Source: Leucosporidium creatinivorum
Lineage: Eukaryota > Basidiomycota > Microbotryomycetes > Leucosporidiales > Leucosporidiaceae
Assembly: GCA_001600635.1 (NCBI GenBank)
Contig: BCKL01000010.1
Span: forward strand, 743,573 to 807,572
DNA: 64,000 nt
Direction: 5' to 3'
Positions 1-64,000 of this stretch are shown here, piece after piece. Every line of letters starts with the position of its first letter. Within the stretch, counting starts at the first letter, position 1. The translations under genes were made by a program, and so were the position numbers. Below the pieces are notes generated by a model, which was given only the letters and a program-made list of their open reading frames with translations, made no database searches and had not been told where the DNA came from.

Positions 1-223
1 CTCGAGAGTCTGAGTATAGTGCATGTGCAGTCTAGTCTTGTTGTACTCGATCATGAGCTCATCGAGCGGGAGAGGAGGACTCAGAGAGCCAATCACGAGC
101 GGAGGTCGTTTCTCGCTCGCATGCTTATGAACAGCTCTCGACGCGTCCAACATCTGAAGAGAATGAACGAGGGTACATCTTTTGGTATATCAAGTCGTGT
201 AGTTGGTGCTCGAAGCTCTAGTT

Positions 224-1772
224 TTAGAAGACCTTGTTCATCGCCTGCAGCGAAAGCTCTACGCCGAGCTGTGAAGGAGGAAGGCAGGTCAGCGTGGGTC
301 TTCAGCTGACGAGGCGCAGTGAAAGCGACCTACGAAGCAGGCAGCGTTGGCGGGGAAAGCGCGAGCCATGGCGGGTCCGAATCCTGCGCCGAGCGAAAAG
401 GTCAGCTTTCTTGAGCGCCGAGGTGGAAGCATCCCGTTCGACTCACCCTTGAAGAGAGCTCCAGCTCCATCAGCCTTGACAGTCTTAGCCGCGCAGTCGA
501 AGAAGCCCTTGTAGGTGCCTTCGGGCGCTCCCTGGAGACGAGACTTGATGACCTGTCGTCGGTGAAGAGAAGGGTCAGCTGAGCTCAGGGGGTCCGGAAC
601 ATCTAGCCTGAACGTACATCGGGAGGAATAGCGAAAGTCCACATCGTGACTCCTGCGAATCCACCCGCAAGAACGACCGCCGAGAGCGAAAGGCTCGCGG
701 GATCCTGTCCAGCGGGGGTAAGCTGCTTCTTGATGGCCTCGTAGGCGAGGAAGTAGGCAGCCGATCCGGGTCCATCACGAGCGAGGGTAGCGCCGGTACC
801 GCGGTAGATGGAGCGGAGTCCTCCTTGCTGGTAGAGCTTCTTGACGGCGTCGAGAGGGCCCTTGTACAGCTGCTCGCCTCCTTGTCCTTGCATCTGGTGG
901 AGCAGAGTCGCGAGTCAGCAGGGAGCGACCGAGATGTATCTAATGAGGTCTTGAACGCACCTGGAGGAGGACCTTGACGCGCTCAACGGGTGCGGCGACG
1001 AGGGTAGTGGGCACGGCACTGAAGAAGCCGGCGAAAGCGAGCTCGGCGTTGGTCAAGTTGGGCGATTCGCGCTCGGGGGTGAAGCTGTAGACAATCTTCT
1101 TGCCCATGGCGTATCCCTAGAACGCGAGAAAGGCCGAGGAAAGGGTCAGTTCGGGTCAACAAGGTGGGGAGGGAGCGGCTGCAACTCACCCAGAAGGAGA
1201 CGGCAAACATGGGAGTGACACCTGCCAGTGGTGGTCCCATTCCACGGTAGAACCTGTTGCAAGCAGCTCGGCGGTTAGCTCCAGCTCCGGTCGGCCCCTC
1301 CTGCCCAACGCCAAGCGTCGCTGTCAGGTAGCTTCAGGCTGCACTCACCCTTTGATACCATCCCTTGCCAGCGTCTGCTTGACTACATCCAATCCACCTT
1401 TGTATTGACCCGGTGCAGCAGTCTGCAGCCTCGTCTTTGTCAGGTCAAACGGCTGGCCTGAATTCACGCGAGACTCGAGGTCAGCTGGTAGCTTCCCACA
1501 GCTGCTAGAGAGCTCGCACGTACCGACAAGGACACTAGCGACACCTCCAAAGCCTCCCGAAAGGAATGATTTGATGCCCGCAGTGCTCGACTTGGCCTCT
1601 TCTGCCACGGCTTTGGTGGTGGGGGGTTTGGGAGCAGCAGGAGCAGGCGAGGAAGTCTGAGGGGTGTTGGGGTTGGCTGGAGTACCAGCGGTGGTCTGTA
1701 GGATGGTACGTTAGCTGGGACAGCTCGGCCTTTCGAAGCTCGAGAGGCAGAGCAGCTCACAGAGGTGGCCAT
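224..1772 (-). CDS. CRC1: Mitochondrial carnitine/acylcarnitine-type carrier (SLC25A20/CRC1 family)
   Basis: Mitochondrial inner-membrane carrier expected to exchange acylcarnitines for carnitine. The model starts at ATG 1772 with a four-residue first exon (MATS), followed by a Pro/Ala/Thr-rich N-terminal extension. Three carrier repeats follow, each with a family signature: PFDLTKTRLQ in repeat 1, PVERVKVLLQMQ in repeat 2 and PPDVIKSRLQ in repeat 3. The stretch MGPPLAGVTPMFAVSFW closely resembles carnitine carriers, and this sets the substrate guess apart from other SLC25 members. Several short introns interrupt the gene. The last exon encodes LGVELSLQAMNKVF and stops at 224. The family assignment as a mitochondrial carrier is firm; the carnitine specificity comes from memory of the family and is less certain. 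Confidence 0.88.
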
Positions 1773-2329
1773 TGCCGGTGGTGGGAGCTGTAGTAGAGTT
1801 GAAGTGCTGCTGTGGTGCTGTAGGCTAGACTAGGCTCGATTTCTGTAGGCTATACGAGCTGTTTTTGAGTCGACGAGATGCGCGAGAAGTGGAGGTCGGA
1901 AGCCAACCTGCTCGCTCCGGCTTAGGCCAAGTAGTCCCCGCCGGAACAAGTCGATCCCGCGCAGAAATACTCGAACTTGAGGTGTACAGCAATCCAGGTC
2001 ATTAAAATATGCAATACCGATAAGCAACTTCACTGAGAAGGCCAATCCCGACGACCTCCTCTCTCGGCGCTGCTTCGGAAGCGATATGAGTGCCGACAAG
2101 CTGCAGTGGAGTTCCGAGGTACAGAGAGAAGGGTCGTAGAGAGCTCGGCTCGATCTCCGCTAGTCTCGGTCGTCCTCGTCAGCCGCTGCCAATGCTGAGA
2201 GCGCCGAAAGCCTTCGCCGAGAGCTCCGGCGACAGCTATCAGCTTCTGCGTGTGCTGCTTCGTAGGCTGCATGACTTCCAGCGTTATTGTACATCCTTTC
2301 TACACCTCTCCCATCAACAGACTTCCAAC
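1773..2329. other. Intergenic spacer
   Basis: This 557-bp stretch lies upstream of the carrier and downstream of the next minus-strand gene. I see no supported gene or repeat in it. It should hold the carrier promoter and the terminator of the small mitochondrial-type gene. Confidence 0.5.
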
Positions 2330-2742
2330 TCAGTGCGTTCCCTGCTTTCCAGCTGCCTTGCGCTCCTTCTCCCCCTCGCTGCCCTTGGAGAACACCCCTT
2401 CCTTGGCCTCTCCAGTTCCGTACGTCGAAGCATTAGCCTCGGACGCCGGTGCTGAAGCAGCAGCCTGCGCTTGGTCTGCTGCCTCGCTCTTCTCCTTGGC
2501 CTCTTTCGGACTCGTTTCGGGCGAGTTGGACTCCTTGGTGCTGGAAGGGTGCTGCTCCTTGGTTGCTGCTTTGGAAGGGTTGGAGAGGGGGGAGGTGCCG
2601 TTGCGGAGGAAGGGGGTGGTGCTCAGCGAGCGAGCGGCGCTGTGGGGGCGTCGAGAGCAAGGTCAGCTGTTGCGCTGTAAAGCTGTAGGAAAGTAGCTTA
2701 CGGGGCTGTGGTGCGAGCAAAAGTGCGAGTAATGCTGAACAT
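2330..2742 (-). CDS. Small protein with mitochondrial-type presequence
   Basis: Two exons give a protein of about 110 residues. Exon 1 encodes MFSITRTFARTTAP. A donor at about 2701 (gtaagc) and an acceptor near 2642 (ccacag) join it to a frame that begins PAARSLSTTPFLRNG and stops at TGA 2330. The N-terminus is rich in Arg, Ser and Thr, lacks acidic residues and contains RSLSTT just before a probable cleavage region, which is typical of fungal mitochondrial presequences. The rest is low-complexity (Ser, Lys, Glu, Ala) and ends TYGTGEAKEGVFSKGSEG followed by a basic tail. I do not recognise the family. The mitochondrial location is an inference from composition. Confidence 0.6.
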
Positions 2743-3616
2743 GATGTTGCTGTGACTTTGTGTAAACGAAGATGTGGTCGGCGAGAAAGCCTTCGAGTCG
2801 CTCCGTGAGGTCATCTCAGCTCGCGTCCAAGTTCAGCGAGATCGTGTGCGAGAGCAAAGAGGACTACAGCAGAGAGATGCTCAATCTACAGCAGGATCCC
2901 AGATGAGCTCTGAGGTGTGTTGTCAGATCAAGGTCTCCTCTTCGGCGATCGTCTCGGCGAAGGCTTGCTCGAGTTCACAGCCGGGCTTTTTGTAGCACCT
3001 TGTGCACTAACAAGGTAGCCATTCAATCCAGTCAAATCCTCAGGAAGACCCAAACATCGTAGCAGAGCAACAACGCCTTTTCTCCAGCCTGCGTTGAACG
3101 GGCGCCGAGCTTCAAGTTAGGCTCCTGCTGAGTTGCAGCAATGGCGTCTGTACAGCTGCCCTTGGGGGATGGTTGTAGGAAGGAGAAATCGGCAAGGCAT
3201 TCAGTCCATTTGCATCGCCGTATCCCTGAGCGGAGAGCCTTCCAGTGGCTGAGCGCCGAGCTGAAGGATGTGAGCGAGGAATCAGGACGGGAGGGAGTGC
3301 GGACCAAATTGGAGCGAGGTTGGTCACACATTGGGTGGAGCTATTATAAATGATGTTGAGGACCGATGGCAAGATGATACTGACTCAGGCTCCCACCTCC
3401 ATGCCGCCGAAGCTCCCCCGGCTGCAGGCCTTCTCGGGGCCGGCTCTCTTCCTAGCTCCTGCAGCAGCCCAACATGTCTGTGCTCATGTACAGCTCTCTA
3501 GTATGAGGTCGGGATGCCTCAGCTTGATCTGCAAGCTGCCTAGAGCGAGAGGCTGTTGGAAAAGTGGAGCTCGGCGGAGTTGGATAAGCGCACCGAGCTT
3601 CTCGACAACAAAAGAG

Positions 3617-3655
3617 GGTCCCCTGGCCCAGTGGCAAGGCGCCAGACTTCGATTA
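3617..3655 (+). pseudogene. 5' half of a tRNA-Arg(TCG) gene
   Basis: The 39 bases match the intact tRNA-Arg at 17398-17488 (other strand) from the acceptor stem through D arm and anticodon, apart from the first acceptor bases (GGTCCCC versus GCTCCCC). The match stops a few bases into the intron (after ...TTCGATTA) and the sequence then diverges into unrelated DNA. There is no 3' half nearby, so this cannot make a functional tRNA. Confidence 0.8.
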
Positions 3656-4606
3656 TTTGGTGCAGAACAAGAAGGCGAAGGCCCTCTCTTCTTCTGAGCT
3701 CCGCAAGAAGAAGAAGGAGCGTATGGTAAGGTGGGCAGGGGACGAACTCTACTGCAGGGCTGCTTAGAGCTCCGGCTTTGGCAGTCTCAGACTTGGCTTT
3801 GGAAGACTTCAGAGCAAATCACCGCTCAAGAGCTGTCCAGACCGAGAATAGGCGGCTCACAGCGCTTAGGCTCAGTCGCGAGCGCCGAAAGGGCCGAAAA
3901 CGGCTAAGTCGAGTCCACAATTTTCGCGGACTCGACTTAGAAAAATCCGGCTCAGACGGGACCCAGTCAGGGGCTCGATGCTCTAATTCACTACACACGT
4001 GCTCTTGACTCTCTCAAGGGTGAACTGTACCCTGTGCATGCACTACAGCACCAGTCTGAGCTCCGCTACCCTGCTAGAGTACATGCTCTCTCATGCTGTA
4101 CCGTAGGCAGAATGAGCCGAGGGAGGCTTGCGTCGCTGTAGTGAAATAGTCAGCCTGTGAGGCTACTCTAAGGTCTGTGTAGGACACTACAAGAAGCATC
4201 CCCCCTGTACTGCGCCTCATCAAGCTCTTCTGAGCCCGAGCTTACCATCGCCGAGGTCGCTGTAGAGAGTCACTGGCGCAAGTTACAACACGAGGCGAGC
4301 TGTAAAGAGGCACTACAGAGCGTCTCAAGCGTACTGCCGGGCTTCCTAGCTTTCTGGCTCCAGATCTACCGAGCTCAACGCAAGGCGCTGCCAAGGCCAC
4401 GTCTTCGCCGAGCAGCTCTGCAGCTGGCGCAGGCTTGTGGGAGGGTGCAGTCGGGCTCAATGAGCTTTGGTCTACCGTTTTGAAAGCTTCGCAATCAACG
4501 ACGGTACCGACTCGAGTTGGAGATAGAGCAAAGTAGGAAGCTAGAAGCTGGATGAGCCTCGACGGAAGGACACCTCGGCGGAAATCTTGCGTAGCTCTTT
4601 CCCTTT

Positions 4607-4685
4607 GTCTTTCCATCGCTCATTCAGAGATCAGGTAGCTAGCATGTCATACAACAGGTCTTTCCATCGCTCATTCAGAGATCAG
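4607..4685. repeat. Two exact 28-bp direct repeats, 51-bp period
   Basis: The 28-bp unit at 4607-4634 recurs exactly at 4658-4685, separated by 23 bp. The unit begins gtctttccatcgctcatt. Such a pair can arise by local duplication or from a target-site-like event. I found no element between the copies. Confidence 0.85.
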
Positions 4686-5864
4686 CTCCGATTTACTCGC
4701 CTCTCTGCAGAGACGCTGAGGGAGCGAGAGATTGCGCCGAGGCCTTCCCCTGGCTCAAACCGGCGGCAACTCACCCCTCCTCGGTCGACATGTGCCCTTA
4801 CCTGCCGTACCATGTGGAGAAAGTCCTCTTTCGGGTCCAAGGAAGTCCCTACTCGCTGGTGAGCAAGAGCTCAGCGCTCGAAGTCGACCCTCGGCGCCTC
4901 GGCGCAGGCAGGCATCCTCTGCTTGCCGGCTCACTGCTGTACGTCATGCTGGGGGAAGGGAGGAGAGAGAGTCTTGCTATGCATCTACCCTGCCTCTCGC
5001 CTACCCACCCTTTGTATCTCTACACAGCCGTCTAGAGACACTCGCCGAGCAGAGTCCCCCAGCGGACCCGAGACCCCCTCGCCGCCGTTGCAACTCGACA
5101 CTCCCTGAGACAAACTACCATCTACTCAACAAATCGAACTACCGGTGAGCTGCCGAAGCGCGAACACCCAGACGCGGTAAGGACCCTGCACTAGAGCTGC
5201 CAAAGCCCGCCGAGCGCCGAGGCGAGGCCGCCAAGCCACTTGACCGCGTCTCCTACTCACCCCGGAGCAGGAGAGGGTACTTGAGAGTAGGCTCGACCGG
5301 CTCAGAGTACGCCCGCACTTCGAAGAGAATCTGAGCGCTGGACTTGAAGGCCCCCGAGGAGGGGATGCTGTGGGCAGGAACAGCACGCACATGTAGGCTG
5401 TTGGAGGGGAGACATTAGCTCTCTTGTACTACATAGCTGTCCAGAAGCTCCGAAAGCTTACAAGCATGGCCCCCGAGCCGACATTGGAGAACTAGCCGCG
5501 ACGAGCTGATATGACCTGCCGACAGTCGCTAATCTCCTGCCCATCTTGGAAGCTGTTCGAGTTGCTGGTAGCAAGCAGAATCCACGCTAACACTACAAGC
5601 GAGCAGCCTGCACCGAACCGAGTTGTAGGAAGACAGCAAATCCAATGTTTGTGCCGGGCTGAGCTCGGCCGCCTTCAAGCTTGACCTGGAGCGCGGAGTT
5701 CTCACACAGCTTGTCTTCTTTCCTCAACTTGCTCCTTTTCGTCGCCAGCTCTCGTTCGCTGCTCTGCTACATCTCCAAGCTGGTCTGGTCCTGCTTCGAC
5801 GACTTACTCGCCTACATCTCTCGTGAGTCCCAGTTTCGCGCTCAGACCCAGCCGTGCCAGGTCG

Positions 5865-8800
5865 TCAAACACGTTGAAGCTGACTCTGTACCCTCTTAGC
5901 AGGTCCTCTATCCTCGGGCTTCACTTCGGATCGAGTCTGCTCTGCTCTGGAACTACCTACAGGTCCCTGAGTGCACCGCGAGCTCGAGGTAGCTTCCTCT
6001 ACCACCTCTGCTCCCTTCTTCCCCGCTTTCTTACTCGCCGCCTTGCTCTTCTTCTCGCCTCGCGCCTTGCTCCCTCTCTCCTCCTCCTCCCTCCTCACTT
6101 CTTCCATCGCCCCCTCGACCTTCGACCCCTCTCGCTCGAGCATCACCGGTATAGTAATGATGTCCTGCAGCAGTATCATCAACACCGCCGCTGCTTCCTC
6201 TGCCGAGGAGGGACGATTCGGGAAGATGCGTTTGGGGTGAGGAGGATGGGACTTCCAGTAGGCGGGGCGACGTAGTTGGAAGGCCGGGAGGTGGGCGTTG
6301 AAGGCGGGAGAGGTGGAAAGGCTCTTGACGATCTCTGGGTTGACGACAGGTGAGTCCTTCTTGGGATGTTGGAGGAAGGCGACGACTTGGGCGGCGAGGG
6401 CGCGGATTTCGAGGGGAGTAGAGCCGGGGAGAGGTGTAGGGGAGGAGGAGGAGGCGAGGTGTTCTTCGACGGCGGTGCAGGCGATTTCGGGGAGGATGCG
6501 GAAGTGGCAGTGGGCCAAGTCGTGACAATCGATGCAGTCTTGTGCTCGATCTTCGTAGGCGGCGAGCTTGGTGAGGAGAGGAGCGAGGTTCGAACGTCGA
6601 GTGAGGGCTTGGGCGATGATGGGGACGGCGAGCTGGTGCTGGCGACGCTGTTCGGCCGAGAGGGGAATGGTTTGAGCTGCTCGGCGAGGGACAGGTTAGT
6701 TGGATTGCTTCCCTGCAGGCCTCGAGATGTAGCTCACCAGTCTCCTTGCCCTTCACAGGCAGCTTCATCTCCTGCTTCAATCGCTGGAAGGCCTGACGGG
6801 ACACTAATCTCGTCGCCGAATCGCTCGCCCCTACAAACTCGTCCTTCGTCCCCTCGACCAACAACTTCTCCACCGCCCTCACCACCTCGTCTCGCTCACG
6901 ACGCTGCTCCAACATCAACTCCCCCCAACGAGTTTCCTCTACCGTAGGCTTCACCTCGGCCTTCGCCTTCTCCTCCTCCGCCAGCTCCTCGGCTAACACT
7001 CTTTGCCTCTCATCCTCCTCTTCCTTCTCTCGTCTCTTCCTCTCCAACTCTTCCTTCTCCCGCTTCTTCTTATCGGCAGCAGCTTTGGCTTGATCAGCTT
7101 TACGCTTTCTCGCCTCCGCTGCCTTCACCTCTTTCCGCCGCTCGACCTCCTTCCGCCGCTCAACCTCCGCCAACCGCTCAACCTCCGCCAACCGCTCAAC
7201 CTTCTCCAAATCCTCCTCGTCCTCATCCCCGGTAGCCTCGCCCGAACCCGACTCGCCCTCAGGCTCCTCCCCATTCAACTCGCCTGCGCCGTCTCCACCT
7301 TCTTCCTCCTCGCTCTCCTCTCCCGAATCGGCAATGGTCGAGTCGTCGTCGGATGAGTCGTGTGGTGTGGGGTCGATAGCTGGAAGGGAATTTGGTGCTG
7401 AGACGCTGAGGTCGGGGTCGAGGGTGGGGGAGGGAGGAGTTGGTAAAGGTGAGGGAGGGGTTGGCCGAGGAGAGTGGGAGGGGAAGGGAGAGGGAGGAGG
7501 GGAGGCTCTATAGCGGAGCAGTAGGGAGGATCAGTGCATGTTATAAAGCGTCCTTTTGGCGGCATGAGCTCTCACTTACCCCCGTCGGCGGCGAGAGGAC
7601 CCGCGACGGACGGATCTGCGCCGAGCATGTGAGGGTCGGCCTACGCCAGTCAAAGGAGGAGCACAGAGTCAGCAAAAACGGTCGAGAGGGACGGTGGGTC
7701 ATGAGCTACCGAGAGAGCGAGATGCTCACCTGAATCTCGGGAGCGCCTTCTTGGTCGTCCTCTGCTCGGCAAGCGTTGTCGATCTGCACAGCGCCAGGAG
7801 AGTCAGTCTTCGTACGCCTCCGCTCGGAAAAAGTGAGCACACTCACCTGAACATCTCTCGCACCGTCTTGTCCCATTCCCGCTCCCTTCTCGGCCGAGTT
7901 CTCGATCCGCTCGTCCTCGCCGAAGTGCCCAGTCTCGACGTCGCGCATGACCGTATCCTCTTCTTGACCGCTGAGGCCGGCCGCAATCCGAGAGATCTTG
8001 TGGATAGCGTCCTGTCCGTCCCATGCGAAGTTAGCGCAAGCGAGAGAAGAAGGAGACGAGAAAGAGCTCGGCGCACCTCGTTGAGAGAAGCTGTAGGCTT
8101 GTCGTGCGCACGACTCGCCATCGTGAACGGTAGCTTCTTGCTCTTCTTCTTGCTGGCGTCCCTGAGCAGAGCTCCCGCCGCTGCTGAGCCCGAGATCTTG
8201 GTGACGATGAAGGAGTTGCAAAGCTCCTCGTGCGCCTTGATGCGAAGGCGAGCAGCCGCTCCTCCGGGTTCGTCCGTGAAGAATGGTCGCCGTTTAAGAG
8301 GCAGACCCGTCGAGAACGTCCTCGGATCGCGGTACTTGGTAAGCTCGAACTCGGTTCGGATGTTGGAAGGGCAGTGGAAGTCGCCGAGCGTCGAGTCCTT
8401 GACCTGTCTGCGGCGGTTCAGCGCACCCTCCAGAGTGGTGAAGCTCACCATCTTCTGTCCTCCGCAGCGTTGCAGAAAGTCGAGAGCTGTACGACGCCGC
8501 TGCTCGTCTCGGTGGAAGAGATGGCGCGCTTGAGTGACGGCCTCGACCGTGAGCGTAGGATCCCATGACGAGGGTTCAAAAAGGGAGGGAGTAGGCGAGT
8601 GAGCTGGACGTGCGATGGGGTGGTAGGGGTTGCGGTAGAAGAGCTGGGAAACCGCTGAGCCGTCGTCGCTGGGCATGACCGAACATTGCTCGGGGCGAAA
8701 GACGATAGGTCCCTTGACCGAGAGCTCGTCGGGGAGTGCTGTAGGAGAGTGGATGCGTCAGCTCGAGCTTTGGGGACGCGGAACTCGTGATGCTCACGAG

Positions 8801-11098
8801 GATGGAAGGGGAAACATTCTGGGTCGCCGAAACCGTGCTCTCGCGCCGTCTGCTCGTCGATGGGAGAGATCGAGGAAGAATCTATTTGTGAACAGAATCG
8901 ATTAGAACCTACTTAAGTAGCCCGGGAGGAGAAGAGAACGCTCACCCAAAGACGGAGAAGGTACAGAAGAAGGCTGGCCGAGATGCTCGGCGAAGGAGGA
9001 GGACGAGATCGTAGGGTTGGCGAGGGAGTCGAGGAAGCGAGCTGCACGACTTCCAGGTAAGACCGGAATCTTGGGAGCGTGATCGAGGGTGAAGAAGGCG
9101 CGCGAGTCGTTAAGGAAGGTCTTGACGGGCTTCTCGACATCGGCTTTCTTGCCGATCCACTGAGGGTCCCAAACCGAGATCTTGGCCGGCGTACCATCGG
9201 CATGTTTCCTCATGAACGCTTGTCCATTAAAGTACATGACGATGGTAATGCGCCACTCCTGCTGGCCGTCGAGACCGACGAAGTTGTCCTTCTCCCTCGC
9301 CTTGGCTCCATCGGGTGCGGACGAAGGCGAGACCGGGCAATGGTAGTACCGACCATTAAAGTATAGGATGCTGAGGCCGGCCTCGCCTCCGAACGATGCC
9401 GAGTCGACGAGGACGGAGGCGCCGGGGTGAGAAGCTGCGAGTCCAAAGTCAGCGCCGAGCATTTCTCGGCGAGCGTTTCTCTCCACTCACATCGTCGCAC
9501 GTTGGAGATCTCGATGACAACGGTTCCTCCGAAGGGCGCGTCGAGTTGGTCGGCGTGGATGTCGCCAAACGAGCCGAGCTGTACGCTGATGTTCTTGCCG
9601 CCGATGGTGGAGAGGTTGATTTGACATCCGGAGAAGCCGCTGTACGGCAGCAGGGTCAGCGGTTTGGTACAGCGCAAAAGATGCAGCAAACATACAGATT
9701 CCCGTCGTCTCCTAGAGATACCGAGTTCCCCTCGAGATGCTGAAGAAGAAGGATCTCGAGCTCCTCCTTCGACAAAGTGAGCTCGAGCATGGGTACGGCC
9801 ATGGTGAGAGCGGTGTGGATGATCTCGGCGAGTCGTTGCGAGAGCTCCGAGTTGCTGCCGGTTGTCGGATCGGTGCAGGACTGAGCTACCGGAGCCGTAA
9901 TCCCTCGACCGAGCTGAGGAGCATGAGTTTGGTAAGCTCGGGTTCCTCTCCTTCTCGCATCTCTCTCTCCCTCGACTCACTTGTAGGTTGATAACACCGG
10001 CTGAGAATGCAGACTCCGATTTACTATTAGCTTGGATACCGAGCTGGTGCAGCGACTTGAGCGGTTGTCGGCTCGAACTCCCCCTCGGCGCTCCCTTCCC
10101 ATCCCATCCCAACACCAACGCCTGCAGCCGACTCCCTGCCTCGACCATACCGCCGGGAAATAGTGATGCGATCTTCTCCTCGTTGACCATGGCATGCGAT
10201 GTGACTGAGGTGCGATGATTGATGTTGTGCTCGGCGATGGGAGGGTGGAAAGGGAACGAGTAGGAGTCGGCCGCAGGGATAGGAAGGTCGGCGAGGTACT
10301 CGTTGGAAGCGTAGAGGACGTCGTGGAAGGGGTTGAACCGTACGTAGACCTTGTTAGCTTCGAACCGGACCATGCCCTCCACTCGCTCTCGGTCAAGGCG
10401 CCACGGATCGTCCTCTTGATCCCAGTAGCGAGGTCGAGTGAGCGCCTTCGGCACCTCGACGTTCGCGAGCTCCTTGGCCGCCTCTGCCTTGGTCTCGGCG
10501 TCCTTGATGAGCCTCGGAATATAGTAGGAGGCGACGTCGAGGTAGCGGTCGATGGGCACCACGAGCTTCTGGGGAAGGGGGACGCCGGGGCGGGGATGCA
10601 CGAAGTAGTCGGGAGGCTTTGGGGGATGTAGCACAGCACCAGCGACTCGGACGAGGGGAACGACACCGTAGTCTCGGTCCTCGGCGTTGGTGAGTTGGGC
10701 GGCGGCGGAAGGTGGAGGGGACGGCGAGTGGCGAGGGTGAGGGGTAGGTCGGTAGGTCTGCTCTTCCTCATCGTCAATGATAATGGCTGCAACGGGGGAG
10801 GTGAAGGAAGGCTGTGAAGGGCGAGGAGGAGGAGAAGACCGAGCGAGCGCCGAAGGTAGCTGTAGGAGAGACTGCCGGTCAGCTCAAGTCAACACGTTGT
10901 TGTCTCGCAAACATAGCTGTCCCATCGAGCGAGAATCATTGCGCTACATAGCGATAGGCTTACTTCAGGAATGGCTGGTAGTGTCGAAAGACCTTTGAAG
11001 AGGGGTGCAGAGACGAGGGAAGGGCGCAGTTCTGTTGCAGGAGTCGCGCCCGGCGTTGGTGGACGCGAGGGGGCAGCTGTAGTCGATTCAGCCATCAT
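5865..11098 (-). CDS. Large multi-exon protein of unknown function with central coiled coil
   Basis: I join twelve exons, from ATG 11098 (MMAESTTAAPS) to TGA 5865, giving a protein of well over 1,000 residues. The joins keep frame, for example phase-0 joins at 8077/8011 and 7847/7783. The N-terminal third contains DYFVHPRPGVPLPQKLVVP and YFNGRYYHCP. The middle has EHGFGDPECFPFHPP and a basic segment. A Pro-rich, then acidic, linker leads into an Arg/Lys/Glu-rich coiled coil with a seven-residue repeat. The C-terminus is helical and ends in a Lys-rich tail. I do not recognise any domain. The join at 7584/7506 uses an AGAG double acceptor and is the weakest; a break there would make two genes. 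Basidiomycete-restricted ancestry is a guess. Confidence 0.6.
7128..7206 (-). repeat. 21-bp tandem repeat encoding a heptad coiled coil
   Basis: About three and a half imperfect 21-bp units inside the 5865-11098 gene encode the pattern VERLAEV / VERRKEV. The 21-bp period preserves both reading frame and heptad, so slippage would lengthen or shorten the coiled coil without breaking the protein. Confidence 0.75.
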
Positions 11099-12286
11099 GC
11101 AGAGAGCAAGATAGGATGAGGAGAAGGTGCAGAGGAGAGGAGAGGTCGGCTTTGTCGGAGAGTGATATGAGATGCAGAAGCAGGAGGGCGACAGCACAAG
11201 AGGTCAGCCGAGGAGGACCCGCAGGCCTGGGCCTCTCTCAAACTCGAGGGCCAGTAGCGCAAGCGCCCCCAGCGCTACCAGCACTCGACTTTGAGTTTTC
11301 TCCTGCAATACAGCCGCGAAAATCATACCGATTGGTGCGCTGCCAAGGCGGGAAGTTTGGCTACAGATTCAGCGAAATCGAACACCGACCGACTCGCTAC
11401 AGCTCCGGTGAGTGTGCACCGAATATTCGGCTTTCAGCCAATCCCTGTTGTTAGGGGTTCAAAGCTGGAGCGGGGGGTACATACAGTACACTTAGTGACA
11501 CTGCCCGAGTGCCTAGCAGCTCAGCCCTCTGGTCCCGTAGCAGCAGGCGCTGGAAAGCAGCGCCGAGGCAAAATATGAACTCTTCCCTGCAGGCAAGGGA
11601 AAGTCGCCGAGTCGACGGACTACTTGTTGACGCGTTTGGAACGACTATGTGAAGTCTGAAGGGCTGTACATCGCCGCAAGGGTCAGTCAGAGCTCCAGTG
11701 AGAGAAGCCTCGGGCGAAGTCATCAAGAAGGCTTGCACTCACCTGCAGAGCTCGGTAGGCGCTCGAGATACACCATAAGTACGCCAGCATTCTGAGCCAG
11801 CCGTCGCAAGTCCTCTGCTCCAGTACGATGAAGAAGACACGCCGTCCGAGCTCGGCTCCCCCAAGATCTGAGCTCCCAGCGGCTGCTGTAGTCCTCGCGT
11901 AGTTCAGCAAGCATCGTGGGATTAGGTGGACTGTACATCATTGACCCCCTGTCCTCCAAAGGACAAAGATATCGACGAAAGCCAGTGGGAGCGACGAGCC
12001 GCTGCTCGGCTCCCCCGTCCCCAGGCGATCCTGCGGCTGTGCAGACGAAAAGAGCACTTGTGTGTGCTGTCGAGCGAGTTTGAGATCGCTAGCATCACTC
12101 GTCAAGCAGTATGCAGAAGCTGAGAAGAGCGAGCCGAGACGGAGAAGGACAAGGGGAGTCGCAACTCCAAGCTCTTCTTCCTGCCATCACCTTGTCATCT
12201 GTTCGGCAACCTCGAGAGGGCTATCGCAGTGTTCAAAAGCTCGTGGAAGGGAAACAAGGCCCGCTCTGTACCCCTTCAGCCTCACA
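11099..12286. other. Intergenic spacer, divergent upstream region
   Basis: This 1.2-kb stretch lies upstream of the large minus-strand gene. Short open frames occur but none can be extended through plausible splice sites into a recognisable product. It presumably holds promoter sequence. Confidence 0.45.
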
Positions 12287-13215
12287 ATGGACGCCGTCCG
12301 CCCTGTTCCCTCCCTCATCGCTGTGGTTCGCAACTCGCGCTGTTTGAGTAGCTCGCAAAGCTTGTTGGGAGCAAGCGGGTGAGCTCATAGCCTCGCTGGA
12401 CCCTCGGTGATTGTCCAATAACCTTGCAGCTGACCAGGACTCGCTCCTCAGCTCACCAACGAGAACGAGGTTCCGCTTCCAGCTCAGGCCGTCGAGGGCA
12501 CGCTCGCCAGTGAGAACCCAGTGAACGCGGTTGCTGGTGAGTTGACTGAATGTTCCCTGCACCCACCACTCCCCTATCTGATGCTGCTAGTCACTTGCTC
12601 GCGCCGGTTGGAGGGTGCGGAGCGTGCGGAGGGAGATGAGCACGCCCATGCTGACCGCTAGTCTTCATTGAATCCAGGCAGCCGGCGTGCAGCGGGTACA
12701 TCATCCTGTCGAGGTGCAAGACTGCGTCGGTCCCATCTGTACCACATCTCTCGACTTGAGGTCTTCAGGGCGTTGCGTGGCCGTCTGCTCCTGGTGAGTC
12801 GACCACGAACATCGTTCTCTCACCCTCCGAGAAGATGCTGACTATTTCCCCTTGCTCCGTGGCGTCAGGCGGGTCCTGGACTCTTGGTGATGAACTGCTC
12901 GTGAGTCCCGCTCAGTACGGGAGGGAGGGGCAGAACGGGCGACTTGCTGACCGCACTCTCTTCCCGCTGCTCGTAGAGCGTCGTCAATGCTAGGGCGATC
13001 ATTCAGAAGCATCAAGACCGTGTTCGGGTGCAGCGGCGTCGTTTCCGGCGACTCGTTGAGGGCTGGAGAGGCTCGCATCGGCTCGGTCTCATTCGGAGTG
13101 AGCTGCTCTGCACACCGACGAGGGCGAGTTCCGGCTGACTCCTTCTTGCTCACAGGTCCCCTACAATCGTGCTCCACGGGCAAAGGGGTATCTTCAGGAG
13201 GAACATCGCGCATGA
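12287..13215 (+). CDS. Doubtful small multi-exon gene
   Basis: A possible model starts at ATG 12287 (MDAVRPVPSLIAVVRNS). Later segments encode LTNENEVPLPAQAVEG, LLVMNCSASSMLGRSFRS and VPYNRAPRAKGYLQEE before a stop at 13215. Donor and acceptor signals bound each segment (gtgagc, gtgagt; ctcctcag, cgtcag, ctcgtag, ctcacag). However, the phase does not carry cleanly from the first to the second exon, and two alternative acceptors near 12680 give different frames. The repeated, well-formed splice signals argue for a transcript. The protein could be wrong or the gene decayed. No family recognised. Confidence 0.3.
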
Positions 13216-13772
13216 TGGCGGAGATCGAGTCGCTGCTCGGCGGAGGGAGATGAGGTCAATCTCGGCTTTCGTGGGGAGCCTGTTGGCTCGGATGGGCTGC
13301 AAGTAGAGCTATATTTCCGGAGCTTCGTGGTCGTTGTGGTTGGAAGGATACATCTGTGGATTATGGCTCGTCCCTAGTGTCCGTCAAGAGGGGGCGAGGC
13401 GATGTAACGCCTTTCAGAAAGCAAAGAGGGAGAAAAGCAGATTCAAGCGGAAGGCTAGAAGCTAGCACCCTATTGAAGTGCAGAATCGAGCATGATCGAG
13501 ACGAGTCGGCGGAGCTCGAAAGGGAGCGCGATCTGAGCGAGCGCGGCTTGACTTCCTGCCTTTACCTCGTCTTCCTCTCCGCTCGCCTACAAGCCGAAAA
13601 GCTTTGATGTCTACGCTTCGGGACGAATCAGGCAGCCCCCTTCTTCGAGAGGAGCCGCAAGAGACAGCTCTTCAGGCGGCGGCGCGCGTTTTGAGGTGAG
13701 TGCGAATGATTAGCTGCAGTGGAGGAGCAGGGGAAGAGCTGATACCGCATACTCGTGGCTAGAGACTTACCC
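13216..13772. other. Spacer before the 13.8-kb gene
   Basis: This 557-bp stretch has no supported coding exon. An additional 5' exon of the next gene could lie here, because a donor-like gtgagtgcg occurs at about 13697. Confidence 0.35.
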
Positions 13773-16700
13773 ATGGCTCTGCTCGGCGCCCAGCAAGCTA
13801 CAAACCCCCTCCGCGACGCCAATGGAGTCTTCAAGCCCGTTCGCTTCGAGTCGCAGGGCGCTTGGCACTCGGGAGCGTACGACTTTCAGGCCTTCGTCGC
13901 TTCTGCTGTGGCTACATCGTGCAGCGTAGACCTGGGACGAGGCGTCCCGATCAGTGGCAAGGGACAGCAGTGAGCTAGCCCTCGCTACCGGGAGCTCGGC
14001 GAGCTGCACAGAGGCTAAGCTAGCGATATGCAGGACGTACTACTTCGCCGGCAACTCGAACATGGTCGACTATGCGACTGAGGTCTTCGATTGGGTGAGT
14101 TGTGCAATATCAGGAGCTCGGCGGTAGATCTCGGTGCTCGGGGCTCATCCAGTTCTGCTCCTCTAGATTACCAACCTTCTCTTCTCCCTCGGCGACTACT
14201 CCTTCAACTTCATCCTCGGGTTCGCCATGGCCATGTGCAACGCTTCGAGCACCATCGTCAGTCGCAGCAGCGCCCTGCCCGGCTCCAAGGCCTCAAGCCT
14301 CCCCCTCGGTCAACGGCGCAAGCAGCTCGTCGCGCAAGGGAGTGGAGTCCTCGATGAGCTCTTCCTCGGCTCCAAAAGCGGAGGAAGAGCTACAGGAGGC
14401 ACGGGCACGAGATTCTGTTCCGCCAGTCCCGACCTCGGCGGTAGTGGTGGATCGGACAAAGCCGCTCGTGACGACTTCGATGAGGGTTGGCGCCGCTGCT
14501 ACACCTCTCTCGCTCTCTCTGGACCGTCTCCTTTGCCTCCAAGCTCTGTTGTAGATAGGCCACTCCCCGGTCGCTTCGTTCAGCTCGAGACGGATGGGAC
14601 GGTCGTCAAGGCGGCGGGCAAGGGGAAGGGCAAGGGCAAGGAAACGACTACGGCGGCGCCCAAGGCCAAAAGAGGTATGTCTACAGCCGAGCGTGACGCG
14701 GGAGAGTATTCTGACCAGTCTGCTCAGCTACAGCACCTACCGAGGACCGCGAGCCCGAGTCCAAGAAGCAGCGCACGGGCAAGATCGCCAGCAGCGCCGA
14801 AGTCGCCGCTCCTTCTTCGAGGCCAACTTTCATCCCCGACCTCTCGACCTGGGACGGAACGAACGAGCAAATTGTCAAGGAGGGATTTGGCGCCTTCCTC
14901 GAGCATGGACGGGAGGACAAGATTGACTGCCCCGACTTACCAATCCTCGGCGTCAACGACGACGGCTCGCTCAAGCTGAAGTGGATGCCGTCCTCGACGG
15001 TCCACCTCGACTCGAGTGATCCTCTGCGACCCCGTTACCGCACGATCTCGAGCGAGGGCGATACGGAGGAGGAGCGCCGACGTGACAGCAACGAGCGAAT
15101 TGAGCAAGACCAAGTGCGCCGAATCGCTTTACCTCGTTTCAAACCGCGCTGACCTCTGCTCTCGCGCATCACAGGACTTCCCCGAGGGCGGTACCGTCGC
15201 CGGAGCATTCTACAAGGCCCTCATGGTGTCGGACCGCGCCATTCTCAACGCCTACCTCCTCCCGCGCCGGTTCATCAAACATTTCCTCATGGGTGACATC
15301 CTCAACCCATTCTGGGATCGGTAAGTAGAAGATCAGCCTCTCTTCTACTTCTAATGCTGACCTATATATCCACATAGGCCTCGAGCTCATCTGCACGTCA
15401 TCCTCCCAAAGTCTGAGTCGAAACTCGGTGCACGAGAGTTGGAGACGGCCAACCAATACCAGCAGGTGTGCTGCACTTACGGCATGATTCAGACGCAAGT
15501 TTGCTGACTGCTCGCTCTCGTCACCTAGTTTGCACTCCACCACCGTCAGCAGGGCCCGTCCACGAGCAACGCCGACCTCCTCCCCGAGCCCGACGCCCCA
15601 AGAAAGCTCATCACCTACTCGATCGTGGCGACTCCTGGTCTCGGACTAGCTCATTCGAAGTCGCTCTACGCTTCTCACTACCGCAAACGGGCATTCGTCG
15701 TCGTGGATGGATCGGGCAACCTCTCGCCGAACGGAGGAGGTCTGGAATCGTTCATGACGGGAGTACACGACCACGAGAAAAGCACTGAGTCAATGACCGT
15801 GCATCTACTACCGCTCAACACCGATGAAGGGAAGAAGGACTTTGCGATGGCGGTCGGCCGCCTCGAGGCGACGCGGTCGGCTGGTCGCATCCTCAAGAAC
15901 TGCCAAGCCTCAACTATCGACATGGTGGACACTCCCGAGTCGAAGATGCTGGAGCAGTCAGCCTACTCGCAGCGCGTACAGCGTCAGCGCCTGAACCCGG
16001 AGGTCGCTCCTTCCCATCTCGCTGTCGCGCCCCTCGAGAACGCCGAGGACCTCGCCCTCGCTTACCAACAGCAGCTCTCGGCTCCCACCACTGCACCTCC
16101 TCGCGCACTCGTCACGCCCATCATCGTCGACTTGCTCACAGGAGACGAGAAGGCCGCCGACACATTGGCGCGCGAGAACCTCCCTCACGCCGGCACCTCC
16201 GTCACCTCCATCTGCCTTAACTGCTTTAGGTGAGTTCGTTCTCCGCACCCTGTTGCTGTTGCAGCAAAGCTGACTTTGTGATTATGTAACAGCATCAAGC
16301 CAAACGTCAAGGTTCGAGTATCGGGTGAGCGCGTCGAGAAGGTCGTCGCCGAGGGAGCAAGTGCAAGCCTCTCGAGGATCGTTCGTTGCGACTGCTCGTG
16401 CAGAGACCTCGTTCATCGGGAGCTGAGGCTGGGCGTCACTGGATGGTTCCTTGATGGTAGTAGCGCGGAGCAGGAGGCGCAGAGGATCTCGCTCACGAGG
16501 ATCGTCAAGGTTCGTCTCTCGCTTTGCAGCGGCTCTACTCGGGTACCGAGGCTGACAAGTTGTGACCTTATATAGGACTTCTCCGTCCCCAAATTCGCCC
16601 TCCACAACCGTCGTTCACTATGGCTCCATTGGTACACCAGTCTCACTTCCTCGATCAGCGGATGGAGTGAGTAGAAAGCGGTTCTTCCGTCGTTCTGTCT

Positions 16701-17178
16701 TCGAGCTGACCTTCAATCTCTTCACCAACACAGAGAAAATCCACGAGTCACTCAGCGCCTACCTCACCACCTACGCAGACGAGCTCGAGATGCACCCGCA
16801 ACGATTGCTCGCCGCCTTCATTTACGACCACACCAACTTTGCTCGTCATCTTATGGCGAACCTTGGTCCCGCCGTCTACGAGCTGTCGGATAAGGTCTTC
16901 CTCACGTCGGGTGAGTTGTCTTCTTCTCTCTGTGGAGCTGGAGTGCCGAGCAGGGCAGCGCCGAGCAGAGGCTGACCTCGAACCCCGCGAGCGCAGGTCA
17001 AACCAACGTCATCGACGCCAAGGTCTTCGCCGGACGCTCAGATGCGGTCGCAACCTGGCTCGAGCTCGGAATGGCCACGGCCGACGATTACAACGCCGTC
17101 AAGAAGAAGATGGTCGCGGAGGGACTCGGTTGGAGAGAAGCTGCAACGAGCTACTCGAAGGGAACGAGGGGAGAGTAG
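13773..17178 (+). CDS. Multi-exon protein of unknown function
   Basis: Exons run from ATG 13773 (MALLGAQQATNPLRDANG) to TAG 17178 (ending EAATSYSKGTRGE). Early exons encode GAWHSGAYDFQAF, TYYFAGNSNMVDYATEV and NLLFSLGDYSFNFILG. A low-complexity, basic linker follows (14.3-14.7 kb), where two frames are both plausible. The C-terminal half, from 14770 on, is continuous and looks globular: FIPDLSTWDGTNEQIVKEG, AGAFYKALMVSDRAILNAY, LWLHWYTSLTSSISGW and RLLAAFIYDHTNFARHLM. Introns are short with gtgagt or gtaagt donors. I recognise no domain. The start could be upstream if an extra exon exists. It neighbours the unassigned 5865-11098 gene but shares no sequence with it that I can see. Confidence 0.6.
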
Positions 17179-17397
17179 ACGGGTGGAGGGTAATTGAGTT
17201 TGATTTGTGCTATAACAGGACTCTGCCTGCCGAGAGCCAAGAAAGGGAAAGCGAGCTCAGACCGAGGCTGAGGGCAGCTCAAGCTCAAGCGCCGAGCGCC
17301 GAGATGTAGCCACCCTTGTCTCGGAGGCTGGCACAAAGGTGCGAGAGGGCTACAAAAAGTGGAACCGAGGCCTGTAGGTCGGTATGAGAGCAAAAAG

Positions 17398-17488
17398 AGC
17401 TCCCCGTGGGGATCGAACCCACGATCTCCAGATAGGACGTTCCGAGAGGTAATCGAAGTCTGGCGCCTTGCCACTGGGCCAGGGGAGC
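17398..17488 (-). tRNA. tRNA-Arg (anticodon TCG), with intron
   Basis: The acceptor stem is GCTCCCC paired with GGGGAGC. The D arm contains TGGCCCAGTGGCAAGG (A box) and the T arm GTGGGTTCGATCCCCAC (B box). The anticodon stem is CCAGA/TCTGG with loop CTTCGA, placing TCG at 17456-17454. About 19 extra bases after position 37 form a canonical-position intron. A CTTTTT tract directly downstream on the minus strand is a Pol III terminator. The gene appears intact and would read CGA codons (and others by wobble). Fragments of related tRNA-Arg genes lie at 3617, 21432 and 35103. Confidence 0.93.
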
Positions 17489-17984
17489 TTATGAATACAG
17501 CGTTAAAAAGAGGGTTATATGATATCCACTGCAAGCGTCGAAAAGTCGATCTCTGCCTTGCGAGATGGGTGAGGTGGGTGGCGAACGCCGAAGGAGCAGT
17601 TCGCGCTGGTCATTAATACAGAGTGTGGGTCGAGCGGTGCAGAGCAGTGAAGTGGGATTTGTGCTTGCTGCAATCCTTAACATGCTATTGCCTCTGGACC
17701 ACATGCCCTGGCCTGGGCGACTGGACAGCTCGGCGCGGATGGATCTCGCCGAGAGAGCCCCGACGAGAAGCCGTCGCGAAGGTGTGGTTCGGCTCTGATT
17801 TGCTTCCCGTACAGCTGCCATCGAAAAGTTGTAGCATTGTTGCATGAGAGCGGAGCGAGTTTGCCGTCGGCGTGACTTGCAAGCCCCCTGCGGGTTCTCC
17901 TCCACTCGCTGTAGCCTCCTCCTCTCCTCACCACAGGTAGAGGGAGCAGAGATGCAGTATATTGACACTACCTCACTAATACGT

Positions 17985-19777
17985 CTACACTCTCTGCGAA
18001 CCCGCCTCTCGCCTTCCCGAGTCCTTCGCCTCGCCCTCCTCCTCCGAAGACTCCTTCCCCTTCGCCCACTCAAGTTCTCCTGAACAGACGCGGGAGTAGT
18101 CGAAGGCGGAGTTGAAGGGAGAGTGGAGAAGGAGAGGAAGGGAGAGGAGGAAGGGAGGAAGGGATGAGGGGGAAGGGTGTGGAGTCGAGTGAGGTAGTAA
18201 ACTCTGAGAATGCGAGAACGAAGGTCGGTGAGAACGAAGTTCGGTGAGTGCGCCGAGAGAAGGGCACAGCAAGACCTCACCTCCTCCATGTTCGGTCTAC
18301 TGCCCAGTCGACAGCAAAGGCCGCCACCAGCGACGTTAGCAGGTCCGCCAAGCACTGCAGGAGCGCCGAGCATCAGCTCCGCCCGGCTGGTCGAGGAGAG
18401 GCACGGTCGACCTGTAGTCGCGCTCGTGTGTTGAAGTTGACGCCTGTGGAGGCAAGAAGGAGATCAGAGCTCTGTCGGGGAGAGACATGTTGAGACCTCA
18501 CCTTGACCTTCTCGGCGTCGGCCAAGGTGGTTCTGCCGGCGACGAAGCGTTCAGCGAGCACGAGCAGCGACGACTCACCGAGCTCATGGTGATGACCGTG
18601 ATGAGCACGACGAGGATGACGAGGTAGACGATGGCGATGAGCTCGAGTTCTCGAGTAGTTCTTGCCGAGGGGGCGCCATCCAGCCCGTTCCGCGCCGAGA
18701 GCTGCATCCGGGTCCGACGAGAAGGGCGCCTTGGTAAGCTGTTGTGAGAGGAGATATATCAGTACTTTGAGAGCAGGTTTTCCTGCGACTGTGCTGACGT
18801 ACCCCGAGGTCTGTGACGAGGTTCTTGACGAAGTCTTGCCGCCGAGTCGCTCCTCTCCAAGATCTCGTCGAGGCCCTGCGGATGAAAGGGGCACCGGTCA
18901 GCGTACTGTGCAGCTGTGGCGCTCCCGTCCGACCGCTCAAGCCCCAATGGGGTGCCGACAGGAATGACGAAGAGGGACGAGAAGGTCGAGAAGGAGCGCC
19001 GAGAAAGGGTGAGAGCTTACCATACGCTGATGCGGCGGTGCATCGCGAGGACGAGCATGACGATGCAGTGATGATGATCTCGGGGTTCATGGTCTTCTTG
19101 ATGCAGTAGATGAGGTAGATGGGGTAGATGAGGCTGCGAGCAAGGGAGCTGGTCAGCGAGCTGCACGATGCCGACGTCGAGGCTGTGCAGGCGATGCCGT
19201 CCATAGTCCAGCAGGTATCAGAGAGTGGTGTGCGCTTCCCATCACGGTCCCTCAGAGATCCCCCCCACCCGCTCGAGCTCGTCGCCGAGAGAGAATGACT
19301 CGACTCACTTGTACTTGGGCGCTCGTGTGATGCGTAGACCATGCTCGAATCCCAAGATGTAGAGCTCGACCTGTAGGGGTGCAGAGAAGGGCGAGAGAGG
19401 TTAGCTCATGCTCCTGCCCGTCAAGACGCGTCGCTGATGACCTCCCGGCTGGCTCCTCGCGCTCCTTATGAGCCTGGTCGCTACCGCCGAGAATAATACA
19501 GAGCACCAAAGCTGTCCGAGGTACGCCAGCGAGCCCGGGAACGGGCGAGGGAGATACGATGCGAGAGAGAGCTGGACGTACTCGACGATATAGGCCTCTG
19601 CGAAGGTGTAGGTCAGTTGGGGGGTGGGAGAAGGACTCACATGTACACCAATAGCATCTGCGAGGCAAGGAGCCAGTGCGAGGTCAGCGAGCGAGCTCAG
19701 CTGAGCCAGCAAGTCCCGCGTGGACTCTGTAGAGAGAACTGACCTGCAGCCATGGCTGGCAGCTCTGAGTAGGTCAT
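17985..19777 (-). CDS. Putative multi-pass membrane protein, reading frame uncertain
   Basis: From ATG 19777 the model reads MTYSELPAMAADAIGVH, then VEYVQLSLASYLPRPFPG and VELYILGFEHGLRITRAP, then a hydrophobic exon starting LIYPIYLIYCIKKTMNPEII. Further hydrophobic segments are CIVMLVLAMHRRIS, ELELIAIVYLVILVVLITVI and CLADLLTSLVAAFAVDW. Introns with good donors and acceptors separate them. The hydrophobic stretches do not all lie in one frame within their exons: apparent shifts fall near 19060, 18850 and 18650. Either the sequence has indel errors or the gene is damaged. At least four membrane spans are likely. The 3' end at 17985 (acidic Glu/Lys tail) is one of two possibilities. I do not recognise the family. 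Confidence 0.4.
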
Positions 19778-20298
19778 GACTCCGTGTAGCCCATGTTCCA
19801 CGAGATCGGGACCAGCGAGAGACGAGGTAGCTCAGAACGAGGAGATGTGGCGGAGGGCAAGCCTGGGAGGGGAGCTTCTCGCCCAAGTCGAGCGCTAGGG
19901 GTCGAGTCGAGCCGGCTGTAGCTGAGCGGCGAGGTTTCTCCTTTGGTGGGAGGCGACCAAGTCGAAGGTTCATCTAATCCTTCACCACTCCAGCGCCTCG
20001 AAAGGACGCTGAGAGTCGCGAGAGTCAATCGAACACGAACGCCGAGCCCCGAAGTTCGAACCAAGCTCGCGCTCATCCTCTTCTTAGCGTCGGACGACTC
20101 GGTGACAGCCTTGAGCCGCGCTAATCCTTCCATCTCACTAGCTGCCCGACAGAGATCATCTCCTCAGCTCAGAGCCACGCGCCGACTTCGCTTCGCCAGC
20201 GTGGAGAGGTCCAGAGCTGGACTATAGCACAGAGAACAGCAAAGCTTGCACAGCAGCAGGGTGGCGATAGTCGTGGATGTACAGAGAAGCCGGATCCT
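19778..20298. other. Spacer between membrane-protein gene and H3-variant gene
   Basis: This 521-bp stretch carries a minus-strand open frame (MEGLARLKAVTESSDAKK...) that could be a 5' exon of the membrane-protein gene. It ends in a stop before the exon at 19777, so I leave it out. It probably contains that gene's promoter and the 3' end of the histone-variant gene. Confidence 0.35.
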
Positions 20299-21117
20299 CT
20301 ACACATCACCGCGGAGACGACGAGCAAGTTGAAGATCTGAGGAAGGACGGTCGTCAGCTGGCTTCGGCGAGGAGTGGCGGACAAGGGAAGCAAGAACGGA
20401 CCCTTGACGTTGATGGTGATGCGCTTGGCATGAAGGGCAGCAAGATTTGCGCTGTAGATGTGTAGCAGTCCGTCAGCCCTCGGGGAAACATGTCGCGCAG
20501 ACGAGGAAGGGAGGGCTCACTCGCCGAAGAGAGAGACGAGATGCGCCTCAGCAGCTTCTTGCAAGATGGTGAAGGTCTGTCCCTGCCAGCGGAAGTTGGA
20601 TCCCAGGTCCTGAGCGATCTCGCGGACGAGACGAGCAAAGCTGTAGCAGTGCAGGGCCGGGTCAGCTCCCGCCCTCTGCTCGCCTGCCCTCCCCCCCCCG
20701 AGTGATCCCTCAGCTCAGCCGACTTACGCAGCCTTACTCATCAGGAGATCGGTCGTGAGCTGGTAGCGACGAATCTCACGGAGAGCAACCACACCGGGCC
20801 TGTTGTACAGCGAACGGGTTGTCAGGTGGAGCGCGACGAGCGAGCAGCGCATCGAGCCGAGTCGAGCGAGGACGCAGAGAGCTCACTTGTAGCGGTGAGG
20901 CTTCTTGGGCTGCCCACCACCTCCACCAGATCCAGCAGCTCCCCCTCCACCTCCAGTACCCCTTCCTGCTCCCGCTTGACGAGCTGCAGCTGCAACGAGC
21001 TGCTTGCGAAGAGCGACTCCTCCAGTCGACTTGCGGGCGGTTTGCTGCGAGGGACCGCTCAGTGAGGGTAAGGAGGGATTCTGTACTCGAGTAAGAAGTC
21101 ACCTTGGTGCGCGCCAT
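20299..21117 (-). CDS. CSE4: Histone H3 variant, CENP-A/Cse4-like
   Basis: Six exons (21117-21103, 21044-20887, 20799-20728, 20640-20521, 20451-20402, 20336-20299) join in frame to a 150-residue histone-fold protein. The N-terminus [14 protein letters not shown] is H3-like and is followed by a Gly-rich insert (about residues 31-50), then [20 protein letters not shown]. The alpha-2 region has [19 protein letters not shown], and the C-terminus is [18 protein letters not shown]. The Trp in place of the Phe of H3, the [10 protein letters not shown] core, the changed region before it ([14 protein letters not shown]) and the short divergent tail point to the centromeric variant, which replaces H3 in centromeric nucleosomes and recruits the kinetochore. 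Against this, the H3-like N-terminus is unusual for CENP-A and loop 1 is not lengthened. A non-centromeric divergent H3 is the alternative. Confidence 0.82.
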
Positions 21118-21431
21118 GTTGATACAGCCTGAGAGAAGCGAAAGGCGGAGGAGGTCAGAAACCAAGCCCTAGCTCGAGGGAGTGGCCCGACTTCGACCCT
21201 CTCCCTAGTCGGCCTAAGTCGAGGCTTCTTGCTGTACCAAACGCTGCTGGACGCCAAGCCACTTTTTGAGGTCATCTGTAGTAGTATTTGCACTTCTCTA
21301 CTACTACACAACATGTTCTCGACCCGCTCCAGCTCCCGAGCCACAGAAAGAGCCGGCGCGTGTTCACCTACATAAGGCGGCATGGGTGATGATCACCTAC
21401 AGGAGGGCCTGCATGGGTAAAGCCAATCTCT

Positions 21432-21452
21432 GTTCGACCCCCGCGGGGATCT
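21432..21452 (+). pseudogene. 3' end of a tRNA-Arg gene at the arm boundary
   Basis: The last 20 or so bases of a tRNA (T loop, T stem, 3' acceptor: GTTCGACCCC...GGGGATC) form the exact left end of the repeat arm. The rest of the tRNA is absent upstream. A CTTTTTGC Pol III-type terminator remains about 30 bp downstream. Confidence 0.75.
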
Positions 21453-22681
21453 AATGGCATACAAACCCTCAAACTTGCTTTTTGCTGCCCATACAGAGCT
21501 TCTAGAGCGGAGCTTTCGCGGCTCTACCTCCTTTTGCTGCGNGTNACAAGCTACAGGAAGCTCGGAATATAATGCTACAGTATCTAGCTACACGTGGGTC
21601 CCGCTCACTTTTTGTCTCGACCTCTTGATCATCTCCAACAGCAGCTTCAAGAGCTCGGCGAAGATGCCCTCCACCTCCGTTGCCCTCGCAACGGGTACAT
21701 CAGGGCGTGCTGAGGTCTGCAGAGGGGACATCAATGTGGATAAGTAGGTTTGTGAGCTGTGCGACACCTTCCTTAGCCAGGGAGATCCTCTGAAAGCTGC
21801 TTAAACTGCACCTGCCAGCGCCGAGTTCACCGCCGAGCGTCGCTCTCCGCCGTCAGCAAGTCCTGATACCTGTCTCGACAGAGTTACAGGCTTTCAGGAC
21901 TGTCTCTACCGGTGCTTGTACCTCTCACTGCCCGTCCTTTCCCTTCCACTTCGCTCTTTCGGCGCTCTTTAGTCGGCGCCCTCGGCGGCGGGCGGTGGGC
22001 AGACCCCTGAGACCAGAGACGACCGATCGCCTACAGATATGTACGCCTGGATCTGTACCAGCATATGAGGCGTCTCACAGCTTACGGCGGCGGCCATCGG
22101 ACTTTCAACCTCGCTGCTCGGACTTGCAACCTCGCCGAGCTTGACCACTCTTGACAAGCTTGCCGAGACCCGGAAACGAGCGCGGTGGTAGCACAGATGC
22201 TATTTTTTACGAAAGTCTCTCTCCGGAGCTTGGCGTATCCTACTCCAGCTTGTCACCTCGACTCTCTCACTTTCGGCGGAGCTCTCTCGGTCGACTCAAG
22301 CGCCCTCAGACGCTCAGATCTCGCTTACGCAACATTTTCGACTATACAACAAGAGCTCAGCAGGTCTCTCCTACTCACCCTCGTCTACTTTGCAGCAGAC
22401 CAGGACGAGAAACGACGGTTTCGCCCTGCCTCGAAAGACGAGCGAAACTCGGCCGCCAAGTTTGGACCACAGCGATCATCCCAGCTCTTCCACCACACTC
22501 TTCCTGTACCTCTACAGCTCCTTGCTTGCCCTGTTGCTCATGTATCGAGCCCACTACCGCGTCTTTCTGCGAAGAATCAGGCCTCTTCCCCCTTCACCCC
22601 TTACCGAGCCGAAGCCGAGCAGTGGAGAAGAGCGAGGAAAGAGATCAGCTTTGGCTTAGTTTCTTCGGTCTCGGTAGCAGG
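21432..22681 (+). repeat. Left arm of a 1,250-bp inverted repeat
   Basis: This arm matches 33873-35122 in reverse complement over 1,250 bp with no indel. By eye the copies differ only in the last 21 bp (three mismatches). Even the two ambiguous bases at 21542 and 21545 have mirrored Ns at 35012 and 35009. The arm begins within a tRNA-Arg 3' end and stops in sequence with no evident terminal repeat. It contains several open frames (for example 21454-21747 and 22151 on), none recognisable. I see no terminal TG...CA, polymerase, integrase or transposase motif, so it does not look like a known transposon class. Confidence 0.92.
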
Positions 22682-23233
22682 AGACGAAACGAAGCTTCGA
22701 AAGCAAGCTGCTCTCGTGGTGCCGTGAACTGGTGTCGAATGAAGCTTCGCCGATGCTGCCGTTATCGCTCTCGCTGGCTTCAGACTTCAAGCGGCCTGAC
22801 TCTCGCTCTCACCTTCTTCCCTATCCTCTCGCCCTCGATCTGAGCTTGATCAAGAGGCATTAAGATCACGAACCCTACCCTACGAATCCTATCGGAGGGA
22901 GGTAACAGCAAGAGGGGCCGAGACGAGGTCACCAACAAGTGAGACTTGACACTAGAGCGAGGGAGAGACTGAACAGCAGGGAGAGGTCAAGGGTAGACAG
23001 CTGGAGTGGTAATGAGGTAGACAAGCAAGGAAACGACAGGCGAGAGCGAAGGAGGGCGCAAGAGGTGTAAGAGGGAACATCTCGGCGAAGGGGAGAGGAG
23101 GGATCCTCGCCTCGACGGCGGTTTTTGCTATACAAGGGAGGTCGGGAGTGGAAAATTGAAAGCAGGGAGGGTGGTGGAGGAGGGAAGACGAAATCGGAGG
23201 AGGTTGCTGTGAAGGGAGATCGACTCGGCGAAC
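22682..23233. other. Spacer between repeat arm and NDT80-like gene
   Basis: This 552-bp stretch is just outside the inverted-repeat arm and downstream of the minus-strand NDT80-like gene. Purine-rich; I see no supported gene. It probably holds the 3' untranslated region of that gene. Confidence 0.45.
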
Positions 23234-26120
23234 TTAGCGCCTCGACGACCTCGTCCTCTTAGCGATGTTGAGGGTCTCGGTGTCGTAGTCGTCCCAGGTG
23301 ATGCTCCTCTTGCTGGTGGTGGTCGACTCCTCGAGAGCGGTCCCAGTCGAAGGTCCAGCGGCGTCGGTAGGGAGGGGAGGACCTCCCGACCTCCCTCTCC
23401 TCTGAGTCTGACCCAGCGCGAACGAGGCGAGGAAGCGGTCCTCGTCGTCCATCTCGTCCTCCGAAGAGGAGCACTCGCGCATAGTACCCCTCTTCCCCTT
23501 CCCGCTGGCCTTGGTCTTGGGCTTGCTCTTGCTCTTCCCCTGCTTCGTCTCCCCCTTCTCGCCCGCCCTCGCCGCCGAGGCAGTCATCTCCCTCCCCTTG
23601 GCAGTGACGATGCCAAAGTTCTTGGGGCTCCTTCCCCTGATGACAACCTCGCCACTCTCCCATCTCCCCACCTCGACCTTGGCTCCACCCTCCACCAGCA
23701 CGGCTTGCACGACGACTCGCATGCCGAACCTCGGGGTCATGCCGTCCACGCTCGACGCTCCGCTGGGATGGTTCGCGGTCGAGTTGCGGAACTGCACCCT
23801 GGTGAAGGGAGCGGTTGCCTTGCCTCCCCTGTCGAGCCTGGCGTACGAGCTGTGAAGTTCGAAGCGCGAGGGTTCGAGAGGAGTGGCGCGCTCGAGCTTG
23901 CGAGTGGTGTCGAGCTGGAGGAGAGGGACAGAGAGATGAGTCGGAAGGGTGAGAGCGATGGTGGTGGCGAGGAAGTGGGAGATCTTGGTCGCCGAGGTGG
24001 CGGAGGAGTGGAGGTAGAGCGAGGACGTTGGCGCGGGAACGACGACCGACGCCGAGAGAGACTGGTCAAGCCGAAGGAGGGTCAGCGAAGCCATCAACCA
24101 GCTCTAAGACGGCGAAGAAGTCTTACCATGTAGTTCCTGCGGTATCCAAGCCAAGCTGCGAGCTTTGAGTCGTAGGTGAAAGCAGGCGGCGAGATGGCGG
24201 GTTGGAGGTCGAAACTGCTCGGACGAGTGAGCGATCAGCGTTCGGCGTATCGAGCTGAACGTTGGAAAGGGCAGCTCACCTCAATCTTTGATCGTCAAAC
24301 ACCCTGCACAGTTGCTGAAACGGCCCGAAGAGAGACGTCGAAGAAGTCGACATCGCCCTCGGCGCCGAAACGGTCTCGAACTGCGAACTTCCCGAGGGCG
24401 CTGGTCCTCCACGAACGGGGGAAGAGGATTGAGGGGAAGAAGAGAGGGAGGTAAGACTCGACGAGTCGGAAGGTTGAGTCTTGACGGGCGAGCGACCTCG
24501 CGCAGGTGAGGCGGCCGGAGAGTGGTAGCGAGGTGTAGTCGACTCGGAGGGGCTGACGCGAGCGGAAGGGTACTGAGGGTTGAAGTTGAAGGTGGAAGAG
24601 GAGGAGTAGAAGTGCTGAGGCGAAGGGTCCAGGACTTTGGAGTCGAGCTGGCGTGAAGCAGTGTCGCCGACCTCAGCAGGTTCAGGCGACGAGGAGAGAG
24701 GACCGTCGTATCCGCCTCCACCCGTTGCTCCTGCTCCATACATCCTCATCCCGAATAGCTGCTCTGCGAACCTCAACTGATCGCTCTCCGTCTCCGCCTC
24801 CAGCTCCAGGGTAGAGTCCTGCTCGGCGCTGAGCTCGCCCTCCACTCCCGTCTGACCTCCACCTTCGGCTCTCTCGACGCCAATCTCCTGAGAAGGCTCA
24901 AAGAAGAACCTCTCGCTCTGAGTGAGGGGGTCGAGCTCCGCGAGCTCGCGTTGGAGGCGTGATCCGTCCCTCTCCTCGACGGCGTCGACCGCGTGCAGAG
25001 CGAACGGGCTCGTCGGGTCTGTCGACGCGCCCTCGTCTTGACTGGCACCTTCTCCAAAAGGCTCGTCTTGATACTCGCCGTGGAGCTCGTCTTGCTCTCC
25101 CGTCGCCGAAAGCGAAGGCTCGGCGGCCTCCCACTCTCCTCGCTCATCGCCGAGCGCCGAGGGGTGACCGAGGTCGAAGTAGGAGGAGGCGCCGGTGCCG
25201 TCGGAGCTATTGGTGTAGGTGCGAGGACGACAGGTGACGACGGAGGAGGCGGCACTTTGAGGTGACGGGAAGGAGTCCGGCGCCGAGGGGTAGGCCGAGC
25301 TCGGCGGCGGATGGTTGTAGTAGCCGTAAGCGAGCGTCGGAGGATGGTGTTGAGGAGCTGGGTGGTGGTTGTGGTTAAAGGTCGACCACGACTGCTGAGG
25401 CGAGTGAAGGAGTGGCTGAGGGTGCGCAAGCCAGCTGAGAGGGGGAGCGCCGTACGCCTCGCTCTGATTGTAGAGCGTAGAGTGACCGTATAGCACGGCG
25501 GGAGGAGGAGGAGTAGGATACGCTGGGAAGAATCCTTGCTGCCCGTCGACTTGGTGGTGGTAGGAATAAGCCCCAGCTTGAGGCCGAGCGTTGAGGTGGT
25601 GGAAGCGAGGATCGTAGCCGAGCTGAGCGAGCTGGTGTCCCTGAGCAGCCATGGCGGCCAGAGGATCTTGCGAGTAGTTTTGGGTGCTGTAGACGAAGCT
25701 GGAGCTGTAGGGGAGGCAGCCCGGAGCTTCGTCAGCCCCAAGCCAATCGGAGAAGCGCGAAGAGGGGCTACAGCCGTGCACTCACTTGGAAGGACCTGTA
25801 GGCGTGTAGAGCTGCTCATACGCTTTCTCCGAGTAGCTGTAGCCTCCTACATCTCTCTCATCTTGACCGTTCTCCCACGAAGCCATGATCGAGTCGCACG
25901 AGCGCTCCTGCTCCTCGTTGAAGCTGTAGCACGATACCGGAGTAGGCGGAGCGGCTGTAGAGCGAGTCGAGGAAGGTCTGTAGGTGACGAGAGATGCTCC
26001 TCCGGCTGCTGGAGAAGTGGCGGCGAGTGGCAGAAGCAGGACCACGACTCGCCCGCTTTGACCTTCGGGCGCTCGAACCCCTCGCTGGCTCATCTTGATC
26101 ACGGGCATCTTTCTCAGCAT
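23234..26120 (-). CDS. NDT80/PhoG-type transcription factor
   Basis: A four-exon model gives a protein of about 890 residues: exon 1 ends ...EQLYTPTGPS, exon 2 is a long Tyr/Gln/Pro/Ser-rich activation-like region, exon 3 holds LAAWLGYRRNYM, and exon 4 carries the rest. The C-terminal third resembles the NDT80/PhoG DNA-binding fold: YRRNYM then SLSASVVVP, PFTRVQFRNSTANHP, RFGMRVVVQAVL and the signature VVIRGRSPKNFG. The C-terminus is Lys/Arg-rich (a possible nuclear signal) and ends AKRTRSSRR. In ascomycetes such factors control meiosis, starvation or drug responses; the role here is unknown. The start could be any of three in-frame ATGs (26120, 26108 or 26093). The family call rests on the fold motifs. 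Confidence 0.82.
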
Positions 26121-26626
26121 CTCCGAGCGAAGCTGAGCGGTGTAGGCAAGATGTAAAAGGAGCTCAAGAGTCGCTTTTGCATCTCAGAGCATGCACTCCA
26201 GCTCAACGCCCGAAGCCGAGCCAGGCCTTCGATATCCCTCTCGACTCAGAGGGCCGAGAGCGGGCGTCACTGAGCTACAGATCGCTAGGATGGGTATATG
26301 AGAGCAGTGTATGAGCCTAGAGCTGCACGTGAAGCTCGAGGTACTCCTTAGAAGTCAGCCTGACGTCGAGGAGGTCGGCGATTGTCGAGGCGACGCCAAC
26401 GCCGAGATCGGGCTAACAGCGCTGAACGGTTGAACAGCTGCAGAGAGCTCGGGTCGTCTGTCCAGCGGCGTAGAATAATCCACTATGTATCCGATCATGC
26501 TGTCTTGTCTTTACAAAGCCGAGCCTGCACTCAGTAGCAGCTTGACCGAGCTCGCGGCACTTTCTCGGTCTCTCCTTTTCTCGCCTCTAGGTGCAGCGTA
26601 TCAAGCGAAGCGGGCGGGTTCTTCGT
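26121..26626. other. Intergenic spacer upstream of the NDT80-like gene
   Basis: This 506-bp stretch should contain the NDT80-like promoter and the 3' end of the next gene. I see no other feature. Confidence 0.45.
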
Positions 26627-28422
26627 TCAGTAGTCGCTATAAAACTCCCTTGTGAACCTTCCGTCCACTTTGCTGCACATCAAAGCCTTCTGGCCACGAT
26701 CCTGCCAGTCGATGACACGCCAGCGGAACTCGATCCTCTGCACACAGGGCAAGTCACGCTCTACCATCATGAGAAAGACGGCGATGCGGGGGTAGCGAAT
26801 GGCGAACGAGATTTCGTCGGACTCGCTCAGCCGGCGCGGCGGGAAGGCTTCGAGAAAGCCGGTGAGGGAGAGGATGGTGAGGGAGGGAAAGCGGGAGAAG
26901 AAGGCGCGGAGGGCGAAGGATGTACTCTGCGACAGAGACGACGCAAGAACAACGGAAGTCAGCGAAGATCTAGCCCTCGTCTCTTGAGAGCGCTCACCTC
27001 CGAAATGAGCGACTTGAGTTTCTCGCCGTGGCCGCCGAACTTCTGGACGGTGGCCACGAGCTCGAGGTTGGTGATGCCATGAACTATAGGCCACGATTCG
27101 AGAGAAGAGAAAGAGATCGAGCTGCTGAGGGCTCCAAAGTTCTCGATCTTGAGGTGGCGAAGGTTCGGCGAGTGCTCGGTGAGGAGCGCAAGAAGGTCGC
27201 CGAGAACGTACTGCGCGGTAGTGGGGGTTAGCGCTCGAAGATCCACAGAGATTCCAGAGGCGGGAAGACAGCTCACCCTTCGCGAGGAAGCCAGCAGCCT
27301 ACGATTCTGCTCATCGCCCTGCGCTTCCTCGGCTGTCGCTGGTTGAAAGACTCGCCACACCGACACCTCCAAGCGCTCGAGAGGCAGCGTAATAGAACGT
27401 TTCCTCTCCATCCGCATGGACATGCCTTGTCAGTCAATGAGGCCCGTGAACAAGTGAGGGAGGCAGACTGACCAACCTGATCTGATCCGAGATACCTCGG
27501 TAGAGCGAGTACGGCAGCCTCAAATCAGGGTTTGCGCCCCTGTCATACTCGATGAACACTCCAACACCCTGCAGCTTGATCACACGCAGCGACTCGAGGC
27601 AGGGTGCGAGCAGCGCCGCGATGGTAGCGCCTTCACTCACGCCGAGGAGCTCGAGCATCGTCAACGAGGCCGTAGGTCGCGCTTCGATCACCTGCGATCT
27701 ATGCGAGAAACTCCCTTGAGTCGACGTAAGAGTCGAGGGCTCCATCCAGTCGTGCAGCGACAGCGATTGGAGGGAAGGGACGGCCTCGCGCAAGTTGAAG
27801 TCGTCCGGGAACTCGCAACGCCAAAGGGTAAGCATTCGGAGATGCTTGAGGTGCATTAGGGGATTGGAGATGATGGTCGGCACTTGAGGAAGCCCAACGT
27901 CGTCCGTGTTCTCGTCGAAGACGAATTCGAGGACAGTGAGGCGAGAGAGCGAGCTCATAAGGAGGTAGCCGAAGTGGTAGTAGTGTAGTCGTGTCTCGGC
28001 AGCAGGTCTGTCAAAGAAGATGTAGAAATCGCGGATGAGTCGAGCGCCTCCGGGGTGGTCACTCAGTTGCATGAGAGCCTCGCCGATCTCCACGTTGTCG
28101 CAGTGCAGGCAGTAGGTGCGCCAGAAGACGGGGGTAGCAGCTGCGTAAAGTCGACGGCTGCACAGGCGCAGAGAGCTCAATTCCCGAGAGCAGCTCTGCC
28201 TGTCCTGAAGTCCTTCGGCGAAGAGGAGAAGGAGCTCATTCGAGAGGTCGAGAAGCGTGGGATAGCCAGACGGGGTGTTGCTGCTGTGTGCAAGTTCAGA
28301 GATAGTAGTCAGCGTCTTTCTGTACGTACCCTGCCGCTGAAGTCTCTCGCTCAGCCGCTCATGAGGTCAAGTCCTCCGTTCGGCGAGCGACAAATGAGGA
28401 CTCACCGAGCGTTGGCCGGCAT
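26627..28422 (-). CDS. F-box-like protein with leucine-rich repeats
   Basis: The model starts at ATG 28422 (MPANAR), splices over an intron of about 130 bp to SNTPSGYPTLLDLSNELLL, and continues through two large exons to TGA 26627. The F-box-like start is LLDLSNELLLLFAEGL followed by SSLRLCSRRLYAAATPVFW. Degenerate Leu-rich repeats follow (LKHLRMLTLWRCEFPDD, LTMLELLGVSEGA, LRHLKIENFGAL, FPSLTILSLTGF). Proteins of this kind usually serve as substrate receptors of SCF ubiquitin ligases, and basidiomycetes carry many lineage-specific copies. The last exon ends with a polar segment. No specific substrate can be named. Confidence 0.75.
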
Positions 28423-28888
28423 CGTCGATTTGAGAGCGCGGCCCTTATTTAATCGATGAACCCCACACGTCCTGACCTTCTGCCGAACAGTGAGCGAAGA
28501 GTCGGAGAGAGGTCGAAGGAAGAGGGAAGCCTGAGCGCCGAGCTGAGCTTCTACGAGATCGGGCGGAGGGTCAGCGAAGAGGCATCAAGCTACAGAGGTG
28601 ACTAACCACCTTCGTACGAGTAGCAGCTGCACCAGAGCTCGAGCTTTTGCACCGAACGAGAGCGAACGTCAACAGGGTCTGTGCTCGGGGTCGAGTTGCA
28701 GTCGAGTAGCTCTTCAGTTGTAGTCCAGCAGCTTCCAGATCGAGCAGTCGGCGGTGAAAAGGACGAAAGCGAGAAACGACAGCAAGTTGTAGTCGAAAGG
28801 CAAGCCTCGAAATNGAGCCTCGCACCTCTTGCCTTCTCGCCGCATCTCATCTCGTCACAGCGGTTACAACTTGCTCGGCTACAACAGC
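28423..28888. other. Divergent spacer between F-box and DUF7918 genes
   Basis: This 466-bp stretch separates two divergently transcribed genes and likely holds both promoters. It contains an ambiguous base at about 28814. Confidence 0.5.
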
Positions 28889-30677
28889 ATGGCAGAGNAG
28901 TCTAGCAGTACTAAGATNTAGGTAGGGCGCGTACAGAGCTCNCAGACTGTAGCTGAACCCTTCTACGCGCGCTCTCTCTTCACAGCTCGTCGGGCNAGTT
29001 CTCCGCCGCCGTCTCTGTGCACAACAAACCGCTCGCCGTGTACCAAGTCGAGCACGAAGAGGAGGAGCGCAAAATCACCTGCTACATCGAAGCGCACGGT
29101 GGCGACCACTTTAGCGTCGTACACACCAACGACGGCGAGAAGCCCAGCTCGGAGGAGCGCGAGTCGAAGGGGGCGACTGCGTGGGACGTGTCGACCTACT
29201 TGGATGGCGTCAAGGTCGGAGGTGTTGTGTATGGTGTCGAATCGCTCATCTACGACCAGCCGAAGGGAGAAGCCCGTGAGCAGCGACTCAAAGGCCATCA
29301 AGACTCTTCGGTTCGTCTCTGGAGCTCGGTCGAGCGTTTACGAGCGCGCTGATACTCGCACTCTCACAGAGCACCTACCAGCCCTTCATCTTTGCCCAAC
29401 TCCGTCTGACCAACAAGGAGGAGAAGGCCTGCACCGACCCCAACCATCTCGACGCTCTCGGCACGAATCAAGTTCGCATCACTCGCGTCGAAGCCAACTC
29501 GCTGAGGGAGTGCACGAGCGAGGCGTACCGTCCACTCGTCGAACTTGAGGATTATGAGAAGGACAAGATCGAGAAGAAGGAGCTGAGCTACCAGACCAAG
29601 TCAGTGCAGCCTCCTCCGCTCTTGCCGGCTCGGCGCTGACCCTTCCACCTCTCCGTGACCACCATCCCCAGGCACGGCCCATCTCTCACTGCCTGCGACA
29701 CCCGAGTCTCGTGTCACCTTCGAGCTCATCGACCCCGTCGACAAGCCCTATCTCACGCTCGAGTTCCGCTACCTCTCCAAGGGTCAGTCGAACCTCCCTC
29801 TTCCTGCTGTAGACCAAAAGAGCTGACGCACTCTCCTCGCACATCTACTACAGCTCTCCTCCAGAAGCTCGACATCTTCGCCCACGAGTCGTCAGGCCTC
29901 TCCTCAGTCTCTGGCGACGAGTCGACGACGCTCAAGAAGGAGTCATCGCCCGAGCTCGGCGTCGGTCAGGCCCTCAAGAGCATCGACCAGAAGCCCGCCC
30001 TACCCGCCGCTGCACCCAAGACGGTCTCCAAGCCCAAGCTCAAGCCTCTCGACATCAAGCCGAGCTTCAAGGTCGAGCAGGACGTCAAGCCGAGCAGCTC
30101 GGAGAAGCACAAGGCCGCTCCGAAGGACAAGCCCAAGACCAAGCTCAAGGCTCGCGTCATCCAAGAGCTCGAGTTGTCGGAAGGAGAAGGAAAGAAGGTT
30201 GTCGCGTCGTCGTCCAAGCCGAAGCGGCTTCCCACCACCGCCGCGCCGAAGAAGCAGTCGACCTTTAGGCCGCTCGTCCCCAAGCCTAAGGCTTCCACCT
30301 CCTCTGCCCAAGACGACCACATCGTCCACTACATCTCCGACTCGGGATCCTCCGACGTCGAAGTCGTTCTTCAGCCTTCCACCTCCAAGCCCAAGCCCTC
30401 GGCTGCTCCTGCGCCGACGAGGAGGGTCAGCGTCGCAGATCCTGCAGCCAAGGTCAAGGGTCGGCTCGGAGTGAGGAAAGGCAGCACGAGCAAGGGTAAG
30501 GGAAAGCGTCCTCCCAGCTCGAGCGACGACGATATCGAGGAGGAGGACCGAAAGCCCGCCGTCAAGTCGGCGCCCAAGAAGAAGAAGGTCAAGCGCGAGT
30601 CGACCCCTCCTCTTCTCACAACGAGCACCGTTCGGCCTAAGTGTACCGCAAAACGAGACCAAACTGGTCCCTACTGA
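28889..30677 (+). CDS. DUF7918 domain-containing protein
   Basis: The likely start is ATG 28889, followed by an intron and then FSAAVSVHNKPLAVYQVEH. The N-terminal half matches the pattern I know for the basidiomycete DUF7918 domain: a beta-rich module with CYIEAHGGDHFSVVHTND, VSTYLDGVKVGGVVYG, TYQPFIFAQLRLTNKEE and LGTNQVRITRVEAN. The C-terminal half is Lys/Ser/Pro-rich with acidic patches (SSDDDIEEED) and many basic clusters, as in nuclear proteins. The first exon and the acceptor region contain three Ns and the first exon has an apparent stop, so the exact start is uncertain. The end at 30677 may be premature, because matching-looking C-terminal sequence occurs at 31.7-32.1 kb. Function unknown. 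Confidence 0.65.
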
Positions 30678-31699
30678 GCATTTCGAAGGCGTAGCTACGC
30701 AGAGATAACTAAATAAATGAATGAGTGGGGAGAAAGAACTACACAAATGAGGNAAGGAGAGTCGAGCNAAGCGAGAGGGNGGTGGGAGGGAAGATCAAAA
30801 GCGAAGAGGGCGCTGCTCTGAGTCTGAGTGAGCGAAGCGAAGGTGGTTAGTACGCTGTGATACAGCTGTGNCCANCCACNCGAGCAGCGCGAGCTCACCT
30901 GAGTGAGCGAAGCGANGGCTGAGGCTGCTGATGATCTCGGAGAGGGAGAGCGCGGGGGCGGTCTGTAGGAGGAGGGATCGTTAGCTGACAGAGCTTGAGC
31001 TGCTGAGCGAACGAAGACCTACGTCAAGGAGACGAGGTAAGGCGGAAGGAGAGCTCGAGGAGGACGGACGACTAGAGCGGGCGTCTGTGCGTCGAGAGCG
31101 AAGTCAGCAGGAGCCTGAGCGCCGAGCNAAGATGAAAGCATACAGGAAGAGCCTGCAATGGAGTAGCGACGACGGACGACGATGAGGAGAGAGAGGNAGA
31201 GTCGACNGGCGTCGCCCACCGAGTTGGACCGCCTCTTGGAGCCAACGAGGCTTGTCGCTCAAAACGAGCGTGAGATGGCTGCTCGGTTGGAAGTGAGCGA
31301 CTGCGGTGCGGGCTCGGGAGCCTGAGCGGACGTACCAAGGTACATGACNAGCCCAAGCGCGGGCGCTCGAGGCATGCGAAGGAAGAGGAAGGGGACGACC
31401 GAGGGTCTGCGAGACGAAGAGCTCGAGGTCAGTGGTTGACCGGAGAGAGCGAGGGCGCTGGGCCCGGAACTGCAGCACTACCGGAGTAGAGCTGGACTCC
31501 GGAGAGCCGACTTGAAGTCTCGGAAGACCAACGCCTGAGCGCCTGCGCCTGAGCGCCCAAGTCCGAGTTCGGCGAAGCCCTGGGGCTGACTCCGGAGAGC
31601 GGGCAGACCGGAGCCAGCGGCGACCTGGGTCATGAGAAGATGGAGACGAACGTACAGAAGCATCGTAGTGAGAACTGATGCGCCAGCTCCCGTCCATCT
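30678..31699. other. N-rich stretch without a reliable gene
   Basis: At least ten ambiguous bases lie between 30750 and 31350. On the minus strand, hydrophobic and basic segments (for example LVGSKRRSNSV, LLIVVRRRYSIAGSSCM) with splice-like signals hint at a small membrane protein starting near 31662, but the frame breaks repeatedly. I cannot support a model. The quality of the sequence is the limiting factor. Confidence 0.3.
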
Positions 31700-32115
31700 C
31701 GCCCGCCAGCGAATACCGATCTCCTCGACTCCCCTACCTCGCCCAAGACGGAGAAGACCCTCAACTCGACTTCAACTCCCATCACCGACCCTCAGTCCCT
31801 CTACACCACCCCTCACCCAAAGCCCAAGCCTCAGGCGAAGAAACGCCCTCTCTCACCCACCGACCACGAGGACGTCTCCCGAGTCGCTTCGCTCCGTCCT
31901 TCAAGAAGATCAAGAAGGAGCCCGAGCAGGAGCTTGACGGCGAGAAGCTCGGCGGAGCGGGAGACGAAGCCAAGCCCAAGGTAGGCAGCTCGCCCGAGAC
32001 GGAGGAGAGCAAGGGCGGCGGCGGCGGCGGCGGCGGCGGTGCAGGACCCTCGGCGGTCAAGATGGAGGAGGGCAGGGAGGTCGACAAGTTTGCCGTGCTG
32101 AAGACTGAGCACTGA
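31700..32115 (+). pseudogene. Orphan C-terminal exon, possibly of the DUF7918 gene
   Basis: An open stretch encodes TDLLDSPTSPKTEKTLNST and KKRPLSPTDHEDVSR, then, after a one-base frame change near 31890, SFKKIKKEPEQELDGEK and an ending EVDKFAVLKTEH. The KKRPLSP and KKIKKEPE patches are typical of the C-terminal tail of DUF7918 proteins. No upstream domain is attached. It may be the true 3' part of the 28889-30677 gene, separated by inserted or misassembled DNA, or the remains of a second copy. Confidence 0.4.
32011..32041 (+). repeat. GGC trinucleotide tract (poly-Gly)
   Basis: An uninterrupted run of about nine GGC triplets encodes Gly in the orphan exon. Such tracts vary in length by slippage. 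Confidence 0.85.
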
Positions 32116-32390
32116 GAGGGGAGAGAAGGTGAGTTGTCGCGCCTTCTTGACGAGGTTCGCCGAGCGCCTCACTAACTCGACTCCGTTTACGCAGGGCAGG
32201 CTTTGCTGACAGAAGGGATGAGACTTGCTGCTTACAATACATCTCTGAGCTCTTGACCTTGTGACACACACGATGCTACGTCGCAGGCGGGCCCGACTCG
32301 CGAAGAAGACATCTGCACTCCCAGCTTCGTATGCCTCACCGCGTCTATAGAGCGGATTGGAAGCGCCTCGTTACAGCTCTATGCCTGCTC
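32116..32390. other. Convergent 3' spacer
   Basis: This 275-bp stretch lies between the orphan exon and the 3' end of the F-box gene. Nothing further seen. Confidence 0.4.
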
Positions 32391-33652
32391 CTAGACGCCG
32401 TCGACCGGGCTCACTCGTTCACCCTCTCCCTCGGCCGTCTCCCTCCCCTTCAGCTCTGTGGCCTCCATCCTCCTCACGCACTCCCAAAATCCTTCATCCC
32501 ACACCGTCCCTTGTCCCTCCTCATCCCTCTCCCACCTGATCCGCAAAGCTTTCTCCTTTGCCCAACTCCTCAATCCCTCGAACGCCGCCGCCGTCGAAAG
32601 CCGAAGCGGCAGGATCAGCTCCTTGAGCTCGGAGAGGCGAGCTTCGTGCGCGCGAAGACCTGGCGTAAGAACGTCAGAGCCAAAGAAGTGGCCGGAGGAG
32701 ACACGGAGGTGGCGAAGGGAAGAAGGGAGGGCGTCAAAGGCGGAGGGGTTGCGCAGGTATTCGACATCGCAGTGGAAGAGGAGGAGATCCTGCACCGAGT
32801 TCCGATCGATGGTCGCATCGCTGTTGCGGAGGGAGAGGGCCTTGAGAGGAGGGAGGCAGCAGGGTGGTGGATGGTGCGCTAGCATGGGAGGTACGTGTAT
32901 GGCGAGCGCCGAGACTGTGGGCAAACGCAAAGCGAAGCGCAGCTCCCCAGATTGAAGATGAGCGTTGCCGTCGAGGAAGAGATGCCGAAGGGGGACGTTG
33001 AGCTGGCTGAAGTGGCCTGGATCGTCCACTAGTGAGTCCCAGATGGCGAGCGACTCGAGTTCTGCACGAAGAAGGATCAGCTCCGTCGGGGCTTGGTAGG
33101 GAAAGCTCGTAAATGGGCCTACTAGTCGCGGAAGCAATGTCTTGCTCCTGTACCATGTCCATCCGGCCTATCTGCAGACTCTGGAGATTCGTGCAGCGCC
33201 GAAGAATCTCGCCGAGCTGATATTTCGAGGCGTCGCCGTCAAAGCCCGCGAGCTGTCCTTCCCACTGTGACCCAAGCCGGATCGTGTTGACGAGGTTTGA
33301 CAGTCTGGCGGCTCCAATAGCATCCTTGAAGCGAAGCGCGGAGTCGACGGTGCGAAGAACGACATCGCCGAAGAGTTGTGGTTGGTACGTCTCGCGCCAT
33401 CGACGGCAGACACGAGCGAGGGAGCAAAGGGTTGATTTCCTCACTGCCCATTGGTCGTAGCCGGGAGGAGGTACAGCGAAGTCAAGGATGAGCTGGACGA
33501 GCTCGAGAGGTAGCGAGGGAAGAGCATGGGCGATTGAGGGCTCGAGGTTCGCTGGGCCGGGCGGTGAGCTGCATAATCGATATATTAGCTTGGTCTACGC
33601 TCGCTGAAGCGCCTGTAGCTCACCTTGGCGCAGAACACGGAGAGACGGCCAT
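32391..33652 (-). CDS. F-box-like/LRR protein (paralogue of the 59-kb pseudogene)
   Basis: Starts at ATG 33652 (MAVSPCSAP). A phase-2 intron (33622-33571) leads to the F-box-like segment LPLELVQLILDFAVPPPGYD and LCSLARVCRRWRETYQPQLF. Degenerate Leu-rich repeats follow: LRRCTNLQSLQIGRMD, LESLAIWDSLVDDPG, LSELKELILPLRLS. It ends with WDEGFWECVRRMEATE and a charged tail, stopping at 32391. The protein is about 380 residues. SCF-type substrate receptor is the usual role of this architecture. The gene lies between the right inverted-repeat arm and the orphan exon. Its closest relative in the window is the broken copy at 58946-60223, on the other strand. Confidence 0.75.
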
Positions 33653-33872
33653 CACAAGGGGAGAGCGCGCGAAGTCGAGGCAGCTTGAAAGGGTGTAGCC
33701 GGGTATTGTAGAGCAGCTGCGTATCCAGTAGTCCTCGAGTAGCGTGTCTGCGTTTCTGCAGCTGGTTCAGGTGGTCGAGGAGAGCGGCAATACGGCAGGA
33801 AGCGAAGGGTACCGGTCAGCTCGACTTTCTGCCTCACTTGGAACTGTAGCTCATCATAGCTCCGACACATTG

Positions 33873-35122
33873 CCTGCCACTGAGACCGAAGGAACTAAGC
33901 CAAAGCTGATCTCTTTCCTCGCTCTTCTCCACTGCTCGGCTTCGGCTCGGTAAGGGGTGAAGGGGGAAGAGGCCTGATTCTTCGCAGAAAGACGCGGTAG
34001 TGGGCTCGATACATGAGCAACAGGGCAAGCAAGGAGCTGTAGAGGTACAGGAAGAGTGTGGTGGAAGAGCTGGGATGATCGCTGTGGTCCAAACTTGGCG
34101 GCCGAGTTTCGCTCGTCTTTCGAGGCAGGGCGAAACCGTCGTTTCTCGTCCTGGTCTGCTGCAAAGTAGACGAGGGTGAGTAGGAGAGACCTGCTGAGCT
34201 CTTGTTGTATAGTCGAAAATGTTGCGTAAGCGAGATCTGAGCGTCTGAGGGCGCTTGAGTCGACCGAGAGAGCTCCGCCGAAAGTGAGAGAGTCGAGGTG
34301 ACAAGCTGGAGTAGGATACGCCAAGCTCCGGAGAGAGACTTTCGTAAAAAATAGCATCTGTGCTACCACCGCGCTCGTTTCCGGGTCTCGGCAAGCTTGT
34401 CAAGAGTGGTCAAGCTCGGCGAGGTTGCAAGTCCGAGCAGCGAGGTTGAAAGTCCGATGGCCGCCGCCGTAAGCTGTGAGACGCCTCATATGCTGGTACA
34501 GATCCAGGCGTACATATCTGTAGGCGATCGGTCGTCTCTGGTCTCAGGGGTCTGCCCACCGCCCGCCGCCGAGGGCGCCGACTAAAGAGCGCCGAAAGAG
34601 CGAAGTGGAAGGGAAAGGACGGGCAGTGAGAGGTACAAGCACCGGTAGAGACAGTCCTGAAAGCCTGTAACTCTGTCGAGACAGGTATCAGGACTTGCTG
34701 ACGGCGGAGAGCGACGCTCGGCGGTGAACTCGGCGCTGGCAGGTGCAGTTTAAGCAGCTTTCAGAGGATCTCCCTGGCTAAGGAAGGTGTCGCACAGCTC
34801 ACAAACCTACTTATCCACATTGATGTCCCCTCTGCAGACCTCAGCACGCCCTGATGTACCCGTTGCGAGGGCAACGGAGGTGGAGGGCATCTTCGCCGAG
34901 CTCTTGAAGCTGCTGTTGGAGATGATCAAGAGGTCGAGACAAAAAGTGAGCGGGACCCACGTGTAGCTAGATACTGTAGCATTATATTCCGAGCTTCCTG
35001 TAGCTTGTNACNCGCAGCAAAAGGAGGTAGAGCCGCGAAAGCTCCGCTCTAGAAGCTCTGTATGGGCAGCAAAAAGCAAGTTTGAGGGTTTGTATGCCAT
35101 TAGATCCCCGCGGGGGTCGAAC
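33873..35122 (-). repeat. Right arm of the 1,250-bp inverted repeat
   Basis: Reverse-complement copy of 21432-22681, same length, mismatches seen only at its inner 21 bp. At its outer end the arm continues into a longer tRNA-Arg remnant (35103-35179), so this arm appears closer to the ancestral arrangement than the left arm. The 11.2 kb between the arms carries four genes. Recombination between the arms would invert that segment. Confidence 0.92.
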
Positions 35123-35179
35123 CCGCGATCTCCAGATAGGATGATTCTATGTAATGATCGAAGTCTGGCGCCTTGCCAC
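35103..35179 (-). pseudogene. 5'-truncated tRNA-Arg(TCG) remnant
   Basis: From GTGGCAAGGCGCCAGA the sequence keeps the D-arm 3' side, an anticodon arm with TCG (35161-35159), a tRNA intron different from that of the 17.4-kb gene, variable region, T arm and 3' acceptor GGGGATC. The first 13 or so bases (5' acceptor strand and half of the A box) are replaced by unrelated sequence. The acceptor stem cannot pair and the A box is broken, so function is unlikely. Confidence 0.8.
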
Positions 35180-35587
35180 GGTCGGCCGAAGTTCTGCACC
35201 TCTTCAGAGCTTCAGGCGAGGACAGGGCACATGCTACGAACTCTGTGTAGCGTACAGAGTGACTAAGAGTCTCTACAGTCGTCTGAGACGCCGTACAGCT
35301 GGCTTGGGCTGGGCAGGAGAGACAACTCGCACCCTCGGCGCCAGTGCTGAGGTCAGGACTTGAGACTGGCTAGCTCTCGCGTAGCTGATCTACTACTCTC
35401 ACCTCATCATCCTCATGATTCGTCGTGCCCTCCACCCGTTACAGAGGACTAATCACCCTTCATAGCCCACCGCCGAGCTCATCAGCGCCATGGCAGGTCG
35501 ACCGAAGCGAGGCTGTGGGCTAGCGCCGGGCATTGTGGGCAAGACCAAGGTAGAAATGACGATAAAGTGCACATCCTCCAGCTACGA
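35180..35587. other. Spacer between repeat arm and UBX gene
   Basis: This 408-bp stretch has no supported gene. It should contain the 3' region of the FAF2-like gene. Confidence 0.45.
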
Positions 35588-37664
35588 CTAGTCCTCCTCC
35601 TCCTCCTCGTCGCTAGTCGTCTCCCCCAAGCTAATCCTCCGCTGCTCCAGCCCCTCGACGACCAAGCTCGCATCGGGGGCGAGCCACCCAACCTGCTCCA
35701 CTGTGCGACTACCCGCATCGCCGTCAATGTCGAGCATGTGTCGAGGGAAGGTGGCGGCGAGGCGGAAGGCGTAGATGTGCTCGTAGTCGGTCGGCGGGGA
35801 TGCTAGGAGGAGAGGACAGAGCGTCAGCGAGACCCGAGCCTACGAGACTCGATGCTGGCAAAGGTAAGGCCGAGATAGCTCACCTAATCTCTCGCCATCG
35901 TCGACCTCCAATGCACACTCAACGAAAGCGTACACACGCTCGACCGTCTCGGCGCTGCCGAACTTCCTCACTGCCCGCCGTCCATCTCCCAGCCGTACAC
36001 CCACCCTCGCCGTCCCCTTCTCCCCATCTCTCGGCTCCGCCTCCTTCTCCAACACCCCCCTCATCCACGCCCTCCACCGCCGACCTCCATCCCTCAACCT
36101 CGCCGCTTCAGCCTCCTTCCTCGCCTTCTCCTCTTTCTCCCTCTTCTTCCTCCCTTCCTCAGCCCGAGCTTTTACTACCCGCTCCTCATCCTTTCTCGCA
36201 GCAGCAGCGTACGCCCGATCCTGCTCCTCCCTCAACCGCCGCTCAGCCAGTCGAGTCTCCTTCTCTCCGCGCAGGCGCTGCAGAAAAGGACGGACGCGGG
36301 GGAGGACGACGGTGTTGAGTTGTGTGAGGAGGGTCGCGGCGGAGGTGGCGGTGGAGGGAGAGCCTTCGAGGCGGGAGATGACGGACATGAGAGGTGAGGA
36401 GGAGGAGGCTGAGTTGGGAGGGGGCTGGAGAGCGATGAAGGCGATGAAGGGGAGGGAGTACTGGTGAAGGAGCTTGGAGGCTGCGAGGGAAGTGAGGGTC
36501 AATATTTGATATTAGAGCGCCAGAAAGGGACAGCGCCGAGGAGAGCTCACCTTGGTAGGCGTCCTTGTCCCTCGTATCTCCACCCCAGACGACAATACTT
36601 TCCCTCGCAAGAGTCTTGGTAAGCTCCTCATCCGTGAGGACAGCCCTGCACAAGTGGAGAGGGTGTCAGTCTCGCTACAGGTCTCGGCTCGATGTGAACG
36701 CCGAAATTCACTTCTTCAGCTCCTCATCATACTGGTGCTCATCGCAAGTCAAGACGACCATGAGCACCTGTATATCGTCCTTGGCCTTCTTGACCGCCTG
36801 CTCATAGCCACACGCCTGAAAGTCGAGCAGCGTCCGAACTCCCGCTCCACCTGCACCAGCGCCTCCCCTCCTTTCCAATCCGCTCGAGCTGGAGCCAACC
36901 GCCACGCTCGAGCTAGCAGCACCGTCGTTCCTCCTTGACCAGCGAACCGCACCGGTGAGCTCTTCGACGGAGCGGATCCACCGTTCTGCGGCGCGGGCGG
37001 GGGAGAGTTGGGCGCGAGAGGGGGAGGAGGAGAAGGAGGGGCGGAGGGTCCAGACGGCGCCGGGACGGAGGTTGAGCAGGCGGGCTATCGTGAGGTGATT
37101 GTTAGTGGTTTGCTCGAGGTGCGAAAGGCTTCAGTACACACCGATAGCGCCGAGCAGAATCCCGACCGGCCACGAGATGAGTGTCAAGGGCAGCGTGACA
37201 AGCTATAGAAGGGCAGACGAGTCAGCAGTGCGCTACAGCGATGCTCATCGATAGCTTCACTCACCTGCCTGATCCACCACAGCGGCCCTCCTCCTCCCGG
37301 CTGGCCAAACGCGCCCGTCGCTGGCGGCATTCCAACCTGGCTGTCATCAATCCCAAACTGGTCCATCAATGGCCGTTCCTCCTCTTCCTCCTGCTCTGCT
37401 CTACCACTGCTGCCTGCTCCTGCTCCAGGTTCCCGGTCGTAGATCTTGGAGATGGCGGCCTGGGAGGAGGAGAGCGACGTGGGGGTCAGCCTTCTCTCCT
37501 CAAGTGCAGCTGTAGCTCAGCAAGAGTAGGCTTACGCTGAGATCCCAGTTGGTAGATTCGAGGATGGTCGTCGCCGTGTCCAAGTCCTCGGTAGCGGTGA
37601 TGGACTGGAAGGAGGCCAGAGTGTCGCGCTGGGAGGCGCTCAACGAGTCCAATAGATCCGCCAT
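35588..37664 (-). CDS. FAF2/UBXD8-like UBX-domain protein (ER-associated degradation)
   Basis: Multi-exon gene from ATG 37664 (MADLLDSLSASQRDTLASF) to TAG 35588 (ending TSDEEEEED). Residues 8-43 form a UBA-like domain. A hydrophobic hairpin (WWIRQLVTLPLTLISWPVGI, then LLGAIG) follows. Next comes a thioredoxin-like UAS domain (FQACGYEQAVKKAKDD, IQVLMVVLTCDEH, ESIVVWGGDTRDKDAYQ, LLHQYSLPFIAFIALQ), a long charged coiled coil and a C-terminal UBX domain (ARVGVRLGDGRRAVRKF). This is the UBXD8/FAF2 (Ubx2/Ubx3) domain order. Such proteins sit in the ER membrane or on lipid droplets as a hairpin and recruit Cdc48/p97 to ubiquitinated substrates. The acidic tail is a lineage feature. Confidence 0.88.
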
Positions 37665-38041
37665 GGCGCTGCAGCAGAGTAACTGTAGTGTTGCACTGTC
37701 CTGTAGCTTGCTCCTCGGAGGCCGAAAGCGAGAAGAGAAGACGAGCTAAGATGTGGGAGAGCGAGAGAGGCGGAGGGCTGAGTTCGGGCGACTTGGTGCT
37801 GAGTCAGCCGAGGTCGGGTCATGCACAACGTACAAAGTCGACTTGCCAGCATGTCAAAATGCAATGCCGAGCTCATAGCTGACTTGCAGTGCACCAGAAG
37901 CGTCCGCAGCAGGCTCTCGGCGATGCTCAGGCTCTCCCTCGCTAGCTCCAAGGTGTATAACAGTCCCAGTGTAGCAGTACACTCTAAATACGAAGCAAGA
38001 AACTATATAAAAACGGAAACAAGACACGATGCTATACCCCT
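37665..38041. other. Intergenic spacer (UBX promoter)
   Basis: This 377-bp stretch contains the presumed UBX-gene promoter and the 3' end of the glycosidase gene. No other feature seen. Confidence 0.5.
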
Positions 38042-40025
38042 CTACAACAACAAGCTCACACTAAGCGCCAGCCCCCCTGCGCCGAGCCAACTCGCTGCTC
38101 CTCCTCCCTTGACTCCCCAACTCGTCGGCGTAGCTGCATTAGCGGCCGTCTCGTCCGAGCCACCACTCCCAGGCTGTGAGCTCATCGCCTTCCAATCCCT
38201 CCATGCCGACTCCATGAGCAGTACGAACGCCTCGGCTTCGGGACTCGTCTTGCTTGAGCTGAGTTCCGCGCCGTAGGAAAGAGGGTCGACTACAGGGGAG
38301 AAGATACCCGTGGATGAGGAGATGTGGAGGTAGAGTGCTGAACGCGTGGATTCGGCCGCGGAGAGCGTCGAGGTTGAGAGACCGAGTTGGGCAAGGCGGT
38401 AGGAGACGGAGGTGAGGAGGGCGGCGGAGGCGGCGTCGCCGAAGGAGGAGGTTTCGTTCAAGTAATTGTTGAAGAGGCCGTCGCTCTGTTGAGTGTGGGG
38501 GAAGGATAAGATCAGCGGTGAGCCGGAGAGCGAACGACCGAGCGCCGAGCCGACAGATTGGAGCTGCAAGCTCGGTACCTCGGTCGCTCTGAGGTCGAAA
38601 TATGAAAGAGTTTACTCACCCGCTGAGTCTTGAACGCCGCTTCGACAATCTCCACGACCCAAGACGTGAGGTTGGCCGTCTGCGCCGAGTACTCGTCGGC
38701 GAAGGGCGAGTTCATGATGGTGGCAACAACCCTGAGCATGCCCGCTGCAGCCCATCCATTCCCTGTTATTCAAGCACGGCGTCAGCTTACTCATCTAGCA
38801 TCTGAGAAGCACCTCAGGCGCACCAGTAGCCCACAACCCATCGTCCGGCGACGTGCCCCAGATGATGTGCCGCCATAAGCCCGTCTCTGGTGTTCGGAGG
38901 TAGCGGCGGTAGAGCTCGCATTGGGTGTAAGCTTCTTGGATGAGGGATGAGTTGTCGTTGACGACGCCGTAGTAGGCCAGGAAGGGAGGGACCATGTCTG
39001 ATGAGAGGGGCGAGGTTCGGTCGAAGTCGAGGGGAAAGTCAGGTCGTCGGAGCGGAGAAGGAGGGAACGACAGGACGAGGAACGTCAGTCGGTGATTCAG
39101 GACCAGTACGAACCCGAATAGCCACTCACAGACAAAGTCCGACCTGTTCGAAACGAGCGCCGAGGGAAGAGGATCAGCTTCGGCTCGAATACCCTCACTC
39201 CCAACACCTCAGAACTCACCACAACGCCAACTGCTCCACTCTATGACTAATCGCGCCCGAATCTGTCCTCGGCGTATCCACCAACAACGCCTGCAACTGC
39301 TCCTCGGCGGCCTTCTCAAACATCGCCTTCTGTCCCCCCGAGCTCGTCCAATTGGCCAGCACGACCGCTACGCCCATACTTGCTGGATCTGCAGCTGATC
39401 CATCTGGCATGATTTGGAGGGAAGAGGCGGATTTGGCTTGGACGATGGGAGAGATGACCGAGAGGACGGAGGAGGCGATGGGCGTTGAGGGTGGGGGAGT
39501 GAAGGTTGTATAGAAGGGAGCAAGAGCGGGATAGTCATACTCTGTTAATGCTTGTAGTCTGGTACCGACCTCCCAGCTGTCAAGAGGCGAGAGACGAGAT
39601 TAGCGCGAGCCGTAGTTGAAGGAGACATCGTCAGAATTTGGGGCTCCTCGTGGCGGAGGCTCGGATTGAGGTGAGGTGGCGGTAGAATGCTACAGCAGAG
39701 CAGCAGCACCGTAGACCGAGCCTGTTAAAGCGCTACACCGCCCGCCTGATCCTCAACTTTGCCCCTCTCGCCTCCCCCTTCGTCGAAATCAAACTCCTCC
39801 GAAGGCGCCGCCTGCAACCCTCGTTCTGCACTTGCTGTGTACTCGACTACAGACTCACGTTTTGGTAGCCGTCTTGGCGAGTAAGCCTTTGATGAGGTTG
39901 GTCTTGCTGTTGGACAGTCCATCGACAGCGGAGGAGGCAGTCGCCCTGCGTTCAAGAGTGAGAGCGTGCGAAGCTGAAGCGAGCCAGAGGAGGAGGGGCG
40001 CCGAGAGGCGGGCGGAGAGCCTCAT
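38042..40025 (-). CDS. Secreted, probably GPI-anchored six-hairpin glycosidase (GH105/YteR-like)
   Basis: Starts at ATG 40025 with a signal peptide (MRLSARLSAPLLLWLASASHA) and a dibasic ERR site just after it. The core has MAVVLANWTSS-like and YYGVVNDNSSLIQEAY segments, then LWRHIIWGTSPDDGLWATGN, GWAAAGMLRVVATIMNSP and SDGLFNNYLNETSSFGDAAS, matching the fungal cell-wall glycosyl hydrolase YteR group of six-hairpin glycosidases. The C-terminus is Gly/Ala/Ser-rich and ends in a hydrophobic LALSVSLLL tail, typical of a GPI-anchor signal. Relatives cleave unsaturated sugar residues from pectin fragments; many fungal members are uncharacterised. Several short introns are present. The substrate is unknown. 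Confidence 0.78.
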
Positions 40026-41380
40026 GCGACGGCTTCGGCGCGAAGGCGGGCGGTCGGGCAAAGTACTCGGATGTACAGCGATGTGGTAGGAGTGCAAACA
40101 AACACCTTGAACGTGGTGAGAAAGCGGGAATCGAGGAATGGCGCAGGCTCTATCCGGCAAGTGCCTGCTTCCTGGGGCTGACGTCTACTATCTGTAGTTG
40201 AATAGACGGCCAAGCGAGTCGTAGTCGAGGAGCAAGAGAGTGGCGAGCGAGAAGAATTGAGGCGTCAAAAAGCTGTACAGACGTCAATGCCCAGCTTCGC
40301 CGAGAGCATCGGCTTCTTCGCCGAACTGACTCCTTCTTCGCCTTGATCAGCACTACAGGTCGCAGGATGGGCTCCGGGCTCAATGCAAAGTCTGACACTC
40401 CTACAGCCCTCTGGAATGCTCTCGTAGCTCACTGAACACTCGTCAACGCCCCATCGCCGAGCTGAAGTCGGGAGGGGCGCAGTAACCTGGGCACTGGGGT
40501 GACCGTTAGCTGGGCTATCGCCGAGCTTCCAGGCCAGGTGAACCTATAAAGATGCAGCTTGTCGACCCAAGGCAATTCCGACCAGAAATGAAGGTGAGGA
40601 GTCGGCAGCGAAGCACGAGGAAGGAAGACCGGCGCCGAGATGGAGAGGGCTGTAGGAGCTCATACCGAGGCGGTGTAGCCCGGGCGGCAGCGGCAATTCA
40701 TCACAGTGAGTATGAGTCATCTACTCGAACAGCTTTGGCCCCCCGAGACGGCGCAAAGCGAGGGTAAACTCGTTGCGAAGCTCAAGCCAGCGCCGAAGTG
40801 ACGGCCATCGCGCTCAAATTCGAGCACGATGCTGTAGAAAGGTGTCATAACGCTCACAGAGTAGCTGTACCTGCCCCTCAACATCTGTAGTTGAGCAGAA
40901 GCGCAACCGGCGATGTGTGATGCTCGGCTCAGCACGCGCGCCGGGTGTAAGTAGTGTAGACTGAGCCGGCAGGGTATAGCAGCTACCGATAGATACGATG
41001 CGAAGGCTCCCTGGCCAGCTAAGATGCAGCGAAAGGTGTTGAAGAGCAGCAACGCGGGCCGACAAAGTCTGAGCCAGAGCCGAGGGTGTGCTGAACAGCA
41101 GAAGGGTCGATAGAGCGCAGAGTTGGAGGTGCAAATAGGTGCGATTGTATTGACTAGCAAGGCCGAATATCATCCGCTACCAGAAATTGGGCTTTTAGTC
41201 GAAGGGTGCAGACCGAGAATCCTTGTTGCTCTCTCTCCCTCCGACCCTTCACTCCGCCTCCGCCGACCTCGTTCGGCGCTCCCTCTCAGTCGCTCGGCGC
41301 ACTCGCTTTACCGTCCTACAGCAAGAGCGTACAGCTGCTCTCCGCCCTCCCGCTCGGCGCGACTGTGTAAGCGAGCAAGC
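40026..41380. other. Divergent intergenic region, 1.36 kb
   Basis: This stretch lies between divergently transcribed glycosidase and Zn2Cys6 genes. Open frames of 70-147 codons occur on the minus strand but show no domain or splice support. It presumably contains both promoters and 5' leaders. Confidence 0.5.
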
Positions 41381-44300
41381 ATGTCTGCACCCGCTACGCC
41401 TTCGGGCACTCCTTCTCACTCGGGCACCCCTACCGACCCCAACAAGAGGCGCAAGATTGTCTCCTGCTTGGACTGCCACTCCCGCAAGGTCAAGGTACGT
41501 CTGATCCCGTACAGAACAGCGCAGAGACCACTCGGCGCCGAACGCATCTCAGCGGGATTGTTAGCCGCAGAGCTGACTCGCTCGGCCCGTTCTGCAGTGC
41601 TCCAAGGACCGCCCCGTGTGTGCTCAGTGCATCAAGCGTGGCAAGCAGGCTACTTGTACCTATGAGATTCCCGAGGACGAGCTCGACGAGGAGTATTATG
41701 CTCAGCTCGCCGCCGCTCCTGCTCCCAAACGTCAAGCCGTCGCGCCCAAGTCCGTCGTCTCGGGCTGTATAGCAGAGTATATTGAGCTGACTGTACCCTA
41801 TTATCACAGGGTCAAGGCTGCCCCCGTGCCCGTGGCGCCGGTCGTTCCCCCTCCGCCTCCTCCTCCAAAGCCTGTGCCAGTCCCTCGGCGCGAGGACGAC
41901 TTGCTCGAACGAGACGACCACTTGCAGCCTTTGCACTTGGAGAACATCTCGGCTTTGGGTTACTGTCGTACAGTGAGGTTTTCCTGCTCGCTCCTGTAGT
42001 CCTACACCGCTAACCAAGCCCTGCTTTTAGATCACCTCTCTGGACGACCTCTCGCCCGAAGTCAAGACCAACTCGAGCGGCCAAGTCATTGACCCCAGCG
42101 CTGGACTGCCCTTCCATCTCCCCGGCAAGGACTTGGCTCTCCCGCCGAGCTTCGCCCCCGCCGCTGTGCCCTTTCAGGACTGGGGCTGCATCCTCCCCGG
42201 CCGTCTCGAGATTGACGAGTGAGTTCGCGCGTTGTTTACCTGTGCCATCTCCGACGGAGCTGCAGCTGACCTGCTGCCCTTCGCTGTACAACTACAGGCT
42301 CGTCGGACTGTACCTCGCTCATGTCCAAGAAGCGCACCCCATCTACTCGCCCTCGGCCCTCAAGGCCCTCGTCATCGAACTCGTCGACGCCAGCCCCGAG
42401 CTGCGCAAGCTTCGTCAAATCGGCATGGCCCAGCTCTTGCTCGTCCTCGCCAATGGAGCTAGGTACTCCAAGATCACTGAACCTACTGCTGCTGCTTTCG
42501 GTGAGTCGACTTGGGCCGTCCAGCGCTCCCGAAGAGGCATCGCCGAAGCTGACCTTCCGCTCATTCACCCTTCCGCTAGTCGTCGCCGCTCGTCAGAAGC
42601 TCGCGTCTCAGGCTCACGTTCTCAACTCGGGAGTCATCCGCGCCCAGGCCCTCCTCACTGTCTACCTCCAGAGCACCCACCAGTTCAACGACGCTGGATT
42701 CGTCATTGAGGGAGCGATCCATGGAGCGCAGATGTTGGGCTACCACCTCGGTCAGAACGCTCAGCCCGTCTTGTGGTATGTTCTTGCATTCTCGGAGTCG
42801 TACAGCTCGAAGCAGGTGAGCTAACTTCCGTCCCGCTTCCTCTCGGCGCTCGCTTCAACAGGAACTGCGTCGTCCGCCTCGCCCTCCTCCACTCTCTCGC
42901 CACGGGAGCTCCTTCCTCGCTCTCCACCCTCCCTCTCTACACCCTCCCCGACACACCCTTCACCGAGCCCCTCCCTCCCTCCCTCCGCGCCTCCACCGCC
43001 TCGGTCGCCTCCTACTCCTTCACCAAAATCCTCAACGACGCCCTCGCCCTCGCGCGCACGACCGACCACGACCAATTCTGGTACTTGGAAACGAGGCTGC
43101 GGCAGTGGGCGCCGATGGTCCCGAGGAGTGAATTGGATAGTATCGTCAAGAAGCCGATTGTCGCGCTGCATGGGACGAGGGGGAAGAGTACGGTGCATGC
43201 TGCTGGGGAGGAGCAGAGCAGCGTCAAATACAGGCTGTACTACTGCCTCATGACGAGGTTCATCCTCCTCATCTTGAGGGCGCCGTTTGCGGCGCAGAGG
43301 GTCAGCAGTGGGGGAGGGGTGTATGAGACGAGGTATGGCAAGTGGGAGGAGGCGTGGAGGGATAGCCACGAGCTGGTCGAGGCGGCCGCGGCGTTGCATG
43401 AGCATTTCGAGGAGTTTGCGAGGGCCGAGGGGTGGATCAGTTTGGCGACGTTCAGCGTTACGGTGAGTGTTGGCTGTGTGCTCCTCAGCTCTCTCTTTGA
43501 GCTGAACTGACCTCTCCGACCCTCCTCGACACTCCAACAGCTCCTCTGCTCCATCTTCGCCCTCCGCTACCCCTGGTCCCCCTCGACCGAGCCGGCCAAG
43601 ATTCACCTCATGCGCCTGTCCATCATGTTCCACGACGCCTATCCCGAGGACGTCATCGCTCAACAAGGCTACAAGCTCGTCAAGCTCCTCGGTGGCAAGT
43701 ATGGGCACGAACGAGACCCGAGGAAGGAAGAGGATTCGACCAAGGTGGAGCAGGCTGGTGAGTTCGGTTCTCGGTCTCTCTCTCGGCTTCGGAGCGGCGG
43801 ACTAATCATCGATTACATCACACAGCGGCCCCTCTCGCCTCGTCGAGCGAAGCGCTCCCCCCTACCTCGACCTCCTCCATCCGCACTCCCCCCGTCGCCT
43901 CCCTCCCCCCTCCTAAAGCCCTCACGACCGCCGCCTCGCCCAACAAGCGCAAGCGGCCCCGTCCTGGCCCACACGAGCCTCTCCCCCCTCCCGACCACTG
44001 GACCTTCACCGCCGATCCTCATACCTCGTTGCATGATATCGAGTCCCTCACTGGTCATCTCCGAGGAGGAGGAGCAGAGTGGGTCGATGCGAGGTGGGTC
44101 GGGTGGATGAAGAGTTTGCCCGTGGTTAGGGGTGTGCAGGAGGAGAGGGAGTTCGAAGAGGTCGAGAGTGATTATGGCGAGTATGAGGAGGAGGAGGAGG
44201 AGGAGGGGATGGAGGTCGACGCGGAGGGGGATTTGGAGGTGGATGCCGAGGGGGAGGTGGACGCTGAGGGGGAGGTCGAGGAGATGATGGGTGGTATGGC

Positions 44301-44572
44301 TTCGCCGATGAAGGTCGAGCCCCAGCAGCAGCAGCAGCAGCAGCAGACGGTCAACCAGAATGGCGATATCGTCGTTCCCGTGGGAATCCCTCCCGTCAAC
44401 CCCAACCCCAGCCCCGCCCCGAGGCAGGCAGCGGCGCCCGTCGTTGGACCCTTCACCCCTGCGCCCGTCTACTCGATCCCTCAGCACTCGTTCCCCATCC
44501 ATCACAACCAGCAGCAACAGCAGCAGGCAACCCCGACCCACGCCCAGCAGCCGACCAACTACTTCCCCGTCC

Positions 44573-44609
<37 letters not shown>

Positions 44610-44640
44610 GTTCCAGCAGCAGCAACACGCGTTCCCCATC

Positions 44641-44671
<31 letters not shown>

Positions 44672-44690
44672 TCGGCCAGCCCGCTCTTCA

Positions 44691-44722
<32 letters not shown>

Positions 44723-44757
44723 CCCAGGAGAACGGCCACGGCATCCCCGGTCTCTAA
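41381..44757 (+). CDS. Zn2Cys6 transcription factor with fungal-specific domain and poly-Q tail
   Basis: ATG 41381 (MSAPATPSGTPSHSG) begins a Ser/Thr/Pro-rich leader. The binuclear zinc cluster CLDCHSRKVKCSKDRPVC, then AQCIKRGKQATC, is split by an intron after KVK, a frequent position in this family. The middle-homology (Fungal_trans-like) domain follows: HPIYSPSALKALVIELVD, QLLLVLANGARYSKITEP, LTVYLQSTHQFNDAGF, MLGYHLG. The C-terminal third is acidic and then very Gln-rich, with several CAG runs and a Gln-Ala repeat, and ends ENGHGIPGL. Nuclear sequence-specific regulator; the target genes cannot be told. It is divergent from the GH105-like gene, which could be a target but this is only positional. 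The 41.8-42.0 kb splicing is uncertain. Confidence 0.85.
44323..44734 (+). repeat. Cluster of CAG and CAGGCT tracts (poly-Q, poly-QA)
   Basis: Coding repeats in the Zn2Cys6 gene: CAG runs at about 44323-44346, 44642-44670 and 44692-44722, plus a (CAGGCT)n tract at 44574-44610 encoding alternating Gln-Ala. They are expected to be length-variable and to act in activation or condensate formation. Confidence 0.9.
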
Positions 44758-45574
44758 GGACCTGCCCTCGGTTGGGCGTCGATGTCGATGTGGAGGAGAG
44801 CAGACGACGAGATGTGATGGAGCGTTTCTTCTTGCTACCCCCCTACCCCTGACACCCTTTCCCCGTTTTTTTTGCCGTTCATTCGGTCGGTCGAGGCGAG
44901 GGCTTTTCTTTCCCCGTCTTGACTTTAGCCACCCCCTTCCACTCCTCGAGAAATTGTGCCAAACAACAGAATTGTGCTTTTACGTCTTTCGTCCGCTCTA
45001 CGAAGAGCGGTGAGCGAGAGCATGAGAGCCGAGAGCGAGAGGGAGCTCGGAGATGAGCGCCGAGCTGAGGGAGTCTCGGTGCTGAGGAGCTCGCTCGCTC
45101 GCTCGCTGAGAGGGATGGAGTCGCGAGGAGGGAAGAGAATTTCGAGTTGGAAGGCGTCGAAGACTACAAGCGGGCGCTGGGCGAGGGTCTTGTGAAGAGC
45201 GATCTCGAAGCGCGCCGAGCTGGTCGCTGAAGTCGGTGTTTCCTTGCTGAGTAAGCTTTAGGAAGCGAGGAGCGATGCGAACGTATGGGTGCGAGTCACA
45301 TGACTTATCAGGCTGTTCGTAAGAGCGGGCGTCTGCCTGCTGATGCGCGCTTCGAACGGCGCAGAGTTGAACGCCGAAGCCAGTTCGCCTCGCACTTGTC
45401 AACACCACGCTCAGCCTCTCATGCGACTGCTATGCTCTCTCCCTCGCAAACAAAGTCTCGGCCGATATGCTTGTAATGATATGGATGCACTTCTAGTCAC
45501 TGCTTTTGGACACTTCTCCTTCCTTCCTTCCTTGCTTCCTTCCTTCCTTCCCCTCCTCCTCCCGCTCCACCACC
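44758..45574. other. Convergent 3' region, 817 bp
   Basis: This stretch lies between the 3' ends of the Zn2Cys6 and riboflavin kinase genes. It contains a (CCTT)n-like tract at 45513-45551. No supported gene. Confidence 0.5.
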
Positions 45575-46691
45575 TTACTCCTCCTTCCTCCCATCGACCT
45601 TGACCCCCTTCACCCCTTGATCAACCTTCTCCCCGGGCCTGACCCTCACAGCATTAGGATCGCTCTCGGGCGGTGGGAGCGTGCTCGGGCGGGAGAAGAA
45701 GGCGTCCGAGGAGTAGAGCGAGTAAGAGGGCCGCGAGGAGGAGGACGAGGCGACGAGCTTGTCGGTGTTGATGTCGGCGATTAGGGCGTCTTGTTGAGGT
45801 GCGATTTCGTCGGAGGAGGAGGGAGGGAGGGAGGGAGGGAAGAAGGGAAGGTAGAGGGAAGGTAGAAGGGAGGTCAGCGCGAGGAGAGAGAGGACCAGGA
45901 GGGAGAGAGAGAGAGAGAGATGAGCCACAATAAACGCACCCAGACCAGCATAGTTGTACTCTGGCCGGATGAAGCCGAGCATGACGACTCGGAGCTCTTT
46001 GCCGTAGAAGTCGGAGGGGTACTCGTGCAGGATGTGGACCTCCTGTTTTCGTGTTCATAGAGCATATTTGCAAAGTCAGCTTACAGCTCTGAAAGAAACT
46101 CTCGCGCGCGTCGAGGCGAAACGAAGTCGAGTCGAAACTCACGGCAGTTCGAGTCTCATTGTTGTAGAAGGGGTTCCAGCCGATACTCATGACCATTGGC
46201 CAGACTTTATCGTGCTCGCCTGTGCTGCCTTCTCCCTCTCCCTCGGCGTTCTCCTGGTCCTGCTCCTCACTAAAGGCCGACCCCGACGCACCGCTGCTGT
46301 TGGGATCGAGCACTCGGGCATAGCCGTAGTAGACGCCCGTTTGGAGGGTCGTGGCGTAGGGTGCGATGGACGAGTCGGGCAGGTTGGCTGTTGGAGCAGT
46401 GTAGCGCAGAGAGGAGAGAGACATACGAGGTTAGCGAGCAAGAACGGAAGCACGCGATAGCTAGCTGAGCTAAGCTCTATCGCTGTAGTCCTACACCTCC
46501 CCGCTGCGAAGACACATACCAGTAGGACAGCCTAAATCTTTACTCCCCCGACCAAACCCCCTGGTGACCCATCCTTGCAAGTAAACGGGGTAAGGCTCTT
46601 CGGGCTGCTCTGGTCCGACGATGAGGGGTCGTGTAGCTGAGGGATCGTGCTGTAAGGGAGTGGTTGGTCGGGTGTTGAGCGTGTGTGGCAT
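45575..46691 (-). CDS. FMN1: Riboflavin kinase
   Basis: Phosphorylates riboflavin to FMN using ATP. Starts at ATG 46691 ([16 protein letters not shown]). The family core is clear: [28 protein letters not shown] (the nucleotide-binding PTAN motif), [44 protein letters not shown] and [12 protein letters not shown] followed by [11 protein letters not shown] Glu-rich insertion separates the YYGYARV strand from the SIGWNPFY strand. The C-terminal tail is Ser-rich and longer than usual, ending VKVDGRKEE. Exon joins are phase-consistent, with the first intron splitting the PTAN motif. The gene shares a 287-bp divergent promoter with RRP12. Confidence 0.93.
45820..45921. repeat. Purine simple-sequence tracts in an FMN1 intron
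   Basis: A GGAGGGAGGGAGGG run (about 45822-45842) and an (AG)n run (about 45899-45920) lie in the last intron of the riboflavin kinase gene. They are simple repeats prone to slippage. Confidence 0.8.
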
Positions 46692-46978
46692 GTTGGTGAG
46701 GCTGTAGGGAGGTAGAAGTAGGGAGACGACAAGATCGGGAGAAGGAAAGAAGAAGGGAGAGAGGTGGAGCGGCCACTCCGGCCGGCTCAAAGGGGGGGCG
46801 AAATTCAAGAGTAAAGCAAGTAAGCATAGTTTGTTAGTTGAATTAAATTGATTACTCCTTTGGATTTTTGCGGCCAAGTCAGGCCAAGCTCGGACGCACT
46901 TTTGACTTTTCGCTCTCTCCTCTGGTCGCTTTCTCACCTCGGCTATACCAGGCTACAGCTTCGACTCGACTCGAAAGA
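46692..46978. promoter_or_regulatory. Divergent promoter of FMN1 and RRP12
   Basis: The two start codons face away from each other across only 287 bp, so this interval must contain both promoters. It is notably AT-richer at its right side (aattaaattgattact) than the flanking coding DNA. I see no clear TATA box. Confidence 0.6.
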
Positions 46979-49900
46979 ATGGAGGAAGCTACTACGCTAG
47001 AATTAGCGTTTACCAAGATTCGAACGCAGACTACGTCGGGAGTAGCAGCAGTTCGACGCCCTGCGACCCTCCTCACCGCCATCGACTCTACTCTAGCTAA
47101 AGAGGATGGTTCATCAATTCCCCCTTCCGCTTACTTGGTCGCATTAGTCTCCACTTTAACTCAATTGACTAGTAACCCTGCTGCTGCTAAACAATCGGGG
47201 GGCGACAAGAGGGAATTATTGGAAGCTACTTTATACTTACTCTCCCTCCTCACTCCTCATTTGGATCAACTCTTGTTACGCTCTAAAATTACTTTACTAG
47301 CCACCTTACAACCTCTGTACCCTTCCTTTCAACCCAACGCTCCCCCTCTTAAATCTCTCATCTCCATCTCGCAACCCATCCTCGCCGCTCTCTCCCCCGC
47401 TCAATTGGAAAAGGACCTCCCCGCCCGCACCGTTTACGCTTCCATCCTCTCCCTCTGCGGTGACGCCCGCCCTAAAGTCCGTCGTCGCGCTCAAGAAGCA
47501 GTCGCCGCTCTCCTCTCGTCCCCTCCCCCTCCTGCCATTGCTCATCCTTATGCCGAGGAAACCGCCGGATGGATCTTGGAGAGGTTGGAGGATGCCGTCA
47601 AGGGTGCCAAGAGGGGTGGGAAGAAGGATTTGGCGCCGGTTCAGGCCGCTGCTGGAGCCAAGGGAGGAAAGGGAGCCGAGAAGGCCAAAGAGGCGGCCAA
47701 GGCCGTTGGAGGTCAGCAGGAGGAGGCGGGAGGGTCGGACGAGTCGAGGGCTATCGCCCTCTTGACCTTCATCAAGAACCTCGGTACCGCTTGGGATGAC
47801 AAGGTGCGGTCTGGAGCTGTTTCTTCTTGCTTCGGCGTTGGTTGGCTGACTCTCTTTGCTCGACTTTGAACAGGCCACCCCCGCCCTCCTTCCCACTCTC
47901 CTTTCAACTCTCACCCTCTCCTCCCCCCACCTCACTCTCGCCGCCCTTACCCTCCTCTCCCACCTCTTCTCGGCCGCCCGCGCCGCCGATTCCCTCTCGG
48001 CCAACTCGGTCCAAGAGACCCTCGAGGCGCTCATTGATGCCAAGCCCAAGGGCGCTGAAGGAGAGGGAGGAGAGAAGTTGATGGCTGGCTGGGTCGAGGG
48101 TATTGGAGAGGGAATGGTCGCTTTCGCTAGGTGGGTTTCTTTGGTCGACTCGGCGTCGGTGACGCAGAGGCGTTGACGGTGATGCTGACCCTCGCTCAAC
48201 TCTACACAAACAGGACCAACCCCGCTGGCGCCCTCGCCCAAACCTCCAACGCCTTCCCCAACATCCTCCCCTTCCTCGCCTCGGCCACGACCGCCCCTCT
48301 CCGCCTCGCCACCGAGACGGCTCTCGAGCTCATGATCCGCCACTGCGTCACCGACGCCGAGATCCTCGCTGCTCTCGCCATCCAACCTACTTTCAACCCT
48401 TCGGCTAACGTCAAGCAGCAGCGCCCTACCGAGGGAGCAGGAGCCGCGCTCCTCGACCTCATCGACCTAGTCGATAAGAGTCTCACCTCCCCCCGCTACG
48501 CCGCCAACGCCCTACCCCACGTCCTCTCCCTCGCCAAAGCCCTCTTCCTTCGCCTCCGCCTTCGTCCCGCGACCTCCGATCCCAACGCCCGGCCGACCCC
48601 CGCCGCCTCCTCCCTCCTCTCCAAGACGCTCGTCCTCATCGGCAAGATGCGCGAGGATGACCGCTTCGAGTGGAAGCGCGAGGCCGAGGGAGTCCTAGAC
48701 GCTGCCGTCAAGGTCTGTGGACCCGAGGCCGTCCTCGAGATCATGCCCCTCGGACTCGAGGATGGAGCCAACCCCGGCAAGGCGCGCGCGTGGCTCCTTC
48801 CCCTCCTCAAGCCGAGTATCACCAATACCAGGTTGGGCCACTTCAAGGACGTGTTCGTCCCGCTCTCGGCGCAGATGTTTGCGAAAGCCGAGGCGGCGAG
48901 GGCGGGGGACAAGGGCATGGAGGCGAAGGTGTGGGAGACGCTCGTCGGGCAGATCTGGGCGCTCTTGCCGGGATACTGCGAGTACCCGACGGATCTGGTA
49001 GAGGCGTTCGATACCGACTTTGTCACCCTCCTCGCCAACGTCCTCTACACTCAACCGCTCCTCCGCGCGGCCATCTTCCGCGCCCTCTCCACTCTCATCA
49101 CCACGACATCGACCCTCGCCTCTTCCACCTCCCCTCCCGAACTCCTCGCAGCGCAATTCGGCCTCACCCCTCAAGACGGCAAACTCTCGCTCGCCCATCT
49201 TCAAACCCTCGCGGCAACCATCCTCGGCGTGAGCTTCAACGTCTACGGCAAGCTCGCGAGAGGGGAGGGTGCCTTCATCCTCACGACCGTGGGCGAGTGG
49301 ATGGCCGTCCTCCCCCCCTCCGAGTTGGTCGAGACCTACACTCGCGTCGAGAGCCTCTTGGTGCAGGCGCTTGCGGTCCCCCTCCCGCCGAAGAAGGGAC
49401 ATGGCGCCCCGACGACGGACGACGGCCTCATCCCCCCCACCCACGCGCTCCTCGACATCCTCATCGCCCTCATCCCCCATGCTGGACCCGTGGAGAAGAG
49501 GTTCTTTGATCTTGCCATGGGCGAGACGGTGTTGGGCAGTCAGGATCAGGCGGTGCAGAAGAAGGGGTATAGGATTTTGAGCAGGCTGGCGGAGGAACGC
49601 GAGGGCAGAGTGATTGAGGGGAGGGTGGGAGAGGTGATTGAGAAGTTGGTGGAGAGCGCGGGCAAGGTCGCCAATGGGGCTAAGAGGGTGAGTTGGAGGA
49701 GCTTTCGGCGTTTTCTGTTCTCTCGCTCGAGGTGTAGCTGACGAGGGATGAACGCTCTGACAGGACCGCACCGTCCTCCTCTCGACGCTCGTTCCCCTCC
49801 TCCCCCCCACCTCGCTGCACCACCTCCCCTCCCTCATCCCCGAAGCCGTGCTCGGCACCAAGGAATCCAACGAACGCACCCGCGAAGCCGCGTACGAGTT

Positions 49901-51566
49901 GATTGTCCTCATGGGTCGCAAGATGGCCGAGGGGGGAGAGATTAGTAGGCATTTGGTCAAGGGTATGGGTGCCGAGGAGGAGGGAATGATGGTCGAGGAG
50001 GATGTTGCCAAGGCCAGTGTGGAGGAGTTCATCACGATGGTTAGTGCGGGGCTGGCGGGAAGCAGTCCGCATATGATCTCGGCGACGATTACGAGTCTCA
50101 GTAGGCTGGTTTTCGAGTTCCACGGTGAGTTCTTTGAGCTTTCGTCGTCCTTCGCCGAGCACGAGTCGAACTGAGCTGAAGTGAGCTGACTCGTCTCTCT
50201 CGCACACGACAACAACAGCCTCCATCCCCGAAGCGACCCTCAACGAGATGCTCGAGACCATCATCATCTTCCTCAGCTCGGCCAACAGGGAGATGGTCCG
50301 CTCCGCCATCGGCTACGTCAAAGTGTGCATCGTCTCCCTCCCCTCGACCATCGTGCAGCCCTCGCTCCCGACCCTCATCCCCGCGTTGATCAACTGGTCC
50401 CACGAGCACTCGAACCACTTCAAGGTCAAGGTCCGCCATATCCTCGAGCGCTTGATTCGCAAGTTTGGGGCCAATGAGATTGAGCAGGTCTGCCCCGAGG
50501 AGGATAGGAAGTTGGTGCAGAATATTAGGAAGAAGCAGGCGAGGAGTAAGAAGAAGAAGGCGGCCAAGGCGGAGGAGGGAGAGGATGAGGAGATGGAGGA
50601 GGTTGAGGTGAGTTTCGCCGAGGGTTTGCTTCTGCTCGTCGAGGTCACTCGCTGACCCTCCTATGATATCACACAGGACGCCCCCAAGCCTCAAGTCGCC
50701 GGTCGCTCGGCCTACGACGAGGTCCTCTACGGCTCCGACTCGGACGTCTCGGCTGGAGGATCGGACGACGAGCGCGCCGCCCCCGCCGCTGCTGGAGGAG
50801 CCAAGAATCGCAAGGCCATGCAGCGCAAGAACAAGCGCGAGGAGGGCGCCTTCATCCACGAGGGAGACGATGAGGTTCTGGATCTGTTGGACGACAGGAT
50901 GATGAGCAAGATTTCGGGTGAGCTTTGTTCGCCCCTTCTCATATCTCGCAGAGCTTGCGCTGACTCGCTCGCTTCACTCGCACAGCCGCTCGCCCTACCA
51001 AAGCCGCTCCTCGCAAGCCCCTCAAGTCGCACTTCAAGACCGATTCCTCGGGCCGCATGCGCATCAACGAGGACTCCGACTCGGACACGGAAGCGGCCGC
51101 TCGGGACGGCGCCATCTCCTCGATGGGAGCTTACCTCGAGGCTATGCGCGGGGAGGATGGACATACGAGGGATAGCAAGGGCAAGGCCAAGTTTAACAAG
51201 ACGCAGGGGAAGAGGGCGAGGGGCGATGGGGAGGAGGAAGGGGATGTTCCGGTTACCGAGGGGCTGAGGGAGTTGGATATCGAGAAGGGCAAGAGGAATA
51301 AGAAGGTCAAGAGGGAGACGGTGCAGATTGGTGGCGAGTTCAAGGCCAAGGTGAGTCCTTGCCTCTTCTCTCCTCGTCTTCTCCGAGCTCGGCTGACCCA
51401 CTCTTCTCGACTCTCACAGCGCGCCGGCGGAGACGTCAAGAAGAAGGATGGCATGGCTCCTTACGCCTACGTTCCCCTGTCCAACGTCGCGGGCAAGAAG
51501 AGCGGCAGGGGCCCCAAGATTGGCATCACTGGCTTGAAGAAGCAAGGCAAGGGCAAGAAGGAGTAG
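46979..51566 (+). CDS. RRP12: RRP12-like ribosome biogenesis and export factor
   Basis: HEAT-repeat nucleolar protein needed for maturation and nuclear export of both ribosomal subunits. Starts at ATG 46979 (MEEATTLELAFTKIRTQTTS). The NUC173-type helical core spans the first two thirds: ILSLCGDARPKVRRRAQEAV, AIALLTFIKNLGTAWDDK, TNPAGALAQTSNAFPN, VWETLVGQIWALLPGYCEYP, LFEAFDTDFV-like and NREMVRSAIGYVKVCIVSLP. The Lys-rich C-terminus (GGDVKKKDGMAPYAYVPLS, then GITGLKKQGKGKKE) matches the family tail. Length, about 1,370 residues over nine or so exons, fits. The first 450 bp use TTA/TTG/GCT-rich codons, unlike the CTC/GCC-rich rest. Confidence 0.92.
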
Positions 51567-52264
51567 AGCGTCGAGTGGGAGATGGTATGGGAGGGGAGTA
51601 ATGATACCGCTGTTTTCCTATAGCTGATGTCGACTTCGAGGCCGAGTAGAGAAATGGACATGAGCGAGACTCGCGAAGGGCTAGTGTGCGCCGAGCTGCA
51701 GGCAGAGGGGAAGCTCGAAGTGAGGTCCGAGCTGTACCTTTGCGAAGATTGTAGCTGATATCTCGACATTCTCACAGGTCGCAGCCAGTCTGTAGCTCTA
51801 CATCAACGACGTTGAAAAAGCCGATCGAGTCGACCTCTCCTCCCTCCGGCTCGGCGCTATCCCGCTCCTCTCGCTGTCAACCAACGCTCAGGGCGAGGCT
51901 CCGGGAAGGTTCTGTAGCTTCATGTGAGCACCCACGACACTTCACCGAGCAATTCACCAAGACCTCGAGACTAGCGTCGGCTGACGAGCTGGGACGACCT
52001 CTCTCGCTCTTTCAGCTGAATCGCCTCTTTCCCTCCTGCTTCTACCTCGTCCTTCTCCGTCTCTTCATCTCTCTTCTGCGTGTGTAGAGGGCTACACAAG
52101 CCAAGGAACTACTCTTCTACACTAGAACTCCCCTCTTCTTCCTCCCTCTCCCTCTCCTCCCCTCCCGCTTCTCGTCAGCGAAGACCCTCTCATCTCCCCA
52201 ATCTCGCTTCTCCTCGCTTTATCCCACCCGTCTACCGAGCTACACAGCTCGCAGAACCAGTAGC
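51567..52264. other. Intergenic region, 698 bp
   Basis: Spacer between RRP12 and the RING/RRM gene. The last 190 bp are C/T-rich, typical of fungal promoters or leaders. Nothing else seen. Confidence 0.5.
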
Positions 52265-55200
52265 ATGCGCTCCGCCACGCCCAATACTCCACCTCATACT
52301 CCCTCTCATCAGCCGCCCGCCCTCGCTGGAGCTGGGGCGCCCGTCAAAGCTTCGGGAGGGAGAGGATTCCCAGAGGTCGAGGATCAAGTCAAGAATAGTC
52401 CGAGTCAGAGTGCCGAGAAGGTCGCGAGGAGGAAGGGAAGAGCGAGCACGTCGACGCCGAGCGGAGCTAAGACGGCGGGGGAAGGTGAGTCGAGCGAGAC
52501 CCGAGCTGAACGAGGCCGAGCGACAGGGCAGAAAGCTGACTGCCGATCCCACTGCATTACAGTGAGCTCCGGTCCTCGTCGTGCTTCCTTCTCGCTCTCC
52601 TTCACACCTATTCGCCCCGTCCCCGACAAGATGGACTTTGATTCGGCCGCCAGCTCGCCCGCTGTACTCGCTAGGCAGCAGCAAGAGTTCCAGACTACCA
52701 TGCAGGTGAGCAGATTCCCGTCTGCTCCGACCGAGCATCAGAGCTGACTGCTCATTCGCTACAGAGCTCCAACTCGAAGGCTCACGCCTACGTCGCTCCT
52801 CATCGCCGTTCTTCTTCCTCCTCGACCACCACTCCAAGCTCGTACAGCCCCAAGTCGCTCTCCTACTACGATCGCAGCGGCCTCCCTCCCGCCGAAGACA
52901 GCTACTACAGCTCCTCGCCCTGCCACTCCCACTCGGGCTCGCGCTCGTCTTCCTACGCCTCGGCGCGCGGTTCCCTCGGCTCGCTCGCCTCCTCCATCTC
53001 TCCTCACGACATCGGCACCACCCACGGCTCACCCTCTCCCACCACCTACACCCACAAGAGTCGCTCCAGCTCGGGCTCGTGGAAGCACGCCCACGAGTTC
53101 CCGCCTCCGGTTCCCCCGGCCGCCATCATCTCCCGTGGACCCTACGAGGACCCTCCTCGTCACCCTCACCCTCTCGCTATCTCCGAGACCGAGGAGCTCG
53201 AGTCGAACGATACGAGCAGCTGGGCGGATGAGGTCGAGGAGTTTGAGCGCTCGAGAAGCTACGAGGACGACGACGCTGAGGAAGTCGATTACGAGCCGCC
53301 TCCTTCCGAGTGGTCGAGGCGCCCTTCCCTTGCTGATGGAGAGGAGCTCGAGTTCCTCGTCAGGATCGGCAAGAGGAAGGGCAGCTCGGCGTTCATGACC
53401 TCGAGCGGCATCGACGTTCCCAGCCCGGTTTGGGAGGAGCACTTTGACGAGGAGGAGCTGAGGATCCCTACCAGCAACGCTTTGGGGGCGAGGAAGGTCG
53501 AGATCCCCAAGAGTAGGAAGGTGTTGATCGGCCCTGCTGCTACCCTCGACTCGGAGGAGAGCGACGAGAACGTCTGCACCGGCTGTGGAAGCCCTCCCGT
53601 CCCCAGCTTTGTCGCTCTGGTGAGTCTGGCGCTTCGGCATCTCGCTCGACGCTAAGCTGACCCTCGCTCCCTTACATTACAGGTCCCCTGCGATCACCTC
53701 GTCTGCCACACCTGCCTGAACGCCCTCATCAACGCCGCCGCTCACAAGCCTCCTCGCCCCATGGCCTGCTTCGCCTGCGGATCCCACGTCGACTCGTTCC
53801 TTCCGGCATGGGAGGGCGTAGGAGCCGCCGCTGGAGGAAGGATCGGTCTCGTCGAAGCGCTGCAAGAGTCGCTTCGTAACGGCGAGGGAAGGAAGCCCAT
53901 CGCGACGGATCCGATTGCTCCTCCTGTCGAGAGGAGGAGTGAGAGGAGGAAGAGGAGGAGTAGTAGCGCGACGACGACGATTGCGGTGGCGCTGAAGGGT
54001 GGAGAGGGGAAGGAGAACGTGCCCGAGATCGTCGCCGAGGGAGGAAGGGCTTCGACGACCAAGAACAGGAATCGCTCGTCCTCGTCCAGCTCCATCATCT
54101 CGGTTGTCGGACACGGCGCTCATCTCCTTTCGCCTCTTTCCCTCAAGTCCAAGAAGTCTCGCTCCGTCCTCGCCACCGGATCCCTCTCCCAAGTCGAGTA
54201 CGAAGCCTCGGCCTCCCTCTCGCCTCGTCGTTCTCGCTCCAACTCGACCACCTCCGCCGTCAACGCGAGCAAGACGAACCCCTCCACTCCCTCTCGCCAG
54301 CCCCTCATGTCCCGCTCCAACTCCCCCACCCCCTCCCGCTCGAGGAGGAACTCGCACTCCTTCCACTCGCCTGCGCACACTTGCTACGGCACCGACGAGA
54401 CGGAGATGGATCCTGCTACTCCTGATCTTTCGACCTCGTTCACTCCGTACAAGCTCGTCGAGGCGATGGGAAGTGGGCCGCAGACGCCCGTCGCTTTCGG
54501 CGGAACCGGCCAGGCGAGGGTGTTGGGAAGCGGTGGAGTGGACTGGACGGTGCAGGAGGGTGTCAAGTGAGTGTCGTCAGCTTTGAGAAGGAGGCTGCGT
54601 AGTCGAGTCGAGCTGAAGCTCACCTTACCGACCTGCAGAAGCTCCCGATCGCACGCCGAGGCCTCCCCTGCACCCATCGACTGGCCTGTCGTTCGTCTCG
54701 ACAACGTGAGCCGTGTCTTTGTACTCCCAGTTCACGAGAAGAGCGCTGACCTCTGCCTCTGCACCTTACACAGATCCCCTGGGACATCACCGTCGCCGAG
54801 GTGGAGGACTGGCTCCCCGCCGAGACGCTCGCTCCCATCGAGCAGTGCGTGATGGCGGTTCACATCCTCTGCAACCGGTTTGTCTTGTCCTCCACTCGTC
54901 TTTCCTCCACTCTCACTTAGCGCTCGCTGACCCTTCAACTGCTCTCCTACAGCTCCGACGGCCGCACTCTCAACCAATGCTACGTCGAGGCTGCTTCGGT
55001 CGCCGCTGCGAGGACGATTGTGAGGAGTCGCGATGGCAAGAAGATGCGTCACCGTCCTGTCCACGTCACCCTCTCGAGTCAAGGAGAGTTCCTCAACACC
55101 GTAAGTACTCGGTTTTGCCGTTCAGTCGCCGCCGAGCTGCGCTGAAGCTCGTTCACGCGCAGATCTTCCCCACTTACGACCCTGGCTTCGTCGGGCTGCA

Positions 55201-56313
55201 AGCCAACAAGTGCATCACGCCGTGCCCTCTTCTCATGCAGACGGAGCTCACGGGTCTTCTCTCGCTTTGCAAGCTTGAGGTGGGTTCCAGTTTCTCATTC
55301 GCTCGCGCACTTTCGCTGACCTCGTCGAGGCTCGATATATAGTCTCCCCACGCTGCCAAGATTAAGGAGCGCCCCTACTTCAACATCATCTCCATCCTGC
55401 AGAAGGTGAGCCCGCTGTCATCATAAGAGCCGAGCGCCGAGCTGACGGTGGCTTCTCTCGCAGTTCCCCTGGTATCAGCCCGAGACCTGGAACAGTCAGC
55501 AGATTGTTCGTCTCTACAGCACGGCCTGCGGTGAGTACTGTCGCAGCACTGCAGCGACGAAGTGAGCTGACTTGTTCGCTCCTCAGCTGCCGTCGAGATT
55601 CTCGGCGCTCTCCAGAACGAGATCCCCGAGTGGCTCGACATCCTCACTGCTTTGGTGAGCTATGATGAGAGTGCAAGATGGACGCGAGCGCTGACCTGAG
55701 CTCCAACAGGCCGATGCCGTCGTAGCCTGCCCTGCTTTCCGCCCTCATCAGAAGGCCAAGCTGATCAAGAAGACCGGCTTCCACCACTCGAGGTACCCTG
55801 TGAGTTCAGCTAGCTTCGTTCAAACGCGAGTAATACTCGATCGCTGACCCCGTCATCAAACGACAGGACCTCCCTCTAACCAAGAAGTCCGCTCGCGACC
55901 ACACCTCGCCCTCCGGCTTCAGCTTCTCGCCTCCCTCCCTCCGCGAGACATTCGTCACCGTCAACCACGCCAGTCTCATCGACAAGGGATCTCCCAACCC
56001 TTCCCACCTTCTCCACCTCGCTCCCGGCGCTCACGACTACGACTCGGACATGACCTCGCCCACTTCGTCGCCAAAGCGCCCGCTCCTCGCTCTCCCCGCC
56101 TCGGCTCGTCTGTCCAAGACTACCTCGGCGCCCAACCTCTTCTCGCCTGGATATACCTACCCCATTCCTAGCGCTTCGCCGCAGAAGAAGTCGACGCCTG
56201 GCTCGAGCAAGCATCGTCGTGTCTCGTCGATTGCCAAGCAGCTCGGCGTGGATGATGACCTCGTCAAGGCTGTTGTCGAGCAGTTGGGACTCGGCGGTGG
56301 TGGGAGGGTGTAG
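52265..56313 (+). CDS. RING-like zinc finger plus RRM protein
   Basis: Starts at ATG 52265 (MRSATPNTPPHTPSHQ). A long Ser-rich, disordered N-terminus is followed by a Cys/His cluster: CTGCGSPPVP, PCDHLVCHTCLNALINAA and MACFACG, resembling a RING-type finger. After a second Ser/Arg-rich linker comes an RRM-like domain: VVRLDNIPWDITVAEVEDWL, GRTLNQCYVEAASVAAART, RPVHVTLSSQGEFLN. The C-terminal half has a conserved-looking helical region (FPTYDPGFVGLQANKC, LTGLLSLCKL, FPWYQPETWNSQQIVRLYS) and ends SIAKQLGVDDDLVKAVVEQL. About ten introns. The order suggests an RNA-binding regulator, possibly with ubiquitin-ligase activity. I cannot name an orthologue. Confidence 0.78.
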
Positions 56314-56694
56314 GGTCGTCTTGGTGTTCTCGCTTGCTTCCTTCCTCGTCTCGTTTGTCTCGCTGCACCCCCTCTCGCATTTATCGGCCTTGTTCTTCGC
56401 ATGTCGCCCTCTAGTATCTCGTATCGCCCTCGTTTTACCTCGTCGGCCCAGTCCCCCTCGCATTAGTACCGACAGCAATGTCAACGCAGCATCTGTCCGT
56501 ACGCAGCTATCTTTGGGGCGAGACTGAGAGGCAAGCTAGGCGAAGTGCGAGGATTGAACCGAGAATGCGCGCGACTGATGGCAAGGTGAAGCACAAACGC
56601 AGAGCCTCGCATATCAATCACCAGTCTCTCCTATCGGTACAACAGAATGCTATGCCTCCTCCCTCGTCCCCTCTCGAAACGCGCTGAGCCGAGC
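56314..56694. other. Convergent 3' region
   Basis: This 381-bp stretch lies between the ends of the RING/RRM and zinc-finger genes. A T-arm-like gattgaacc at 56553 is not part of a foldable tRNA. Confidence 0.45.
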
Positions 56695-58098
56695 TCACTT
56701 GCCCTCGCCGGTCCAGCCGATGGGCATCTTGAGTGGCTGATGCGAGTAGTCGTTGAGGTACTTGTCGAGCTGGGAGCGTTCGGTGTCGTCGGCGTTGAGG
56801 CTGTCGGGACGTCGGACGGCAAGGAGTGCAGCCGAGGAGGGGAAGGGAAGGAGGAGAGAACGGAGTGAGCTTCGAGAAACAGCAGCGATCGAGAACGATG
56901 ACTCACCCAGCGCACTCCTTCACCATGACCCTCTTAATCAACTCCTCACACTCAGCCTTCAACTCGGCCTCCCTCCCACCGAGCACCTCCACCTCCCCCG
57001 CCATCCCCTCATGCTCCCCCATCGCCGAGGCCCACTTAGCCCTCAGCAGCACATACGCCACAAACCCTTTACTCTTCTCCGGATGCTCATGGAATAACCT
57101 CAGTTCCTCCTCGCTCCATTGCTCCCCTCCCCCCAAGCCGGCTTCATCATCGTCCTCCCCTCCTCCTCCGCCGAAGGTTGAATCGTCGTCCGCACCGCCG
57201 TCCATCGAGTCGACCGAGCCGGCGCGGGCTGCAGCTGCTTTTTTGGACTTCTTTGAGGGTGGCCGACGCGTGGGGAGGATGATCTCGCCGTGTTGGATGC
57301 GCATGTGCTTTTGGAGCGCATCGGTGCGGGTGAAGGATTTGTCGCATTCTGATGGGGCGAAGAGGAGAGAGGGAGAGGCGAAGACGAGCGAGGGAGCGTG
57401 AGGAGAGGGAGTGGGGGAGAGGGATGCGAGAGGAGCACGGCGGGTAGCGAAGATCATGGCAGAGTCAGCTCGCTCGTCTCGGGGATAGAGGGCAGAAGCT
57501 TAGAACTCACCTGGTCGTGGACAGTTGAATGGCTTCTCTCCCGTATGGCTTCTCAGGTGCGACAGCAGAGCAAACTTGGACGTCTGATTCTTGCCTCGGC
57601 GCGGGCATCCTGCCCAGTCGCAGGTGTAGATGAGAGCCTTCTTGGTACCGGCGTCGTTCGGGTTGATGGGAAAGGCGTGTACTGTACGCAAAGGAGAAGG
57701 TCAGCAGGGTGCAGAGCCCTAAAGCTGAGCAAGCTCGACTCACCCGAGTGCAGATGCTCCATCATCGGCTCCAGCTCCCAGAACTCTTCCTTGCAATCCC
57801 CCCACTGACACTGCGCCGTACTCAACATCTTGGGATCAAACAACTCATCCTCGACAGCCGCTGCACCCCTCTTATTCCTCCCCTTGCCCTTCTTCACTGG
57901 CGAGATGTGGTCCGGGTCGTCCGAGAGATCGTCTTCGAAGGAGTGGTGGGAGGCGGGTGGACCGATGTCGCCATGGGCCGAGAGGGAGGAGATGGAGGAG
58001 GAGCGGGAACGTTGTGGTCGAGGAGTGTTGAGCGAGGGGGAGGGGGAGGCGGAGGCGATGGACGCCGAGCGGGAGCGGGTCTGCGGTCGGGAGGCCAT
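56695..58098 (-). CDS. C2H2 zinc-finger protein, Iec1-like (INO80 complex subunit type)
   Basis: Starts at ATG 58098 (MASRPQTRSRSASIASASP). After a Ser/Arg-rich N-terminus come clustered C2H2 fingers: CQWGDCKEEFWELEPMMEHL, then CDWAGCPRRGKNQTSKFALL with SHLRSHTGEKPFNCP, and CDKSFTRTDALQKHMRIQHG. The first two have the long CXXXXC spacing. A Gly/Asp-rich linker follows, and a helical C-terminus ends LKMPIGWTGEGK. The finger arrangement is like that of Iec1 of fission yeast, a subunit of the INO80 chromatin remodeller. The match is from memory, so a different zinc-finger regulator is possible. Confidence 0.7.
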
Positions 58099-58945
58099 AT
58101 TGACGGTGGAGCTGTGTGCGAGAGGGAGTAGATCAGTGAGGAGGTCCTGAGATAGCTTGGAGCGCTGCAGGAGGAGGATCTCGGCGGCGAGAGGTGGCAC
58201 AGCGCGATCGGCTCGAGCTCTTCTCCCCTCGCAGCGTGAGCGGTTCAACCGAGAGACAGACACTACGGAGCACGCTCATCAGCAGCCTCTACTCTTGGCT
58301 CGTGCAGAGCAGGGAACTGCCAAAACCGCTCGAGCGAGCTCGTCTCTCGTCAGCCTCGCGGGCTCATCAAGCTCGGCGAGCCTGAGTGGGGAAGCTCAGC
58401 GATCGCAAGCAGGCACGGCAGCAAGCTCTACAGCATCGCTGCAGAGCCCAGCTATCGAGATGCCGCTCCGCTCCCTCAACCTCAGCTTAGACGCGCCCAG
58501 CTCCCGAGCGGGTGCAGCTTGTGCAGGGGTGCTAATAGCTTGAAGCAGCCCACCAGGAGGCAACGCACTATTACTCACCTGCAACCTATTCACCTGCTCC
58601 TACAAAAGCGCGCGACGGCGAGAAAGAGTTCGAGATGGGAAGCGGGGCGTGTTGGTCGAGGCTGGGAGGTCGAGCGAGTGCTGGGAAGGGTGGGAGAGCA
58701 GTAGAGAAGTAATCTAGAGGTCGGAATGAGCCGATTTGAAGCTGTATCTGAGTTGAGACTGAGGACGAACGAGCGGTACAAAGCCAAGAGACGACCTCCC
58801 GCTCCTTCGGTTTCTACTGTATCTTGCTCGCTTGCTCCTCGACTCGCGGAAAGCTGTAGGACGCTAGGACACATCACTGCTGTCTTGCACTCACTCTCGC
58901 CCTTCGGCCCACCTGCAAAGGTTCTTGGATTCCTCTCGCTTCGCC
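58099..58945. other. Divergent spacer, 847 bp
   Basis: This stretch lies between the start of the Iec1-like gene and the F-box pseudogene. It should hold the Iec1-like promoter. Short open frames without support. Confidence 0.45.
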
Positions 58946-60223
58946 ATGTCCGCTCCCTCTACTTCTGAGCAGAGGTGAGTGTTGCAAGTCTCACCGAACC
59001 TAATACTCGAAGGATGACAGCTCGCACTCCACTGCAGCTCCACTGCGGCCTCTCTCGAGACCTTCAACGCCGCCGAGCAGCCTCGTCTGCCACCTCAATC
59101 TTATACTAGACCTCGCGATCCCTCCTCCCGGCTACAGCGCCTGGGACGAGCGGAGGTCTATACTCTCCGCCTTATCTCTCGTCTGCCATCAATGGGGCGA
59201 GAGATTCCAGCGGGAGCTCTTCGGCGATATTGTCCTCCGAACCACCGACAACGCCTTTGCGTTTCTGGAGGCTATCAAGAACACACGGCTGGCTCTATCA
59301 GTTAAGATTATACGCATGGGCTCGGTGTGGAGCGAGAAACACCCCGAAGTCGCAGGCTACAACTTGAAAGGGCATCTCGGCGAGCTCTTTCGGCGCTGTA
59401 TCAATCTCGAACGCTGCAAGTTGGTCGAGTGACGAACTTTGACGAGCGAGATTCTGTAAAGGCTAGCAGTGAGTTCTCCGCGGTCTACACGTCTCGCTCA
59501 CAGACTAACAAATCGGACTCTCCCGAGCAGACCTCCGCTCACTCAGCATCTGGGGCACATCCCTGGACAGCGATGCCATGTGTTTCCACTTCGACCTGCC
59601 CATTCTCCATCTCTTCACCTACGAGAACTCTCCCACCCCGAGGACTTCGACTTCTACTTCCCTCACCGCTTTCCCCCAACTCTCGGCGCTCCAGGCTTGT
59701 GTCGACCCGCCCGCCAGATGGCGGACCCATCCCTGTCGCGCACTACCACCCCTCCAGGCCTTCTCGCTCTCGCTCATGAACTCGGAACCAGGCGTCGTCG
59801 ACCGAACCTCCCTCGGCGATCTACTCCTCTTCGACTGCGACCTTCACTTCCTCATCAACCACATCTCCTTCGAAGCTCTCCCCTCCTCCCTTCGCTGGCT
59901 CCGCCTTACCAGCTAGCCACCAGACGAGTTCGCCCTGTACGAAGAACATGATCCCAAGATCATCACGCCGGGGTTCCGTACGCAAGAGGCTCGGCTCTCG
60001 AGGTTGGAGGAGATCATCCTCCTCGCTCGGTTCGAACTTCGAGACGACGCCGAGGTGGGAGATTTTCAGAAGCTGGGCGAGGGAGAGGGGGATTAGGATT
60101 TGGTGGGAGAGGGAGGCGCAGGAGGAGATTCCTTGGGATGAGGGGTTCTGGGAGGCAGTGAGGAGGATGGAGGCGGTCTTGGAGAGGGAGAAGGCCGAGA
60201 GTGTCGGCGGGCAAGCTGGGTGA
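58946..60223 (+). pseudogene. Decayed F-box/LRR gene, paralogue of 32391-33652
   Basis: The copy begins at ATG 58946 (MSAPSTSEQ) with an intron at the same place as its paralogue. It keeps LILDLAIPPPGYSAWDERRS, SLVCHQWGERFQRELFGDIV and LGELFRRCINLERCKLVE. Farther on are SLSIWGTSLDSDAM, SFEALPSSLRWLRLTS and WDEGFWEAVRRMEAV, each matching the intact gene. The frame is broken: a shift is needed before LILD, an in-frame TAG lies at about 59914 after WLRLTS, and another shift is needed near 60050. This is a host gene that has lost function. Confidence 0.8.
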
Positions 60224-60575
60224 TGGGCAACTCCTTGGTAGTCGAAAGTCGGCAGTGGTAGATGTCGGTGCCTGGACTTTGTATTCGAGCTGTGCTGTCC
60301 CTTACAAACTGGGGCTCGAAGCGAAGCGGACTCGTCTCTCGACAGTCTCTCGGTTCTCTCGGCTGAGGGCCAGATCCCGGCCTTTCACCACTGCTGCACT
60401 CGAAAGGACAGCAGGACAGTATGTATCAATTCCGGACTATGTGCTCGAGACTGCTGTCTCTACCTACCAAAGCTTGGGGAAGAAGACGGGAGTGCGGCTG
60501 AATGTCGGCGAAGGGGAGAGACGAAGGAGGAAGTGTCAGCGGTTCGTCGCGACGAGACGGAGCCATCGGAGAAGC
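60224..60575. other. Spacer, 352 bp
   Basis: Lies between the F-box pseudogene and the 3' end of the DUF1295 gene. No feature seen. Confidence 0.4.
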
Positions 60576-61936
60576 TCACCTCTTGTACGCCGCCCACTCG
60601 TGATCCATCTTGAACTTCTTGTCGCCCGAGGCCTGTCAAAACGAGGAGAAAGTCAGCTCAAGCCTTCCCACTCGGTCCACTCGCTCAATCAGAGACTCTG
60701 CAAGCTCACCTCCAACATAGGCACACCCGAGACATAGCGGATGAGACCGTACTCGAGCACGGGCGAGACGACCGCGGCGTAGGCGAGCCAGGCGGGGAAG
60801 AGAGGTCCGGCGACGAGTGGTGCGCTGAGGGCGGTGGTGGAGAGGATGTACTGCGCTGTCCAGAGTCCGACTTCGCCTACGTAGTTGGGATGACGGGATT
60901 GGGCCCAGAGGCCTGCCAGAGGTAGAGCGTACGGTCAGCTGAGCTCATGCGCAGAGAAGGGCAGGCTGGAAGAGAACAACGAGCGCCGAGACTCACCAGA
61001 CGAGATGAACTTCTCATCGTGCTCCTTCTTCTCCTTCTTCTCCCTCCAAGCGCTCTTCTGCCTATCGGCCGTGACCTCGTAAGCGAAGGCTCCGAGCCAC
61101 ATGGCCGCGCCGAGGGCATCGCGAACGCCGAGACGGGGTTGGAGGGCAGCAGGGATCGAGTTGACCTGTGGACGAGGAAGAGGGGTCAGCGATCCTTCCA
61201 GGGAATTTGTGAGAGCACCCGAGACGACTGATGGGCAGGACGGAGGCAGAAGAACTCACGGCGAAGACGGGGAGAGCGGTGAGGGAGACCCAAACACCTT
61301 GCATGAACCAGGCGCCGGCGAACTTGGTGGGCGACTTCTTGATCTCGTCGAAGCGAGAGTCGGAGCCCGCCTTGTGGATGCGCTGGAAGAGGAAGCTGCT
61401 CGGCGAAGGCAAGAGTCAGCTCTGCTCGCTTCTTCGCTGCTGCTGCACATGTCGGAATCCGTGCTGTGACCGCTAGAGTGCCAGTACGATGTCTAGAGAG
61501 ACTGCAGAGAGACTCGTCGAGCTCACCTTCCCAATCGACCGGCCCAGAGGACACAGAATCCGCTCATGATGAGCTGCCTCGGGTGGAAGCTCAGCAGGCC
61601 AGGGAGCTGCTTGCCCGCCATCAAAGGGCGCCAGTAGAGCGAGAGGAAGGTGCACGAGATGAAGGTGAGGGAGCCTGAGAGGTCGTAGAACTGTAGCGGT
61701 GGGTCGTTAGCGAGCGCTCAGAAGGTACAGGAGAGCGGCAGCGCACCTTCTCAGTCTGTAGAGGGACAGCCACAGCGGCACATGCTGCTTGGCTGTTGGT
61801 TGACAAGGCCGAGGTCGATGGTCAGTTCAGCTCCCGAGCTCTGAGCCGGTCATCACGCTCAGCTGTACTTCACTCACATGCCGAAAGCAGCGGCGATAGT
61901 ACCGCGCAGGGAGGTGAGAGCAGGTCCGAGTACCAT
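60576..61936 (-). CDS. DUF1295 membrane protein (steroid-reductase-like)
   Basis: Starts at ATG 61936 (MVLGPALTSLRGTIAAAFG) and stops at 60576 after DHEWAAYKR. Several membrane-spanning segments are visible: FYDLSGSLTFISCTFLSLYW, QLIMSGFCVLWAGRLG, MQGVWVSLTALPVFAV and PLFPAWLAYAAVVSPVLEY. The diagnostic element LWAQSRHPNYVGEVGLWTAQ matches the RHPNYxGE motif of DUF1295 and related 3-oxo-5-alpha-steroid reductase/isoprenylcysteine-methyltransferase-like membrane enzymes. The cytosolic loop WREKKEKKEHDEKF fits the family. About seven exons, all with consistent phases. The reaction and substrate are unknown. It probably sits in the ER or mitochondrial membrane. Confidence 0.82.
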
Positions 61937-62253
61937 GGGTGCGAGTTGTCGAGTTGAAGCTGAACGAGTGAGCGACAGGTATCCAAGAGGCGCTGGAGCC
62001 GATCCGTGAAGGTGGGGGCGTCATGCCCTTTGGCTGCAGAGCTACAGCATCAATGCGAGGGCGCTTTTGTACGGCAGTAGCTCAGTCATCGAGCTGCAGC
62101 CTTACAAGACTCGAAGCGCTGCAAACGGATGCCCCTATTCTCGGCGATCCTTTGCAAGCTCTCGGCAGCGCTGATTTATCCCTACTCAGCACTTGGATGG
62201 ACAGAAACAGAACATTCATAGCACCTGAAACTCCGACGCTAGGTCTCCACACC
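61937..62253. other. Spacer, 317 bp
   Basis: Lies between the DUF1295 start and the capping-protein stop. It should contain the DUF1295 promoter. Nothing else seen. Confidence 0.45.
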
Positions 62254-63788
62254 TCAAGCCTGCTGAGCCTGAGCCTTCCCCCTCAGTAGCCCGACGAGCT
62301 CGCCCTGCAGCGCGCGGTGCTTATTGCCCTCTGCGTATCCGACCGACGAGCGAAGAGTAGTAGTGATGTCCTTGGTTTCTGTGGACAGAGTGGGAGGTCA
62401 GCGAAAGCTCGTAGTCTGGCGAGCAGCAGCTCAGAAGGGTAGGCCGAGGAAGAGGGAGAAACGGCGAACACGACTCACTGCTGAAGTACACCTCTTGCAG
62501 CGAGCTCCTCATCTTGCCCTCCATATCTTCAATCATGCGGCCGACGTTCGATATGTGCGATGAGAGAGTCGCCGAGGTGGAGGAAGGGTCGTGAGGCGCG
62601 TCGAGCTCGTTCTGTAGAGTCAGCATCAGCGGGAAGTTCTCTCCGGCCATCCAGCTAAACCCAGCGATGAGATCACTACTCACCTGCCTCGTCATGCTAC
62701 CTCCCAACTCGACCTTGCCCTCTCCCTTGGTCTCCTCCCCTGGTGCGATGTCCTTGGCGAGGTAGAGCATGATGGTGCTCGTGAGCTTGTAGTGTGCTGT
62801 CCTTCCTCGCTCGGTCGACTCGAAGACGTGCACCGAGTCCCATGAAGCGGTCGAGCCGGCAGAGTCGTTGGCTGTTGTGGGAGAAGGACCGAGAGGGGAG
62901 AGCAGGAGGAGCGAAAGAAGCGAGGAGGCGGGAGGAGAGGGATAGGTCGCCTGTCAGCGGGAAAGGAGAAGAGTCGTCGAGAAGCGAAGACTCACTCTTC
63001 TTCAGCAGCACGACTCCAGCGAAGCCATCCTCTGTGTCCCAGAGATAGACCGAGGACACCCCACCCTCGTAGTACCTGCGAAAGAACTGAGGTGAGCAGT
63101 TGACCTCCGTCTAACGGTGAGCAGGCAGCTTACATGTCCCGGTACACGTCGAAGGCATCTCCCATCGCTGCCTCGAGCTTCCTCAACTTCGGCGAAGGGA
63201 CGGTTCCGTCGGCGAGAGGAGGGTCGTAGGCGTTGGTCCAGGGTGACCTGTGAGGGTGAGGGAAGGTCGGTGGAGGCAGTGTTGGAGGTGGATGAGAGGT
63301 TGTGGATTAAGTACGAGGTCAGCGTACGAACAAGCGGAGGGGAGTCCGAGCGGCGAGGGAGATGCTCGCTCAGTTTGAGGCTGAGCGAGTCGTAGTAGAA
63401 GCAGTGATAGAGAGCTCGGAGCCAGACTAACCTGTACGAGTCACCGTCGCGGTTGTAATCGCACACCTACAGCAGCGCCAGCCGAACAGTCCGTGCATCG
63501 TCAGCTCTGTCCTCTCCACCGCTTTCTGTACCTCTGCAGCCAGCTCACCAGGTATTGCCTTCCTCCTCCATCCACCTTAATCTTCAACGGCTGATCCACG
63601 CTGCCGAGCAGGTCATCGGCGAGGTCTGGGAGCACGGAGCAGAGCAGCTCGAGGTTGGCTTCGATGGCTTGAGGTGGTAGACGGCGGGTGAGGTCGAGGC
63701 AGGCGGTGAGAGGGTCTTCTTCTGTGTAGCGGATTAGGATCAGCTCTGTTCGTCGTTGGAGCGGGCAATGAGACGACTGACGCGACAT
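62254..63788 (-). CDS. CAP2: F-actin capping protein subunit beta
   Basis: Forms a heterodimer with the alpha subunit and caps actin-filament barbed ends. The core matches the family closely: [98 protein letters not shown] and GGSMTRQ. The C-terminal helix is [20 protein letters not shown], then [20 protein letters not shown] before TGA 62254. The model begins at ATG 63788 ([16 protein letters not shown]), giving a longer N-terminus than usual before LTRRL. An extra intron within this first exon (63776-63723, weak donor gtctca) is possible. Six or seven exons with short introns. Confidence 0.93.
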
Positions 63789-64000
63789 GGTGACGAGGTG
63801 GGGTGCGGTGAAAGCTGTAGAGCGATATAGAGGCTTAGCTGAGGCCCACGGAAGCAGCTACAGCAGTATATCAACCTACAGACAGCTGTAGAAGAGCGAG
63901 GACTGTCAAGCAGCGCGTGGTCGGGAGCCAAACCCTTTCCGAGCTTGCGCCGGCCTTCTCTCTCTGTTTCCTACGCTTCACTCTCAATTGTAGCTCATCA

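Follow-up and report, generated by a model that had tools for sequence, protein, structure and literature searches.

Origin of an 11.2-kb gene segment bounded by inverted arms is the question raised by this locus: how did two near-identical sequences, both reaching into a tRNA-Arg 3′ end, come to stand on either side of it, and does the pair record copying of one locus into another, the spread of a mobile element, the long maintenance of an old repeat or an error of assembly? We compared the window (the whole 64-kb stretch of DNA that was analysed) against itself using BLASTN and obtained a single inverted match, in which positions 21432–22681 (left arm, + strand) align with 35122–33873 (right arm, 33873–35122, − strand) over 1,250 bp without gaps and at 99.76% identity. 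The likeness is far beyond chance, and these are the only two copies of the arm in the window. The three mismatches (22662, 22673 and 22676) all fall within the innermost 21 bp, which confirms the preliminary description of arms of equal length that differ at three positions confined to that edge.

Arms and neighbouring genes

The analysis draws on this window, on protein and RNA family databases and on published work. The window has a G+C content of 59.4%, and its genes are intron-rich and of fungal type. Both arms are intergenic. On the left, the arm separates the 5′ end of a gene for a CENP-A-like histone H3 variant from the 3′ end of an NDT80-like gene; on the right, the other arm separates an F-box-like gene that starts at about 33652 from a UBX-domain gene with its 3′ end at about 35588. 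The four arm junctions have four different flanks. In the unique 11.2-kb segment between the arms (22682–33872), Pfam identifies the NDT80-like gene (23234–24094, − strand), a DUF7918 gene (about 29008–29250, + strand) and the F-box-like gene (about 32394–33652, − strand), the last of these weakly, at 22 bits against a cutoff of 24.3; gene starts and ends here were read by eye. This agrees with the gene content previously listed for the segment, except that the second of the two F-box genes named there has no support in our searches. F-box-like paralogues do occur at 32394–33594 and 59004–60220, on opposite strands and diverged, with 46% over 110 amino acids at best. Elsewhere in the window, positions 4607–4685 contain an exact 28-bp direct repeat with a spacing of 51 bp (GTCTTTCCATCGCTCATTCAGAGATCAG).

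The gene to the left of the repeat (20299–21117, − strand; Pfam Histone, 6.9 × 10−13; spliced by eye) has its ATG at about 21117, and its upstream region adjoins the left arm, which begins approximately 315 bp upstream. Compared with H3 chains, the product gives a value of 9 × 10−44, and its best PDB matches are ordinary H3. The protein has a nearly canonical H3 tail and a glycine-rich insertion, the gene has about five introns, and the motif FRWQ stands where H3 has LRFQ. Tryptophan at this position is typical of CENP-A, and we assign the product to CENP-A putatively, by motif only. To the right of the repeat, the 3′ part of the UBX-domain gene (35588–36600, − strand; Pfam UBX, 1.6 × 10−6) has its 3′ end facing the tRNA relic described below.

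Six-frame scanning detected no Pfam domain in either arm. No Rfam family was detected in either arm; the best match, obtained under permissive thresholds, scored 18 bits where the cutoff is 40, which is sub-threshold noise, and on this basis a known RNA was rejected. Open frames of 180–230 amino acids are present in the arm, none of them with a Pfam match, and a gene in the arm was rejected as a candidate on these grounds; the hexamer score of the arm (0.07) is no bar to coding, as it is not separable from those of the genes here (F-box, 0.21; DUF7918 region, 0.23; NDT80-like, 0.07; UBX, 0.03). Across 18.0–36.0 kb, a six-frame Pfam scan, which can miss multi-exon genes, yielded only histone, NDT80, DUF7918, F-box and UBX, and no transposase, integrase or polymerase. 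The scan and inspection of the ends bear out the earlier observation that the arms are free of transposase, polymerase and terminal repeats of a known class.

tRNA-Arg sequence at the outer ends

The window has one intact tRNA, a tRNA-Arg(TCG) that contains an intron (17397–17488, − strand; ARAGORN; Rfam RF00005, 52.6 bits) and that a default bacterial run of ARAGORN labels tRNA-Ile, the intron being ignored. A second, 5′-truncated tRNA-Arg(TCG) sequence lies at 35102–35179 (− strand); its alignment to this gene starts in the D loop, takes in an intron and reaches the 3′ end (83% over 78 nt to 17398–17474). It is a relic, because the 5′ acceptor arm and A box are missing and no tRNA model matches within 33700–35400 even at E ≤ 5; default ARAGORN likewise reports the tRNA at 17397–17488 and none at the right arm. 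The last 21 nt of the relic (35102–35122) lie inside the right arm and the remainder extends beyond it to 35179. The left arm contains those last 21 nt only (21432–21452, + strand), its outer end falling between the first and second bases of the B box (G/GTTCGACCCC, the slash marking the arm end). The tRNA-Arg 3′ end that had been reported in both arms is thus present, and on the right tRNA-Arg-like sequence does continue, but what continues is a relic rather than a gene, and the share of the left arm is confined to the part following the first base of the B box.

Because the relic keeps its intron and the tRNA pieces have no CCA, we consider it a DNA-level copy and not a reverse-transcribed tRNA. 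The intact gene at 17397–17488 is likely to be its sister or parent. The alignment of the two runs past the tRNA through a T-run and about 15 bp more, with a 25-bp insertion just after the tRNA; taken by itself, the 3′-flank match is equalled by 7% of controls, and a shared 3′ flank is suggestive only. A third tRNA-Arg fragment of the window, at 3619–3655 (+ strand), is an exact 37-bp copy of the tRNA-Arg(TCG) 5′ half, including the first intron bases, and breaks off abruptly into unrelated sequence. Pairing would be possible between its acceptor bases (GGTCCCC) and GGGGATC of the arm; this potential, with both pieces on the + strand, prompted the idea of a tRNA-Arg split by a 17.8-kb insertion (3655 to 21432). 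We set that idea aside as a curiosity, because such a tRNA would lack about 30 nt and because it also fails to explain the longer relic at the right arm.

Four tRNA-Arg pieces in 64 kb (3619–3655, 17397–17488, 21432–21452 and 35102–35179) would suit the suggestion, made in the preliminary description, of a small element that uses the tRNA 3′ end as its boundary, the arm then being one copy of such an element or of a dispersed repeat, and ambiguous bases in the arms (see below) could derive from further copies of it. This suggestion fared poorly and we regard it as highly improbable: the window holds two copies only, no target-site duplication was found around either arm or around the whole structure, and the arms have no terminal repeat, no open reading frame with a known domain and no RNA family. 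Moreover, the right copy continues into the tRNA rather than ending there, as is expected of a truncated-copy pair. A 28-mer from the arm has no exact match in viral contigs, which carries little weight as fungal genomes were outside the search. Slimmer still is the prospect that the arm represents a mobile, non-coding and as yet uncharacterised unit of this fungus, with further copies in the genome of which the mirrored ambiguous bases would be a trace; such a unit would either carry the tRNA-Arg 3′ end, here spanning the B box to the discriminator, or target it. Two familiar kinds of element were rejected. With neither a transposase in the scan nor a target-site duplication, the locus does not fit a DNA transposon with long terminal inverted repeats; with the A-box 5′ part lost, CCA absent, the intron kept and again no target-site duplication, it does not fit a tRNA-derived SINE or retroposed tRNA.

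Arm ends, ambiguous bases and the age of the repeat

The two outer ends are unequal, in that tRNA sequence runs beyond the arm end on the right side only. Owing to this asymmetry the right locus is the likely donor, and the left arm, whose outer end alone cuts the tRNA sequence short, would be the shorter derivative. At the inner ends, 22661–22681 (+ strand) and 33873–33893 (− strand) are identical at 18 of 21 positions, and a search of the rest of the window that allowed 5 mismatches gave no further copy of this 21-bp motif. By simple arithmetic the chance of an 18/21 match is about 10−8 at each offset, and a genome tens of megabases in size could provide one. The 21-bp end may have served strand invasion as a short stretch of homology, or it may be the edge of an older repeat that has eroded. 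Beyond the arm ends there is little or no homology, with most comparisons not significant: local alignment of the outer flanks gave nothing significant, and for the inner flanks a strict 250-bp test gave a score equalled by 1% of controls, looser scoring a score equalled by 17%, and anchored tests no significant homology.

These results bear on whether the inverted repeat is instead old, with its arms homogenised by gene conversion (concerted evolution) and its 14%-diverged 21-bp inner edge lying too near the end for conversion. At the inner end, full identity gives way abruptly to an 18/21 match, which is in keeping with such a history, as is the weak strict-score signal in the inner flanks, and there is a precedent in Saccharomyces, in which the flip/flop arms are homogenised within strains (PMC9731477). 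However, the inner-flank signal is missing in the looser and anchored tests, and the outer end has no diverged edge and stops abruptly inside the tRNA. We therefore consider maintenance by conversion unlikely.

The ambiguous bases of the window complicate any dating of the repeat. All 20 are single and fall inside 21432–35122, the 13.7 kb bounded by the arms, in four clusters (21542–21545, 28814–28996, 30753–31349 and 35009–35012). Sixteen of them surround the DUF7918 gene in two clusters (28814–31349), and the approximately 50 kb outside the repeat-bounded segment has none. The left-arm positions 21542 and 21545 (21542–21545) are mirrored exactly at 35012 and 35009 in the right arm (35009–35012). 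It is known that some short-read assemblers retain unresolved single-position alternatives (ALLPATHS-LG eFASTA, PMC6434015); new here are the confinement of all ambiguous bases to the repeat-bounded segment and their exact mirroring in the arms. That the same two positions arose independently in both arms is not credible. The mirroring thus indicates that the arms share one pooled consensus, as occurs when reads of near-identical copies are pooled, and arm identity is consequently not independent evidence of recency. The true identity may be slightly lower than it appears, and the mirrored bases make any argument from exact identity to a single recent event a weak one. For the proposal that a tRNA-linked segment was copied and inverted recently, copying and inversion are the best-supported reading, and it is the word recently that is weakened.

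The same pattern, with every ambiguous base within the 13.7 kb and those in the arms mirrored, could also arise if a short-read assembler had produced the second arm or had merged different versions of the segment. We find this decidedly unlikely, as the pooling of reads from two genuine, near-identical copies accounts for the mirrored bases just as well, the junctions have four different flanks, and an assembler duplicating one copy would not invent three mismatches between the inner ends. There may be extra copies, or the assembly may be partly collapsed, and the ambiguous bases, which form only three independent clusters, are no more than suggestive of a sample that contained different versions of the segment, as an extra copy, in a second nucleus or in both orientations.

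A probable copied inverted duplication and its potential to flip

The explanation that we favour, and hold to be somewhat probable, is a local inverted duplication of intergenic DNA, in which the right locus was the donor and ectopic repair or template switching made the left arm as its copy. At the right locus, between the UBX and F-box genes, an older duplicate of tRNA-Arg(TCG) would already have decayed to the 5′-truncated relic. A break would later have occurred at the left locus, between the CENP-A-like and NDT80-like genes, and the broken left end would have paired with the right locus through the 21-bp imperfect match. About 1.23 kb would then have been copied toward the tRNA, head-on to tRNA transcription, until copying halted at the tRNA B box, the direction of copying and its stop each being read from one junction. 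The copied end would have been joined to the other broken end without homology and without a target-site duplication. The inner ends are consistent with this copying, as they consist of an 18/21 imperfect match beyond which similarity ceases in most tests; so are the lack of a target-site duplication and the intergenic nature of the arms, which are without Pfam domain or Rfam family. The B box is the binding site of TFIIIC. Against a stop at this position, the B box belongs to a relic, from which TFIIIC binding may have been lost. Against the copying model as a whole, the strict inner-flank score (1% of controls) possibly reflects a remnant of older homology outside the arms.

Copying of this kind has parallels elsewhere. 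In yeast, tRNA genes are approximately threefold enriched at rearrangement breakpoints and sites of gene gain, for which fork stalling at tRNA genes is the proposed cause (PMC2675101). As in those cases, a duplication or rearrangement junction lies at a tRNA gene sequence, whereas here it is a single case, resolved to the base pair, and it is the B box of a pseudogene at which the junction falls. A likeness also exists to origin-dependent inverted-repeat amplification and fork template switching, in which inverted copies arise by replication-coupled template switching. Short inverted repeats underlie those models, and triplications are their usual outcome, whereas we observe one insertion-like inverted copy, 11 kb away.

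Once formed, the 1.25-kb inverted repeat could flip the 11.2-kb segment and homogenise its own arms. On Saccharomyces chromosome XIV, the flip/flop region consists of 24 kb between near-identical 4-kb inverted repeats that contain a tRNA-Ile gene and sporulation genes; the repeats are homogenised by recombination, and inversion recurs over evolutionary time (PMC9731477). The defining arrangement of that system, near-identical inverted arms flanking unique genes, is found here too, again with tRNA sequence in the repeat, and by this precedent flipping of the segment by recombination is plausible (PMC9731477). The two differ in that the arms here are 1.25 kb and apparently non-coding rather than 4 kb and gene-bearing, and in that a tRNA relic cut by the arm end takes the place of a tRNA-Ile gene.

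Overall, the inverted duplication at a tRNA relic is genuine; repair is its most likely source, and it has the potential to act as a flip/flop switch. If real, it provides a base-pair-resolved example of a copied segment that ends exactly at a tRNA B box, which fits the role of tRNA genes as breakpoints, and it adds another fungal gene segment that is bounded by a tRNA-containing inverted repeat and that may flip. Such a flip would alter the upstream neighbourhood of the CENP-A-like gene beyond the arm that lies about 315 bp away.
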